A DNA stretch of 64,000 nucleotides from positions 137,739,437 to 137,803,436 of the forward strand of contig OV884011.1 in the NCBI GenBank assembly GCA_930367205.1, in the 5' to 3' direction. Of the stretch, positions 1 to 64,000 are shown one piece after another. How positions within the stretch are numbered: the stretch's first letter is position 1; each line of letters begins with the position of its first letter. The notes under the pieces are model-generated. The model had not been told where the DNA came from. It was given only the letters and a program-made list of their open reading frames with translations, and did no database searches. Position numbers and translations under genes: made by a program. The DNA is from Acanthosoma haemorrhoidale (lineage: Eukaryota; Arthropoda; Insecta; Hemiptera; Acanthosomatidae).

Positions 1-2060
1 CCTTTGATGTAAAACGGTGCTCGCTCAACTATAGCTTATCCTTCCCTCGGCATGTTACTTTTTTTCTGAAGTACCACCATGTCAGGTATAATATCCTCGC
101 AGTAAACACAAATAGATCAAATCTCTATTTATACATTAAAATGAGGTTTAAATAAGTTTTTTTCTATTTTCTTTTCATATTTATGTTTGTATTGCTTTGA
201 CTCGTTTTATTTAGAGTGATATTTACAAAAAAATTGTAATATTATACAAAATAAATTAGAGCTTAATCAATTAAAAATTACATTGTTAATAAAATATGAG
301 GTGTGAGCTTGCAATACAACATTAAACGATGCCAATGTTACAGTTAGACATTGTAAAATTAATTAATTTACTTTCGTGTCTGATGCACCAGCTTAATCTT
401 CTACCTATGATAATCATTAGATAGAAGAATGCTATAGGGAGCAAGGATGTGAATACTAAAGGAGGAGTAGACATTTCTGATCTCTGAAGATCACCCTAAA
501 ATAGAACAATAAAATCTTACTTGTACCGAGAGTACACAAAGCGTTTCACTGATTTAGCTTTAAAAGACTACATGGCGAGAAGGGAAACATGGCATAGTGA
601 AAAAATAGTTCCATTAATTTCTGGTCAGAGTACCCTCAGATAAACAGGGCCTCGAGGTTCCGTTCCTTTCAGGTAACTAAAAAAACACAAATATTATTCT
701 TTGTTATTCTCCGTTGATAATACATTAAAAATAATGTGTTTGAAATCCCGAAAATGGTAGTGGTGCAAATTCCTGTACGAAGATCAGCATAGATTTTGTT
801 CTCTTAAGCAAGCTGATTCACGCCCAGAGTTTGTTTCAATTTCCTATCTGGTTTATTTAAGGATTGTTGGTTAATAATGTGTAACTAAAGAATTTTTCTG
901 TTTAAATTTACATTTCTGAATTCTTTTATAACGTAAGTATTCATTTGTAAGTTTCATGTTCTAAATTATTAACCATAAGTTACTGAAGTTTCACTGGTAG
1001 GTGGGACTCATAACATGGGAGGCATATGCAGTCTCTTAGAGCTGCGTACATGTTTTTACGTTTATTCAACGCTGGGAGCAGTGAAAAACTGATGAAAGAA
1101 AATAATAACCACGTACTTGAAAATATGGTCGGTCCCTTCATGTCATAAGATCTAAAATACTAATTTCATATGCTTGTAAACTCAATATGTGTAGTGCAAA
1201 AATGTTAAGCTTCGTGTACATGCGGATATCCTTTTTTGTACCTACCGATACGATATTGATATATTAAAAGTAGTATGTAAATTTAGAAATAATATAATAG
1301 ATCGGAAGATGAAACATTCAAAAATTGCTTACAGTTTTAATTTCTAATAAAACTTCTCGTTCTCGAATCTGTATGATATTGATTGATTATGTGATTGATA
1401 TTAGCACTAGCAGCCGTTATTTTGTTCGTTTTCGTTGGTTATGAAACAGTTTAAAACAATAAATATTTCATTAAAGCTTAATATTGAGTGCTTTGCATAG
1501 GGCTTCAGTCGTTTCAAAGTGCTTCTAGCGCTTTGCATTGATTGACGCAACCGTCGACTTAAAAAAAACAAAAATCTGCAACGAATCGCGGTCGGAAACA
1601 ATCGGTGGCCTGGAATACTGACCGACCTGAAACATATCTGAGATTTTTAAATAACACTTCCATTACTTAGACGATCCACACAGATACTTTAAAATCAAAC
1701 ATAGAGAATAACTGGCAACTTCATTGGACAAACACACCTAAAACAAACCTAGAGAAATAATATGGGTATCGCCCCTCCAAATGAAGTAATTATAATAAAT
1801 TAATAATTAATCAAAATTACAATAATAAGTAAGTACATTAAGAAGTAATTTTGACCAGAATTAGGATAGAACACAATAACGAACTGACTAACGAACATTC
1901 GCTCAAAGAAAAGACACCACCCATCTTGGTATCGACTGAATAGTTACTGACTGATTGCAGATGTTCACAGTAAGCACACCACTCTACACCATGGAAGATG
2001 TAAATTATAAGACATCATTTAGCCCAAGAAAAGTAAGTCCGTGATCATGTTATAGGTCAC
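1..2060. other. AT-rich non-coding DNA, no gene seen
   Basis: No open frame longer than about 65 codons and no recognisable domain. The stretch is AT-rich with homopolymer runs and stop codons in all frames. I see no transposon ends or tRNA-like structure. It is probably intergenic or intronic host DNA. Confidence 0.6.
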
Positions 2061-2069
2061 TGATCAAGA

Positions 2070-2345
2070 ATAGATTTCATATCCCAAACCATGTCTGGGG
2101 CGAATCTGTTTCTTGAATTTGATCACTGCTGTTGGGCCTTTTAAGATTGATTTAAACCAAAAATCCATTCGAAAGAGTCTGAAATTGACAATGGATTAGT
2201 TTTTAGAGACAAAAAGTGTGTTTTACATTCACACATGATGTCCTTATGACTTGACCTGATCTATTTCTTGATTTTGACCATTGCTAGGCCACTTTAGATA
2301 GATTGATACCAAAAATGCACTGAAAGTGTCAAAAGTCATAATTAT
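2070..2345. repeat. Diverged two-copy tandem repeat
   Basis: Two related segments follow each other with a period of about 155 bp. The clearest match is the stretch starting at 2106 (tgtttcttgaatttgatcac) against the one starting at 2261 (tatttcttgattttgaccat). The similarity continues through an ACCAAAAAT block at about 2157 and 2310. The copies carry many substitutions and short indels, so the duplication is old. No coding potential is seen. It may be a fragment of a satellite or of an unknown transposon. Confidence 0.5.
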
Positions 2346-2689
2346 GAGTTTAAAGGGTCATAATTCATGACCGCGTGGCCTGCTAATATTGAATTATACG
2401 GACGTATATAGGTACAATACTATTTACTACCCCTGTACTATTTTAATTAAACAATTTCGCATTAAAGTAAATTACATTTGCTTTATAATATTTAACCATT
2501 GAATCATTAAGTGACAAGACTTTCTTCTTGCTTCGGCTAATGCAAATATAAAATGTTTCTGTTTGATAAATGTCTGCTAAAAGATAAAAATATAACAATT
2601 GTAAGTAACGCAGGGGACTTTATAGGATAAAGGTCTGAAATGACATTCTTGCCTAAGTATATTAGACTATTGTGTTCTCAAGCGAATAC

Positions 2690-2810
2690 TGCAAGGGTGA
2701 ACTGTACTCTAGAGCAGTGGGTAAATAAATTTTAACAGATCCCGGGGGATTCAAAGCAAGACATTTTCGGTCCAGAGCCCTTACTTTAACCACTGCATCA
2801 CACCGTTTTT
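2690..2810 (-). repeat. Possible tRNA-derived SINE head
   Basis: Read on the minus strand from about 2810, the sequence has an A-box-like TGATGCAGTGGTTAAAG and, about 45 bases on, a B-box-like CTTTGAATCCCCC. This is the spacing of a type 2 Pol III promoter. It does not fold into a full cloverleaf, so it is not a tRNA gene. A poly-T run (plus strand, about 2807-2829) lies on the head side rather than at the expected tail, which weakens the SINE reading. The body may extend to about 2570 but its end is not visible. Confidence 0.3.
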
Positions 2811-2829
2811 TCGGCGTTTTTTTTTTTTG

Positions 2830-4780
2830 TAGATTAAGTAACGGTTTTTATTATTTTTAACCAAGCTTATAAGCAGGAAGTAATTAAATTCCTTATATTT
2901 TGTTTTCAATTCACTGTAGAGATAAAATAGTTTCAGAGAGGTAATTGTAGTTTTTTCCACGTAGATCGTTTCAGTTGGAGTTAGGGTAATACATAGGTGG
3001 TTTATATACTCGTAAAAAGTTTTGAATATAAAAAGTGAAAAGTAAACAGTTATATTGAGGAACTGAATGAGGGAGATCATGGATTTTTGTATCGCTGGGT
3101 GGCATTTTTAATCACTGTTTATTTTATTACTAATTATTAATTTACTGGCATGTTTTCTTTCCTTTTTGTAATATTTCTTACTGAGGTGCACATTTGATTT
3201 ACTTATTTTTTTCTCTTTGTGCTGTACTATTCATTTTCTGTTTTCGTGGGCATGATTCCGGATTAGAGAGTTTTGTTGTTCTATTATATGGGAGTATGTG
3301 AACACTTGTGCTCAGATGCGTGACAGTAAAGGAAAATGGTGGGAAATATGGCCATCTTTATATACCTAGTTTAGAATAGTTTATGTATGATAAATATGTA
3401 TATGTACTTGACTTTATATGTACAATGCAGCTCATTTAATGTCGCGTCGGTCAACAACCTGAAGTAACTATACTATGAAAATTACTTTTGTTGAAAATAA
3501 AAAAAAAACAGCGATAATGAAGAATTTATGTACGTGACAATAATTTTTCCCTTGTTCTTATCTGACATAACGAAGATGTGCCCCAGTAAATCTCGACGGC
3601 AAAGAGATTGGATGGAGTTATCTATTACTCAACTGCAAAAGGAGGGGATGAGAACAACTTAGTATAATCTATCAATATTTATCTTTTCGCTCATATTTCT
3701 CTCCGTTGTCTCTGGCAGGAGCTGCATTAGCCTGATCAGTATCTTTTGTTCTCTCCGGTCCTTGCCTTGAGACTGTCCGCCGAACAATGAAAGCTTCTTT
3801 GTTCGAATGCCTGTTTGTTTTTCCCCTGTGAATCAGTCGGAACCAGCAACGTAATTTATAGCAGTAGATAATAACAGCCACATATCACAAGTCATATATA
3901 CATCATATACTTGTATATGCCGTTAGCGTCTACAAGAGACAGACGGTGTATATACAGCCAGCGTAATTAAAGTGGGACAAAGCAGTTCTCGATCCAACTC
4001 CAATCAAACTAAATCAATTTACTAATTATCAACATTTAATTAATGTATCATACATAATATCTCCTAACTGTGAAACATAATTGGAACTACTCTTCGTAAC
4101 GTTAAGTACAAATGAGCTGGAATATAACGTGAGCATTCCGGGAAACGTTACAACCAACCTATTTAAAGTATCGATACATACCGTACGTGTGTGCTAATGC
4201 TGCATAGTTTACTATTGACGTCCCTTATTCTTCGTACAAATAGACAATAGACAAATCACGGAAACGGTATTCCCAGAACTTAGAATATACATTCTTTTCA
4301 AGGCAAATGAAATTCTATATCTTAGTTTGTATGAATCAGAAGCCAGACATACGTGTTTAATATAACTTTGGCCCTCTTTGCATCTGAAATATTTCTTATA
4401 CTGGTGGTACAAGGCTTTGTGTTGCTTTTGTGAACATATTTAGAAAACTATGTACTAACGTTCTCCATGTGACACCAAATGGTGTAACTCAGCGCATAGA
4501 ATGAAATACTGTGCCTCTGCTTAGTTATCCAAATATCTTATATTTGGTAGTGAAGTAAATCTATTGAATTGTTTAAGATTGTTTAAGTGACGATTCAACA
4601 GCTAAAAAAGATGAATGTGGTTTTCCATAAATAATTATCATATCTACGAAGCAGAGAATACAACAATTAGCCCTAGGAGCTTCTATCAATTTACAACACT
4701 CGAATCACTACTTTTTATTTTATTATTATTTTATTCGAGTTAATTCATCTATATTTTTAAGCCTGTGTGCACTAACGGGC
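2830..4780. other. Non-coding; possible regulatory block at about 3600-3900
   Basis: No gene recognised. Short frames at 2781-3080, 3672-3881 and 4212-4412 (minus) have no domain and a composition expected by chance. The part at 3690-3860 is less AT-rich than its surroundings. It contains several ACAATG/CTTTGTTC-type motifs that resemble HMG-box (Sox) sites. Without a comparison species this is only a suggestion. Confidence 0.4.
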
Positions 4781-4784
4781 CTTA

Positions 4785-4866
4785 AGTAATCTTTACGAAT
4801 CCAGGAATTGAACTCTGGTCTTCCAAGTTACGAGTAGCTCAATCAGGATGAGTGGAAACATAATGG
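4785..4866 (-). repeat. tRNA-like remnant (T-arm and B box)
   Basis: The minus strand reads CCAGAGTTCAATTCCTGG, which can form a T-arm (CCAG/CTGG stem, TTCAATT loop) and matches a Pol III B box. Upstream bases do not complete a D-arm or acceptor stem. It is most likely the decayed head of a tRNA-derived SINE, or a chance match. Confidence 0.25.
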
Positions 4867-6640
4867 GATGTTTCACTGATATTAAAGCAGTTAATTTGTT
4901 ATTTTTTTGCTAAACACATATTAATCAATTAATGTCTGATTTGCTTAGCCTGTAAGCTACTCACACTATCCAATATAATTTACAAGCTTTAATTATTTAT
5001 TTATAAGCTTCAATTTACAGTTTAACTTTCCTTTATCCTGAATAATGTCCTTTTTATTTGACGTATTTCCTTGTTATTCTAATGAAACAAACAATATATT
5101 GCCTGGGACGTTGATATTAGTTGATAAACATTGCTTGGCGCGAAAGAAACATTCGATTTGTGGACCCTACATCACGTTGGAGTTTGTGTCTAATAGATCT
5201 GAGGCAGACAAATGGGCTCAGCCTGCGACTACTTTTATTTCAAATTAATTCAGCGGAGTAAAATCAATTATAAACTTATAAATCAAGGGACGGCTCTATT
5301 TACATAGCAATTAAAAGCGGGGCTAACAAATACCCGCTGTTTTCCAGGACCCTTGATGGTGCAAATGCTGCTGCCCCGTGGAGCATAAATAAACATGAAC
5401 CCTGTGGATTAGTTGAGTCAACTCATTCAAGCCTGACAATTATTAGCCGAGGCAACCTCTAACTTAGAATGGAAACAATTTCCTTTCCATTTCCTTTTAT
5501 TTCAAACTTCTCAGAATGTGTTTCTACCTTATCGGATCCTACTTTAGACCTTTTACATAAACATTGGGAAACGATGAAATGATAATTCGATGCTACTAAT
5601 ACACAATTTTTCACATAGTTATATTCACATATATATGCATATTTTGTTAAGATTTCTTCCCACTAATTCAATCCCAGCTTGAGAGTAGAAGCCTGAGATT
5701 ATCCTGAAATCGATTATTTTGTAAGTAATCTTTATAGGAGTATCATTACAACATTTATATCTTGTCCATGACTGCCAAAAATACAGTGCTTGTTTGATTA
5801 ACAATCAATGAATTCAAAGAATGGCCATGAATAAATCTGGTACATGCTCGTAGGTCCTGGGATTGGCGTTTTAGAGTTTCTCGATACTTTTTTATTATTA
5901 TAATTACTGAAGAGAGACAACAATTAGCCGCCTAGAGGTACAATGAAGAATTTTGAGATGCTAATTGATACATACTTTCATTACTTTGATTTTTTTTAAT
6001 TTTTACCATCTCATTTTTATTTACATGGATGATGAGCTAAATTGTATTCTTTAAAAACAAACCCATATAAACCAAACAAAGGACATAAAAAGTAAAGAAA
6101 CAATACTCGCTGCACGTTTGAGTTTCTTTCAAACTTAATTAATGATTGTGTAAATTACTCTATATATTTAAAAAACATACTTTGAACTACTTTATTATAT
6201 AACTTTATCCAACTGGACCACAATAAAACTGAATAAAATTGGCCTAGTCATGTTAAATACTCGATTTTAATTCATGGCAATTAGTAATTTTTCTATCAGG
6301 AATTATGTTTTATTGATCATACCACGACTATGAAGAAAAAGTTATTACTTTATAACACAAATAGCTTCTGAGTAAAAGTTTCTGAAATGGGTCTGACTCT
6401 ATTCACAGATATGTTATCATACCATCCGTCAACTAAATACTATTGTGTACATAGTACAGAGTTGTGAAACATACTTTTACGATTTCAGGCCGATTATATC
6501 ATTTTTACGACCGACGAAAAAAAAAGGATTGTGACTGATTCAATGGTGAGAGAACAAATAAGGATAAGTTAATGTAGTGAGCAATAAACGAAAAAGTACC
6601 TGAAAAAGTTTTAAAACTTGCTTTATTCTTTTTATTAGTT
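4867..6640. other. Non-coding; complex block at about 5290-5480
   Basis: No gene supported. The 67-codon plus frame at 5045-5248 has no recognisable domain. The block at 5290-5480 is less repetitive than its flanks. It carries a CAATTA/GCATAAATAAACA-type homeobox and forkhead-like run and a palindromic GTTGAGTCAAC. It could be a cis-regulatory element. Confidence 0.35.
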
Positions 6641-6649
6641 TATTAAATA

Positions 6650-7330
6650 AATTGTACACAGGTACTCAAAGTTTTGTATATATTTGGCACTTATGCCTTC
6701 CACTAGTGGAGAGAAGAGTCAGGCTGAAGAATTCAAGCCTGCGTCAGGATGCAGGGCTGCCTAAGATTACAAACCTTGTTAGGGCTAGCTATATCGCTAT
6801 TGGATTAGCTGTGTAATCTAGTTGTTGCCTAATCGGAGCACTAGTTAGCGGCTGATGCAACGGCTAATTGGATAGCTCCTCTCACCCGGTCAGTATTAAT
6901 TTCAGTGCCTCTATTTCACCTGCAACTGAACCCGGGTGCTATTCTCAGCAACGGAGCTCAAAAGGAAAAATGTATTGATCGTAGCAGATATAGGGATCTC
7001 TCACTATATATCACTATATCTCTCACTGAATGACAGGAAGTCACAGTTCAGTGTGATTTTTTCCCACCCTTGGACAGCGTAAGGGACTTAATTACCATTC
7101 TACATTAGACTTAACGCTCCATCCCGGAGTTCATATGAGAGTTCCAATTCCTCGCATAAGTAACATATGTAGTGGAAGGGAATAAAGATGCATTCATCAA
7201 CCACTCTGTAATAACGGTGTCCAGCAGATTTACCTGTACAATCTGGAAAGAAGGTAACCAGGGCAGAAACCAGTTTCCAACCTCAAGTTCAGGAACGCAG
7301 TTTGCCTGGCGAGGCTGTGTCTATTTAAGT
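6650..7330. other. Moderately GC-rich unidentified segment
   Basis: This block stands out from AT-rich flanks and has many CTAG/CTAAT-type words, but no frame longer than a few dozen codons. It may be a decayed mobile element of unknown class. I could not find terminal repeats or a related copy elsewhere in the window. Confidence 0.3.
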
Positions 7331-7849
7331 TAAAAGATTATTTGGATCCATTAGTTTAGTTATAACTGTTATGAACCCTTGCTTTCATTTACCATATTCA
7401 GTTATTTAAAGTTATATTAGCTATTATATGCCTGGTAATAAATTATAGCATTAGCTATGATTCTATTGTAATAAATTATTTATATTTCAAACTTAAGTTT
7501 ATTGAGTGTCCTAGTAATAACGCTTGAAATAAAAAATGTAGCATATCGATTATTTATTTGGTTTGTGTGGGAAACTCTCAATTTGTAAAATTTTCCAATT
7601 ACTTGTTGTTGTTCTAAAATGCAGGAAATCCAGGTGATGGTGCCACGAAAAGTGATTCCCAGAACTGAAATTCGGAAGTGATTTCTGCATTCTCCCCGTG
7701 GACAAAATATATCCATTTTGGAAACGCGTCCCTGAACATTGGTTTTGCCCGATTGAAGCTATCTTTGCAAGGGCTACATTCACCAAAAGCTTAAAAAATT
7801 CTAAGCAATTGCACCTTGTTGTGGCCACCTCTTAATTACGAATAATTAG

Positions 7850-8340
7850 AAGTTCCCCTCTCGGCCTATCTATGTTTCCATATTTGTACAAATAAAGCTT
7901 ATGACGTCAGGTGGAGGGGGGAGAGTGGGGGAAACAGCCACAGGTGGGGAGTCATCCCCACCACAGTGGGCCTGCCTATATAACACGAGCGTCTATTAGC
8001 GGACGGGAGAACTTACCAAACCGGCACCTAGAACATTCTCTCCGGTTCACACTCACCTATGGGATCCGGGCGGTTTTCGCCTACCCTTAGACACCGAGTG
8101 TGAATTCGTGGTCATTACAAGACCACATAAACCACCTATAAACCTATCCTGTTCCTCTTCTCCTGAACATAGTGCTTTGTCGGGGCACACCTTCTAAGAT
8201 CTTATGGAGTCAGAACAAAACGAATTTAGCTGCCCACCAACTAGGCCGGCAGCCAGGGTGAAAGACCACAGGCCCACCCGCCTTATCTGTTTCTTGGCAC
8301 TCACCGGATGGCGGCTAGAGGTTGTAGCGTCTCCTCCCCA
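7850..8340 (+). promoter_or_regulatory. GC-rich promoter-like block with CRE and TATA box
   Basis: A perfect cAMP-response element, TGACGTCA, lies at 7902-7909, and a TATATAA box lies 68 bp downstream at 7977-7983. Between them is a hairpin with a 7-bp GGTGGGG/CCCCACC stem and 6-nt loop (7943-7962). The following 350 bp are GC-rich and contain no transposon protein. An AATAAA occurs at 7891. The arrangement fits a host promoter or the U3/R part of a solo LTR. I found no second LTR copy, primer site or long frame downstream. The 80-codon frame at 8343 starts with TTG and is unconvincing. Confidence 0.35.
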
Positions 8341-8589
8341 CTTTGGGGATATTAGACAATCTGCGACCTAAAATCAAATTCGATGTACATGAACAGGCAG
8401 CAACTATTATGAAACGGGCGAAACTCGCTATGAAAATACAATGGCTAGACTGGTCAACAATTATGTTAATGTTCCTGAGATGTTTATTGAGTTTCCTAGA
8501 AACAACATCTAAAATAAAAAATGGCGTAACAAGATTTTACGACAGTTGGAGCTTAACTGGTATTACAGAGTTACTAAGCTACTAGTAGT

Positions 8590-11164
8590 AGCCTAAAGTA
8601 GGCTTAGATTTTTTTTTTTGCTCCAGTTTTCGTCTTCTTTCGATCTCCATCCTACCTTCATCCCAGATTACCCATTTCCTCGCCTTGACCTGTCATTAAA
8701 GCTCATAGCAAAATTTTGTTAACGTTAGGTTAATGTTTTGAAATTATTTAATTCACTGCAGCCTTCATTATATAGACCAAATTAGCTTAAAAATTGTTAT
8801 AATAACTGGGTACTCAGCAAGTTTGAATCATCTTTGTTTAGCCTCAACTAAGGTGTACTTTCAGTATTTCACTCCTGCATTATGACAGTCAGTGCATTAT
8901 GCCTGCAGTTTTTTTCTCCGTGGAATCGTTTTTGAGGCTATAGGCCATAATAATCATTTACCATATGCAGGAAAATACCCGATGATAACAGGATTCACCC
9001 CCGGCAACATTCTGATTGAAAAGGACAAGTGTTCTTCTTCGCTAAAGCACTGATAAATCTGATGCATTAGGGTTTTTTTTTTAATTTCATTATCACAGTT
9101 CTTGTAACGAGATAAAACCTCATGACATTAAAAAAAATGTCAATTAATAATAAACGTTAGCTTTTCTTGGGCACCAGGATACCATTGAGTTACCCAAGTG
9201 CCACAGTCAATGTATGATTTAAAGATTGATGTATGATAATTATGAGCTTTAATCGAGCAAGTAGTAAAAAAAGTTATTATTTACAGTAGTTGTTTGTTGT
9301 ACAATTTATTTGTAGGAGAAATTGCAGAACCAAGATATGTTTTTTTTATACTGTACGAAATGTTGATACCCTTTAAAATTAACCTACGTCATCAACAACA
9401 ACAAAAAGGAAATATATCAGTCCGGAGTAGACAGATTAAATTTTTATGTACTTGGTGGGAAAAACAAGTTCCCTGAGTTTCCCTGTGTTTGTGGGTCTGT
9501 TCAGAAATGGAGTTCACCTGAGCAGAAATGGAGCCCAGTATGGAATTCAATTTTCGCCTGATAGAGCTAATACTGCTACCGAACCAGCCTGACCGCCTCG
9601 GTGGGGATAATTTGGACTATTCCAGTTTACCTAATATAGATTGGTGACCTGCATCTATCATTATCAAGAAAGCAATTAATCTGGGAATCAAAATTATGAT
9701 AATATCAATATATTGTGAAATAAATAAAAAATACTCCATAGATTGTGAGAGATATCGTTCTTTGAAAATAGTTAGTAACGACTCCTCTCAAAGAATAAAA
9801 AAAATATATCAAATTTCAGACAGAAGACTGATATAGGTAAATGTGGGGGACCATCGGTTTTGTTTATTATATTATATGCAGAAATATAATACTCCCTGAG
9901 CCAGAATGGAGAAATCATTTCATCTCCCTTTTTTCTGTCAGCCTGGGCATGTTCTTTAGCAACCATAAAAATGAACGAATCGATATGACATTTTATAGGT
10001 ATATTAATTCGACAACATATATTACAATCTATACCTATTATACATCAAATTATATGCGATTTTTCTTCTTTAGTAGTAGAGACAGGACATTGACAAGACA
10101 GCAACGATGAAAAAAAAATTTCACAATTCGTTTGGCAAGCTTTAAGGGATTGAGATGAGTTGTCCCTTTCGTTGTTGCCTCTGTTTCTGTACAAATGTGT
10201 GTATTGCAGATTAAACACTGCTTAATCTAAATACGATGTAAAAACATAACATTTCATATGGACGTACTCGTATCACTGATTCGATTAACAAAAAGCATAC
10301 AAAAAATTTCTTAAAACATAAGTAAGGGTAATTTTGGTATCTGATAATAAAATCATTCCTAGAAAATAGGTTCTACCTATTAGCCGTTGGATGTCACATA
10401 GTGATTTTTATTCAATACAGGAGTGCTAGAGGGTAGTTTCTCAAGTCTTACTGCACTTCAAAACATATTATTCGCGACATTTGCTGACAACCTAACTGGG
10501 TTCGCATTATTAATCAACGATAAAAAAGCATCCCTTTCCATTTAAAAACAGTTCATAATACGTAGTCAATGGAATATTGAATCAAATTTACTCAAGTGAA
10601 ATCGTTAGTAATTACATTTATGTTTGGGCACGGTGAATTCCAGCCAATAGATTTCAGCAACCACATTATCCCACACCAAAAGTCACCAAACCTCTGGCTA
10701 ACAGTCAAAAAATAAAACATTAAAACTAAAAAGACGGTGCTCAGAAAATACCGCTACGGACAATACAAAATAACACATCTCCACTCACTCGTGCAAACCC
10801 TTTCTTTCACCATCTATTAATCATCATCTTTGGCGCAAAGGTGCAATAAAGACAGTTGACTTTCTGCCAACGCTTTTACTCGAAATATTTCCAGCTCTAA
10901 TTAATCAAAACAATATGTTTGATCCAATAAGAGAAATAATGATAATGACCAAGCTAGAGTTTTGTTCATTGGTAGCTAAGATGTGCACTTAATTGGGAAA
11001 TGAGTGGGTATGTTCTTCATCACCGGCTTCCTTAAAATCATTTTTCTTTTGCTATGGATTAATAGTAATAGTGGGATACACAGAACATCTAATAATTCAC
11101 AATCATAAATGTATTATACATTTAAAACCATAAAACTTTGATCCGTTAATATTTCATTTTTAAT
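8590..11164. other. AT-rich non-coding DNA, no gene seen
   Basis: No recognisable coding sequence. Short open frames at 9294-9476, 9772-9966 and 9841-10110 show no domain and overlap each other on opposite strands. Homopolymer runs and short AT repeats are common. No mobile-element ends were found. Confidence 0.5.
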
Positions 11165-11187
11165 ATTTTCTGTCTTCGCATATGTAT

Positions 11188-11319
11188 TTGGGAGGTCTCT
11201 GGGCTGTCTGTAAATATTGTGTGAATGAGCGAGTGAATGATGAACTGTAAATATGGTATGAATGAGATCATTTATCTTATTACTTATTGCCTTATAAAAG
11301 GCAGATTGTAATTATAGCA
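11188..11319 (+). mobile_element. 3' tail of a LINE-A copy, joined to the next LINE
   Basis: This stretch matches the 3' untranslated end of the LINE at 54470-54575: the shared words GAATGAGCGAGTGAATGATG, AAATATGGTATGAATGAGAT and GCAGATTGTAATTAT occur in the same order. It stops inside the terminal GCAC word, and ORF1 coding sequence of a second copy begins directly, without poly-A. It is either a remnant of an older copy or part of a chimeric insertion. Confidence 0.65.
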
Positions 11320-11321
11320 CG

Positions 11322-11762
11322 CACAAGAGCGAGCTTTGCAAGAAGCCTCGCCAATCCCCCGCTGTATGTGCCTTGTGTCAGCAAGACCACCCTGCCAACT
11401 ACAAAGGCTGCGAGGCATATAAAGTGCTGAAGAACCGCCTCCAACAACAACGCCGCCCACTCGTGGTAGAACAAGCAGTGAAACCGCGAAGCGTTCCAGC
11501 CAGAGAAGTGAATGACTCCACTTCATTCGCCAACATAGTGTCAGGTGGACGCAAGACATTATCCGAGGCACCGCCTCCTCCCCTCCCTCAACCACAGCAT
11601 TTACCTCAGCCTCACATACACCAAATTCCTCCCCCTCCCAACTCCACAGATCTCACTAGCCTTCTTACATCCTTTCTCACCGACTTCAGAACTCTTATCA
11701 CTCCTCTTATTTCACTGCTCACCAACCTTGTTTCCCACCTCATTCCAAGCTCTCCCATATGA
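11322..11762 (+). pseudogene. LINE-A ORF1 (gag-like) C-terminal part
   Basis: The frame is open from the truncation point to the TGA at 11760-11762. It encodes about 145 residues of the C-terminal half of a Jockey ORF1 protein, the RNA-binding nucleic-acid chaperone of these elements. A short motif with spaced cysteines and a histidine near the start (CALCQQDHPANYKGC) fits the last zinc knuckle of the Jockey family. It is followed by a proline-rich segment (PPPPLPQPQHLPQPH). No in-frame ATG is available at the start because the 5' half is missing. The stop codon overlaps the ORF2 start as ATGA. Confidence 0.75.
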
Positions 11763-12598
11763 ATAAAAAACCCTTAACTATCCTTCTTTGGAATGCCAAT
11801 GGTGTTCGAAATCACACAAACGAACTGACAACATTACTAAATGAAAAAAACATTGACGTTGCACTCATTACTGAAACGCGACTGACTGCTAAAAGATCCC
11901 TCAAAATCCCACAGTACCAGGTTTACAGAACAGACCACCCTGATGGAACATCACATGCTGGTACTGCTGTCCTTATCCACCATTCCCTTTCCCACCACAT
12001 CGTCCCATTGATTGCCCATGATTTCCTACAAGCCACAGCTGTGTCAATCCGCACATTTTCCTTCCCCCTCACCATAGCTGCAGCGTATTGTCCACCTAAC
12101 AAGTCTATTTCCAACTCACAATTTACCTCCTTTCTTAACTCAATTGGACATCACTACCTTGTGGGTGGAGATTTCAACGCAAAGCACCAACAGTGGGGCT
12201 CTAGAACCACCAACTCCCGAGGGCGAGCTTTGTTATCTGCACTCTTATCCACAAACTCCACCCCTCTCCCTCCTCAGACTCCTACCTATTGGCCTGCAGA
12301 TCCCTATCGAAATCCTGACATCCTTGATTTCTTCATCCACCATGGAATAGGATCGATAAATTCGTCCACTACACGGCTCGATGACCTGTCGTCCGACCAT
12401 AGCCCTCTACTCCTCACTCTTTCGTTACACCCCATCCCCAAACTACCTCCTCCCTCATTCATCAGAGGTCCAGTCGACTGGGACCACTTCCGTGAACTTC
12501 TAACTAATTCCATTGACCTCAAAGTTACCCTAAAAACACCTCATGATCTAGACCATGCCGTACATTCCCTTACTACCTTAATCCAACAATGTGCATAG
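11759..12598 (+). pseudogene. LINE-A ORF2, endonuclease part (ends at premature TAG)
   Basis: This encodes an apurinic/apyrimidinic-type endonuclease, the enzyme that nicks the target DNA to prime reverse transcription. Visible motifs in order are WNANGV, the catalytic glutamate in ITETRL, YCPPN, GGDFNAKHQQWG, an NPDILDF block and the final SSDHSP. All match an intact AP-endonuclease fold. The start ATG at 11759 overlaps the ORF1 stop (ATGA), which suggests termination-reinitiation. A TAG at 12596-12598 ends the frame. The same frame then continues open into the RT part, so this is one gene with one nonsense mutation. Confidence 0.9.
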
Positions 12599-14446
12599 AA
12601 TGCTTCAAAGCCTCGACCTTCCCCGTATGCCCAGAACAAAACTTCTTTACCTCAAAACCTACTCGACCTTATCCACATCAAACGCCGCTCCAAAGCCTTA
12701 TGGCAAAGAACCCGACACCCTGCCGATCGCCGCTGTTACAATCAAAACTGTAAATTGTTAAAGCGAGAGTTGGCAACCTTCCGATCCCAAACATTTAATT
12801 CTTACCTATCCTCTTTATCCACTCAGGACAACTCTCTCTGGAGAGCTACCCAAAATATCCTAAAATACCATTATGTATCACATCCACTTCGTCGTGGCGA
12901 TGGGTCCTGGACTGCGTCAGATGGAGAGAGATCTGAAGCATTCGCACAGCACCTCTCACATACTTTCACACCTCATCCCAACCAGCATAATCCATCCCAC
13001 GATACGAAGGTCGAAGATTTCCTTATTTCTCCGATTCCTCTTTCACTTCCTCCAAAGGCAGTCAATCCCTCCGAGGTCCAATACCACTTAAAAAACCTAC
13101 CACTCCGTAAATCTCCTGGATACGATCTTCTCACTGCTCAGATCCTTCGACAACTCCCACCCAAAGCAATAATTTTCCTCACCTATATATTTAATTGTAT
13201 CCTTAGAACCACCCACTACCCACTTCTCTGGAAATATTCCATTATCGTCCTCTTTCAGAAACCTGGAGAGTCCCCAAATGATCCCTCATCTTACCGCCCA
13301 ATCAGTCTACTTCCAATCCTTTCAAAAGTTTTTGAAAGAATCCTACTCAAACGCCTTTTGCCTATAGTTGAATCCAAAAACCTTCTTCCTAACCATCAAT
13401 TTGGCTTTCGCTTCAGACACTCCACTGCTCAACAAGGCCTTCGCGTTGTTGACCATATATCCTCCGCACTTGAAAGCAAACACTACTGCACGGGTGCTTT
13501 CTTGGACGTAGCTCAGGCTTTTGACCGGGTATGGCACTCAGGTTTGCTTTACAAACTAAAAATCTCCTTACCGCAGACCCTTTATCTAATCCTTCAATCC
13601 TATCTGTCTAACAGGTTCTTTCGGGTCCGTTGTGGTTCAGAATACTCCGATTATTACCCCATAGAAGCAGGAGTTCCTCAAGGCAGCGTCCTTGGCCCTA
13701 TCCTGTATACCCTTTTCACTGCTGACATTCCGTTAAGTCCTAGCACCTTCCTTGCAACTTTTGCTGACGACACAGCAATTCTCTCGTCACATCCCAATCC
13801 GTCAACGGCATCCTACAACCTCCAAAATCACCTCACTAAGATAGAGAAGTGGTGCAACATCTGGCACATCAAGGTCAATGAAGGCAAATGCGTTCACACC
13901 ACATTTACTCTCCGTCGAGGATCCTGCCCGTCCGTAACCTTCAATTCAATTCCGCTTCCCATGTCCAATACAGTTAGATATCTAGGTTTTCATCTAGACA
14001 AAAGACTGACTTGGAACCCTCACACAAGACTTAAAAGACAAGAATCGAACAGACGGTTTGAACAGTTAAACAGACTACTGAACAGAAACTCTAACCTCAC
14101 ACTAGAAAACAAACTCCACGTATACAAACAGTTATTAAAACCAATTTGGACTTGCGGAATAGAGTTATGGGGGACAGCCAAACCATCGAACATCAAACGT
14201 ATCCAAACATTCCAATCCAAAGTCCTCAGAACCATAGTCAACGCACCCTTTTATATTAAAAACTCATCCCTTCACAGAGATCTCCATGTACCAACTGTCC
14301 TCGACCTTATACCCTCAAGATTTTCCAAATTTCACCAAAACCTTTCCGCACATCCGAATCCTTTGGTCGACTCCATATCCAGTAAAATTCATCCTTACAA
14401 TCCTCCTCGACGCCTAAAACGGCGGTGGCCTCGCGACCTATTATAA
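12599..14446 (+). pseudogene. LINE-A ORF2, reverse transcriptase part
   Basis: This is in the same frame as the endonuclease part and open to the TAA at 14444-14446. Reverse transcriptase motifs appear in order: SSYRPISLLPILSKVFERIL, the FLDVAQAFDRVWH block with its catalytic aspartate, GVPQGSVLGPIL, FADDTA with both catalytic aspartates, and RYLGFHLDKRLTW. The C-terminal region includes IKRIQTFQSKVLRTI and ends WPRDLL. With the endonuclease part the gene spans 896 codons, close to the usual length for Jockey ORF2. Apart from the upstream TAG no damage was seen, so the copy is fairly young. Confidence 0.93.
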
Positions 14447-14819
14447 ATAGACATTCTATGTCATGGGGTTCTGGCACTGGCCATCATCCCCACTCATGTC
14501 CTGAGCGTGTGTGGCTCTCTTGCCCTCTCTGTGGCCTGCGCCGGATGGCGCCACGGCCGGAGAGGGGGCGGGGGGAGCTTCGCTGCTTCCGGCCTTTCCG
14601 CCAGCTTGCTGGGGGATTGGCTTCGGGGGCGGGGGGGCTCCTGGGCTGAATCTGTATGTATATAGGTATGAATGGACTGTATATAGGTATGAATGGAATT
14701 GTATATAAGGTATGAATGATCTCTCAGCACAATTATTAATGCTGGAAAAGGCAAATTGTAATTTTTTCAATAAAGAATTTAAAGAATTATAGCACAATAA
14801 CAAAAAAAAAAAAAAATAC
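14447..14819 (+). other. LINE-A 3' UTR with GC-rich insert and poly-A tail
   Basis: Positions 14500-14645 are very GC-rich with long G runs. They are absent from the related copy at 54425-54480, where the flanking UTR words are adjacent. About three units of a roughly 20-bp repeat follow (TGTATATAGGTATGAATGG type, 14655-14715). Then come the conserved tail motif (GCAAATTGTAATT, AATAAAG) and poly-A. The tail motif is shared with the other LINE-A copies and probably marks the RT recognition end. Confidence 0.7.
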
Positions 14820-14829
14820 ATTTTCTGTG

Positions 14830-17640
14830 TGTTTGTGGTTACTTAGAGCCCCCTTCCCTGTGATCTGGATTTGTAGATAGGATCTGACGTGTGTGTGCAG
14901 ATGATCTAAGCCCTGTAGGAGTACAGCAAGATTACACTTCGTGTGCCCTAACCCTGGGGCTTTCTTTCCCTCACAATAAAAGGCGACCCCTTTGTCTGAT
15001 GACCATGTTTCCTCCGGGCACTATTGTTTCCTGGCCTGATGAATTAAAACATGGTCGAAGTTGAAATGCTTTCATGGCTGCTTCATAAAAGAGCTATACG
15101 TGTAGGCCACGGTAAACTGTTGACCTATGCGCTATCCAATCTAAAATCCATCTAACTGCATCTACATTTACTAGGCCACCCAAGATAGAAACGTTGGTAA
15201 TGCCGTAGATACATCAACGGATCACCAACGTTAGCATACGTATGTCTAGATAATACATCCTGAGTTGCGATCTTATTTACTGTGTATCTAGAATTAAACT
15301 TGATTTTAAATCAAGGATTTACGTACAGAGAATCGCGAATTTATATTTAATTTTGCAATATCGTGTAAAAAGCCGAATACTGAACGTTTTGACTCATCAA
15401 CTTTACGTTTTCATCCTGCACTGTGCTTCTTCATCAGATGGAAAGTCGATTCTTTATAACATCATAACCAACGAGTCTCCCCCCTCCAATAGAACACATA
15501 CAAATTGTCTTCCAGGCGATTGGGCTAGTAAAATGTAAAAAATTGACTTTAGGTTTGTACAGATTGTACCACAAGCTGGCATTTTGAATAAAAATATTGC
15601 TAATACTTACACTTAAAATAGTGTTAGGTTTCCTTTCACATGGAATGTTTTATGTAGATTTTAGTTTAAAGTTCAATTAATTTTGACTTAATTTAGTCAA
15701 TCAATGGTGAGATTTTTTATAGCTTAATAGATGCAACATTTAGTCGTATCCCAAAAATTAATTTTTACACATTATGAAAAATGATTTCAAGTGCATTTAC
15801 ATCTACCATATAGTAAAAGTAACAATAAAGCTGCAGTTACATTCGTTTAAAAAGTAAGAAGATGAAACAGGAAGCAGACAGCGATATCGGGGACCAGAGA
15901 TTGCTTAGATATGGCGCCAATGACGGATCAATCTCCACCCAGTGGAACCTTCTCATCCAGACCCCATCTTTTAATGCTTTGTCTGCCTTCTCTTCTTCGG
16001 TTGATTTTTTTCATCAGTTATTAATTATGATACTACATGACAACTGGCAGTAAATAGAGTGTTGATTTTGTAGTGTTTATAATACATAAAATTGTATTTA
16101 GGCAACCGTCATATTGTAATGAGACTTTAGCATCAAACTAAATTTATCTATCAGAATTATGCTGATTTTAGGGAGTGAGATGCGTGGGGAATGTTTTTGT
16201 AAAACAGGGGATATTGTCTGTAGGCAATCCTGGGGAAACCTGAGGGTGATAGGTATATCTTTTTTTGCCCTATGTATGTCCTTGACCTATACAGCTTGTA
16301 GTTTGGTTCAGAACTTTAACTTTTACGCTATCTTAGAACAAGTTGCATCAGTGTTTTTTTAGAGAGGTTTTAAGACATCAGATGTGTCTTATCCACCATT
16401 AACATTCAACCAAGTTTTCATCATAAATACCCTTTTATCCAATGATTCCCACAAATAGGAGATTACAATAGATCCGCAGATGATAAGGTGAGAAAATCTA
16501 TTTTAAATTGTCTCACCTTTTTAATTCTTCATATTCCAAAATTACTCCTCAAACTAACGAGTACTCCTTCTATTCAATTAATTATGTATTTTTTCAGTAT
16601 GATTTTTTTGTGATTTTTCACGCCCTTTAAAATCTAGTGTCCTCAATATTGTGCTAAGTCCTTTGTGTATAGAAACATTGTTAAGTTTAAAATAAAATAT
16701 TAAATTTTTGTTTGACTGTTCTTTTTTGTATATTTTTCATCATTTTGTACATTGACTAATCACTTATTAAATCATCTACCTCAACTGTCTTTAAGTGCCA
16801 TCTACTATTATATAATTCACAACGAGAGTGCCTGGAAAAAAAAAGGATTGAATGGGAAGGTGGTAGCCGAATAAATTCATAGGAAAGGTAAAAAAAAGGG
16901 CTCTACCAACAAAGTTATTCCTGCAGGAATGATGACCTCAATATTAATTTACTTTGGCTTGACTCTCAAAACTATTGTATACATTCTACTGTCTGTGTTG
17001 GAGAATTTCTGCTTTTTAACTATATAACTAAAATTCGAGAAATAAAATTAGAAATCCATATCCATCGTACTTTTATGCAGATATAATATTGAATATTTAT
17101 AAGTAAGTAACCTCATATTTTAATTTCAGAAAATTTGATGACTAACAATTCTCCTAAAAATTTTTATCACTTAAAATGTATATAAACAACCTTAAATTTT
17201 TAAAACTGAGACTTACTACGATGTCTTAAAAATCTGTTTAAATATTGAACATTGTAAATGTTACACTTTATAATTCATGAATCATATATTCCCATGTCTG
17301 AATATGCAATTAATTATAAAATATAAAACGAAATAAAACTAAGAAATATAGTTTCGTTTCATATGGTATCATTTTTTTTGAAGAATCAAAAATGAGTAGG
17401 AAGGCATTGAGCAAACAGACAAAAGCTTGATATTATGTCTTTCGGATTCATACCCTTTAAAGACTGATGTTACTAGAGAACTCGTATATTAAAATATTTC
17501 ACGTCGTGTGCTCTACTGAAAGAAAAAATATCGACACAAAAACTGTAATTATATTTTTCCTTTGATAATGTCATTACTATAAATTTACTATCTCAACCTG
17601 AAAGGTACATTCGTGGTGTTGATTTTTTTAATTAGGAAAA
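14830..17640. other. Non-coding DNA, no gene seen
   Basis: No protein domain was recognised. Short plus frames (15353-15538, 15862-16053, 16159-16362) look like chance frames. The first 240 bp (14830-15070) are less AT-rich and contain several motif-like words (ACTATTGTTTCC, TGATGAATTAAAAC). They could be regulatory. The rest is AT-rich with homopolymers. Confidence 0.4.
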
Positions 17641-18010
17641 CAAGTTGTCTAGGTGTAAAGTATCAAAGGTTTTAAATTAAGCAAATTGCTTCGTTTTCTT
17701 TTGTATTGAAACGGGAAGTGGTTTCCGGTTCAGATATTGAAATTAATCGCTTCCGAGGGCAAAGTTGTGTGAACAAAACCCTTTAAAGGAACAATTCCAA
17801 ATTGAATCAAACTACCTTTCGGAATCAAATTCCTCCAGCAATTAACTGTTCCTCTCTCCCGTTTAATACAGTTAGATAAATGTTTCTTAATTAAGGGAAT
17901 TAAATATCTGTAATTGCGAGTTGGCACAAAAGAACAGAGCCCTTGTCTTAGTTAACGAATAGCTGGGGTGAGGCGTGGACTACAGCCGAGCTCAAAACTT
18001 TTTTTTTACT
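17640..18010. promoter_or_regulatory. Possible conserved non-coding block
   Basis: Complex, non-repetitive sequence with many TAATT/AATTA homeobox cores, a CCCTTTAAAGG palindrome-like word and CAATTAAC motifs, within a simple AT-rich background. The only open frame (17730-17927, minus) has no recognisable domain. The call rests on texture alone and needs cross-species alignment. Confidence 0.25.
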
Positions 18011-21000
18011 TCTTGTAAAAGATTCGGCCAAGACGTTCTGTGTGCCACAGTGACCTGGAAGCGAAAGTCCGAGCTCAAATATTTACCCACGAGACAAACT
18101 TGTTAGGACTGAAAGACAGAAAAGTTTATTTATCGGAGATATCCTGTATTGAAGTTGTGCTATTGATGTATCTGTAAGGCAAATACTGAGGAGAGCTGTT
18201 CTCTGATATGAAATGAGAGAACCAATCGAAGGTTTGTATATCTTCTAAAATATATTGTTTAATAAAATCTTCCACCAAATACAAAAAAAATGACATGCTA
18301 TTCTTTCGTGTAAAAACGTAATCCATGAATGATTTCAAACTGTTTTAAATGAATAAGCATAATTACTAAAAAGAAACAGAAGAAATATTTATGCTTTTCA
18401 GATTGAACCGATCACGTTCCAAGACTCTCACTGCAATCGAGACGAGATACCTTAGAAGAATACGTGAGAAATGAGAGAATAGCATCAATACGTTGGGGGA
18501 AGGGATACCGAGAGTAACCCTAAAACAGTTTCAGTTTCAATTTATTTTTTAATATTTGGAAACTACTAATTATTATAACTGAACTTATTATTAGCTGACA
18601 GTTACAAATGTATATTAGTACGGTATTACATGACTATAATGGACAAATTAGTTTGTGTTTGTTAACATGTTTTTGCCTGCTGGAAATTTTAATCGATAAA
18701 CAATTAAAAAGTAAATGCTAAATAATTACTCAAAATATAAAATCGAAAATAACTATGCTAGCGAACTTTTTTTATATATCAGAAAGGTTTGTGTATTTTT
18801 TATACCATAAAAAGTGAGACTTATGAATTTTCTTGAAGTAGAAAAATTCACACTAACAAATATTGGTTTTATATGTTAGAGGTGGATAGGAGAGTTCTTT
18901 TCGACCGGTTATTCTGACTAACTATTAGTTTGGGTATTCTATGATAATTGCCACAGGATTGATTAAATCGATCCTGAAATTCTAGAAGTACGTTTTCCAT
19001 CATCGTGAGCTAATTGTGTAATATAATATCCTTAAACTCATACAATATATATAGGTATATATTCCATAGGTTATTTTTATCACTACTTCAGCTACATCTA
19101 TTTTAATTTTTGTTTGATAGTAGTTCTCAAATAGCGAGATAGCTTAACGAATAAAATAAATTAGCTCGGATAGGAAATACCATTATTTTTACATCCATTT
19201 AATACAATTTTAATGTTACATAGAGTTTGCTAAAAATCCCTCGATATTAATATGTGTTTTGATGACTTTTTTGCAGTCATGATTTGATGAAACAAAACAA
19301 AATTTACACATTGATCAGGATGTCAATGTTTTGAGCTTAGATACTTGCACCAGTGGATTCAAAGAGATCATAATATTCACGGATGAAACATAAAAGTTTC
19401 TTATTTTGGAAAAAAAATTGAAACAGAAACAATTGCTGAGGCTACTGTCTTACGGATCAACTACTTTATTCGATATTCTAACGTTCGTGCAATGTAATAA
19501 TAAATAAATTTCGCTAATGAGATTCCCTTTCTTAACAAATTTATATGTACATTGACGATGGGTACCCCCTCAAGGAAACCAAATGAAAAACCTTTTGCAA
19601 CCCTCCCAGCGGGAATGTGGCGCAACTGACTGGGCAAAGCGAAACAGGCTGGGGCCCGCTCGGGAACGACTGGCCATTACGGTTACCGGTCGGGGATTTT
19701 CGCTTTCTTTGTCCCCGCCCTTTGTAGACCCCTGAAAGGAGGGATGAATCGCTTTTCCAGATTAAATAAGTCTCGCCTTTTGTGAGACGCCTGTCTTTTT
19801 TGCCTTTTCCTTTCTACCTCCACCACCTAGAATTCATCAGGAATGATTAATTATTTCTATACCCTAACAGCCCGTTTAATTACATTTCCACTTCTGGCAG
19901 GTGATAAGATTTCGATTCGAGCTGACCAAGCCATTATGAATATTTGATTCCATCTTCTCTCCTGTAGCAGGAGGTCCGTTGGTCTGAATCAACGGTCTAA
20001 AACGTAGCTGATCCAATAATAGTTCCATCGTAATTTTTATTTAAAACCTTAGTACTGACAGAAAGATTCAACATTAATTTTAATTTTAATCATTAGTAAA
20101 AAAATTAAAACTGATTATTAAAACAATTATGAAAAAAAGTTTTGTTTTTCTACTAAAAAAATATCTTGATCACTTGAAATACCCTTTTTGACTGTGATAT
20201 ATGGATCCCTCACATATTCATAATTTTACGTTGATTAAAGAATAGCTTTACCCCTTTACGATACGTTATTATAAATAAAGCCTATTTTTATTTGTTTAAC
20301 GTAAGTTTGGCGCAAGTTAGTTATTTATTAAGTTAGTAAGTTATTATTGTAGAAATGTGAAAAGTCTCATTTTGGCCAATTAACAAATAAAATGGTCTAA
20401 TAAACTTGTCCCAATAATGTTAAATATATAATTTCATATTGATATCAAATCTAAAGAGTATAAATTGTAATATTTAATAAAGGTGATAATAGACAAAAGA
20501 CCAGATGGCATTGAGCATACCTGCTACAGTCAGAAGACCGCCTGGGAAGGCGCTGTCAGACTATGAAAAATATGCCATCGTCGCAAAGGTCAATTTTGGG
20601 TTGTATGTTGAAGTGAGAGTTCATTTTCCGTTCACTGGAAGATACATTCGTTCTTCTTATAGTAACTTCAGAAACTAGTCAACCCTGTGGCTTGGAAAAA
20701 ATTACAAATAGAAGAGTGCCCCTGAGATGGAAGTGGAAAAACTATGGTACAGTCTTGAAGACTAATGTTTCTAGTTTTTAAATACGCAGCTTTTGTGACA
20801 ATTATTGGCTCTGGCCGGCTGCCTGAGAAACAACTCAGCATACCACTCCCCTCGGTTAATGCATTTTTAAATGAGGTTAGCTTCCAAAACAACGAATATT
20901 TTCTAAGTAAAAGATTCGTCTTTTTTAGTTATTACTCTTTCTTAGTACCAACTATATATTTATAAGGGCATAGTGTTGAATTATACATTTGAAATGTTAA

Positions 21001-21452
21001 ACAGGTTTATTTATTTATATCCGAAAAAATTAACCTTAAAAAACCTAATGGTGGGCATGACACAGTATAGATCGCGGGAGGTTAAAATATTACTTTTTTT
21101 ATTATTATTTTATTAACGTTGAATTAATAATTGTATTCATGAAGTATTTTATAGAACAGTAGCATAAAGTGGTCGTCGTTTTTCATCCTGAGGTATGTGA
21201 ACATATAATTAAATCAACTCTGACTGTATAGCTCTTTTTTAAAAGAACTTTATTAGAATTACAATATACTTGGTTTGAAAAGATAAATTACAACTGACTA
21301 ATCTACTATGAACTGAATGGAATCACGGAACGAGTGAATGGATAATGGATAATGCCTGGACCTCTGAGCGAGGGGATCATATATAGGATAGGAAAAGGAC
21401 GGTGGTCAGCATTATGATATGGAGCTGATAGCGAGCTGAGTAAGCACTTAAC
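18011..21452. other. Non-coding DNA with a GC-rich island at about 19570-19790
   Basis: No gene recognised. The island at 19570-19790 has GC-rich words (GGGGCCCGCTCGGGAACGAC, GGTTACCGGTCGGGG) and no open frame. It could be a conserved enhancer or a fragment of an unknown repeat. The remaining sequence is AT-rich. The small frames at 20668-20892 and 20765-20965 overlap on opposite strands and are not convincing. Confidence 0.4.
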
Positions 21453-21474
21453 TATATATATATATATATATATA
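21453..21474. repeat. (TA)11 microsatellite, left insertion flank
   Basis: Perfect TA dinucleotide run of 22 bp directly next to the left LTR of the first Gypsy element. A matching 22-bp run lies at 26951-26972 and a shorter one at 32262-32273, so the elements have split one TA tract. Confidence 0.9.
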
Positions 21475-21659
21475 ACTTAACTCCCGGCTAAACGATTGAA
21501 CTAAAAAGGGGTTGGTAGGTGTGATCAAGACGCAATATAGAACTTAACTAACTTTTATTTCCATCTCCCTCCTATATATACAGTATGAGTGGGGCTTAGC
21601 CCCACTCTCTATTATTGTTTACAATAATCCTTTAGTAATCTCTTCTTACAATGTTAACT
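21475..21659 (-). repeat. 3' LTR of Gypsy element 1
   Basis: 185 bp, reading as identical to the copy at 26766-26950. In sense orientation it has a perfect 10-bp inverted repeat around one central base (21587-21607) just upstream of a TATATATAG box (21572-21580), and an AATAAA-like signal further on. A second inverted repeat (ATTATTGT/ACAATAAT, 21611-21628) lies nearer the LTR start. The LTR end word GCCGGGAG resembles that of the other two elements in this cluster. Confidence 0.93.
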
Positions 21660-21669
21660 CCTTCCCTCC
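21660..21669 (-). other. Polypurine tract, element 1
   Basis: In sense the sequence GGAGGGAAGG abuts the AGTTAAC start of the 3' LTR. This is the expected site and composition for the primer of plus-strand DNA synthesis. Confidence 0.8.
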
Positions 21670-21928
21670 AGTTCCTTCATAGGAGGAACTTTTGTTCCGG
21701 AGTTTCACACAAATTTTATTTACATAGTAGGTACAAAACTCAAAAAAACATACATCCATTCTAAAGAAAAACATCATATGAATAATCCAACATAAAGGCA
21801 ATTGTCAATCAATAGGTAATAATACAAAAACAATAGTAAATACAAAGCAATAGTACAGAATATGGCTGTCCCAGCTTCTTCGTCTGGGTGCCCTCCTTAT
21901 TTCTTAACACTAATAATCATTACAATAT
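21670..21928 (-). other. Element 1 3' non-coding region, no env
   Basis: About 260 bp between the pol stop and the polypurine tract. No frame of useful length exists, so there is no envelope gene. Short inverted repeats next to the tract (AGTTCC/GGAACT and GGAAC/GTTCC, about 21670-21700) could form a small hairpin. Confidence 0.7.
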
Positions 21929-24900
21929 TTATAAGCTGGGGCGAGTCGGAGTATCCGTCCGAGCGCCGCCGTCCGGCCCATGAGGCTCTTGTGGCTGGGG
22001 GACCCTAAGTTCGTCCCGGTGGACCGTGCGGTTCCGAAAGGGAAAATTTTCGTCCCTGATTGTATATAAATTGTGTTCTCTTACCGCCGTGACCTTGTAC
22101 GGTCCTTCGTAGCGAGCGGCCGTCTTAGTCCTTGCGGTTCGTAACCGTCTGTAGACGATTGTCCCCAGCGATAATGCCCTCCCCCCTTGTATTATTCCCG
22201 GTCTTTCGTTATCCCGGTCGACGCGCGTCTGCTTCCTTCTTATGATCTTCTCCCGGACTCGATCCCAAAGATCCCTCCGCTCCTTGCGTGTCTGTACTAA
22301 GTACCCGCGCAGCTCCGCGTTCTGAGCTGTCATAAGATCCCCCCTATCTCGCCTATTCTGACCGAATATGATTTCCACAGGTGAAAACCCCGTTGCCGCG
22401 TGGATCGTATGGTTGTAAGCGACAACGGCCCTTGGCATTGCTTCCAGAGGTTCCAGCCCCCGGCCCAGTCGGAGTAGCCTTAAGTGCTCCCCCAGAGTGT
22501 TGTGGAGTCGTTCCACCGCTCCTCGTCCCTTAATGTGGTGGGGGGTATTCCGGTGCCACGTTACCCCTAATTCCCGCGTCTGTTCCCGTATATAGTTATT
22601 CTCGAATTCGCGTCCGCAATCTGACGTAATCCGCTCCGGTACTCCGTAGGTCGCACACCAATTTAGGACTCCCTCCCACACTGTCTCGGGTGTCTTCGCT
22701 TCGATAGGGTAGGCCATGGCTAACTTACTAAACACATCTATCGCCGTGAGCCACGATTGACCCTCGTTCGAGTAGACATCTATCTGTATACTCCTAAGGG
22801 GCTCTATCGGCGTCTCCGTGATTACTTGAGGCGTCACCGGGGGGTGTCTATCGTACTTACTACGTTGGCATATTTCGCATTGGGCGATGCACTCGCGTAC
22901 CGTTTTCCCAATCCCCCGCCAAAAGTACATCCTCCTTATCGCGCGGTCCGTTTCCTCCATTCCCCTGTGGTTCGTCTTCCCCGTGTGATGGTCTGTAACT
23001 ATTCGTCGTTGGGTCTGTTCGTCAGTAACTGTCTCTACTTGTCTCAGGCACCGTATTATGTCGTAGTCTATCCCTATTCTTTCCTGCCGCCATAGTCCTT
23101 TTACTTTTTCGGCGAGCAGCCTATTTCCTATAAATATGTGACACGTTCGCCCTCGCGCCGCGAACCCTTGGATAATTCGTCCTAAGTCCCCCTCGTTTAT
23201 AGTCGAATGAGTCCGTACCGTCAGTGTAGTCAATCCCGCGTAAGTCGTCGTTTGTGTTTCTACCCCTGTTGTCTGTCGCGATTTTACTATAATTTGCCAC
23301 TTTTTGTCGTTAATTATTTCGTCGACTTCCTTTAATTCCCCCGGCCGTTCCGTCGGGGATTCCTCTGCCCGGGGTTCCCTTTCTACTAGCGGTATTTCCG
23401 GCCCGCTCTCCGTCCATTCCCTTAGGTATCTCACCGCGAACGGCTCGGTCGGTGTGGTCCCCCGTTCTTCCGCGCGTCTTTGGACTTCCGGGATTTCCGG
23501 ACCGCTCTCTACCCAGTCGCGTAGGTAGCGTAATGCGAATGGTTCCTCCTGTGGCGGGTCGTCCTCCGTGGCGTTAACGACTAAATCTCGTGACAGCCAA
23601 TCGGCCACCGCGTTTTCACTGCCCTTTTTGTGGGCTACGCTAAACGTGTATGCCGCCAGTCGCTCTTTCCAACGCGCCACTCTCGCGGAGGATTCTTTTA
23701 AGGTTCCCACGTATATTAATGGCTTATGGTCGGTAAATAATTCGAACCGGCGTCCGTAGACATACGGTCGGAAGTACTCCACGCCCCATACTACCGCCAG
23801 CAATTCGCGCTCAATCGCGCTATAACGCCTTTCTGCCGGATTGAGCTGGCGTCCCGCGTAGGCGACAGGTTTTTCCCCCTCGCTGAAGGTTTGTGAAAGC
23901 ACGGCCCCTATCGCCGTTTCGCTCGCGTCTGTCGTGACCCTAAACGGCCTGTCAAAGTCCGGGAATGATAATAGGGGTCGGGTCGTCAGGATCTCACGAC
24001 ACTTTTCCATGCTCTTCAGTTGTGCGGGCCCCAGCTGGAATCGACGCCCCTTTTTCAAGAGTTCGGTCAGTGGCCCTGTCAATTCCGCGATCCCCGGTAT
24101 AAATTTCCTATAGTAGTTGACCATTCCCAGAAACCGCCGCACCCCGCGTACGTTCTTGGGTAATGGTGCCTCGCGAATGACTTTTACCCTATCCGGATCT
24201 GGTCTCACCCCCTCGCTCGAGACTACGTGTCCCAGGAATCTTATCTCGCTTAGTCCAAACTGTGACTTCTCTAGTGACAATTTTAGCCCAAACTCCCGGA
24301 TTCTGGCGAGGACTTCCCGCAGGTGTTGGACGTGTTCTTCCCTTGACTTACTGAAGACGATCAGGTCGTCCATATACACCTGAGAGAAGTCCTCCCCCAG
24401 GCCGCTTTGCAGTTCGTCCATAAGACGTTGAAATGTTAGCGGGGCCCCCTTTAGCCCGAAAGGCATTCGCACAAACTCAAAGTGTCCGCGTTCCCACGTA
24501 AAAGCGGTCTTCCCGGCATCTTCCTCCGCCATTCTCACCTGGTGGTACCCGCTCTTAAGATCTAGTGTACTGAATATTACCGCCCCCGACAGTCTGTCTA
24601 GGATGTCGTCAATTCTAGGCAGCGGGTACTTTTCGTCCTGGGTGACCTCGTTTAATTTCCTATAGTCGACTACTACTCTATACCTTTTTTTTTCTTTTTC
24701 CTGTTCCGTCGACCGTTTTTCCACTACCCACAACGGGCTATTAAACGGGGACTTACTTGCCCTAATTATTCCCTGTTCCTTCAACTCTGTCAACTGCTCC
24801 CTAATGATCTCCCTCATTGCCTGCGGGTACCGTCTGTCTTTCACGTAAACAGGCGCCTCTGTCTTTAATCTGATACGGTGTACAGTCTTCCCCGTGGTGG

Positions 24901-25450
24901 GAAGTATTTCGCCCTCCCGGTAGAACAGGTCCCGATTCTTTTGTATCATTTCCCGCAATGGCTCCTTGATGCATTGGGCCGCTCCGATTCGAACCCCCTT
25001 TTCCTCTTCGCGTCCGCCCTTGACGACGTATTTGCCCGTCCCTAGTTTGAACGTCCATCGACCCTTCCCGTAATTCAGATTAAGCCCCGCCATTCTTATT
25101 GCGTCGCATCCAATAATCGCGTCGTACTCGGCGGACACCCTACTCACAATGTGCATCCGCACTGCCGTATTCCGTCCAGTCAGTTTTGCCAACCCTATCG
25201 TCACCTCCCCGGCCGTCTTACAGCGACCGCTAACCGTCGCAATTACACACTCGCATTGTTTCCTCTGCGCCCACACCCCCAATTCCCTAGCCCCTCTTTC
25301 ACTGATTATCGAATTGGTACTCCCTGTGTCTAGCAGAAAATTCACCCCGGTCTCCCCCCACCTCGCCACGGGCAACCTTTTACCTCCCGTTTCCTTAACG
25401 TTATTGATCTGTATCAACACTCCCCGGTTGCCCCACCCCTCACCGTACCC
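21929..25450 (-). CDS. Element 1 Pol: protease, RT, RNase H, integrase
   Basis: The pol region is open from the codon after the gag UGA (25451-25453) to 21929. Counting residues from a GTG at 25420 there are 1163. The retropepsin motif FLLDTGST is at about 28-35, RT catalytic YMDD at about 349 with the FLGHVVSSEG block after it, and the RNase H TDASETAIGAVLSQ block at about 496. The integrase zinc finger (HTGKTNH ... CEICQRSK) is at about 809-850. The integrase core is D881, D933, E968-969, with D2 and E separated by 35 residues. A GPY-type motif (RYEGPYKV) follows, and no chromodomain is seen. The RT-IN linker holds two 33-residue repeats. No ATG lies near the start, so expression must come from gag by readthrough of the UGA. 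Confidence 0.95.
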   Translation of the reverse strand, partial: GYGEGWGNRGVLIQINNVKETGGKRLPVARWGETGVNFLLDTGSTNSIISERGARELGVWAQRKQCECVIATVSGRCKTAGEVTIGLAKLTGRNTAVRMHIVSRVSAEYDAIIGCDAIRMAGLNLNYGKGRWTFKLGTGKYVVKGGREEEKGVRIGAAQCIKEPLREMIQKNRDLFYREGEILPTTGKTVHRIRLKTEAPVYVKDRRYPQAMREIIREQLTELKEQGIIRASKSPFNSPLWVVEKRSTEQEKEKKRYRVVVDYRKLNEVTQDEKYPLPRIDDILDRLSGAVIFSTLDLKSGYHQVRMAEEDAGKTAFTWERGHFEFVRMPFGLKGAPLTFQRLMDELQSGLGEDFSQVYMDDLIVFSKSREEHVQHLREVLARIREFGLKLSLEKSQFGLSEIRFLGHVVSSEGVRPDPDRVKVIREAPLPKNVRGVRRFLGMVNYYRKFIPGIAELTGPLTELLKKGRRFQLGPAQLKSMEKCREILTTRPLLSFPDFDRPFRVTTDASETAIGAVLSQTFSEGEKPVAYAGRQLNPAERRYSAIERELLAVVWGVEYFRPYVYGRRFELFTDHKPLIYVGTLKESSARVARWKERLAAYTFSVAHKKGSENAVADWLSRDLVVNATEDDPPQEEPFALRYLRDWVESGPEIPEVQRRAEERGTTPTEPFAVRYLREWTESGPEIPLVEREPRAEESPTERPGELKEVDEIINDKKWQIIVKSRQTTGVETQTTTYAGLTTLTVRTHSTINEGDLGRIIQGFAARGRTCHIFIGNRLLAEKVKGLWRQERIGIDYDIIRCLRQVETVTDEQTQRRIVTDHHTGKTNHRGMEETDRAIRRMYFWRGIGKTVRECIAQCEICQRSKYDRHPPVTPQVITETPIEPLRSIQIDVYSNEGQSWLTAIDVFSKLAMAYPIEAKTPETVWEGVLNWCATYGVPERITSDCGREFENNYIREQTRELGVTWHRNTPHHIKGRGAVERLHNTLGEHLRLLRLGRGLEPLEAMPRAVVAYNHTIHAATGFSPVEIIFGQNRRDRGDLMTAQNAELRGYLVQTRKERRDLWDRVREKIIRRKQTRVDRDNERPGIIQGGRALSLGTIVYRRLRTARTKTAARYEGPYKVTAVREHNLYTIRDENFPFRNRTVHRDELRVPQPQEPHGPDGGARTDTPTRPSL

Positions 25451-26650
25451 TCAGTCCTCCTTCTGTCTACGCATCAAAACCTCTGCTCCGGATGGCCCCC
25501 CTTTCCAAGGGACCCCCCCACTTACCTCACGTTTGTCTCCAGCCGGGCCGCTGCGCTCGGACACGACGCTCTCTCCCTCCGAGGACTCATCGCTGTCATT
25601 CTGCCGATCTCCTCGCCGGTGCGTCCTGTCGCCGTCCCATCTCTGGCAATTGACTTCCATCGGTTCAGGTCGATGTCCTCTCCTCCCGAATTCGCCGGTT
25701 CGTTTGGGGCACTCGCGCGCGACGTGTCCCCGGCGTCCGCATTCGTAACAACGGGTCAGGTTGCATTGTGCTGCTAGATGACCAGTTCTGTTACACTCAT
25801 AACAGCGCCTCTCCAGTCGTTTCGGTCGCTCATCTTGTGCTCTGAAGGGTCTTCGGTTCGGGCCTGTTCCCCTTGTTCGGTCGCCGCGTTGTATTCCCGG
25901 TGGCCTCCTCTCTCTCCTTGGACTCCTGACCTCCGTCCAGTCCGGCTCCGGGTTCTTGCTGCGCGCCATACTCCTTTCCTGTGCATCGATGAGTTCGTGT
26001 GCACAGTCTAAGACGTCTTTGTCCTTGGTCAACGACCCACGCCTGTCTACGCTTTGGTTCAGCTGCACCTTCATAATCTCTCTCACAAAAATCAGCCTCA
26101 CCGTTGCCTCTGTCTGCCCGTAGGTCTCGATCATTTTTTCATTGAGGCGGTTATAGAGTACGAGCAGTTTTTCTGCGAAGTCGCCCTCGGTCTGTCCCGG
26201 TCTTCTATGTTCCCGCAGGAGGAAGAACACATCCTCTTCTGGTGACCAACGGCCACCCCCATATAGTTTCTTCAGCCGGTTTTTCAATGCTTCCCATGGC
26301 TGCGACGAGTCTCCCTGTATGGCATTCAGGACTCGGCGCGAGATTCTTCCTACCAACGAAGCTTCTAGGATTTTAATGTCCCCGTCGGACAGTGTCCCCG
26401 CTTCCTTCCTGGTTAGGATCAACTCCTTTATTTGATCCCCTCCCTTCAGGAAAAACTCCCCCAACACTCCCGTGAAAGGTTCGAGTTGACCTATCACGTT
26501 GTGGATGAAAGCGCAGCTCTGGGTCCGAATCTTCGCTAGCTCAATCTGCGTGCTTTTGGCGGACTCGCTAAGTTGCAGTTCGAACTTCACGCGCTCCTCG
26601 CGTAGCTGGGTTAGCTCCTTCTGTAGCCTCGCCAAGTCGTCCTCGGCCAT
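25451..26650 (-). CDS. Element 1 Gag with two CCHC zinc knuckles
   Basis: 399 residues from the ATG at 26648-26650 to a UGA at 25451-25453. The N-terminus (about 1-45) is heptad-like and probably a short coiled coil. The middle (about 60-220) is a capsid-like helical region with a YGGGRWSPEEDVFFLLREHR segment shared with element 2. Two zinc knuckles, CYECNRTGHLAAQC at about 281 and CYECGRRGHVAREC at about 298, form the nucleocapsid. The tail is rich in acidic residues, serine and arginine. Gag should package the RNA into virus-like particles. The UGA is followed in frame by pol. Confidence 0.93.
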   Translation of the reverse strand: MAEDDLARLQKELTQLREERVKFELQLSESAKSTQIELAKIRTQSCAFIHNVIGQLEPFTGVLGEFFLKGGDQIKELILTRKEAGTLSDGDIKILEASLVGRISRRVLNAIQGDSSQPWEALKNRLKKLYGGGRWSPEEDVFFLLREHRRPGQTEGDFAEKLLVLYNRLNEKMIETYGQTEATVRLIFVREIMKVQLNQSVDRRGSLTKDKDVLDCAHELIDAQERSMARSKNPEPDWTEVRSPRRERRPPGIQRGDRTRGTGPNRRPFRAQDERPKRLERRCYECNRTGHLAAQCNLTRCYECGRRGHVARECPKRTGEFGRRGHRPEPMEVNCQRWDGDRTHRRGDRQNDSDESSEGESVVSERSGPAGDKREVSGGVPWKGGPSGAEVLMRRQKED

Positions 26651-26748
26651 CGTGTTCCTTCTTCCTGGTACGCCCGAACTAAATAATCCGCCCCTGAGAC
26701 CGCTAACTGCTCAAGTCAATGACTGTATCTCAGGTTTGAATCTAAAGG

Positions 26749-26766
26749 TCCCGGGTTTCGGCACCA
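26749..26766 (-). other. Primer binding site for tRNA-Phe, element 1
   Basis: In sense the sequence TGGTGCCGAAACCCGGGA directly follows (and shares one base with) the 5' LTR end. It is complementary to the 3' end of eukaryotic tRNA-Phe including CCA, whose acceptor strand reads TTTCGGC. The match to the tRNA sequence is from my knowledge of tRNA-Phe, not from a search. Confidence 0.8.
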
Positions 26767-26950
26767 CTTAACTCCCGGCTAAACGATTGAACTAAAAAGG
26801 GGTTGGTAGGTGTGATCAAGACGCAATATAGAACTTAACTAACTTTTATTTCCATCTCCCTCCTATATATACAGTATGAGTGGGGCTTAGCCCCACTCTC
26901 TATTATTGTTTACAATAATCCTTTAGTAATCTCTTCTTACAATGTTAACT
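26766..26950 (-). repeat. 5' LTR of Gypsy element 1
   Basis: 185 bp with no visible difference from the 3' LTR at 21475-21659. It contains the TATA box (26863-26871) and upstream palindrome (26878-26898) that probably drive transcription of the element towards lower coordinates. It is followed on the right by (TA)11. Confidence 0.93.
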
Positions 26951-26972
26951 TATATATATATATATATATATA
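26951..26972. repeat. (TA)11 microsatellite between elements 1 and 2
   Basis: A perfect 22-bp TA run is all that separates the LTRs of the two Gypsy elements. It therefore serves as the target-side flank of both. Confidence 0.92.
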
Positions 26973-27162
26973 AGTTATCGTCTCCCAGCTGTAGACGATC
27001 GAGAAAAAGGAATGAAGAAGGAGGTAGATGATATAATAAGAAGGTTTGTTTTATAACTGGCTTTATTTTCCTCATCATTATCCTCTATACACACGTTACG
27101 GGTTTGTTTACCCTAGGCTACAAGGTATTAGGCTTAACATTGCCGTACCGCTAGACGTAACT
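26973..27162 (-). repeat. 3' LTR of Gypsy element 2
   Basis: 190 bp with AGTTA...TAACT inverted ends. In sense the 3' end carries an inverted repeat (ATCGTCT...AGACGAT, 9-nt loop). A diverged version is found in the dead element at 36563-36585. An AATAAAG signal is present in the middle. Confidence 0.93.
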
Positions 27163-27168
27163 CCCCCC
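27163..27168 (-). other. Polypurine tract, element 2
   Basis: In sense, TAGGGGGG abuts the AGTTACG start of the 3' LTR. This is the expected position of the plus-strand primer. Confidence 0.75.
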
Positions 27169-27173
27169 TACCA

Positions 27174-27196
27174 GTTTACGGACATTCCCCGTAAAC
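27174..27196 (-). other. Hairpin upstream of the polypurine tract
   Basis: A perfect 8-bp stem (GTTTACGG/CCGTAAAC) with a 7-nt loop lies a few bases from the polypurine tract. The same 23-bp hairpin is retained in the decayed relative at 36378-36400. Conservation in a dead, diverged copy suggests a past role in the element's life cycle. Confidence 0.7.
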
Positions 27197-27406
27197 TCCT
27201 AACATGCGACATCAGCTATGTATCTATAGCAACACAAAACAAAAAGTATACTTTGTTAATAAAAAAAATTTGAAAAGAAAAATGTCTTCCAGGTCCATCT
27301 AAAAACACAGCACAGACCCATATAACACAAAAAAAACATAATAAACCAATAAAAAATATATATATATAGGCCTCTCGGGACTGGTCACCTGTGACACACA
27401 CCGGAG
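27197..27406 (-). other. Element 2 3' non-coding region
   Basis: About 210 AT-rich bases between the pol stop and the hairpin, with no useful open frame. There is no envelope gene. Confidence 0.6.
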
Positions 27407-30400
27407 TTATGTTTCGACGACGGGGCTCCCAGGCTCCCCCGCGGGAAACTTGAGCTGTTCCACATGTACCGTCCGCCGTTTAATCGGGGGTGTAATGCTT
27501 TTGACCGTGACCACGTTGTGTTCGCGGAGAGCGATCACTCGGAAAGGACCCTCGTACCGCACTAGTTCCTTACCCCTGTTCGACCCTTTTCTCCGGTACA
27601 CGAGCGCGCCGAGTTTAAGATTGCCCAGAATATCGCGGACTTTGAGGTTGTCGCGCGCCACCCGTCGCCGTTTCTTATCCTGGAGCCTTCCCCGAACGGC
27701 CACCCACTGTTTCTTTAGCGCTATCTGATTACTTACTACCCGTGCGGCCAGTTCTTCATCGATCGCCGTACTCCTGCTATCGCGCCGGCATCTTCGAAGT
27801 CCAAACAGCGTCTCGACCGGAGAAAAACCGGTGGCAGAATGGATTGAGTGGTTATACGCGATGACTGTCTTTTCCATCGCCACGTTTGGTTCTAAGCCCT
27901 TCTCTCCATGGTAAATTCGTAGGTGGTCGCTAAGCGTGCTGTGCAGCCGCTCTACGTCTCCTCGACTCTTCGGGTGTCCTGGGGTGTTGAGATGCCAACG
28001 GATCTCTAAGGCCGCCGCCTCAGCCCTTATTTCGGCGTTATCAAACTCCCTACCAGCGTCGGAAGCTATCGTGTCTGGTACGCCATAAAATTGGCACCAT
28101 GTGCGTAGTGCCCTTAGGACTGCTTCCGCTGATCGTTCTGCTATCAGATGGGCCATCGCTGTTTTGCTGAACCTATCGACAATGGTGACCCATTTGTATC
28201 CCCTCCATGTAAACGTGTCCACCTGCAAATCCTCCAACGGTTGGTCTGCCGTTGGCGTCTCCTCCTGTATTGCTCTGGGGGGGTGGCGATCATATTTCGT
28301 GGTCAGGCATGTGTCGCAGGTACCAATAACTCTCGCAATCGTGTCTTTCATGCCCAACCAGAAATATCTCCTCTTCAATGCTTGCAGGGTAGCGTCGATT
28401 CCCCGGTGGTTTGTCTTCCCTTGGTGGAATGCAAGGGTCACTTCTCTCTGCCGCGTTTCTTCTTTTACTGTCTCCACCTTCAGGGTACATCGGACGAACG
28501 TACGATCGACTCCGATCCTCTCCGTCCTCCATAGGCGTTTGATGCGTCCCCAGATGGTCGCATTTCCCACGTACATGTGGTGCGTTTTCCCTGGAGTAGA
28601 TGCGTCCTTCAGAGCGCGGCAAATCGTATCGTCGTTTATCCCCGGTGTCGACCAGATTTTGACGATGTTGCAGTGGCCGTACTTCTCAGATTCCATCTTG
28701 AAGAGCCCAGAAGTTTTGGTGAGCCAAATGATCTGGCGCCTCTTGTCATTTATTATGGCGTCGAGGTCCTCAATGTCCGAGGGCCTATCCCCCACTGAAC
28801 TCCCGTCACTCGGAACATCATTGGCTGGAGCCCCCTCCCGCTCCCCTTCCTCGCCGGGTGACCATTCCTGGACGAATTGGTGGGTGTCACGTGATGGTCC
28901 CGGAATCTCCTCTTCGATCGCATTCACGACCAACGCGCGGGATAACCAATCGGCCACGACGTTCTCCTTCCCCGGTTTGTAAATAATGTCGATGTTGTAT
29001 TGACTGAGGAACTCCTTCCATCTGGTAATCCGCGCTGATGACTCTTTCAGTTTTCCCACCCATTGGAGGGGTCGATGATCTGTTTTAACCCGAAACTTCC
29101 TCCCGAATACGTAGGGCCGGAAGTGTTCTATCGCCCATACGATACCCAGTAATTCGCGTTCTAGCGCGCTATATCTACTCTCGGATTCAGTAAGGCGTCT
29201 ACTAGCGTATGCTATTGGTCGCTCCCCCCCGTCGCGATCCTGCGAGAGTACCGCCCCCAACGCGTATTCACTCGCATCTGTGGTAATCATGAAGGGGAGT
29301 GCAAAATCTGGAAACGCTAGTATAGGCTCTTCCTGTAGCCGCTCCATGCAACGTCTTATATTGTTCTCCATTACCGGGGTAATGACGACTTTTTGTCCTT
29401 TTTTAAGGAGATTGTTAATAGGGACCAGGTACTCCGCCATTTCTGGAACGAATCTGCGGTAGTAGTTCAGGGATCCGAGTAAGCGCCGGATTCCTTTTAC
29501 GTCTTTCGGGATAGTCATCCGCTGGATGGCCTCCACCTTCCCACGATCGGGTTGCACTCCCTCTCTGGAAATTATGTGGCCTAAAAATTTCACCTGCTCT
29601 TGTCCCAAAAGCGACTTCTCCGCAGACAATTTCAGCCCGAATTGCTTAATTCTGTCAAAAACCTGTCGCAGATGGTCCTGGTGTTCTACCTCATCTCGAC
29701 TGAAAACCAGGAGGTCGTCCATATATATCTGGCAAAACGACTCCCCAATCCCTCTTAAAAATTCGTCCATCAGTCTCTGGAACGTTATTGGCGCGTTTTT
29801 CAGCCCAAACGGCATTCTGGTGAATTCGTAATGTCCCCGCTCGAACGTGAATGCCGTTTTGTGTTGGTCTCCACGACGCATCCGAATTTGATGGTAACCC
29901 GCCTTCAGGTCCAGTGTACTGAATACCTTTGCTCCACTTAGGCGGTCCAGGATGTCTTCAAAGCGAGGAATGGGGTATTTTTCGTCTATAGTATTGTCGT
30001 TTAATTGCCTGTAGTCTATTACTACGCGGTATTTTTCGTCACCGGACGACCCTTTCTTTTTCACTGCCCACAGGGGACTGTTGTATGGAGACGTACTATC
30101 TACTATGATGCCCTGTCGTTTCAATTCCTCGATTTCTTCCCTTATATGCTGTCGCAGCGCCTGCGGGTATCGTCTCTCTTTGATATATATCACTCTCTCC
30201 TGCTTCAGTGGGATCTCATGGAACGTTTCCCCCGTCACTCCCAGTTTGTCCCCTTCGTTGAAAAATATATCGGCATACTCTCGCCGAATAGCGCGTTCCC
30301 AGTTGTCCACCCGATCGATCGCTCCGATTCGCTCCTTCCCGTCCCCCACGGTTCCTGTACACCGGCATAACATTCTTCCCAGTCTAATATCCCATATTCC

Positions 30401-30784
30401 GTTACGGCACTTCACTCTTGCTCCTACCCTTCCCAAGAGATCGCACCCTATGATACCATCGTACTCGCGCGGCATCTTCCTAACCACGTGTATTTTCAAA
30501 TATTCCCCCTTTTTCGCCCACCTATCCAATCCCATCGTCAATTCGCCTTCGATTTTACACGGCCCTCCCAGGGTGATAAGCTTGCACTCGCATGCCTGAA
30601 TCCGCGACGACCCCTCGCCCACACACAATCTGTCCGCCGCTTTCCTGCTGAGAATAGTACAGGAACTCCCCGTGTCTATCAAGCATCTCACTCCTCTCGC
30701 CACTCCAATAATGGGTATACCGCCGTAATTCCCTCTGACGCTATAGTTTATTAACGTGCGGCCACCCCTCTGCCAGCCCGCTCC
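27407..30784 (-). CDS. Element 2 Pol: protease, RT, RNase H, integrase
   Basis: This is open from the codon after the gag UGA (30785-30787). From a GTG at 30703 there are 1098 residues. Protease LIDTGSS is at about 8-14, RT YMDDLLVFS at about 327, and RNase H TDASEYALGAVLSQ at about 474. A linker domain contains IINDKRRQII and RIKRLWRTERIGVDR. The integrase zinc finger is HQGKTNHRG ... CDTCLTTKYDRH. The integrase core has D in VDTFTWRG, D in SDAGREF and E in DVERLH, with 35 residues between the last two. A GPF-type motif (RYEGPFRV) follows. It lacks the linker duplication of element 1. There is no ATG at its start, so it should be made only as a Gag-Pol readthrough product. Confidence 0.95.
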   Translation of the reverse strand, partial: GAGWQRGGRTLINYSVRGNYGGIPIIGVARGVRCLIDTGSSCTILSRKAADRLCVGEGSSRIQACECKLITLGGPCKIEGELTMGLDRWAKKGEYLKIHVVRKMPREYDGIIGCDLLGRVGARVKCRNGIWDIRLGRMLCRCTGTVGDGKERIGAIDRVDNWERAIRREYADIFFNEGDKLGVTGETFHEIPLKQERVIYIKERRYPQALRQHIREEIEELKRQGIIVDSTSPYNSPLWAVKKKGSSGDEKYRVVIDYRQLNDNTIDEKYPIPRFEDILDRLSGAKVFSTLDLKAGYHQIRMRRGDQHKTAFTFERGHYEFTRMPFGLKNAPITFQRLMDEFLRGIGESFCQIYMDDLLVFSRDEVEHQDHLRQVFDRIKQFGLKLSAEKSLLGQEQVKFLGHIISREGVQPDRGKVEAIQRMTIPKDVKGIRRLLGSLNYYRRFVPEMAEYLVPINNLLKKGQKVVITPVMENNIRRCMERLQEEPILAFPDFALPFMITTDASEYALGAVLSQDRDGGERPIAYASRRLTESESRYSALERELLGIVWAIEHFRPYVFGRKFRVKTDHRPLQWVGKLKESSARITRWKEFLSQYNIDIIYKPGKENVVADWLSRALVVNAIEEEIPGPSRDTHQFVQEWSPGEEGEREGAPANDVPSDGSSVGDRPSDIEDLDAIINDKRRQIIWLTKTSGLFKMESEKYGHCNIVKIWSTPGINDDTICRALKDASTPGKTHHMYVGNATIWGRIKRLWRTERIGVDRTFVRCTLKVETVKEETRQREVTLAFHQGKTNHRGIDATLQALKRRYFWLGMKDTIARVIGTCDTCLTTKYDRHPPRAIQEETPTADQPLEDLQVDTFTWRGYKWVTIVDRFSKTAMAHLIAERSAEAVLRALRTWCQFYGVPDTIASDAGREFDNAEIRAEAAALEIRWHLNTPGHPKSRGDVERLHSTLSDHLRIYHGEKGLEPNVAMEKTVIAYNHSIHSATGFSPVETLFGLRRCRRDSRSTAIDEELAARVVSNQIALKKQWVAVRGRLQDKKRRRVARDNLKVRDILGNLKLGALVYRRKGSNRGKELVRYEGPFRVIALREHNVVTVKSITPPIKRRTVHVEQLKFPAGEPGSPVVET

Positions 30785-31969
30785 TCAGGCCACCGCTTGC
30801 CGTTTCCTTCCTCCTTCCGTGCCATATCGTCTGCTTCTTACGTAGTCCCTGTCGTCCTCTGCAGTCTCTCCTCTTCTGCTCCTGGGTTCATCTTCTTCTT
30901 CTTCTGTCTCCGACGCTCCCGTAGTTTTTGACGATTTGGAGGGGGTTCTGGTTCTTCTCCATACCCTCTGTGCGTTTACCTCCATCGGTTCCGGCCTATA
31001 CCTCTCTGTTCGCTGGAAAATGTATGGACACTGCCTCGCGATGTGTCCCTCAATTCCGCATTCAAAACATTTTGTTCGCGGGCACTGCGCCACTAAATGT
31101 CCAATTCTTCCACATCCGTGACATTTTCTGTCCTCCTTCCTCCCGCTGGGTCTCGGTCTCCTTAGGCTAAGTCTCCTTCCTTCAACCACCGCCCCTTTTT
31201 TCTCCGCATACCGTTGATCTTTCCTCTTCCATGCCTGTTGCGGCATTCTCGGCCTCCTGTACATTACTTTGGACCACCCTGCCTCGTCTGCCTCTAATTT
31301 TTCTTCTTCCTCACGGGCACTAGTGTCCATTAAATCTTGGGCGCACTCAATGAACGATCGGTCTCCCGGTAGACTATCTTTCTTGCCGGTATTCCTGGCC
31401 AACTGTACCTTTAGAATGGTCGATAGGAATGCCATTCGGCCTTCCACTTCCGCTAGGTTCACCGTTTCTCTCATTTTTTCCGTTATTTTGTTAAATTTAG
31501 CCAAGAGTTCTCCGGCGTACTGCCCTTTCGTTTGATTGGGCCGTCTGGTCTCCCTGAACATCTGGAAGATGTCCTCTTCTGGTGTCCATCTGCCTCCCCC
31601 GTATGCCTTCTTTAGTCGTTCTTTTACCACGGTCCATGGGGTGTCTTCGTCGGCCTGTATTAGGTTTAGTACGCTCCGTTTTATTCTACACACTAGGCCC
31701 GCTTTGATTGATTTTACGTCACCAGAGTCGAGTAAACCCTCAATTGCCTTCGCCTCTACTCTTTCCATAATCCTATCCCCGCCTTTGATGAAATGGTTCA
31801 ATTCGCCTAACTCTCCTGAGAATTTCTCTAGGTCCGATATTGTTCTCCTCAGGTCCTGTGACGTTGCCGCTCGCACCTTCATCCAAGCCAGGGAGTTTGC
31901 ATGAGCTTCGGCCATCGTTTCCCTAGGTAATTCGGGCACTTCGAAAGCCGCAGGCCGTAATTCTACCAT
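30785..31969 (-). CDS. Element 2 Gag with two CCHC zinc knuckles
   Basis: 394 residues from the ATG at 31967-31969 to the UGA at 30785-30787. The capsid-like region includes YGGGRWTPEEDIFQMFRETR, clearly related to element 1 Gag. The knuckles CHGCGRIGHLVAQC (about 281) and CFECGIEGHIARQC (about 302) form the nucleocapsid. An acidic SETEEEEDE run and a basic tail follow. The next codon after UGA begins GGA, and the frame continues into pol with no other stop. Gag fragments of a close relative occur at 34983-36093. Confidence 0.93.
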   Translation of the reverse strand: MVELRPAAFEVPELPRETMAEAHANSLAWMKVRAATSQDLRRTISDLEKFSGELGELNHFIKGGDRIMERVEAKAIEGLLDSGDVKSIKAGLVCRIKRSVLNLIQADEDTPWTVVKERLKKAYGGGRWTPEEDIFQMFRETRRPNQTKGQYAGELLAKFNKITEKMRETVNLAEVEGRMAFLSTILKVQLARNTGKKDSLPGDRSFIECAQDLMDTSAREEEEKLEADEAGWSKVMYRRPRMPQQAWKRKDQRYAEKKGAVVEGRRLSLRRPRPSGRKEDRKCHGCGRIGHLVAQCPRTKCFECGIEGHIARQCPYIFQRTERYRPEPMEVNAQRVWRRTRTPSKSSKTTGASETEEEEDEPRSRRGETAEDDRDYVRSRRYGTEGGRKRQAVA

Positions 31970-32054
31970 GTAACTAGGTCACTTTTTCCCAATAAGACAA
32001 CAGGAAAAAAAAATTAAAATTTTACTCACAGTTGTTTACCAGAATACTCGTAGT

Positions 32055-32072
32055 TCCCGGGTTTCGGCACCA
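32055..32072 (-). other. Primer binding site for tRNA-Phe, element 2
   Basis: The same 18 bases as in element 1 (TGGTGCCGAAACCCGGGA), again overlapping the last base of the 5' LTR. Two families with different LTRs thus share the same primer. Confidence 0.8.
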
Positions 32073-32261
32073 GTTATCGTCTCCCAGCTGTAGACGATCG
32101 AGAAAAAGGAATGAAGAAGGAGGTAGATGATATAATAAGAAGGTTTGTTTTATAACTGGCTTTATTTTCCTCATCATTATCCTCTATACACACGTTACGG
32201 GTTTGTTTACCCTAGGCTACAAGGTATTAGGCTTAACATTGCCGTACCGCTAGACGTAACT
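32072..32261 (-). repeat. 5' LTR of Gypsy element 2
   Basis: 190 bp, reading as identical to 26973-27162. It is flanked on the right by (TA)6 at 32262-32273, the right remnant of the split TA tract. Confidence 0.93.
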
Positions 32262-32273
32262 TATATATATATA

Positions 32274-34058
32274 AAAAATATGTATGTATGTATGTACGAA
32301 GACGACCACGGACGGAAAAACAAATAAGCAAAACTATGTTTCTTAAATGTTTTTCCCAATTAGTCAGATTTCTCTTTCAATTGAATTGTTTTCTAGAAGC
32401 AACCTTTTTTTTCTATTTAAACCCAATTCTATTGTCTCACGTGTGTGTGTGTGTGTGTCCCCATAACCACAGTGAATCACTCTTGACGTTTTTTTCAATA
32501 CTTTAGGAAAATAAATAACAAAAAATAATAAAATAATAAAAATAAAACTTTTTTTATCAAACTAGTCTAGTAGCGAAATATATCGGGGTATTTGTAATTT
32601 TGAAATATGGAGAAATATTTTTTTTTTGTATATAAAGACAGAATAACTTAACATACTCAAACCCAGCCTAACATGTTGGATACAAGGAAAGTAGCATTTC
32701 CTAAGCTGGAGAATCATGTATGAGGTATAAAAAAAGGGAGGAAACATTGCCGTCCGTCATAAGCAGAGTTTTGATTACATTGGGAGCGATCGGTGCCTTT
32801 CTGCTGTATCCTATTACAGTTGAAATACCATTTTTAAATCTGATTTTATAAGTTTACATTGAACAATGACTTTTCATTAATTAACTGGATGAAGATAAAC
32901 AGGGCCGGTAATTAAAGTTGAAAACCCGACCTAAAACTCTTGATATTGTACCATCACTTTCAATGTTATAGTTATTTTCAAATATATATTGTACGAATGG
33001 AAATATAAAAAATTTCTTACATGGCATTTAATAATACTGTACAAGCAAATTGGACTTTGATGGGGAATTGGTGACGCAGCTGATTTTTGGATGAATTAAG
33101 TATAACTAAACTTAGTTGTACCAAGCATATTTTATAACACAACAAATGCAGTTTACCAAAAGCAATCATATTATATACACAACAAATGCTATAAATATTT
33201 GATTGCTTGCCAGATCAAAGCGAAAGAAAATAAACACAGATACTTGCCACCACATAACTACTTCAACGATGTTTTGATTCAGAAAGTTGACAGAGAGGCG
33301 GCACGAAGTTCTAACTTTCCGCCCTTGACAGAAGGGGATCAACAAAGTAATATAAAAGAAAAACAAAAATGTTTGTCACAAACAAGTTGAGCTAAATAAA
33401 CCAGAGCTACTGGAGATACCAGAATTAACAAGACAAACCAACATGGTGAGTAGTATTATAACAACAGCTTTCATTAAAAATGGCCCTAAGGAATATAATT
33501 GTTTATATTCATTATACTTAGCTATAGCATTTATTACAGCTGTTTTCATTCCACTATAAGAAATTATAATCATATATCATGAATTAGAGGTTAAACACGA
33601 TCACATTACAAAAGTGAATACAAACTACGGTCAAGGAAAGAAGGGAACGATAAAAAGTTTGATGAAAATGAAATGCCTTGCTCTTGAAACTGAGTATGAC
33701 TTTACCTTTTGTTTGTATGCACATTTTAACTAACATCCATTAGAGGGTCCTTAAATATTATTATAAAAGTTCGTTGTTAGTAAACTTCTGCACGTTATTT
33801 ATTAAATATATCCTTTGCATTTGTAAATATGTATTCTAATATCTTCACATGGTCTTCCATAATATACATGATGTTAATTATTAAATAAAGTTACATCATT
33901 AGAATATATATATATTTAAAAAATGTCTATGTATGAAATTCTATAAGGTTTCTGTTTTATCTCTTATGACTGTAAGGCATTGTTGTGCTGTTCTGAATGA
34001 GCACAGAATCATTATTTTCCGACCTTTATGTAATCAGTATATTCTTTAAGTGTATATA
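32274..34058. other. Non-coding spacer, with (GT)n
   Basis: No gene recognised. A GT microsatellite lies at about 32440-32458. A 63-codon frame at 33199-33390 has a mildly coding-like composition but no domain. A TATATA flank precedes the dead Gypsy element at 34059. Confidence 0.5.
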
Positions 34059-34282
34059 AGTGTTAAGTCTGAGTTTCCGACGGAAGGTCAGGAACTGGCA
34101 GGGGGGATTCAAAGCAGAAGCATGCCTATGTCGAATATTAATACGCTGTAAATAACCCATAATCCTATATGTGTTGGATTATCAACAACAATAAAGCAGC
34201 CTTTTACTGGAGTCAGATTGTGTCGGTGGATTTCCCTCTTTCCTTATTTTGTTTTATCAATCTTAACCGCCGGCGATTAACT
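34059..34282 (+). repeat. Left LTR of element 3 (different family)
   Basis: 224 bp from AGTGTTAAG to GATTAACT, placed after TATATA and directly before the primer site. Its interior is unlike the right LTR of the same unit and unlike the LTRs of elements 1 and 2, apart from the end words and a CAATAAAGC signal. Confidence 0.65.
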
Positions 34283-34299
34283 GGTGCCAAAACCCAGGA
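34282..34299 (+). other. Degenerate tRNA-Phe primer site, element 3
   Basis: TGGTGCCAAAACCCAGGA differs from the primer site of elements 1 and 2 at two positions. It sits at the LTR edge as expected. Confidence 0.75.
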
Positions 34300-34429
34300 A
34301 CCTCGTACGGTGGCGCAGAAAGTGATTATATTTTTTTGTCTTTCTCTCTATTATTTTTTCTTCTTTATCATCTCCTCTCTGTATACGTTGTTTTATAAGA
34401 AAATGCCAGAGAAATTTTTATGACCTGCG

Positions 34430-34620
34430 GTGCTCAATGTAGTGGCAGATATACCACAGTTGCCTCAAACGACCATGGCAGCGGCTCACGCGACTACATT
34501 GGCGTGGATGAAGATTCAGGCAATCACGGCTCAGGATGTGAGGAAGTCCATTTCAGATCAGGAGAGATTCGTAGGTGAAACTGGGGAACTGAACCACTTC
34601 CCTTTAAGGGACCAGCTAAG
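34430..34620 (+). pseudogene. Gag N-terminal fragment, element 3 first copy
   Basis: About 50 residues align with the start of element 2 Gag (MAAAHATTLAWMKIQ against MAEAHANSLAWMKVR, then GETGELNHF). It differs enough to be another subfamily. After the GELNHF word the similarity stops and the frame runs into pol-derived sequence. Confidence 0.75.
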
Positions 34621-34649
34621 CTCGGGGCCTATGAAGATAGCGTTTGGTA

Positions 34650-34985
34650 GCTCTCAACGTTCTACCACCACGACCATATGGTCGTCGCCAACGGTGAGCA
34701 ATGACCAAATTTGTCGTGCCCTCAAGGATGCCTCTAAACCAGGGAAGACTCACAATCTGTAGGTGAGGTGAAACACGGCCATCTGGAAAAATACTTAGCG
34801 ACTGTGGTGGGCGGAACAGATTGGGGTGGATCGAACATTTGTGCGGTGTACCAATACCAGTACCATCAGGCCAAAACAAATCATCAGGAGGAAGACGGGA
34901 CAGCTCAGGCGTTTAAGCGCAAGTATTTCTGGTGGGGGATGTGGAAGACTATTCAGTTTGCTGTTATATTACAGCGGCTTTTGAA
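34650..34985 (+). pseudogene. Pol linker and integrase zinc-finger fragment, element 3
   Basis: Pieces in two frames match element 2 Pol: NDQICRALKDASKPGKTH, a GVDRTFVRCT word, then YHQAKTNH and FKRKYFWWGMWKTI of the integrase zinc finger. The protease, RT and RNase H regions are missing upstream. The sequence jumps at about 34983 into a second gag start. Confidence 0.8.
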
Positions 34986-36093
34986 GTGCCCAAACTACCT
35001 AGGGAAATAATGGCCGATGCTCATGCAAACTCCCTGGCTTAGACGAAGGTGTGAACGGCGACGCCACAGGACCTGAGAAGAACAATATCGGACCTGGAGA
35101 AATTCTCAGGAGAGCTAGGCGAATTAAATCATTTTGTCAAAGGTAGTGATAGGATTATGGTTACTCGACTCTGGTGACCCAAAAACAATCAAAGTGGACC
35201 TACTGTGTAGAATAAAAAGTAGTGTACTAAACCTAATACAGGCCGATGAAGATACTAAGGCCCATAGGTAAAAAAAAGTCCGAAAAAGGCGTATGCATGA
35301 GGCAGATGGACACCAGAAGAGGACATCTTCCAGTGGTTCAGGGAGACCAGCCGGCCGAATCAAACGACAGGGCAGTGCGCCGGAGAATTCTTGGCAAAGT
35401 TCAACAAAATAACTCAAAAAATCAGAGAAACGGGGAACCTAGCGGAAGTATAAGCAAGAACGGCATTCCTATCGAGCATTCTGAAGGTACAGTTGGCCAG
35501 GAGAACAGGTAAGAAAGATACTCTACCGGGATACCGATCGTTCATTGAGTACGCCCAAGATATAATGGACTCTAGTACCGGGAGGAGAACCCGTGAAGGA
35601 GAAGAAGAATTAGAGGCAGAAGAGACAGGGTGGTCCAAGGTGATGTACAGGAGGCCGAGAATGCCGCAACAGGCACGGAAGAGTAAGGCTCATCGCTTTG
35701 TGGAGAAACAATTCACGGTGGTGGCTAAAGGAACGAGACCTAGCCAAGGGAGACCAAGGCCCCGCGGGAGGAAGGAGGACAGAACATGTCACGGATAAGG
35801 GAGAATTGGCCACCTAGTGGCGCAATGCCCGCGCACAACGTGTTTTGAATTCAGAATGGAAGGACACATCACGAGACCGGTCCCATATATTTTCCAGCAA
35901 GCAGAGAGGTATAGGCCGGAACCGATGGAGATAACCGCACATAGGGTGTGGAGAAGAACCAGAACCTCTCTGAATCGTCAAAAACTACGGGAGCGTCGGA
36001 GACAGAAGAAGAATACGAACCCATGAGCAGCAGAGGAAAGGTTGAAGGGGACGGCAAGGTACGGAAGGAGGGAGGAAATTGCAAGCGGTGGTA
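34983..36093 (+). pseudogene. Second gag copy, element 3, with many stops
   Basis: This follows element 2 Gag from FEVPKLPRE to the tail, with several nonsense codons and frameshifts. Recognisable parts are RRTISDLEKFSGELGELNHF, KVQLARRTGKKDTLPGYRSF, GWSKVMYRRPRMPQQA, a knuckle GRIGHLVAQCPRT with its first half damaged, and RYRPEPMEI. The frame equivalent to Gag ends in a TGA at 36094-36096, at the same place as the UGA of element 2. Confidence 0.85.
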
Positions 36094-36096
36094 TGA

Positions 36097-36330
36097 GAGG
36101 TGGCCGCACGTTAAGAAACATCAGCGTGAAAGGGAATAGCGGGGTCTTCAGCAATGCAAGACGTGACCCCGACAGCAAACAGAGCACTGGTAGATCTACA
36201 AGTGGTACATTCACCTGGAGGGGGTACAAGTGGGTAACCGTCATAGACATGTTTGGCAAAATGGCAAGTCATGCCAGACCTATCGGTGAAAACAGTGTGC
36301 AGGCATTACGCACATGGTATTTATTTGTAT
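36097..36330 (+). pseudogene. Pol start and integrase core fragment, element 3
   Basis: Just after the UGA the GGRTL word of the element 2 pol leader is kept. A deletion then joins it to the integrase core (TFTWRGYKWVTVIDMFGKM, ending ALRTW). The first catalytic aspartate region is disrupted by a frameshift. Confidence 0.75.
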
Positions 36331-36377
36331 ATCTGTAAACAAACATTTTTTTTTTTTTTATTTTTATCTATGTATAA

Positions 36378-36400
36378 GTTTACGGGGAATGTCCGTAAAC
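36378..36400 (+). other. Conserved hairpin, element 3
   Basis: The same 23-bp hairpin as at 27174-27196 (GTTTACGG, 7-nt loop, CCGTAAAC), just before the 3' LTR. No difference is seen although the surrounding sequence has diverged. Confidence 0.7.
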
Positions 36401-36407
36401 TGGTAGG

Positions 36408-36585
36408 TGTTATGGCTGGTGGCAAGACAATCTTAAGCCTAATACTACAGGATTTAATGTAAGCAAAGCCTGTGTATAGATAAAGGATGAGAAGATAATA
36501 AAGCCAGTTAACAATCGAACCTGTGTGTGGTATTACCATCCTTATTGTCTCTTTGTTTATCGCCTACAGCCGGGAGACGATAACT
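36408..36585 (+). repeat. Right LTR of element 3 (element 2 type)
   Basis: About 178 bp related to the element 2 LTR. Shared words in order include CTTAAGCCTAATA, AATAAAGCCAGTTA and GGGAGACGATAACT. It is followed by TATATATAG. It is a diverged 3' LTR of the same family or a sister family. Confidence 0.8.
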
Positions 36586-39500
36586 TATATATAGATGGAC
36601 GAAATGATTTCATCATTTCATAAGTTATCATAAATAAGTTAAATTTATACAACGTAAATATAATATTCACATTATACGATTTTGTGTGATTTTTCAATGT
36701 AAAGGCGGGATTGTAAAACTCCTTCCTGCCAACCTGTAGGTATTTCATGTGTATTAATAATGACAAATAAATACAAAACACAATCCCATTATGTCACAAG
36801 TGCAATGCGATTCTTGGAATAGGTTCGTTTAATTAAACAGTTGACAGAATCATGCCAATAAACGACACAATCTATATGAATGTTTTATTTTATTAAGTGT
36901 AGAATGTCGTGTAAACCTTTTTATTAAATGATAAATGTCGTGATGGTAAAATTTCAAATATATCATGATTAAATAAACCAGAAATATATTTTTTATGGGG
37001 TGCACGAGGTTATTATGGATAAGATAACACACGTGTGTTTCATATTTCTGTTTACCGTAATATCTAAAACATTGTTCCAGTATAAAAGACACAAATAGCT
37101 CTAAGTATCTTAATAAACTCATAAATAATAGAAATTGTGCATGTGTATCGTTTCAAAAAGCGATACACTCAAAACCGGCTTAAAAATATAAAATTTTTAC
37201 TACAGATTTCTGCAGCATGTGTATTTTTCTAACCAACGGGTGTTTTACAGCTTAATTCATAAAAAACTCTGGCAGAGCTTTAGTTTAGTGGGATATTTCT
37301 TATGTCCTGCTAATACCGGCAAAAATCCGTGCAAAATGTTCTGAAAAGAACATATATCCTCGAGATTGCAAAGCCGCAATATCTATTTGGAAGTCGGCCA
37401 AAAACCGCTATGACCGATTGGATCTAGTTGTATAAAGGAGTCAAACAATAGACCAGCTCTTTTTTTAAAATATTTGCAGATATATATTCATGGTCTTACG
37501 GGAAGTGCAGGATGTATTGTCATTCATTCAATTTAACTGGAGAAAAAAAATAGAAAACCATTGCACTTCGATTATTAACATTTATTAACCAAAGAAAACA
37601 AAGGTATGATCGGAATTGGAACGAGTAGTACCTAGGCTACCTGACTGGTGATTGGGGAGTTCCTGAGTACATGTCCCAAAATATAATTTTCCATTAGCTA
37701 ATAATTATTAACAATGGTTGGATCAATACCATAACAAAATTTGGCTCGTGTAACTCGTGTTTTTTTGAGGCGAGAACGGAAATATACACGCATGAATCTA
37801 CAAACTTGTTTTGAGGGAAATAAAAATTCCCTGTAAAAGTTTCCAATTATGAAAATAATGCATTCATGGAATTTCGCTCGTGTTCATAATCATGAAAACA
37901 AAGCGAGGCTGGACTAAACTCAATGGGGGTTTGGGGTAATTGAGGTTGACTGTGCAGCTAATTTTTGTTAGATGAACCATCGCAATAAATTCTATTTCCA
38001 ATTTCTATAAGTAAGTGTACATTTTATACTAAGCATGCAGTGCATTTTATTTCATTGTGATAAGTAAAATAAAAACGGGTCACTGCGGTGTTTTAGTGAC
38101 TGACAGAAAAAATGTGATCGTCTTGGAAGATAGTAAGTAGAGTTCACCATATCTGGATTGAATTTGTGAAGGAATGTGGTAATTAAATTAGATTTTTTTG
38201 GTAGGAAGCCTTTGTTGAATACGTTTTTGAGTAAAGAGCCATGACACATTAGGCACTAAATGGCCAGGGAAGTTTTATTCTGGACCAGCAGGGATATTAT
38301 AGCTTACCAGTACCCCTGGACAGCTTAGTCTCTTCCTTGATCTTATAAGGAGACCTTGGAGATAAACACTTTAAATCTGATAAAGAGGCCCTTTGAGTAT
38401 GACTGCCGGTGGATCAAAGGATGCTAAACCTCAGCCTGCCCACTGGTAGCTAATCAGGTCACTAATTCCAGGCATTACTGAGTTATCTGATCCCGATTTC
38501 TGCTGACCGCATCCTACCTATGTCTTAGTAAAGGTCAATTATATTGGATTCAGGGTTGAATCCATGTGTCAAATTGTATACATTTTCGTGGATGATTTCA
38601 TCCCTGGCAATTCTGAACGATTCCGGAGTGTGTATTGTGTATAATTATATTCGAAGAAAGCCCAATGATAAAACTTTTGGATTAATGTCACCGGCCTGAT
38701 TGCAAAAGTATGAAATGATTCAAAAGTACTTATCCTGACATCCTTACTTTTTCCGTTGAATCCTGTAGTCTGACTTTTAATTAACAGTCTCATGTAAAGG
38801 TTATACAAGGATAGGCTGAGTGAGAAACTCAACTATTGGTATATATTTATTAGAAATGGGCCTCGAAGTCAAGCCAGCTTATTCTGGTTCGGAGGAAAAC
38901 AAGCTCTAAAGATTCAGCCATGCTCGTAGGTGGAAGGTTTATACAAATTACACTCTGCACACGAACTAGAGGAGGAAGACCTAACGAAGATTCCATAAAT
39001 CATAGAAAAACTTTGTGAAGGAGAAGAGTGCACCATATAAATACTTAGTAAAATAAAATTAAAAAAAAAGAAAGTCAAGAAACAATGTAGAGAGACGACC
39101 AAATCAAGGTTAAAGCATATTGATTTTACTTCAATACTATTAAAATTATAGTTAAAAAAAAATGAAGCTTGTTAAAATTGACAAAAAATAATTCATTTTA
39201 ATAGTTGAACCATGTATAGCTAAAACGGGGGACGGTTTACCCCCTTACCCCCCCCCCCCCCACCGAAAAAATAAAAAATTGCTGACCTTTTAAAATCTGC
39301 TGAAATGAATTTGAATCATGCGGATTTACTTTATTTAAAAGAACACGGAAGTGTTATGGATACCAGCAGGGCTTTTTTACCTTTTATTTGTTTTTACATA
39401 CTTTTCTCAATTATATCTAAACCAAAACATATTGTGTGCATAAATCGGGGTTGTTTTCAATTTATATATAATTCAATAAATTTATCACGAAGTGTCCATT

Positions 39501-39870
39501 TTTATTGACGCTTTCGCAAAACATGAAATCAGACCCAAAAATAAAGAAGATTTATCTGGACTCGTTGATGGTTGACTATGTTTATTTGGGCTCGTGAATT
39601 ATTTGCTATGTCGGGGTACATTTTTGTGTCATTTGGATAGCAATCATTTCATGGTTAGAGTATTTTAACTGATCAGAAATTTCGTCGAAGAACGTTACGT
39701 TGTAGAACGTTATTTTACTTTAAGTTACTTTGAGGTTGAATAAACAGAAATAAATATATTCTCAATATATTGCAGCACCTGAAGTAGCTTGTAGATGGCG
39801 ATGAGGTCATCGGGCTGGCAATACTCTCCTGTCACCTCTCAAACGTTATTTTGGTTGAATAGAAAGGGTT
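36586..39870. other. AT-rich non-coding DNA, no gene seen
   Basis: No recognisable domain in any frame. A less AT-rich stretch at about 38270-38560 has no long frame. It includes a small hairpin (TGGATTCA/TGAATCCA, 38545-38564). A run of C lies at about 39248-39262. No transposon ends are apparent. Confidence 0.45.
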
Positions 39871-39879
39871 CATTATTTC

Positions 39880-40210
39880 TCTATGCCAATAGCTGCTCAT
39901 TTTCAATTGCGGGGCTGATGGAACCACGGCTATAACCAACCTAATTAAAAAAGTTCCCCTGGGAAATAAATAAATCAAACCCGGGTCGTGCACACTAATC
40001 ATTGACCAATTAGGCACTACACAGCTAAATAACTATTACAGGCTTTGAAATATTTATTTGTGTCGGGCATTCTGCATCAAAGTACATCCCCATAAGCAAA
40101 ACAATGCATGGAATGGCCTGACTAATGAGTGTTGCTATCCTTATTTGCACATGAAAACCAATTACAGCGTGTCTTTGATATGCTAATAAATTGCAGATAC
40201 CTGTAAAAAA
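39880..40210. promoter_or_regulatory. Possible enhancer: POU/homeobox-like motif cluster
   Basis: Dense, non-repetitive sequence with many factor-site-like words: CTAATCATTGACCAATTAGG, GACTAATGAG, ATTTGCAC (40143-40150) and ATGCTAAT (40180-40187), the last two close to the POU octamer. There is no open frame. The texture resembles conserved developmental enhancers, but conservation cannot be tested here. Confidence 0.3.
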
Positions 40211-41274
40211 AAAAGAAATTATGTTTGCTTAACATAGAATCATAAAAGCTGTGATTACGCTCGTGTAGTTGGTAATATTTTGTTTTGAGAGTTTGACATT
40301 CTGGTAAAATATTTCACCACACATTAAAGAAGGTGAGTTGTAATTAATGGCCGGTAGTTAACTGGCTTTAGCTACCAGAAAGTTAATTCTTTTCTTTTCA
40401 TAAAAAGTTTTCTAAATAATAGTCGTTATAATCTCTTTTTTTCTTCTTGTCATTCTGTTACTTATCCTTCTTTATTGCCGTTATCCTTTATAACTTTTTT
40501 TTTCTGAGTTAAATCAGAGTTTTTAAAGAAAAAAAAAATTATAATTTTTATTCACCAGGATAAACTAGCATTATTTATATTTTATTCTGTTCCAGTGTTC
40601 TACCGAAGCAAAAACAGAATCACAAAAAAGTTGTAAGCTTTCATAGAAATGCTTTTTTTTTTTTTTTCTGTAACAGTGTCTTGGTTTAGATAAAGAAATA
40701 TACAGATAAACGTTTATGCCTAGTAGGCGGGTAAATATAGTTACTAAAACTATCTGACCACCATTTTCATAATACGCAACATTTGACACATTTATAGGGA
40801 TAGATAGAAATTTAAAGATACTTCCTACTAAAAAGAATACGTCATTATATTTCGGCGTGTGGAAAAAAAAAATAGTTCTACACTTGGACCATAACTAGAT
40901 TATCTGATAATCGGAAAAACTCCTTCTTTGCGTAGCGTGGACAATTCCCAGTTCAAGTTAGTTAATTTAAATTTATGTTTCCAGTTCTGTTCGCTAGCAA
41001 TGCATCTTTGTTCTTTGGTCTTTAAAGGGACGGTAACATGGTATATGTTATTGCTATTATACGGGTTTTTATCGGTCAATGGGACATTAATTACATATAT
41101 TACGAAATGAAATCATGTTTAAGTGTAGTTCTTGAACTAGTCGTTCCGTCGCAACAACGGAAAAACTACAGCCAGAGGCTATGAAGAAAATGTAAAATGT
41201 TTAGTTTACAAGGAAGCTTATTAAAAATTTAGTTGAATTTGCACACATATATATTTATATATGTGTATAAATAA

Positions 41275-41307
<33 letters not shown>

Positions 41308-41480
41308 GCTTACATATACACATACAGCCTTATATATTTTTTAATTGAAAATCCTGTGAGAGAAACAAATAATTGATCGAATTTATCAAAGCACGTAGAG
41401 CTATAACTAGAAGGGAATCCTACATGTTCTCTGTTATGTATTCTGCTCCCCAGCCACCAACGCCAGGTTTAAACAAAAAC
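40211..41480. other. Non-coding DNA with an AT microsatellite
   Basis: Homopolymer-rich DNA with an imperfect TA repeat at about 41245-41310. No gene was recognised. Confidence 0.45.
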
Positions 41481-41487
41481 TCAAAAA

Positions 41488-41604
41488 ATGGCGGAGGCAA
41501 ACAGTGGTGTTTTAGCTAGATACCGGAATGACCTAGATCCGGCCACCACCCAGCCGAACAGTATCCGAGTCGGCAAATGGATCAAAGATAAAATATTAGT
41601 TTAA
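41488..41604 (+). CDS. Small frame or first exon, unknown protein (38 codons)
   Basis: An ATG in a favourable insect start context (CAAAAAATGG) opens 38 codons ending in TAA. The peptide begins MAEANSGVLARYRNDLDPAT and has a varied, soluble, coding-like composition unlike nearby chance frames. Codons are richer in G and C than the surroundings. It could be the first coding exon of a host gene, spliced before the TAA, or a short independent peptide. I do not recognise the family. A GC-richer stretch (41420-41800) around it could be a promoter and 5' exon region. Confidence 0.3.
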   Translation: MAEANSGVLARYRNDLDPATTQPNSIRVGKWIKDKILV

Positions 41605-43551
41605 CGGAACCCAATATATCCCTTTTATCCGACTCTATGGTGCTGGTCTGCGGGCTGGGAGGAGTTAAAATTTCAAACTACTTTTTTCAAGTGAAAACTT
41701 TAGTAATTTGTCTATGGCAGTCTGAATAGAGCGCGGTGAAGCGGTAGGAGATGTAGGAGCAGAGCGTAGGTGTGCCTCTGCCCTCTGCAGCGGGAAAGTT
41801 TATATTAAAAATTAAATTGAAAATCCTCTTTCTTCACGTGGATCAGGAACCAAATTCAAATACATGCTGTTTAGTTTGTTTTATAATGGGAAGATATCTA
41901 TGAAATAATGATATCTAGAACACTAAAATAAGAAAAATTTCGCTTTTTTTTTTTTTCAAACGTTGTTCCAGACTTTCATATATTAGCTAAACACTATATA
42001 CCAGCGTTGGTTTACAATCCCATCGTATTTAAAAAAATAGAAATATTTTTTTGGGATTGAAGGTTTTATGCCTAGGTATGGATCCGATTAACCTAAATAG
42101 TCTATATGTTTCCCTCATCCTGAATTTCTAACTAAAGAGCGTAGGAAAAAAAAAAATTCCCAATCAAAACAGGTTAGAGGGTAGTTGTCATATATTAAGC
42201 AAACAACTTTTGTTTCACTCAATAATTTGATTTTAACACATATTTGATGCAAAGGGGGCAATAAATACGAGCTACAAAGTGTTAGTTGGTTTCAAATCTG
42301 TAAATTTTCATTTTGTATACGATTTTGTAATACGAAACTGTATGAAAAACACAAATTTTTCCGAAGTTGCTTAAATGCCTCTCCAATTTTTTTATTATTG
42401 TTTTTACATAAATAAACGTTTTGCCTATTCACCCATCCTTAGGGCTGTAGACGATGTAAAATCTTCTTCTTTCTATCAGCACTGATAGTAACAGTATTCT
42501 AACGTTACGTGAGAATACATTTCCGTTCACTATGAAATCAAGTAATAATAAACTTTATGATGTTATACTTTTATCAGGTACCTCAACGCCAACCTATGCT
42601 AAGGCCCCGTTCCCATGATGCATTGATTGGTGAACCTTGGAGGGCTCGAGCTTTGTACTTCGGGACTTGCGGTCCGAGCGGGAGACCGTTCACACGGCCC
42701 GCGGATTGTAAATCACGAGTAGACGATGTAGCCCTCTCCTTGTCAACACGTAAATTGCCAGACGTCCCTTCGTTGGTTGTGTTTTTTTCTGTTGTTCCAC
42801 AAGTATGAAGTTTATGAATCGAGCAGTGACGAATAAGAAGCGTGTGCCACAGTGGCTTTTGTATCGTTGAGTGGTGAAGTTTTAAAAAAGAAAACGGTGA
42901 AAATGCAAAAGGCGTTGGTGGATGGTATAAAAGTAATAATAAGTAATAAATATAATACTGAAACTAATAAAACAAATCTAAAATTTAAATGAGGCCATTT
43001 AAAGAAACTGCATGCAAAATGAGCCCGCTTTACTTGTTGTAGATACAATGCTAGCTAGTGACATACTGAGTGAATTAAAAACTTCCTGAAAGTAGCCATC
43101 ATATCTTCTCTCTTCTTTTTCAGTTCTTTCAAAGAGCAATTCATACTAACTTCCAGGCTGTGTGTACTGGCGATTTGCTCCTACTTAAATTATTGCAATT
43201 TTCACCAATTCTCCGTTGTGCATCGTTGTAGAATAAGTGGTGGTGTGGCTGTGAATGCTGTTTTATATAACATTGGTGTATGTAATGATTTTTCGTTTAC
43301 GTTTAGCTTTGCATTTCCCTTAATTTTAATAATAATTATAATATAATAATACAATTAATAATTATAATAATATATATTATAATACATTATGCATATTTGA
43401 ATCTTTTAAATTTCAGCTGTTTTTATTTTACCATTGTTAATGTTTACTTTTTTATGTAATTTTTATACACTAAAGATGTGGGCTGTCGAATGCACTTGCC
43501 AATTAAAAAAAAATGCGACCATTTATGTGTCTTAAAAATTAAAAAAATTGT
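41605..43551. other. Non-coding DNA with GC-rich patch at about 42590-42750
   Basis: No gene recognised. The patch at 42590-42750 contains the words GGCCCCGTTCCCATGATGCA and GTTCACACGGCCCGCGG. These recall the terminal regions of Harbinger-type DNA transposons, but terminal repeats were not found. AT-rich repeats are present at 43325-43390. Confidence 0.35.
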
Positions 43552-43645
43552 TAATGTGGTATGAATGAGAAAATTGAAGATAATTACTTAATGGCAAATA
43601 AGGAAGATTGTAATTTTATCACAATAAAGATTTAAAATATAAAAC
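43552..43645 (+). mobile_element. LINE-A 3' tail fragment
   Basis: Matches the tail of the LINE at 54500-54595: TGGTATGAATGAGA, then GGAAGATTGTAATTTTATCACAATAAAGA. No coding sequence is left upstream, so it is a severely 5'-truncated insertion or a remnant. Confidence 0.65.
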
Positions 43646-45060
43646 TAAATAATCTCTTTCTATCTAACGAGACATTTTTAATAAATAATGATTAGATTCG
43701 TATATACCTATAAAATAATTGCAACGGATGTTATATCGTTTATGTATGAATCTTAAGAACATTAACCAGTTTTAATAAATAACTCGAGAACAATTTATTC
43801 TATATAAGGGAAATTCTTTGTCAAACAAAAATTCAATATATAGCAATTAGCGACATCAGTTTTCGTTTTGTTTTTATTAGAAGGTTTTTGGAACCCATTT
43901 TGGTTCGACATGAAATGTTTCTTTTGTCAGTTCCCATTCCGCTTCAGCCTTTAGAGCAGAATCAGTAGCCCGTAACAATCTATAGAAAAAGAAAGAAGGA
44001 AAGGGAAGGTTGTCGGGATTATTTTGCCAGAGGAGGAAAATGACGCAAGCATAGAATGATGCAATTGTTACATTTTGTTTCCCAGTATATCTTACTTATC
44101 CTACTATTCGGTTTTTTGGATGAGATCTAAATTGAGTTTTCTAAGATATATTGAAACATCTAAACATTAATCTGCTAACGGGTTTATAAAAATAAATTAC
44201 AAAAATGCTGAAACTGTTTCAGTGATACGTTATTTTTAACTAAAAACTCGTTGGGTCACGAGAAGCAACACAAATTGAAATAACAGTTTTTTTTTTTCTT
44301 AGCTCTCTAATTATAAGATTAAGGATGAGGGAAAATAAAGGGATATTTGGGTTGAGCGGATCCTTGTACTAGGAGTACCTGCTTGAAGGTGGTGTGAGAA
44401 AATTAGGGAGTGTGGGAAGCCTCGGTAGAGGTTGATAGTTGCGGTACAGTGGTGAGAGTCCACTGGTGGTTGGGCCTAGAGTCCCTCTAGGCATCTAGTG
44501 CAGTCTTATTTAGTCGGATAGCAGTGTTGGGTGCCCGTTAGAGGCTTGTTGTAGGTGGGCCAAGCGCCGTGATGTCCACCATTTGGTCTGCTTTACCAGA
44601 TCTTGAGAGTTGCCATCTTGCCGGTAGCGGTGGGGGTGAAATAACACCGTGTACCATTGACTTTTTATTGTTGTCTCTCAAAACAAAGTTTTAGGGAACG
44701 TCATTTATTTCTTTTTGCTGCTAACGGTTTTGATAACTTTTCAATTTGAATTAATGGAACAGATTTCAGTAGTATCTCTTGATATAGTTTCTTTACTTTC
44801 CAACTTATTTATTTTGGGTGTATAAATTTTAAAAATTACAATTCATCTAACATCGATTTAAAATAAAATTGTAGGTATAATATTTACCTATAAATTATAA
44901 AGGGATGTTTTACAACGCGTCACGACATTACGACAACATATTACAATTTTTTTCCCCTCCCTTATCCGTAATATTAAAAATTTGAGAGCTAAGGGGAAAA
45001 AAACAACAAAAAAACACCTTTTTTTTGTCCCCTATAGCTCTATTCCATATGTTTAGATTA
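43646..45060. other. Unidentified segment with G-rich strand at 44335-44650
   Basis: The middle part is G-rich on the plus strand and has no long frame. Words TTTTCTTAGCTCTC (about 44295-44309) and GAGAGCTAAGGGGAAAA (about 44988-45004) are inverted relative to each other and bound the segment. They could be terminal repeats of a non-autonomous DNA element. The segment 44985-45055 can itself fold into a hairpin. Confidence 0.3.
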
Positions 45061-45061
45061 G

Positions 45062-45570
45062 CTTAAGTATACATTTGTAGATTAGTCATTTATTTTCAAT
45101 TGAGATGTGTAATATCCTTTGAAGTAGTCTGCAAAGTGGTCAAAAGCGTCTGTTTAGTTCTTTTCATTTTAGCCTCGTGTGTGGGTCCCGTGCCTGTTTG
45201 TGGGCCTTTCGTCGAGATAGAAGCCTAAATGCCGTTCTGTCTTGAATACAGGAAGAGGAATGGAATTAAAAAAAAACTGGTGGTGGACAGGACATGCGGG
45301 AAAGGGTAAAAGTAATAGGGGAACATGTTAATTCATTAACTTTGATCCTCCGCCATTGGTTGCACCAATACTCGATCTTATCAAGGTGTTTTTGAAAGTT
45401 ATGGGATGCTATATCGGAGTCTGGGTGGGATGACAGGACTACAGTGTAATCTGCAAGTGTTGCCAAAAAGGTATTGGGAGTAGAGAGGTCATAAGGGGTA
45501 TATGTTCGTATGTTCGTATATAGGTTATAGAGGATAGTACTAAAGTTACTCCCCTTTGGGACCACTAACT
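45062..45570 (-). pseudogene. LINE-A reverse transcriptase fragment
   Basis: The minus strand encodes the RT region around the catalytic block (TFLATLADYTVVLSSHPDSD, where the catalytic FADD is changed to LADY), then VNELTCSPITFTLSR and remnants of the following region with stops and frameshifts. It is truncated at both ends and lacks the 3' tail. It aligns with the fragment at 61428-62200. Confidence 0.8.
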
Positions 45571-48500
45571 ATGACTGGTATTTGCGTTCCCTCGACGCGA
45601 TGTAAGACAGACCTCAGATCAGGTTCGCCAATCCACGCTTTCGTAGGAAACAGGAAGTGACAACTGTCAGCAGCAGACTAGTTTTGTCTGGGACTCGTTA
45701 CACTTAATAAACACTGGGACTTAACGTTACGCAGGGTAATTTTTTCTTTACATTTGTTAGTAAATGGAGTACCATGGGAAAACTACCCGTACATAAAAAT
45801 TAATGATGTGTTTCAGATCCATGGAGAGGGTTGGTTACTTCTGCTTTTGCATTCACAAAGTTGAAATTACCCCGCAACAGGTAATAAAAAATTGTTTGGG
45901 GGTAAGCATAAAGTATTTGAACCGAGGTTGTGAGAATATGAAAATAATCAATAGTTGTCAAGGCAGGGGTTAACTTATAGAGTCCTAACACCCACACTAT
46001 TTTTCTTTTGAATACACATAAGTTCAATTTTAATTACATGGTTGTCAATATATTGCTTGAATGATGGTTAAAATTTGTTATAATCAAAGCTTGAATATTT
46101 TTGATTCTATTTTTTCATGTTTTAAGCATTGAAATTTATGAATTCAATTTTTACTAAGAAATAGTTATGACCACAACAAATATGTGTATATATACATAAA
46201 AGATCAACCGGGTGCTGAGGATAACAGCGAACCACCTAACTTTGCCATAGAACGCTGGAATGCTTCAAAATCAGCTACACAATGTAATTACTAACCTCTG
46301 AAGCTAAATGACTTTTCGTTGTATAAAGGATTGCGTTGAGGAGTTTCACTAATTCATTTCAAGTCCCTATTCACCTCTGTTCAGAATCTCGTCCAAATAT
46401 AGCATATCAAAACTCAATGTTGACGATGACATGTTATTAAAGAATATTGTTTAAATGTCCCCAACAACCTGCTGGAAAGGTGCGTGCGTGTATTATTAGA
46501 CTCTTTAGAAGAAATTTCTGCATTTTAATCGCCTTATTATACATTTTTATTTCGTAAAAAAAATAAAATATTTCTTGAGACTCAAAAGGTCAGTTTAAAC
46601 AAAAAATAATAATTTGTCGGTTTCCTAAGGTTTTGCTAGAAAATACCCTTGTTTGCTCAAAATGTCTTGCTAACATAATACGAATAAAATAATACATATA
46701 TTTATAGTGATCTTGAGTAATTGTGTAGTTTACACCGAGAAAAAAGACAAAAGTTCTGCATTCATATACACAGGCCCTAGAAAAAAAGTGACGCAATTAG
46801 AGAAATTCACATATTCGCTTCCTGAGAGTTATTTTGGCTTTCTATTTTTTAAAAAATAATATTGAACGTTTCTAAGGCTTTAAATATAAGAGAAAACCTC
46901 AATAAATATTCAACAATTTTTTTTTTGTAAGTTATAGAATTATACAAAAATGAATACTTTGATTTCTTGTGGAACCCGTCCCTAAAAATTTGTCTAATGG
47001 TTTCTTTTAAGTTTTTTTTATTTAAATTTAAGAAATGGTCTTGACGGTTGAGCAAGTGGTGTTGTTGCTTATGTGAAAAATGGTCGAAGCTGAAAATATG
47101 CAGCATATGCAACTGTTCGGTGTATTTATTTATAGCCCTAAAATGGTTTAATAATAATTAAAAAAACATTGAAAGCCGAAATAATTCCATTAGTAAGCCA
47201 ATATTTGAACTTTTCTTAGTGCACCACTTTTTTTGTGGGTCAATCTGTCTGTTATTCAAAATGAATGTATGATTGATTCTCCTAAATAAGTACAAAAAAA
47301 AAAAACACCATTAAATCGACTTGTAATTTTAAAGGGGATTTAATTACACCAAAAAATGTACGTAACATTCGTTGGTTTCAAACCCCAAGTAGGACTTTGG
47401 ATACCTCTTTTAAAATTTTCAAGACGACGTTCAGAAATTGTCCCTATTAATAAGGTGATTTTAGATGGTTACGTTTTGAGAACTACTACGTTCAAGAAAT
47501 CAGGTTTTAACATTATATCGCGTGAAATCATGTTTGGACAGGTCAGTATTTTAAACATTCCCTATTTTCAGTTTATTAAAAAGTCAAATGATCTAATTTC
47601 GATAAAATAATACAAAATAATTCTAAAATATGTCGAATCCTTTATCAACATTTATTGTTTCTTGAATTTATTTTTTTTACCTTCATCACCCTTTATTTTA
47701 TTCATATATATTTTAAAAATGCAGTTTAGTTGGTTATAAATTAAAAGTAAATTTATTGAGTAGAAATAAAAACTTGTGATTCTGATCGTCCCAATACCCA
47801 GCTTACAAAAAAATATACCCTCAGAAGGCGCTTTTATCCTCTTCCTTAGTATTAAAATTATTATACATATTTTTTTTTAGATCCTTTCCACAGCAGGCCT
47901 TTTTGCTGAGGCACTTTAGTTCTTTCTGTGACTACACTTTGATTCCATGCTAAGGTAGGACACTGATGGAACTTTTTTATTTTATTTTTTTTAAACTTTT
48001 ATCAGCATGTCTTCTTTTTATTTTATTTTTTGTACTCCCCTATATTCCTCGAAAGGGTATTTTTAAGTAATATGCAAAAAATGATCTCAATAGTCCCCTC
48101 TTAAGTCTTAAAATGTACGATATACTAGCGTTGTATGAAGAGTATAGAATTCAGGTCTCGATTATTAAAAGATTTATTTTATCATTATAACTAAAATCAC
48201 GTCGAAGAGGCCACCTAAGGATGATTCATTTTGTATATTCCACAATGTATATTTTGCAACCCAACAGTACTCTGAGAAAATAAAGGTAACAATACAATAA
48301 AATGAAGTAGATATTAACTTTTGGAAGGCAAAAATAAGAAACTATTAAGACTATAAGGAATTTAAACATATTCGGAAAATCATGTCGTCCGACCTGGTTT
48401 AAAATACCAATATTTGATGAAAATATATTTTCACGGCAATTAATTTTTTTTCTTTTATGGTCGTTAGAAATTGTAATTGTAGTTATAATGGAGGCCAACC

Positions 48501-49980
48501 TTCGAGTGGCAATCCTACGTTTGGGATACATTGGCTGTGTCATTTATTGTTTTTTTTCTTCTCTTTACCGCTTGTAACGTTTAGCGATTACCAGTTCCTT
48601 CATTAGGCTAATATAAAAACCTGGCATTCCACCAATCTGTTCACCAATAATACCGTTGATCAGTAAAATTTTTTATGTATTTTCTATACAAAGAAAAAGA
48701 TAAATGTGCTAAGATTTGTAACTCCAATTATTACCTGCCACTTTTGCCAAACTCAAAGGAAAACTATAATTTTAAAAATAGCTTTTTTGTCTTCCTACAT
48801 CAAATAGTTTATTTTTATTTAATGGAAAAACGCTTTCACCAACTCTATGCTGTCATTTTCTGTTATCTCTTAAATAAAATAATAATAAGTCAAATGATGA
48901 AAAACTTTTAACTGCGCATTTAGAAACAAACTAAATTCTATTATTATACGTAACAATGGACAGAATCAATATGCAAATATATTCCAACAAACAGTGCTGA
49001 ACTGTACATAGTTTTAAATTGTCATTCCATAATACTAAAATTAAAAATTCTTAAAATTTCTTCCAATTTTTTCGAAAAAAAAGGTTTTTAACTTCAACAC
49101 ATATTAATAGTTTTAAATAATTATAATTCAAAATTAGGAACTACCAACTAGCCATTAAAAATATTGAAAAAAGGTCAAAAAGTTATCAACAACTTATTAA
49201 AAACATACTAAAAACACAACTATACGTCCATCTTATGACTACTCACCCAATGGATTGTATGGGATATTTAAATTATCTAAAACTACAATATCTTTTTCAA
49301 CGCTCTTCACTCTACGACTAGATTTATCCACGAGTTTTGCAGGGGATGGGTTTCATACGAGTTTATGCAATTTCTCCCTTTTTATTTATATTGTCCTACA
49401 TTAGGGTATTTGATTTTCTCTCAATATTTTCTGGCTATTGATCATTTATGCAGCGTAGCAATCATTTAATTTCAAAGGAAAACGCTTTACTCTTTTATAC
49501 ATCTACACCTGTCTTTACGCACTATATCGTGGTCACGGTATTGTTTAGTTTTAGGTTAAAATACACAACAAAATGGTAAAACAATTAAACCTTAAAACCC
49601 ATGGTCTCGTTTCAATGCTAAATTGTATGATCTATTTTGTAACATTTATTATTATACGTTATGTTATAGATTGACGTGGGCAAGGAAGGATTGGAACCCA
49701 TATATTTAAAGATATTAAAACAAATTAACTTTTGGGAACAAACAGTAGGAATATCAAAATCATGTGGTGTCCATTATTTAACTTCTGATTTAAAAAAATA
49801 TAATTGAATACATAATTGATGAAAAAGAATTTCCATTAGTAAAAACTATTAGCCTCCGTTTCGTACAGTGAAGACAAAAATGAAATTTACATGTTTGATT
49901 CTAAGGTCATTTGATTTTTCAACAATGAAATAGAAGCTAAGTAAGGCGACCCGAAAAACAGGGTGCTTAGAGCGAACCCT
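45571..49980. other. AT-rich non-coding DNA, no gene seen
   Basis: Several frames of 60-105 codons occur (for example 46849-47112, 47356-47610 and 48226-48543), all low-complexity, rich in F, I, K, N and Y, and without domains. I treat them as chance frames. No transposon ends were identified. Confidence 0.45.
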
Positions 49981-49989
49981 CCTGGAGTA

Positions 49990-50220
49990 AGCACGCTCAT
50001 ACAGTACGCACCGCACCAGCTGGTGAGGCAGGAATTATATGGCAATTTCCCCTTGACACCGGACCATTTTTCCTCGGCTTTTCAGCCACTAGGAGTTTTT
50101 CATCGAGCCTGAGGCAAAAACTCTCGCCCGGTAATAAGAGCATTAATTTATTCGTTTGCTCAAAGCATACAAATAGCCAATCTGCGTTATATTTGCATTT
50201 ATATTAGCGTGAGAGGGGTG
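49990..50220. promoter_or_regulatory. Possible enhancer with perfect octamer
   Basis: A block of complex sequence in AT-rich surroundings. It contains the perfect POU octamer ATTTGCAT at 50191-50198, a GCATTAATTTATT homeobox-like run and GC-rich words near 49990-50140. No open frame. Functional status is unknown. Confidence 0.3.
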
Positions 50221-51475
50221 GGGGTAGAGGGTGCAGTCTTGGCTGTTAGGACGTTGGTTGGAAGCAGCTTGCTGGCTCATATCCAAAGTACACACCAATC
50301 CATCATGTACAAAAATACCTATTTAATTATATGCTCGTTAAAGGCAACTGACAACTAAGGTGATGTTCAGAAATAAGACAGTGAAAAGGACAGAAAAAAG
50401 CTTATAGATCATATTTTATTACGATGTAAGCTAAATGTCACATAGTTTGCAGATAGTTATCAAAATTTTTTTCCTATCATGTTTTAAGTAACTTTGGTAT
50501 TTCTGCTACTTTTATTTCTAATTATTTTAGTTCAAGTATAATGTATTAAAGTATCTTTTCACTCTTAGCTTTTTGAAGTATGAAAAAATTACAGGATTTG
50601 AAAGCATTGATTAGTATAATACAACTAGGTTAACTCACCGGCATTGCTAAAGTGCATACAAAATTGATCATATATGTTATTCCTAACAAGGAATGTTATT
50701 CAATACCACCAGATATCAATGGAATTTTTTTGGTTTAATGAATTTTTATGGAATTAATATTTCAAAACTGTGAAACGTTCGTCTTTCCTAAGTAATTTAT
50801 TTGTTTATTTTTCTTTCTTTATTAAGATTATTTATCTTCTTGCCCCAAGGGTAATATTTTGACTGCCTGTCTGTCTGTATACTTATATGTATGTAGGTAT
50901 GTTACATGGACGTAGTAGTAGTGGTAAAAATGATTCCTGCGATGTGCACAGGTATATTTAAAATAACCTCAGGTTATTAAGTTATGTGCTAGATAAAATA
51001 AAATAACAGAAAGCGTGAGAGAAAATCACAAGCTATTTAAGATTTGTGATTTATTCCTTCAAGGTTAAGGATATTGCAAAATTACAATTAATAAAAAAAT
51101 TAAAATAATATAATAAATATATTCGAAAAAAGTAAAGATCTTAGTAGATTTTCAATGGGTCTAGTTCTTTGAAAGGAGGTTTTGGTGATAGTTTGATAAT
51201 GGTAAAATTTACTACACTTAAGCTATTTATGAACACTGTTACTCTATTTGTATTTATTAGTGTCACATTAAACAATGTGTGCCTTGTCATGTTTACATGT
51301 TTCATATGATCATGTGAAATCATTTAAAACACATATAAATTACTAATTATTTGCAAGAATGGTGAGTAGTGGTTATTTTATTACCTGATAGAGGTAAATC
51401 ACGGGATGAGGTTTATATATAATGTAATATGATAACTTAAGCTGCTCTATAGGCCCTATATCCGTATAAATTTAA
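50221..51475. other. Non-coding DNA, no gene seen
   Basis: AT-rich with a short CTGT/TATG repeat at about 50865-50905. The minus frame at 51141-51323 has no recognisable domain. Confidence 0.45.
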
Positions 51476-51592
51476 GTAAAACTCTCAGTTCGCATGGGTA
51501 GAAGATTTTGATCTCAAATCTTTTGAACCTCGCTCTCGTCAACGAGAATCTTTTGAAGAAGACAAAAGTTTTTAATTATCTGAGAGTTTTAC
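51476..51592. repeat. 117-bp unit bounded by a 13-bp inverted repeat
   Basis: GTAAAACTCTCAG at 51476-51488 and its perfect complement CTGAGAGTTTTAC at 51580-51592 enclose 91 bp. The interior has smaller inverted repeats (AAGATTT/AAATCTT and CTCGT/ACGAG). It may be a tiny MITE-like element or a structured RNA hairpin. No clear target duplication was found. Confidence 0.45.
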
Positions 51593-51682
51593 AAGTATCA
51601 CGGCACTACTCATACTTGTCAAACTATTGACTAACTCGTTAACCTGTACAATTTATGTATACGGTTGCGATATTTCCCCACA

Positions 51683-52860
51683 GCGTGAAAACAAGCTATC
51701 TTGTTCCCGCTGCGCAAGCCCATAAAGAGAGGCGACCACCCAGCCCACTATCGCCCCATCAGTCTCCTCCCTCACATGGGTAAGATTCTCGAAAAGATAA
51801 TACTGAACTACCTGAAGGAGTTTTGTTCGGAAAATGCTATCATTCCGTACGAGCAGGCAGGTTTTCATGCTCATCTGAGTACAGAACATTCGCTTGTGAA
51901 GGTACAGATGGAAGCCACCCTCGGTATCAACAAGAATACAGCAATTATATGATCTCGTTGAACTGCACGCAGGCTTTCGACTCAGTGTCTCATGGGATGC
52001 TGTGCCGACAGCTTTGTGACTGGGAATGCCCAGAGCAGCTATATACCATGTTGCTTTCGTTCTTGAAGAACAGATCAGTGAGGGTACGGGTGGGTGATTG
52101 CCTCTCTAACCCATTCCCTCTGACTTGTGGAGTTCCTCAAGGTGCGGTTCTGTCTCCGGTTCTTTTCAGCATGTACACATCCGAAATTGTTAGGACAAAC
52201 TATTAGAAAGCTACTGTAATCGCTTTCACCGACGATATTGCGGTTTACAGCAGCAGCATGAGTGCACAAAGAGCTCTTACACAGGCCGAGTAAGTTTTTA
52301 TTAAATATTATTAATATTAAACAGCAGTGTAAACGCCGGGAAGACCGACTGCGTAATCTTCTCCCTCCAAAATGGGAAAAAATCCTTGCCAAAATCGTAT
52401 AGCGTGGGAGGGCAAGAGCGCTCACCAGCTTTCTCAATGCACTATTTGGGTATAAAAATGGATAGGCATCATCATTTCTCTACTCGTTCAAGTAATAAAA
52501 TAGAAAAAGTATGACACAGGTCTTACCGGCTATCGCACTTGCTAACTTCACCCAACCTGTCGCTTCGTCTCAAACTGATGATATATAAATGTATCCAGCT
52601 CTGCTGTACGGTACCCTGCTATTTACCCACTTGACTGACAATACCACCAAATGTCTCCAACATTTCCAGAATGGGATCATGCGAAAAGTGGTCCGACATA
52701 TCTCTCTCGAGAGGTTGAAGAATGCTGACCTGCACCCGTTGCTTGGTGTGTCGTCGGTGGGTGAATTCACCCACAGGAGACACATCAAGTTTTTGGACTC
52801 GTTTTGCAGCACCTAACCAACCCAGTATTTAACACTATGACCCCACCACCCCTCCCGCAT
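51683..52860 (+). pseudogene. LINE-B reverse transcriptase fragment
   Basis: Remnant of a second Jockey-type LINE family. RT motifs in order are HYRPISLLPHMGKILEKIIL, a damaged AFDSVSHGML block, CGVPQGAVLSPVLFSMYTSE, FTDDIAVY (catalytic site with FADD changed to FTDD), then GKTDCVIFSLQNGK and a C-terminal region with LLGVSSVGEFTHRR. Stops and frame changes occur near 51950, 52200 and 52290-52580. It lacks endonuclease and ORF1. A second fragment of the family lies at 63390-63960. Confidence 0.85.
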
Positions 52861-53023
52861 TGATGCTAACAGATTGTCAGGGAAAAATTAGGTTAAGAAC
52901 TAGTAAGTAAGTTAGTTTTCTAGAAGGTGAGCCCTATCACCTTTATTAGCCAGTTTAGTCCAGACACGTATTATATATATCATTCATTATACTTGTTTAT
53001 TCATTGTATAATTTCTGTAAAAT

Positions 53024-53034
53024 AACAAAACCTG
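53024..53034 (+). repeat. Left target-site duplication of inverted LINE-A
   Basis: AACAAAACCTG, repeated exactly at 54596-54606 on the other side of the LINE. The 11-bp length is normal for LINE target-site duplications. Confidence 0.8.
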
Positions 53035-53552
53035 GAGATCATATCCAGGGGATTTTCTGTAAGGTAAGTTTTTCAGAAGGTATTTGACCTCAGAGGGATT
53101 AACGGCTTTTGGTGGAAGAGAGAGAGGAATAGGTGAAGTGAGGAAATCTTCCACAGTTGTGCTGTGAGTATGGCTTTGATGAGAAAGGTGAGGTGTGAAA
53201 GTATGGGTAAGGTGCAGAGCAAATTCCTCCGACCTATCCCCATCCGAGGCTGCCAAGGACCCATCATCACGACGGAGTGGATGTGAAACAGCTTGATACT
53301 TTAGGATTTTTTTGGTTACATTCCACAAGGAGTTATCCCTGGTAGACAGTGAGGAGAGGTAGGAATTAAAAGAATCAGAACGGAAGGATGCCAATCGCCG
53401 CTTTACCAATCGGCAGTACTGATTGTACGAGAGGCGATTAGCAGGATGCCGGGATCCTTGCCACACTGTTCTAGAGCGGCGTTTGGATTTGATTAGATCT
53501 TTGAGATGCTGAGGTAAACGATTATGATTGTGGATTCTTGGGTGACGATGGG
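53035..53552 (-). pseudogene. Inverted LINE-A segment: start of RT region
   Basis: The minus strand encodes KRRLASFRSDSFNSYLSSLS, NPSEVKYLLKNLPYRKSPGY and the regions between, close to the intact LINE-A. Upstream of this it continues to a HLKDLIKSKRRSR word at about 53500. The frame itself is largely open, so the copy is not very old. Confidence 0.88.
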
Positions 53553-53573
53553 GTGACGATGCCTCCCAAGCCT

Positions 53574-53890
53574 CCTCAAATTCTCAAACAACTTCCTCCT
53601 AAAGCCATAATCTTCCTAACCTACATATATAATTGCATTATCCGAACGACACACCTTCCTCTCCTCTGGAAACATTCCATTATTGTCCTGTTCACCAAGC
53701 CCGGTAAACCACCCAATGACGCCTCATCTTACCGTCCAATTAGCCTACTCCCTATCCTCTCAAAAATATTTGAGAAACTCCTACTAAAACGTCTACTTCC
53801 AATTGTTGAATCCAAAAACCTTTTTCCCACACACCAGTTTGGTTTCCGCCAACGACATTCCACTGCTCAACAAGGCCTTCGCGTTGTCGC
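53574..53890 (+). pseudogene. LINE-A RT palm fragment, forward part
   Basis: Open frame with LPPKAIIFLTYIYNCIIRTT, SSYRPISLLPILSKIFEKLL and HQFGFRQRHSTAQQGLRVV. It ends where the RT core is deleted. The catalytic FADD block is absent. Confidence 0.88.
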
Positions 53891-53907
53891 AAGACTTGTC
53901 CACTAGT

Positions 53908-54419
53908 TTATTTTAATTCTATTCCTCTCTCTGTAACCGAGACAGTACGGTACTTAGGCTGCCATCTCGACAAACGGCTGACCTGGAACCCACATACGAG
54001 ACTAAAAAGACAAGAACTAAACAGGCGCTTTGGACAACTGTACAGACTACTTCAAAGGACATCCCATCTCTCAATAGAAAATAAACTACTAATCTACAAA
54101 GTAATACTTAAACCAATCTGGACATACGGAATAGAGCTATGGGGGACAGCAAAAAAGTCGAACATCAAGCGTATCCAATCCTTTCAATCCAAAGTCCTGA
54201 GAACAATAGTAAATGCCCCTTATTACGTCAGCAACAAAACCCTTCATAACGATCTTAATATACCCTACATTCTAGAACTCTTCCCTTCCAAGTTTAGGAA
54301 ATTCCACAGTAGCCTTTCCAACCACCCTAATCCTGTAGCACAGTCTTTGCACTGCGCCACTCATCCCTATAATCCTCCTCGGAGACTGAAACGGCAGTGG
54401 CCTCGTGACCTGCTATAAT
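53908..54419 (+). pseudogene. LINE-A ORF2 C-terminal fragment
   Basis: Resumes after the deletion at FNSIPL and continues through VRYLGCHLDKRLTWNPHTRL and SNIKRIQSFQSKVLRTIV to the natural end WPRDLL and a stop at about 54417-54419. It is open throughout. Confidence 0.88.
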
Positions 54420-54595
54420 CGCGTGATAGGGAGTCCTGGCAATGGCCAGTTTCTCCAATCATGTCCTATTGTACGAATGAGCGAGTGAATGATGACTGTA
54501 AATATGGTATGAATGAGATCATTTATCTGTATTATTATTGCCTTATAAAACGCAGATTGTAATTATTGCACAATAAAGATTGTTGAATAATTAAA

Positions 54596-54606
54596 AACAA
54601 AACCTG
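54596..54606 (+). repeat. Right target-site duplication of inverted LINE-A
   Basis: Exact copy of the 11-bp word at 53024-53034, directly after the A-rich LINE tail. Confidence 0.8.
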
Positions 54607-54687
54607 TATATAATGTAGCGATGCTACAGGAAATACAAAAATAATTTGTAAATAGATTCGCCTGAGGATCTATAATTATATATAATT

Positions 54688-55298
54688 TGTAACATTCATG
54701 ATATTTGAGAATATCATGACCAGCCACCCTCCCACTTTGTCCAGCATCAGCCCTTATGCTCTTAGGAGTGGGGATGAGATAAAGGTCAGTCTTAGCCAAG
54801 AGCCAGAGAGCAAAGCAGAGCAAGCTCCCGTTCCGTTGACGGTCATCAACACAAGCAGAGGAGAATAAGAAGAAGAAGAAGAAGGTTACACGGATATCAT
54901 CGATTGGGTGATATAGATATTGTTTTTTTATTATGGATCCATTAAAAAGAGATTGAGCTCAATTATCATTTTTTTTATATAACTAATTAGTAGTAACTAT
55001 CCTTGTTCAAAAGGAATTGAATATTTTTTTATATAATTAATGTCAGCACTATTTATAATTATAATTATTTGTTATAACCATTTTACTTGTATACATTTCA
55101 CAATTCCCAGTTTCTCAATTTATTAATAACTATAACATTAGCCTTGAGATCGGGCGATTCAATCGGGATAATTTCCTATGTCGAAGACATAAAAACAAGT
55201 TGAATTAAAGATCTCATGACGGACCTACCAAATTAGTTAAGGTCAATTGATCTAATAAATTAGAAAAATAAAATGGTAAGAAAATGAGGTAGGTTTCA
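54688..55298 (+). repeat. First LTR of element 4
   Basis: 611 bp from TGTAACATTC to GGTTTCA, with the usual TG...CA ends. It has a perfect 9-bp hairpin at the left end (CATGATATT/AATATCATG, 54697-54718) and an AAG trinucleotide run near 54868-54882. Confidence 0.8.
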
Positions 55299-55299
55299 A

Positions 55300-55318
55300 T
55301 GGGGGCCGCTCCGGGATT
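55300..55318 (+). other. Primer binding site, tRNA-Pro-like, element 4
   Basis: TGGGGGCCGCTCCGGGATT, one base after the LTR. It matches the known tRNA-Pro primer site at 16 of 19 positions. The element therefore uses a different primer from the tRNA-Phe elements in the cluster. A second copy lies at 59715-59733. Confidence 0.55.
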
Positions 55319-55449
55319 AACTTCAAAAATTCTAAAGAAACCAAAGGAATTGTGAGGTATTGCATGTTAGAATAATAACTAGAACTATTTACTAACATAT
55401 TATATTTTTCTTCTAATTTAACATTTGTTACACAAACACGAACACAAAC

Positions 55450-58119
55450 ATGTCTGGGTCCGATTCAGGTAAAACGACCCCAGTAGAAAAAGGGAGTACA
55501 AAGGAACTAAAATATACGCTCAGGCCGGAACAGGGCAATAAAAATCGGCCCCTCAAGCCGCCCGAGGGTGCCGAAACAAACCAAACAAATATTAACGACA
55601 CCCTTACGGCAGCGAAGGGTACGCCGCCCACGGTTGGGGCCCCGGTTGGGGCTGTACCCACTATAAATCCCACTGTCGACGTTACAACACAGATGTTACA
55701 ACAGATCCTTGCCCAATTAAACAGTCAATCAAACGCGCTTAAAGAAAATAATGAAAAATTAAACAGTCAATCAAACGCGCTTAAAGAAAATAATAAAGAA
55801 CAAAAAGAGTTGAGCGGGAAGTTTGACCAATTAAGGGAAGAACTAAAATCGGAAATATCGGCTAAATTCGAACAATGTTACACGGATGTAAACGAGAAAT
55901 TAGATAGACAGTTACAAATTTGTGAGGAGAGAATACTCCAAGGAAATGATAATTTAAATTCAAAATTAAATGAAGAAATCAATAAAAGGGACCAGGAAAT
56001 TCTTGAAGTTCAAACATCAAATTCGAACCTCAACGATAAATTAGACCGAGAAGTCGAGAGGATCAATAGCCAATATAATTATTTTCGTACCGATTTCGAT
56101 AGAAAAATAATGTCAATGCAACAGGAAATTTCATTGATTCCCAGGAAAATCGAAGATGGCATAAAAACAGTTGGGAAGCAAATTCAACCGAGAGGACCGG
56201 ATAAGCATGCCCCACCCCGTTTCGAGGGAACTCAGCAAAGACATCCGCCCATGTCGGAATACGTGGAACCCTCTCAAGATCAGTCAGTTACCCAAGATAT
56301 AAAAAGGGACTTTGATGACAAATTTTATTTCGAAAATTTTAATAACGACTTACCACAAAGTTTTATAAAAAATTTAACTCAAGCGTATTATCTATACGGC
56401 AAATACCGAGATCTTCATACTTTTATCTCGCAACACTTGAAAGGTTTTGCCCTCGATTGGTTCATTACACAAAAACCTTGTATAGATAATTTTCAGAATT
56501 TTATAGAAACATTTAATAAACAATTCCACGGCAACAGCTATGACACCCTCGTAGCTAGGGAGTTAGACTCGAAAAGATACGCGGATTTTCAACACATGAA
56601 TTCAACTACGTATTTTGCAAAACTAGTCGCTCGTGCCCAAGAATGCATCCGACCTTACGATGAAAGTTATCTATGCGACCGCCTCTGTTATCACTTTGGG
56701 CCAACGGTCGAACTAAGCGTCAAAATTCAAGGAATCGCCACGATTTCATCATTTTTATCACTATTAATGAATTTAGGAGAGGACTTCATTCGATCCGAGA
56801 TTAGGCAAGAGAGTAACAAGAGTAAAAATTTCAATTCGTATAGACCAGAAAATAAACGAATGCCTCCAAAATACCAACGACGAAATACCAGTGAATCAAA
56901 GTATAGACCAACAACATATTATCCTCCTCCGAACAGTTACAATAGGGATAATAATAATTCAGGGTACAACCGAATAAATTACGGCCAAAACCCAAGATAC
57001 AATAAAAATTACAACCAAGGAAATTATTTCAACTATCCGAAACAGATGTACGGGAATCAAAACCGGGAACCATCTCGACAACAAGATCCGCAAAATCCCC
57101 CCAGAATGGGCAATAAAAAGAGGGAACATTTTGTTGAAACCATGCAGGTATTCCAAGACCGATTGGACGAGACATTCGCCACGGACCCCCCGGAAAGTGA
57201 AGAGGAAGAAACGAATGAATTTGAATCAAAAAAACGGCGAAGTTTGCGGGACGTTGGACCCGCAGCAACAACAATAAAAATCGACAGAAAACCAATAAAA
57301 ACAATTACAACCACAGAGAACAAAGGAGAACAATATGACGAGACTTACACAATAGCATCATTAACCAAAGAATTTACTGAGCTTCCCACACATGACAATT
57401 TTTTAACTCCAAAAACGACAATGGACAATCTACAATGCCCCGAGATTATCATACAAATTAATCAGCAACAGATCAAAGCACTAATTGATACCGGCTCAGA
57501 AATAAGTTGCATAAACGAGGAGTTATATTTGAACATAAAAAAAGACCTTAACCCTAAAAAAATCAGTGAATTGCCCGTACAAGGCATGAGAATTATCACA
57601 GCGATTAGCAAGAAATCAAAAAAGATTAATCGACAAATCATAATTCCGGTAAAGTTATCCGCGGATTACGAATATAACATCTCATTATATGTTGTGCAAG
57701 ATCTAAAACAACAGTTAATCATAGGGATGAACTCACTGAGCGAATTAAACGCCAGAATCGATATCCGGAAAGGACAAATGGACATTTTGTCGAACGATAA
57801 TAAATTCCGAGTAAGCTTTGTTTCAACGACGCAATGTGACAGCGAACTTTTAACACTACCCAAGGTCAACGAAATACAAACTGAACCAAACGACGACATT
57901 AACAAGCGATACTACCAAGAATTCCAACGGATAAAGGAAAAACACCCTAAAATCTCAAACAACTTCGAATCAATTATCACTGAATCTAAGGAAATGTTCA
58001 GTGACGTCCCTGGAACTATAAAAGGATTTCAATACCAACTAGAAATCGAAAACGATCTTTCTTTTTTCTACAAAAACTATCCCATCCCCTTCCATGGGAC
58101 AAAGGCAGTAGAAGAATAG
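55450..58119 (+). pseudogene. Element 4 Gag-protease (start of RT) polyprotein
   Basis: 889 codons from an ATG to a TAG at 58117-58119. The N-terminus is proline- and glycine-rich. Residues about 80-245 form a long coiled coil with a perfect 14-residue tandem repeat (LNSQSNALKENNEK, 42 bp). Residues about 290-470 resemble a retrotransposon capsid (LPQSFIKNLTQAYYLYGKYR). The following segment is rich in N, Y and R and lacks CCHC knuckles. The protease motif ALIDTGSEISC is at about 677-687, with the second protease block LIIGMNSLSELNARI after it. The last about 70 residues begin RT. The frame continues past the TAG, which is a single nonsense codon in this copy. Confidence 0.88.
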
Positions 58120-58374
58120 ATCAAACGATTGATCGAAGGGAATATAATTGAACCAACCAGGAGTCAATATATTTCACCTCTAGTTTGCGTTTATAAAAAA
58201 GACGGTTCCTTAAGATTATGTACAGACGGACAGATCTTAGACGAATTCCGACCTTACGTACAAATATATGTGGACGACATTATTGTAATGACAAAGGACG
58301 TTTTTTCTGCTATACAATATGACTTCAAAAAAAGAAAGAAAATTATAGTTTTCTTTTATTATTTTCATTATTAA
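58120..58374 (+). pseudogene. Element 4 RT remnant with internal deletion
   Basis: In frame with the upstream polyprotein: IKRLIEGNIIEPTRSQYISP and KKDGSLRLCTDG from the start of RT, then a direct jump to RPYVQIYVDDIIVMTKD, which contains the YVDD catalytic motif. The palm sequence between them is missing. The sequence ends in AT-rich DNA shortly after, so the rest of RT, RNase H and integrase are lost. Confidence 0.85.
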
Positions 58375-58379
58375 ATGAA

Positions 58380-59089
58380 AATAATACTGATCGGATGACA
58401 CATAAACTTTAGAAAGTTTACACAAACAAAAACAGAACTATTATTAGAAATGCTGACCCTAGTAAAGTCTATGGAATTATCGGCAAGTGAAGCTTCTGAC
58501 TTCACTATCACTTAATCTATAGAACAGATCATAAATATTCTTTGAATGCTTAAGTCCATTATAATTAATTTTATAGCAAGGAAATAAAATGAGCTCATAC
58601 AATTTTATACACGACAACGACCTCCCTATCTTTTCGTAACATTTATAATTTTTTTATAAACACTATCTTTTCACTCAGGTAAAATATTCAAATCACACAC
58701 ACACACACTCAACAATTTTTCTCTATTGTTACTAATTACCAGTAGAATTGTCTAGTATTTTAATTAAAAACCAATATGTACTACTAATCACACTCAACCG
58801 TCTTTTCAACAAATGTTTTCCAAATCGCGTTATGATCCATAAAACAATGTACCTTCGAACTAATCCATACTAATTAGCATAATAATTTAGTTAAGTAAAA
58901 AATTAAAACAACTTGTACGCTTTTCAAGCAATTTAAAACCTTGCAAAATTTGAACTATTATTACTATAAACTTTGTAAAATTTCAACACCCGTTATAAAC
59001 AACCAATTCAACAAACCGAACACAGCAACATAATATTGTGGATCCACTAAAAAAAAAAAAAAAATTTTCATACATTTTTTTTTATTTAT
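58380..59089 (+). other. Element 4 3' region, no coding sequence seen
   Basis: About 700 AT-rich bases between the broken RT and the polypurine tract, with a CA repeat at about 58697-58708 and poly-A at about 59047. No env or integrase motif was found. It probably contains the element's 3' untranslated region. Confidence 0.5.
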
Positions 59090-59102
59090 AAGGGAAGGCA
59101 AT

Positions 59103-59713
59103 TGTAACATTCATGATATTTGAGAATATCATGACCAGCCACCCTCCCACTTTGTCCAGCATCAGCCCTTATGCTCTTAGGAGTGGGGATGAGATAAAGG
59201 TCAGTCTTAGCCAAGAGCCAGAGAGCAAAGCAGAGCAAGCTCCCGTTCCGTTGACGGTCATCAACACAAGCAGAGGAGAATAAGAAGAAGAAGAAGAAGG
59301 TTACACGGATATCATCGATTGGGTGATATAGATATTGTTTTTTTATTATGGATCCATTAAAAAGAGATTGAGCTCAATTATCATTTTTTTTATATAACTA
59401 ATTAGTAGTAACTATCCTTGTTCAAAAGGAATTGAATATTTTTTTATATAATTAATGTCAGCACTATTTATAATTATAATTATTTGTTATAACCATTTTA
59501 CTTGTATACATTTCACAATTCCCAGTTTCTCAATTTATTAATAACTATAACATTAGCCTTGAGATCGGGCGATTCAATCGGGATAATTTCCTATGTCGAA
59601 GACATAAAAACAAGTTGAATTAAAGATCTCATGACGGACCTACCAAATTAGTTAAGGTCAATTGATCTAATAAATTAGAAAAATAAAATGGTAAGAAAAT
59701 GAGGTAGGTTTCA
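59103..59713 (+). repeat. Second LTR of element 4
   Basis: 611 bp; I could find no difference from the first LTR. It acts as 3' LTR of the first unit (polypurine tract AAGGGAAGG just upstream) and as 5' LTR of the truncated second unit (primer site and gag downstream). Confidence 0.8.
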
Positions 59714-59864
59714 ATGGGGGCCGCTCCGGGATTAACTTCAAAAATTCTAAAGAAACCAAAGGAATTGTGAGGTATTGCATGTTAGAATAATAACTAGAAC
59801 TATTTACTAACATATTATATTTTTCTTCTAATTTAACATTTGTTACACAAACACGAACACAAAC

Positions 59865-60260
59865 ATGTCTGGGTCCGATTCAGGTAAAACGACCCCAGTA
59901 GAAAAAGGGAGTACAAAGGAACTAAAATATACGCTCAGGCCGGAACAGGGCAATAAAAATCGGCCCCTCAAGCCGCCCGAGGGTGCCGAAACAAACCAAA
60001 CAAATATTAACGACACCCTTACGGCAGCGAAGGGTACGCCGCCCACGGTTGGGGCCCCGGTTGGGGCTGTACCCACTATAAATCCCACTGTCGACGTTAC
60101 AACACAGATGTTACAACAGATCCTTGCCCAATTAAACAGTCAATCAAACGCGCTTAAAGAAAATAATGAAAAATTAAACAGTCAATCAAACGCGCTTAAA
60201 GAAAATAATAAAGAACAAAAAGAGTTGAGCGGGGATCTGCTACTTCCCGAATATCAGTAA
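59865..60260 (+). pseudogene. Truncated second copy of element 4 Gag
   Basis: Identical to the first 123 or so residues of the Gag at 55450, through the 14-residue repeats to KELSG. Unrelated sequence then gives a few codons and a stop. Homology ends at 60233, which marks the right border of the duplicated segment. Confidence 0.85.
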
Positions 60261-61107
60261 ATAGGGTGGGCTGCAGATGAAAGACTTGTGTTGAATCCTT
60301 GAACAAGCGACGGTAAAGGAAAAGTAGAATTAAAGTTCTTTGCCTTTCTCTGAGTAGGACCCTCCTAATCCCATTGGCCAGGGTTCGTACAATAAGAGAT
60401 CCCCTAAAACAGGGAAAGACTATGAATATTTCTTAACGAACCGTTATGGCGAGCGGTTACGAATGGTTTTGAACAATCACAGTTAAAGTCGCGGAAAATT
60501 GCATGACCATTTTTCATTAATTAGCATTTGAACAATCATTATTTGACATCGCCAAATATCTTAAATTGTTTAAAATTATTATCTGATGAGAGTTAATAAT
60601 TAGATTATAAAATATTTACGATCATTGAGGAACAAAACTCTACATATCATTCTTATTTCCAACTACTTTTATAAAAATATATAACATCTGCTGAGGTCGT
60701 CTAAAATTATTTTAATTATGGACTGAATAATTCATTACTAGAATTATCTTTATCTGTATATATTTTTTAATACAATTTGTCAATTCGGGTGGGGGGGGTG
60801 TCTCTTAGTACTACAATCACTCCATTGGTTAAGTAATATTATTGTAACAACGTGGGCACACAAAACTATGTTTTATTTATTTGATTTTTAGTGGGAAATA
60901 CAAATTTAAAAACGTTTATTTAAAAAAAAAAAAAATTTTTCATTAAAGGTATTGCAAATACTTTGTCACCTTAATGATTGTACTTGAACAAAATAAGTTC
61001 TAATTTCGTAACTTTGCTTGATGGAAAGGGATATGAAAGTATAATTTTTAGGGAATAGCTTTATTAGGCAGAAACTACTGATTTTCTTTTTGTATTATTA
61101 TTAAAAC
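60261..61107. other. AT-rich non-coding DNA, no gene seen
   Basis: No domain found. A run of G at about 60792-60799 and poly-A at about 60921-60935 are the only low-complexity features. No other transposon ends were recognised. Confidence 0.45.
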
Positions 61108-62290
61108 AGTTTTATCATGATAAAATTACAATCTACCCTATTGGACAATAAGTAATTGTGATAAATTATCTCCCTTCACACACACTACTAAGATTCACTC
61201 CATCAGTCATACAGTATTTACAGCCCAGAGACCTCCCAAATCCACATAGTTGTCACCTCCCTCGCATGCAAGAGAGGAAGCGGAGTCTTGGGAAGTCCAC
61301 CACGCTCCTCCGTCAGCCACATCACCGGATACTAGCCAGCGGAGGCTGACATAGAGCGCGATAGCCACATACATTCAGGACATGATTGGAGAAACTGGCC
61401 ATTCTCAGGAATACCTCTGTTACGCATCTATAGCAGGTCACGGGGCCACTGCCGATTTAGTCTCCGAGAAGGATTACAGGGATGAGTGGTGCAGTGCAAT
61501 GACTTTACTAGGGGATTAGGGTGGTTGGACAGGTTACTATGGAATTTCATGAACTTGGAAGGGATGAGTTCGAGAATGTAAGGTATATAAGGATCGTTAT
61601 GTAGGGTTTTGTTGCTGACATAATAAGGGACATTTACTATTGTTCTCAGGAATTTTGATTGAAAGGATTGGAGACGCTTGATGTTCGAATTTTTTGCTGT
61701 CCCCCATTGCTCGATTACGTGTGACTTGATTGGCTTATGTATAACTTTGTAAATTAGTAATTTTTTTTCTATTGAGAGATGGGATATCCTTGGAAGTAGT
61801 CTGTACAGTTGTCCAAAGCGTCTGTTAAGTTCATGTATTTTTAGCTTCGTAAGTGGGTTCCAGGTCATTAGTTTGTCGAGATGGAAGCCTAAGTACCGTA
61901 CTAACTCGGATACAGGTAGAGGAATGGAATTAAAAGAAACTAAATGACAAGACTTGCGGCAGAGGGTGAAGGTAATGTGGGAACATCGCTCCATTAACTT
62001 TAATCCACCATTCGTTGCCCCAATGCTCGATCTGAACAAGGTGTTTTTGAAGGTTATGGGGTGCTATATTGGGGTCTGAGTGGGCGACAACACTACAGTG
62101 GCATCTGCGAATGAGGCCAAGAAGGTATTGGGGGTAGAAGGTACATCGGTTTATAGGTTTTTAGAGGATGGGATCCAGGGCACTGCCCTGTGGAACTCCT
62201 GCTTTTGTGGGATAGTAACTAGAATATTCTAAGCCACAGTGGACTTGGAGGAGTCGTTGAAGTTTTGATTAATACTGATAGAGTCAAGAC
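61108..62290 (-). pseudogene. LINE-A fragment, reversed, RT to 3' tail
   Basis: Minus strand. From about 62215 the GVPQGSALDPIL block is seen, then TFLASFAD with the second catalytic aspartate lost (FADAT). An open frame at 61428-62039 follows with VRYLGFHLDKLMTWNPLTKL and ends RQWPRDLL at the normal ORF2 stop. The 3' UTR and tail motif (GTAGATTGTAATTTTATC) end at about 61110. It is 5'-truncated and inactive. The 61150-61330 part holds a GC-richer stretch of unknown origin. Confidence 0.85.
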
Positions 62291-62870
62291 GTAATGCATC
62301 TTGTGCACAAGAAACCTTAGAAGTTTTATTGGCTTACCACGTAAACTAGTTGTATATGATAAGTCAGTGCTTATGGTAGCTTTTAAATAGTTTCTCACAG
62401 AAAGAGATTCCGACAGTCCAAAAATCTCATCAAGAGCCCACTAGTTGATTCAAAACTTTACTAAATGTCATAAATTTAGCAGTTTTTCAAACATCTTTGA
62501 TACGGAACCCAAATTTGGAAGACTTCTTAAAGCCAATGAACACGAAACAAAAAAATAATATAGATTTTATATACAAAAATAACTAATAATATTCCCAAAT
62601 GTCTCTACCCTATATCTTTGATATTTTAAAGCTAGAAAAAAAAGTAGTGATCATAAAAAGTTAGTTTGAAAGTATATTTTATTAGATTTGAGATCAATTC
62701 CAATGTGTTCTCGGTTAGTGTTCACACCCTAACAGTAGCAATAAAAATAAAACCATGTACGTAAATTTTCTCTATTATATTTATTTCGTTATTATATATA
62801 ACCTTTTATAGTTAGCTAGATCAGCTTTTTTTTTTAATGTCCTTTGCCAAGTAAATCAGTTCAATGTTTA
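62291..62870. other. AT-rich non-coding DNA, no gene seen
   Basis: No frame of interest and no recognised repeat. Confidence 0.45.
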
Positions 62871-62879
62871 ATAACAGTG

Positions 62880-63060
62880 CTCGGTCGTCTTTCATGCAAA
62901 TTTGTGACCAATTCTAATTTAAACTATTGCAAATGATCCCCCAGTGGAGCCGTTCAGCTGAATTGCATCATGCCAAATGAGTGTCAGGCCCTCATGAAAT
63001 CAAGTTAGAAATGTAAATTCCCTGATTACATTGGTCACGTCTGGTATCAACGAATTGTGG
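62880..63060. promoter_or_regulatory. Possible enhancer with perfect octamer
   Basis: Complex non-coding block with the perfect POU octamer ATGCAAAT at 62894-62901, a second TTGCAAATGAT word at about 62929, and homeobox-like TGATTACATTGG near 63020. No open frame. The call is by texture only. Confidence 0.3.
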
Positions 63061-63389
63061 TCAATGAATGAAGTTAATGAAACGTAAAAAATTGAGTGCA
63101 ATAGTTTGGTAAATATTGTTGAGTATAAAAAAAAAATAACCACTGTAGCAAACGCTAACAGAAACCAAAAAAACGTTACCCTCTACTCTCTGATCTGAGC
63201 AAATTACCTATGTAAACACTGTAACATCAATGGAATTTTGTAAATACCTCCAAATCAAGTATACCAATGTAAATATTGTTTATCTGATCAATGTCATACC
63301 TGGTGATTAGCGCACAAGCCACCATTTGGATCTGCTTGAGTGGACGAAGTTGGTAAGAATAACGACGATAAATTGGGGATACTGAACAT

Positions 63390-63960
63390 TACTGAGAACA
63401 CAGGTTAGACTGTCTGCGTAATATTCTCTTTTCAGAAGAGAATATAACCACTGACTACTTCCTACACTCACTAGTAAACCAGAAGCAGAAATCATCAGCA
63501 AACAGCCTCAATATTTGGGTATCAAAATATTTTGAAGAAGTTAAAACAAACACGCACGAAGTCTTGCTGTCTCACACACCTGCTGACTTACCCAAACCTA
63601 TCTCTGCACCTCAAGCCCAAGATTTACAAGAGCACTCTCAGGCTGGCTGCTCTGCTGTACATTTCACCGCTTTTTAGTCATCTGACGGAAGTGACTGCAA
63701 TACGACTCCAACAATTTCAAAAAGGGATACTCATGAAAGTGGTATGAAAACTTCATTCCAGCAGTGGAGGAATAGCCAAGTAAATATATATATATATATA
63801 TCTTCGTTGAGCTCAACGAAGATTTTGAGCTGCCTACGGTGGATGAGTTTGCCTTCTTTGATGTACTGCAATATTGAACAAACCACGTGTTCCCCCTTTC
63901 TGTTTTCCTATTGATGGCAGCAGGCAGTCGAGGCGGGAACGCTTTAGGATTACGTTTTAA
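63390..63960 (+). pseudogene. LINE-B fragment (C-terminal region)
   Basis: Related to the fragment at 51683-52860. It retains a CVIFSFQKR word, an open stretch with IYKSTLRLAALLYISPLFSH and LQQFQKGILMKVV, then LPTVDEFAFFDVLQY. The order matches the other copy. It is interrupted by a TA repeat and a 24-bp palindrome at 63784-63823 that the other copy lacks. Confidence 0.75.
63800..63823. repeat. 24-bp perfect palindrome next to (TA)n
   Basis: The inner 20 bases are CTTCGTTGAGCTCAACGAAG, with AT and AT completing the perfect symmetry. It follows a TA run at 63785-63800 and sits inside the LINE-B fragment. It could be a footprint of an excised element or a cruciform-prone site. Confidence 0.7.
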
Positions 63961-64000
63961 AGTATGTGATCCGAAGGTTAGCCCCAAAAAAGGTAGAAAT

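Follow-up and report, generated by a model that had tools for sequence, protein, structure and literature searches.

Conserved in-frame UGA at the gag-pol junction of two insect Ty3/gypsy retrotransposons suggests programmed readthrough

In most animal Ty3/gypsy retrotransposons a frameshift or a single ORF is considered to link Gag with Pol, and copia and the plant Ogre and BARE elements use splicing for gag or gag-pol. The fission-yeast Ty3/gypsy elements Tj1, Tosmo1-3 and Tcry1 carry gag and pol in one frame with a single UGA between them (PMC10085805), and in murine leukaemia virus a change of UAG to UGA left gag readthrough essentially unaltered (PMC4178896; PMC3542737). The stop of viral type III signals is usually UAG, and viral readthrough structures usually follow a spacer of ~8 nt; an epsilonretrovirus combines type III UAG-R with an extended stem-loop, and an enamovirus has the context UGA-GGG without an assigned type (PMC3542737). 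A comparable stop junction in Candida Tca2 was negative in a readthrough reporter (PMC7175516).

Here we describe two elements of Acanthosoma haemorrhoidale, E1 and E2, which share with Tj1, Tosmo1-3 and Tcry1 their Ty3/gypsy type, the single in-frame UGA and the conservation of the stop's surroundings across the set. They differ in host, animal rather than yeast, and in context: the fission-yeast elements have GAA-UGA-CU (C/CU type), whereas the E1 clade has GAN-UGA-GGG and then a conserved long-range stem (PMC10085805). As in gammaretroviruses, the E1 stop is followed by G and a putative RNA structure, and Gag-Pol would be made by readthrough (PMC4178896; PMC3542737); unlike gammaretroviruses, E1 lacks env, and in place of a compact pseudoknot after 8 nt it has a long-range stem with a spacer of 17-19 nt, longer than the viral norm of ~8 nt (PMC3542737). 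UGA-GGG is thus the enamovirus context and the extended stem-loop the epsilonretrovirus structure, in unrelated genomes, and their combination in a retroelement was not found in the published accounts cited here. We estimate a probability of roughly 85% that Gag is joined to Pol at this junction by programmed readthrough at UGA-GGG, similar to that of the Tj1/Tosmo elements and of viral type III signals.

Two elements with a UGA between gag and pol

The window, by which we mean the whole 64-kb stretch of DNA analysed, contains two adjoining minus-strand Ty3/gypsy LTR retrotransposons, element 1 (E1) and element 2 (E2), and a decayed E2-like copy, E3 (Table 1). Both have the features of Ty3/gypsy elements (Metaviridae), namely LTRs, a primer-binding site, a CCHC Gag and the Pol order PR-RT-RH-INT, the protease being identified by Pfam in E1 and by the motif LIDTGS in E2. 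The E1 primer-binding site is, we presume, complementary to the 3′ end of tRNA-Phe. E1 and E2 are only 45% identical in Pol and 41% in Gag, and fall together within a 13-row clade (starred) of gypsy-like Pols in a tree that carries no named reference lineages. Because the LTRs of each pair are identical, both insertions are recent. No env ORF was found in E1, where about 270 nt separate the end of pol (21929) from the start of the 3′ LTR (21659); E1 thereby lacks this mark of an endogenous retrovirus or errantivirus. Judged by this organization, the junction is the gag-pol boundary of an env-less Ty3/gypsy LTR retrotransposon.

Table 1. Features of E1, E2 and E3, in window coordinates
Feature	Position	Strand	Basis or remark
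E1 5′ LTR, 185 nt	26766..26950	-	
E1 primer-binding site, TGGTGCCGAAACCCGGGA	26749..26766	-	
E1 gag, 399 codons + UGA, two CCHC zinc knuckles (PF00098)	25451..26650	-	ORF and Pfam
E1 splice-donor-like GAG/GTAAGT, conserved, 72 nt 5′ of UGA	25520..25528	-	best of 270 E1 donors
E1 UGA stop, gag/pol boundary	25451..25453	-	UGA in 86/88 genomic junctions
E1 conserved stem, 5′ arm GGGCAACC, 17 nt past UGA	25426..25433	-	
E1 conserved stem, 3′ arm GGUUGCCC, within codons R-L-P	25370..25377	-	
E1 pol: protease, RT, RNase H, integrase; gag frame retained	21929..25450	-	ORF and Pfam
E1 3′ LTR, identical to E1 5′ LTR	21475..21659	-	
E2 5′ LTR, 190 nt	32072..32261	-	
E2 gag, 376 codons + UGA	30785..31915	-	ORF and domains
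E2 UGA stop, gag/pol boundary	30785..30787	-	UGA in 20/20 copies examined
E2 possible 5′ arm GGGUGGCCGC, 17 nt past UGA	30758..30767	-	one fold; absent from other folds
E2 possible 3′ arm GCGGUAUACCC, one bulged A	30713..30723	-	one fold; absent from other folds
E2 pol, in gag's frame	27407..30784	-	ORF and domains
E2 3′ LTR, identical to E2 5′ LTR	26973..27162	-	
E3, decayed E2-like copy, orientation opposite to E2	34974..36407	+	

An earlier note on this DNA had claimed that E1 gag and pol form one minus-strand frame split by a lone UGA (25453..25451), and the ORFs confirm this: the gag frame runs stop to stop from 26710 to 25451 with its ATG at 26650, and the pol frame opens at 25450 and continues for 1173 codons to 21929. 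Its reading of the first pol codons as GGG UAC GGU (GGG TAC GGT in the DNA) and of four G tracts past the stop (GGG, GGGG, GGGG, GGGG) also held, the tracts lying within 29 nt. E2 has the same layout, with a single UGA at 30787..30785. Neither element contains another in-frame TGA in gag or pol, and all Trp codons of the two ORF pairs (24 in E1, 26 in E2) are TGG; reassignment of UGA to sense, or an altered genetic code, was rejected on these grounds.

The same note called the layout unusual for Gypsy elements. For animals this seems fair. It does not extend to the group as a whole, as the fission-yeast Ty3/gypsy elements do likewise (PMC10085805).

Conservation of the stop across copies

We surveyed 88 E1-clade gag/pol junctions, drawn from the best-scored matches in the window's own 866-Mb genome (89 junctions were listed and 1 left out; 11 of the 100 gag matches listed ended too early and were excluded); the E1-clade counts that follow refer to this set. 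The triplet homologous to the stop was UGA in 86/88, the codon before it was GAN in 88/88, and the codon after it was GGG in 85/88. Type III signals have a G or a purine-rich octanucleotide after the stop; this holds for the GGG of the E1 clade and for E2, which has UGA-GGA. All 20 E2 copies examined retained the UGA. Many E1-clade and E2 copies are near-identical, so these counts are not independent. Apart from the UGA, the last 80 gag and first 90 pol codons were open in 53/88 E1-clade junctions, 28 of which form one group of near-identical sequences, and 17/20 E2 junctions were open within the stretch seen. Among the matches listed, all 104 E2-type gags had an open frame of 397-410 aa, and therefore none continues into pol. 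Seven predicted database Gags (384-401 aa) terminate at this position in the alignment.

These copies also speak to whether the UGA is a decay product or private mutation of elements with an otherwise fused gag-pol, which the earlier note had proposed to judge by sense codons in other copies. Some genomic copies are indeed decayed, such as L074 and E3, the latter with TGA at its junction next to a 16-nt gap relative to E2. Young intact copies with identical LTR pairs nevertheless carry the UGA, as do the 53 copies open on both flanks, and the only clear sense codon at the stop position, CGA, sits in a single decayed copy (L072). The UGA is not private, and the copy survey has already refuted this reading, whose probability is practically nil.

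Scans of viral contigs yielded no relatives, and a search with the first 160 Pol residues returned zero matches. In ORF lists of 15 distant gypsy loci from prokaryote bins, several of them fragments and with gag assigned without homology identification, none had gag and pol in one frame split by one stop; three of these loci (L009, L012 and L014) have one in-frame stop that falls within the pol match.

Readthrough as the route to Gag-Pol, the earlier note's proposal, is well supported by this conservation of UGA and frame, the open copies and the database Gags. Since nearly every copy has UGA and an RNA fold is predicted just downstream, ribosomes probably read through occasionally; both the occurrence of readthrough and its frequency we infer from conservation.

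A predicted long-range stem downstream of the stop

In the E1 clade, an 8-bp helix, GGGCAACC/GGUUGCCC, begins 17-19 nt downstream of the UGA. It was completely paired in 82/86 junctions, and its loop measured 48, 51 or 54 nt in 85/86, so that the frame of the linker is maintained. Pairwise dN/dS over 40 linker codons was 0.30-0.77, and linker dS was lower than protease-part dS in 6/6 pairs and lower than flanking-gag dS in 6/6, the latter marginally so in two (2.01 vs 2.17 and 0.45 vs 0.46). In the helix and its 3′ extension, 7/7 codons were synonymously invariant vs 12/63 other amino-acid-invariant codons (Fisher P 4e-5; four representatives, with a codon choice that was partly post hoc). This was the sole 8-bp helix across the 382 aligned columns of the E1 clade, and 1/20 column-shuffled alignments likewise yielded one. 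Within the E1 clade the helix sequence is invariant and shows no covariation; the helix would form in the RNA and stimulate readthrough.

E2 could have a helix of other spelling with the same spacer, as modelled in one of its folds (Table 1). Similarity between the E1 and E2 linkers was not significant over the first 16 or 36 residues (shuffles, 15% and 43%); the E2 and P0018 linkers align well over this first 16/36-residue region. Local folding energy was no better than that of shuffles (z 0.05 for E1, 0.57 for E2), and 86% of E1's own windows equalled or exceeded that of its stop window. Where type III signals have a structure ~8 nt past the stop, the E1 clade has a conserved 8-bp stem with a spacer of 17-19 nt and no folding-energy signal.

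The quadruplex or pseudoknot that the earlier note had suggested past the UGA fared less well. Windows of 40 nt with at least four G tracts are rare along E1 gag-pol (1.8% of 220), and yet a quadruplex is not supported, because four tracts are missing from both E2 (2 in the 40 nt past its UGA) and a 60%-identical subfamily (two G runs). The E1 stop lacks the standard G3+N1-7 motif, its first loop being 8 nt, and RNAfold with quadruplexes permitted placed one in the 60-nt window of E1 alone, with zero gain over the ordinary fold. A compact H-type pseudoknot of the gammaretroviral kind, with an 8-nt spacer, was not found in E1 by our own simple energy model, and the E2 candidate was unremarkable, being equalled or beaten by 33% of E2's windows under the same model. 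Rfam gave no match in the window at threshold; at relaxed E-values there was none at the E2 junction and three at the E1 junction, all far below gathering scores and none a readthrough element (two are lncRNA families, the third is the bacterial DnaX frameshift element). The structure that is conserved at the junction, as predicted from the alignment, is the long-range 8-bp stem rather than a quadruplex or pseudoknot.

We propose that most ribosomes would terminate at the UGA and release Gag, and that in a minority a near-cognate tRNA would decode it, carrying synthesis in frame through protease, RT and integrase to give Gag-Pol. The signal probably consists of the UGA, the adjoining GGG and the long-range stem, whose 3′ arm would lie about 50 nt beyond the 5′ arm.

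Other routes to Pol and what the junction means

Pol might instead be made unfused to Gag, from its own start downstream of the UGA by reinitiation, a non-AUG codon or a late AUG. The earlier note's statement that no ATG separates the UGA from the protease holds for the window's E1 copy up to DTGS, and E2 is the same, but not for the clade: an ATG (KEM) stands at the 21st codon past the UGA in 14/88 junctions (L018-L031) and elsewhere in the linker in at least 6 more (L052, L064, L068, L069, L073, L076), at least 20/88 altogether. In the sister clade, 11/17 database Pols begin with M-G-[NRKG] or carry it no more than 2 residues from their start, well upstream of the protease, a pattern suggestive of a genuine start or another recoding site. 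No start codon is common to the E1/E2 clade, however, and in 4/11 of its database Pols the first predicted start comes only after the protease DTGS. A separate start also needs neither one frame nor a lone UGA, yet both occur in two diverged elements and in their 53 (E1-clade) and 17 (E2) open copies, and we consider such a start highly improbable.

E1 recalls copia, Ogre and BARE in its strong conserved splice donor near the gag end, and differs from them in lacking a conserved acceptor; no spliced genomic copy was found. The donor, GAGGTAAGY in 84/88 junctions, scores best of 270 in E1 and has EVS, EVR or QVR at its position in five database Gags. It could serve a 117-nt in-frame intron (25525 to 25409) that holds the UGA, so that spliced RNA would encode Gag-Pol and unspliced RNA Gag. 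This intron is the best in-frame candidate, equalled by only 5.1% of 1000 synonymous shuffles, and weak in-phase acceptors near E1's score of 1.9 exist in L055, L056 and L084 (0.4, 0.4 and 1.1). Against it, the E1 acceptor TACAG is present in just 34/88 junctions, even the best in-phase acceptors ahead of the protease score very low in L052, L073 and L081 (-8.5, -6.4 and -4.6), and excision would take out the 5′ arm of the helix along with the conserved linker codons G-N. The spliced E1 junction occurs in 0 genomic copies at up to 2 mismatches, vs at least 60 with the unspliced donor, and E2 has no comparable donor near its gag end, its best intron being equalled by 59% of shuffles. In-frame splicing, the most serious alternative, is accordingly very unlikely; junction survey, shuffles and genome search found no conserved in-frame intron containing the stop, as Ogre-like Gag-Pol production would require. 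The same donor could also join the E1 acceptor at 21761, past pol, in a copia-like gag-only mRNA that would set the Gag/Gag-Pol ratio in place of the UGA or together with it. In E1 the top-scoring donor of 270 and the top-scoring acceptor of 449 do bracket pol, and the donor is conserved in the clade; this junction too is seen in 0 genomic copies (up to 2 mismatches), no similar donor exists there in E2, the acceptor falls within noncoding, T-rich DNA, in which a high score is to be expected, and the production of Pol beyond the UGA is left unexplained. We regard this mRNA as unlikely.

Readthrough of UGA is already known in fission-yeast Ty3/gypsy elements; at title and abstract level, with incomplete coverage, we found no report of gag-pol stop-codon readthrough in insect gypsy elements. 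A wider picture, which we offer tentatively and hold to be doubtful as a whole, is that of an animal Ty3/gypsy clade with at least six subfamilies in one genome, some of them decayed only, in which a UGA-GGG readthrough signal, equipped with a particular long-range stem (17-19-nt spacer, arms within codons), would have become fixed, beside a sister clade that would make Pol otherwise. As the E1 half retains a near-perfect donor 72 nt upstream, its Gag/Gag-Pol ratio would then have two layers, readthrough and splicing. The E1/E2 clade offers naturally diverged versions of a single proposed readthrough signal in an animal, and, being rich in near-identical copies beside a sister clade that appears to differ, makes the evolution of recoding strategy directly testable.

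Gag and pol split by a single UGA

The minus strand holds two complete Ty3/gypsy LTR retrotransposons, E1 and E2, side by side, and because the LTR pair is 100% identical within each element, both insertions are recent. TA repeats border both elements, and these (TA)n flanks, together with LTRs that start AGTTA- in each, suggest TA-rich target choice. Pfam identified CCHC knuckles in both Gags and reverse transcriptase (RT), RNase H and integrase in both Pols; it names the protease domain in E1, and E2 shows the matching LIDTGS motif. The gap of ~270 nt between E1 pol and the 3′ LTR is too small for env. A primer-binding site, which we take to fit tRNA-Phe, lies immediately 3′ of the 5′ LTR in both elements. 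Over their aligned parts, E1 and E2 share 45% identity in Pol and 41% in Gag. A decayed E2-like copy, E3, retains gag, a short pol piece and an LTR-proximal piece (84-88% identity over the longer matches), with most of pol missing.

Features of the window discussed in the text
Feature	Coordinates	Strand	Remarks
E1 LTRs	21475-21659, 26766-26950	minus	185 nt
E2 LTRs	26973-27162, 32072-32261	minus	190 nt
E1 gag/pol UGA	25453..25451	minus	sole stop between gag and pol, one shared frame
E2 gag/pol UGA	30787..30785	minus	sole stop between gag and pol, one shared frame
E1 splice donor	25520-25528	minus	near gag end
E3	34974-36407	plus	TGA at junction, adjoining a gap against E2
(TA)n tracts	21440-21480, 26945-26980, 32255-32285		around E1/E2
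LINE-like (non-LTR) frame	11660-14446	plus	endonuclease-RT, one in-frame stop; named by reading the translation alone
Long ORF of another retroelement	55417-58119	plus	reads as Gag plus aspartic-protease motif LIDTGSE; ends some distance past the motif

The same-frame arrangement of gag and pol that the earlier note described for E1 was confirmed and extends to E2, and the window copies indeed lack an ATG from the UGA to the protease motif. Fourteen other E1 copies (L018-L031) have ATG as codon 21 past the UGA (T to M), which the window copy does not have.

Copies were sought in the window's own assembly (865.6 Mb, 72 contigs), whose size, together with the type of relatives retrieved, suggests an animal host, probably an arthropod. 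For E1 Gag, the best 100 of 7329 candidates were scored, yielding 88 E1-clade junction pieces, 8 from search-returned loci (one being the window E1) and 80 fetched, which span E1-like copies and subfamilies at ~84, 78, 72 and 60% Gag identity. Among these listed matches the homologous triplet is TGA in 86/88, the exceptions being L072 (CGA) and L074 (broken); the codon after the stop is GGG in 85/88 and the codon before it GAN in 88/88, with the broken L074 counted in both. The frame is open on both sides in 53/88 junctions, which fall into near-identical groups of 28, 12, 11, 1 and 1 and are not 53 independent cases. The E2 search listed 104 matches of 8460 candidates, all 98-100% identical; no internal stop was listed in 98 of them, and the open frames of the listed matches are all 397-410 aa, none extending into pol. 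TGA was present in 20/20 fetched E2 junctions, 17 of them otherwise open over the stretch seen. With TGA in nearly all copies examined, the UGA is not a private mutation, and the objection that other copies might carry a sense codon therefore fails against readthrough. The E2 family itself is very abundant and young-looking, with at least 104 gag matches at 98-100% identity.

A probable helix downstream of the stop

Scanning 87 junctions (L074 set aside) with at most one mismatch per arm located both arms of an 8-bp helix 3′ of the UGA in 86, L047 being without the 3′ arm. The arms pair at 8 of 8 positions in 82/86 junctions, and the spacer from UGA to 5′ arm is 17 nt in 81/86. The linker between UGA and protease changes length by whole codons, the loop being 48, 51 or 54 nt in 85/86. 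This is the sole conserved 8-bp helix in the six-subfamily alignment, in which no covariation was seen at it; an 8-bp helix was reached in 1/20 column shuffles. Minimum-energy folding around the UGA was ordinary for E1 and E2.

Over the 40 codons past the UGA, pairwise dN/dS was 0.30-0.77. In all six subfamily pairs, dS in these codons was lower than in the protease part and lower than in adjacent gag codons (e.g. 0.35 vs 2.07), the latter gap being tiny in two of the six (2.01 vs 2.17, 0.45 vs 0.46). Synonymous sites were fixed in 7/7 codons of GGGCAACC and AGG-TTG-CCC-GTG-GCG, against 12 of the 63 remaining codons whose amino acid is invariant (Fisher P = 4e-5, from four representatives and with codons chosen partly post hoc). 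Together, pairing and constraint make a stem in E1 likely. E2 can pair GGGUGGCCGC with GCGGUAUACCC, again with a 17-nt spacer and with a 3′ arm that falls on the corresponding Pro codon; the pairing was absent from the other folds made of E2, and a stem there is plausible. Over the opening residues of the linker, E1 and E2 show no significant similarity. The quadruplex proposed earlier from four G tracts was not upheld, as the tracts are common to E1 and the 78% subfamily but not to the 60% subfamily or E2.

Splicing and readthrough compared

E1 carries a strong, near-perfect donor, GAG|GTAAGT, kept as GAGGTAAGY in 84/88 junctions and lying 72 nt upstream of the UGA in each of seven representatives; across the E1 clade the donor is conserved without a conserved acceptor. 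In-frame splicing from this donor to a weak acceptor could remove the E1 UGA, and other weak in-phase acceptors occur in L055, L056 and L084 (0.4, 0.4 and 1.1 vs 1.9 in E1, with textbook splice matrices). However, the E1 acceptor is kept in only 34/88 junctions, L052, L073 and L081 have very poor in-phase acceptors ahead of the protease, and E2 is without a comparable donor near the gag end. No genome copy with either candidate spliced junction was found, whereas at least 60 copies carry the unspliced site.

On sequence evidence, the E1/E2 junction would work like type III readthrough, as a putative member of that class. Excerpts of one account describe the viral type as generally UAG, then G or a purine-rich octanucleotide, plus a 3′ structure, with UGA-GGG in enamoviruses and an extended stem-loop in epsilonretroviruses, and place the start of viral readthrough structures typically ~8 nt from the stop (PMC3542737). 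In MLV, swapping UAG for UGA left readthrough essentially unchanged (PMC4178896, in excerpt). In fission-yeast Ty3/gypsy elements the in-frame UGA stands in a CU context, and the stop of Tj1 is reported to be essential for transposition (passages of PMC10085805). A Candida Tca2 reporter gave no readthrough, although the stop is followed by purine-rich sequence and a predicted pseudoknot (PMC7175516, in part), and this failure is a caution for the readthrough reading of E1/E2.

Gag ends and Pol starts among relatives

A database search with Gag returned nine matches, of which P0010 (truncated) and P0013 (a weak plant match) were left out. The seven full-length Gags (P0005-P0009, P0011, P0012; 384-401 aa), predicted proteins whose DNA was unseen, end at the E1/E2 stop position with D, A or E as last residue. 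Close relatives of the Pols are predicted as ORFs of their own, most of them ~1010-1150 aa long. On a 41-Pol tree, E1 and E2 fall within a starred clade of 13 rows, whose sister clade of 17 rows is starred too. M-G-[NRKG] stands at the start, or within 2 residues of it, in 11/17 sister-clade Pols (P0024-P0029, P0031, P0033, P0034, P0037, P0039), ~27-46 residues before the protease motif; the E1/E2 clade has no common Pol start, and 4/11 of its database rows begin only past DTGS. Because the start pattern differs, the two clades may make Pol differently; the M-G-[NRKG] starts hint that the sister clade initiates or recodes Pol by another route.
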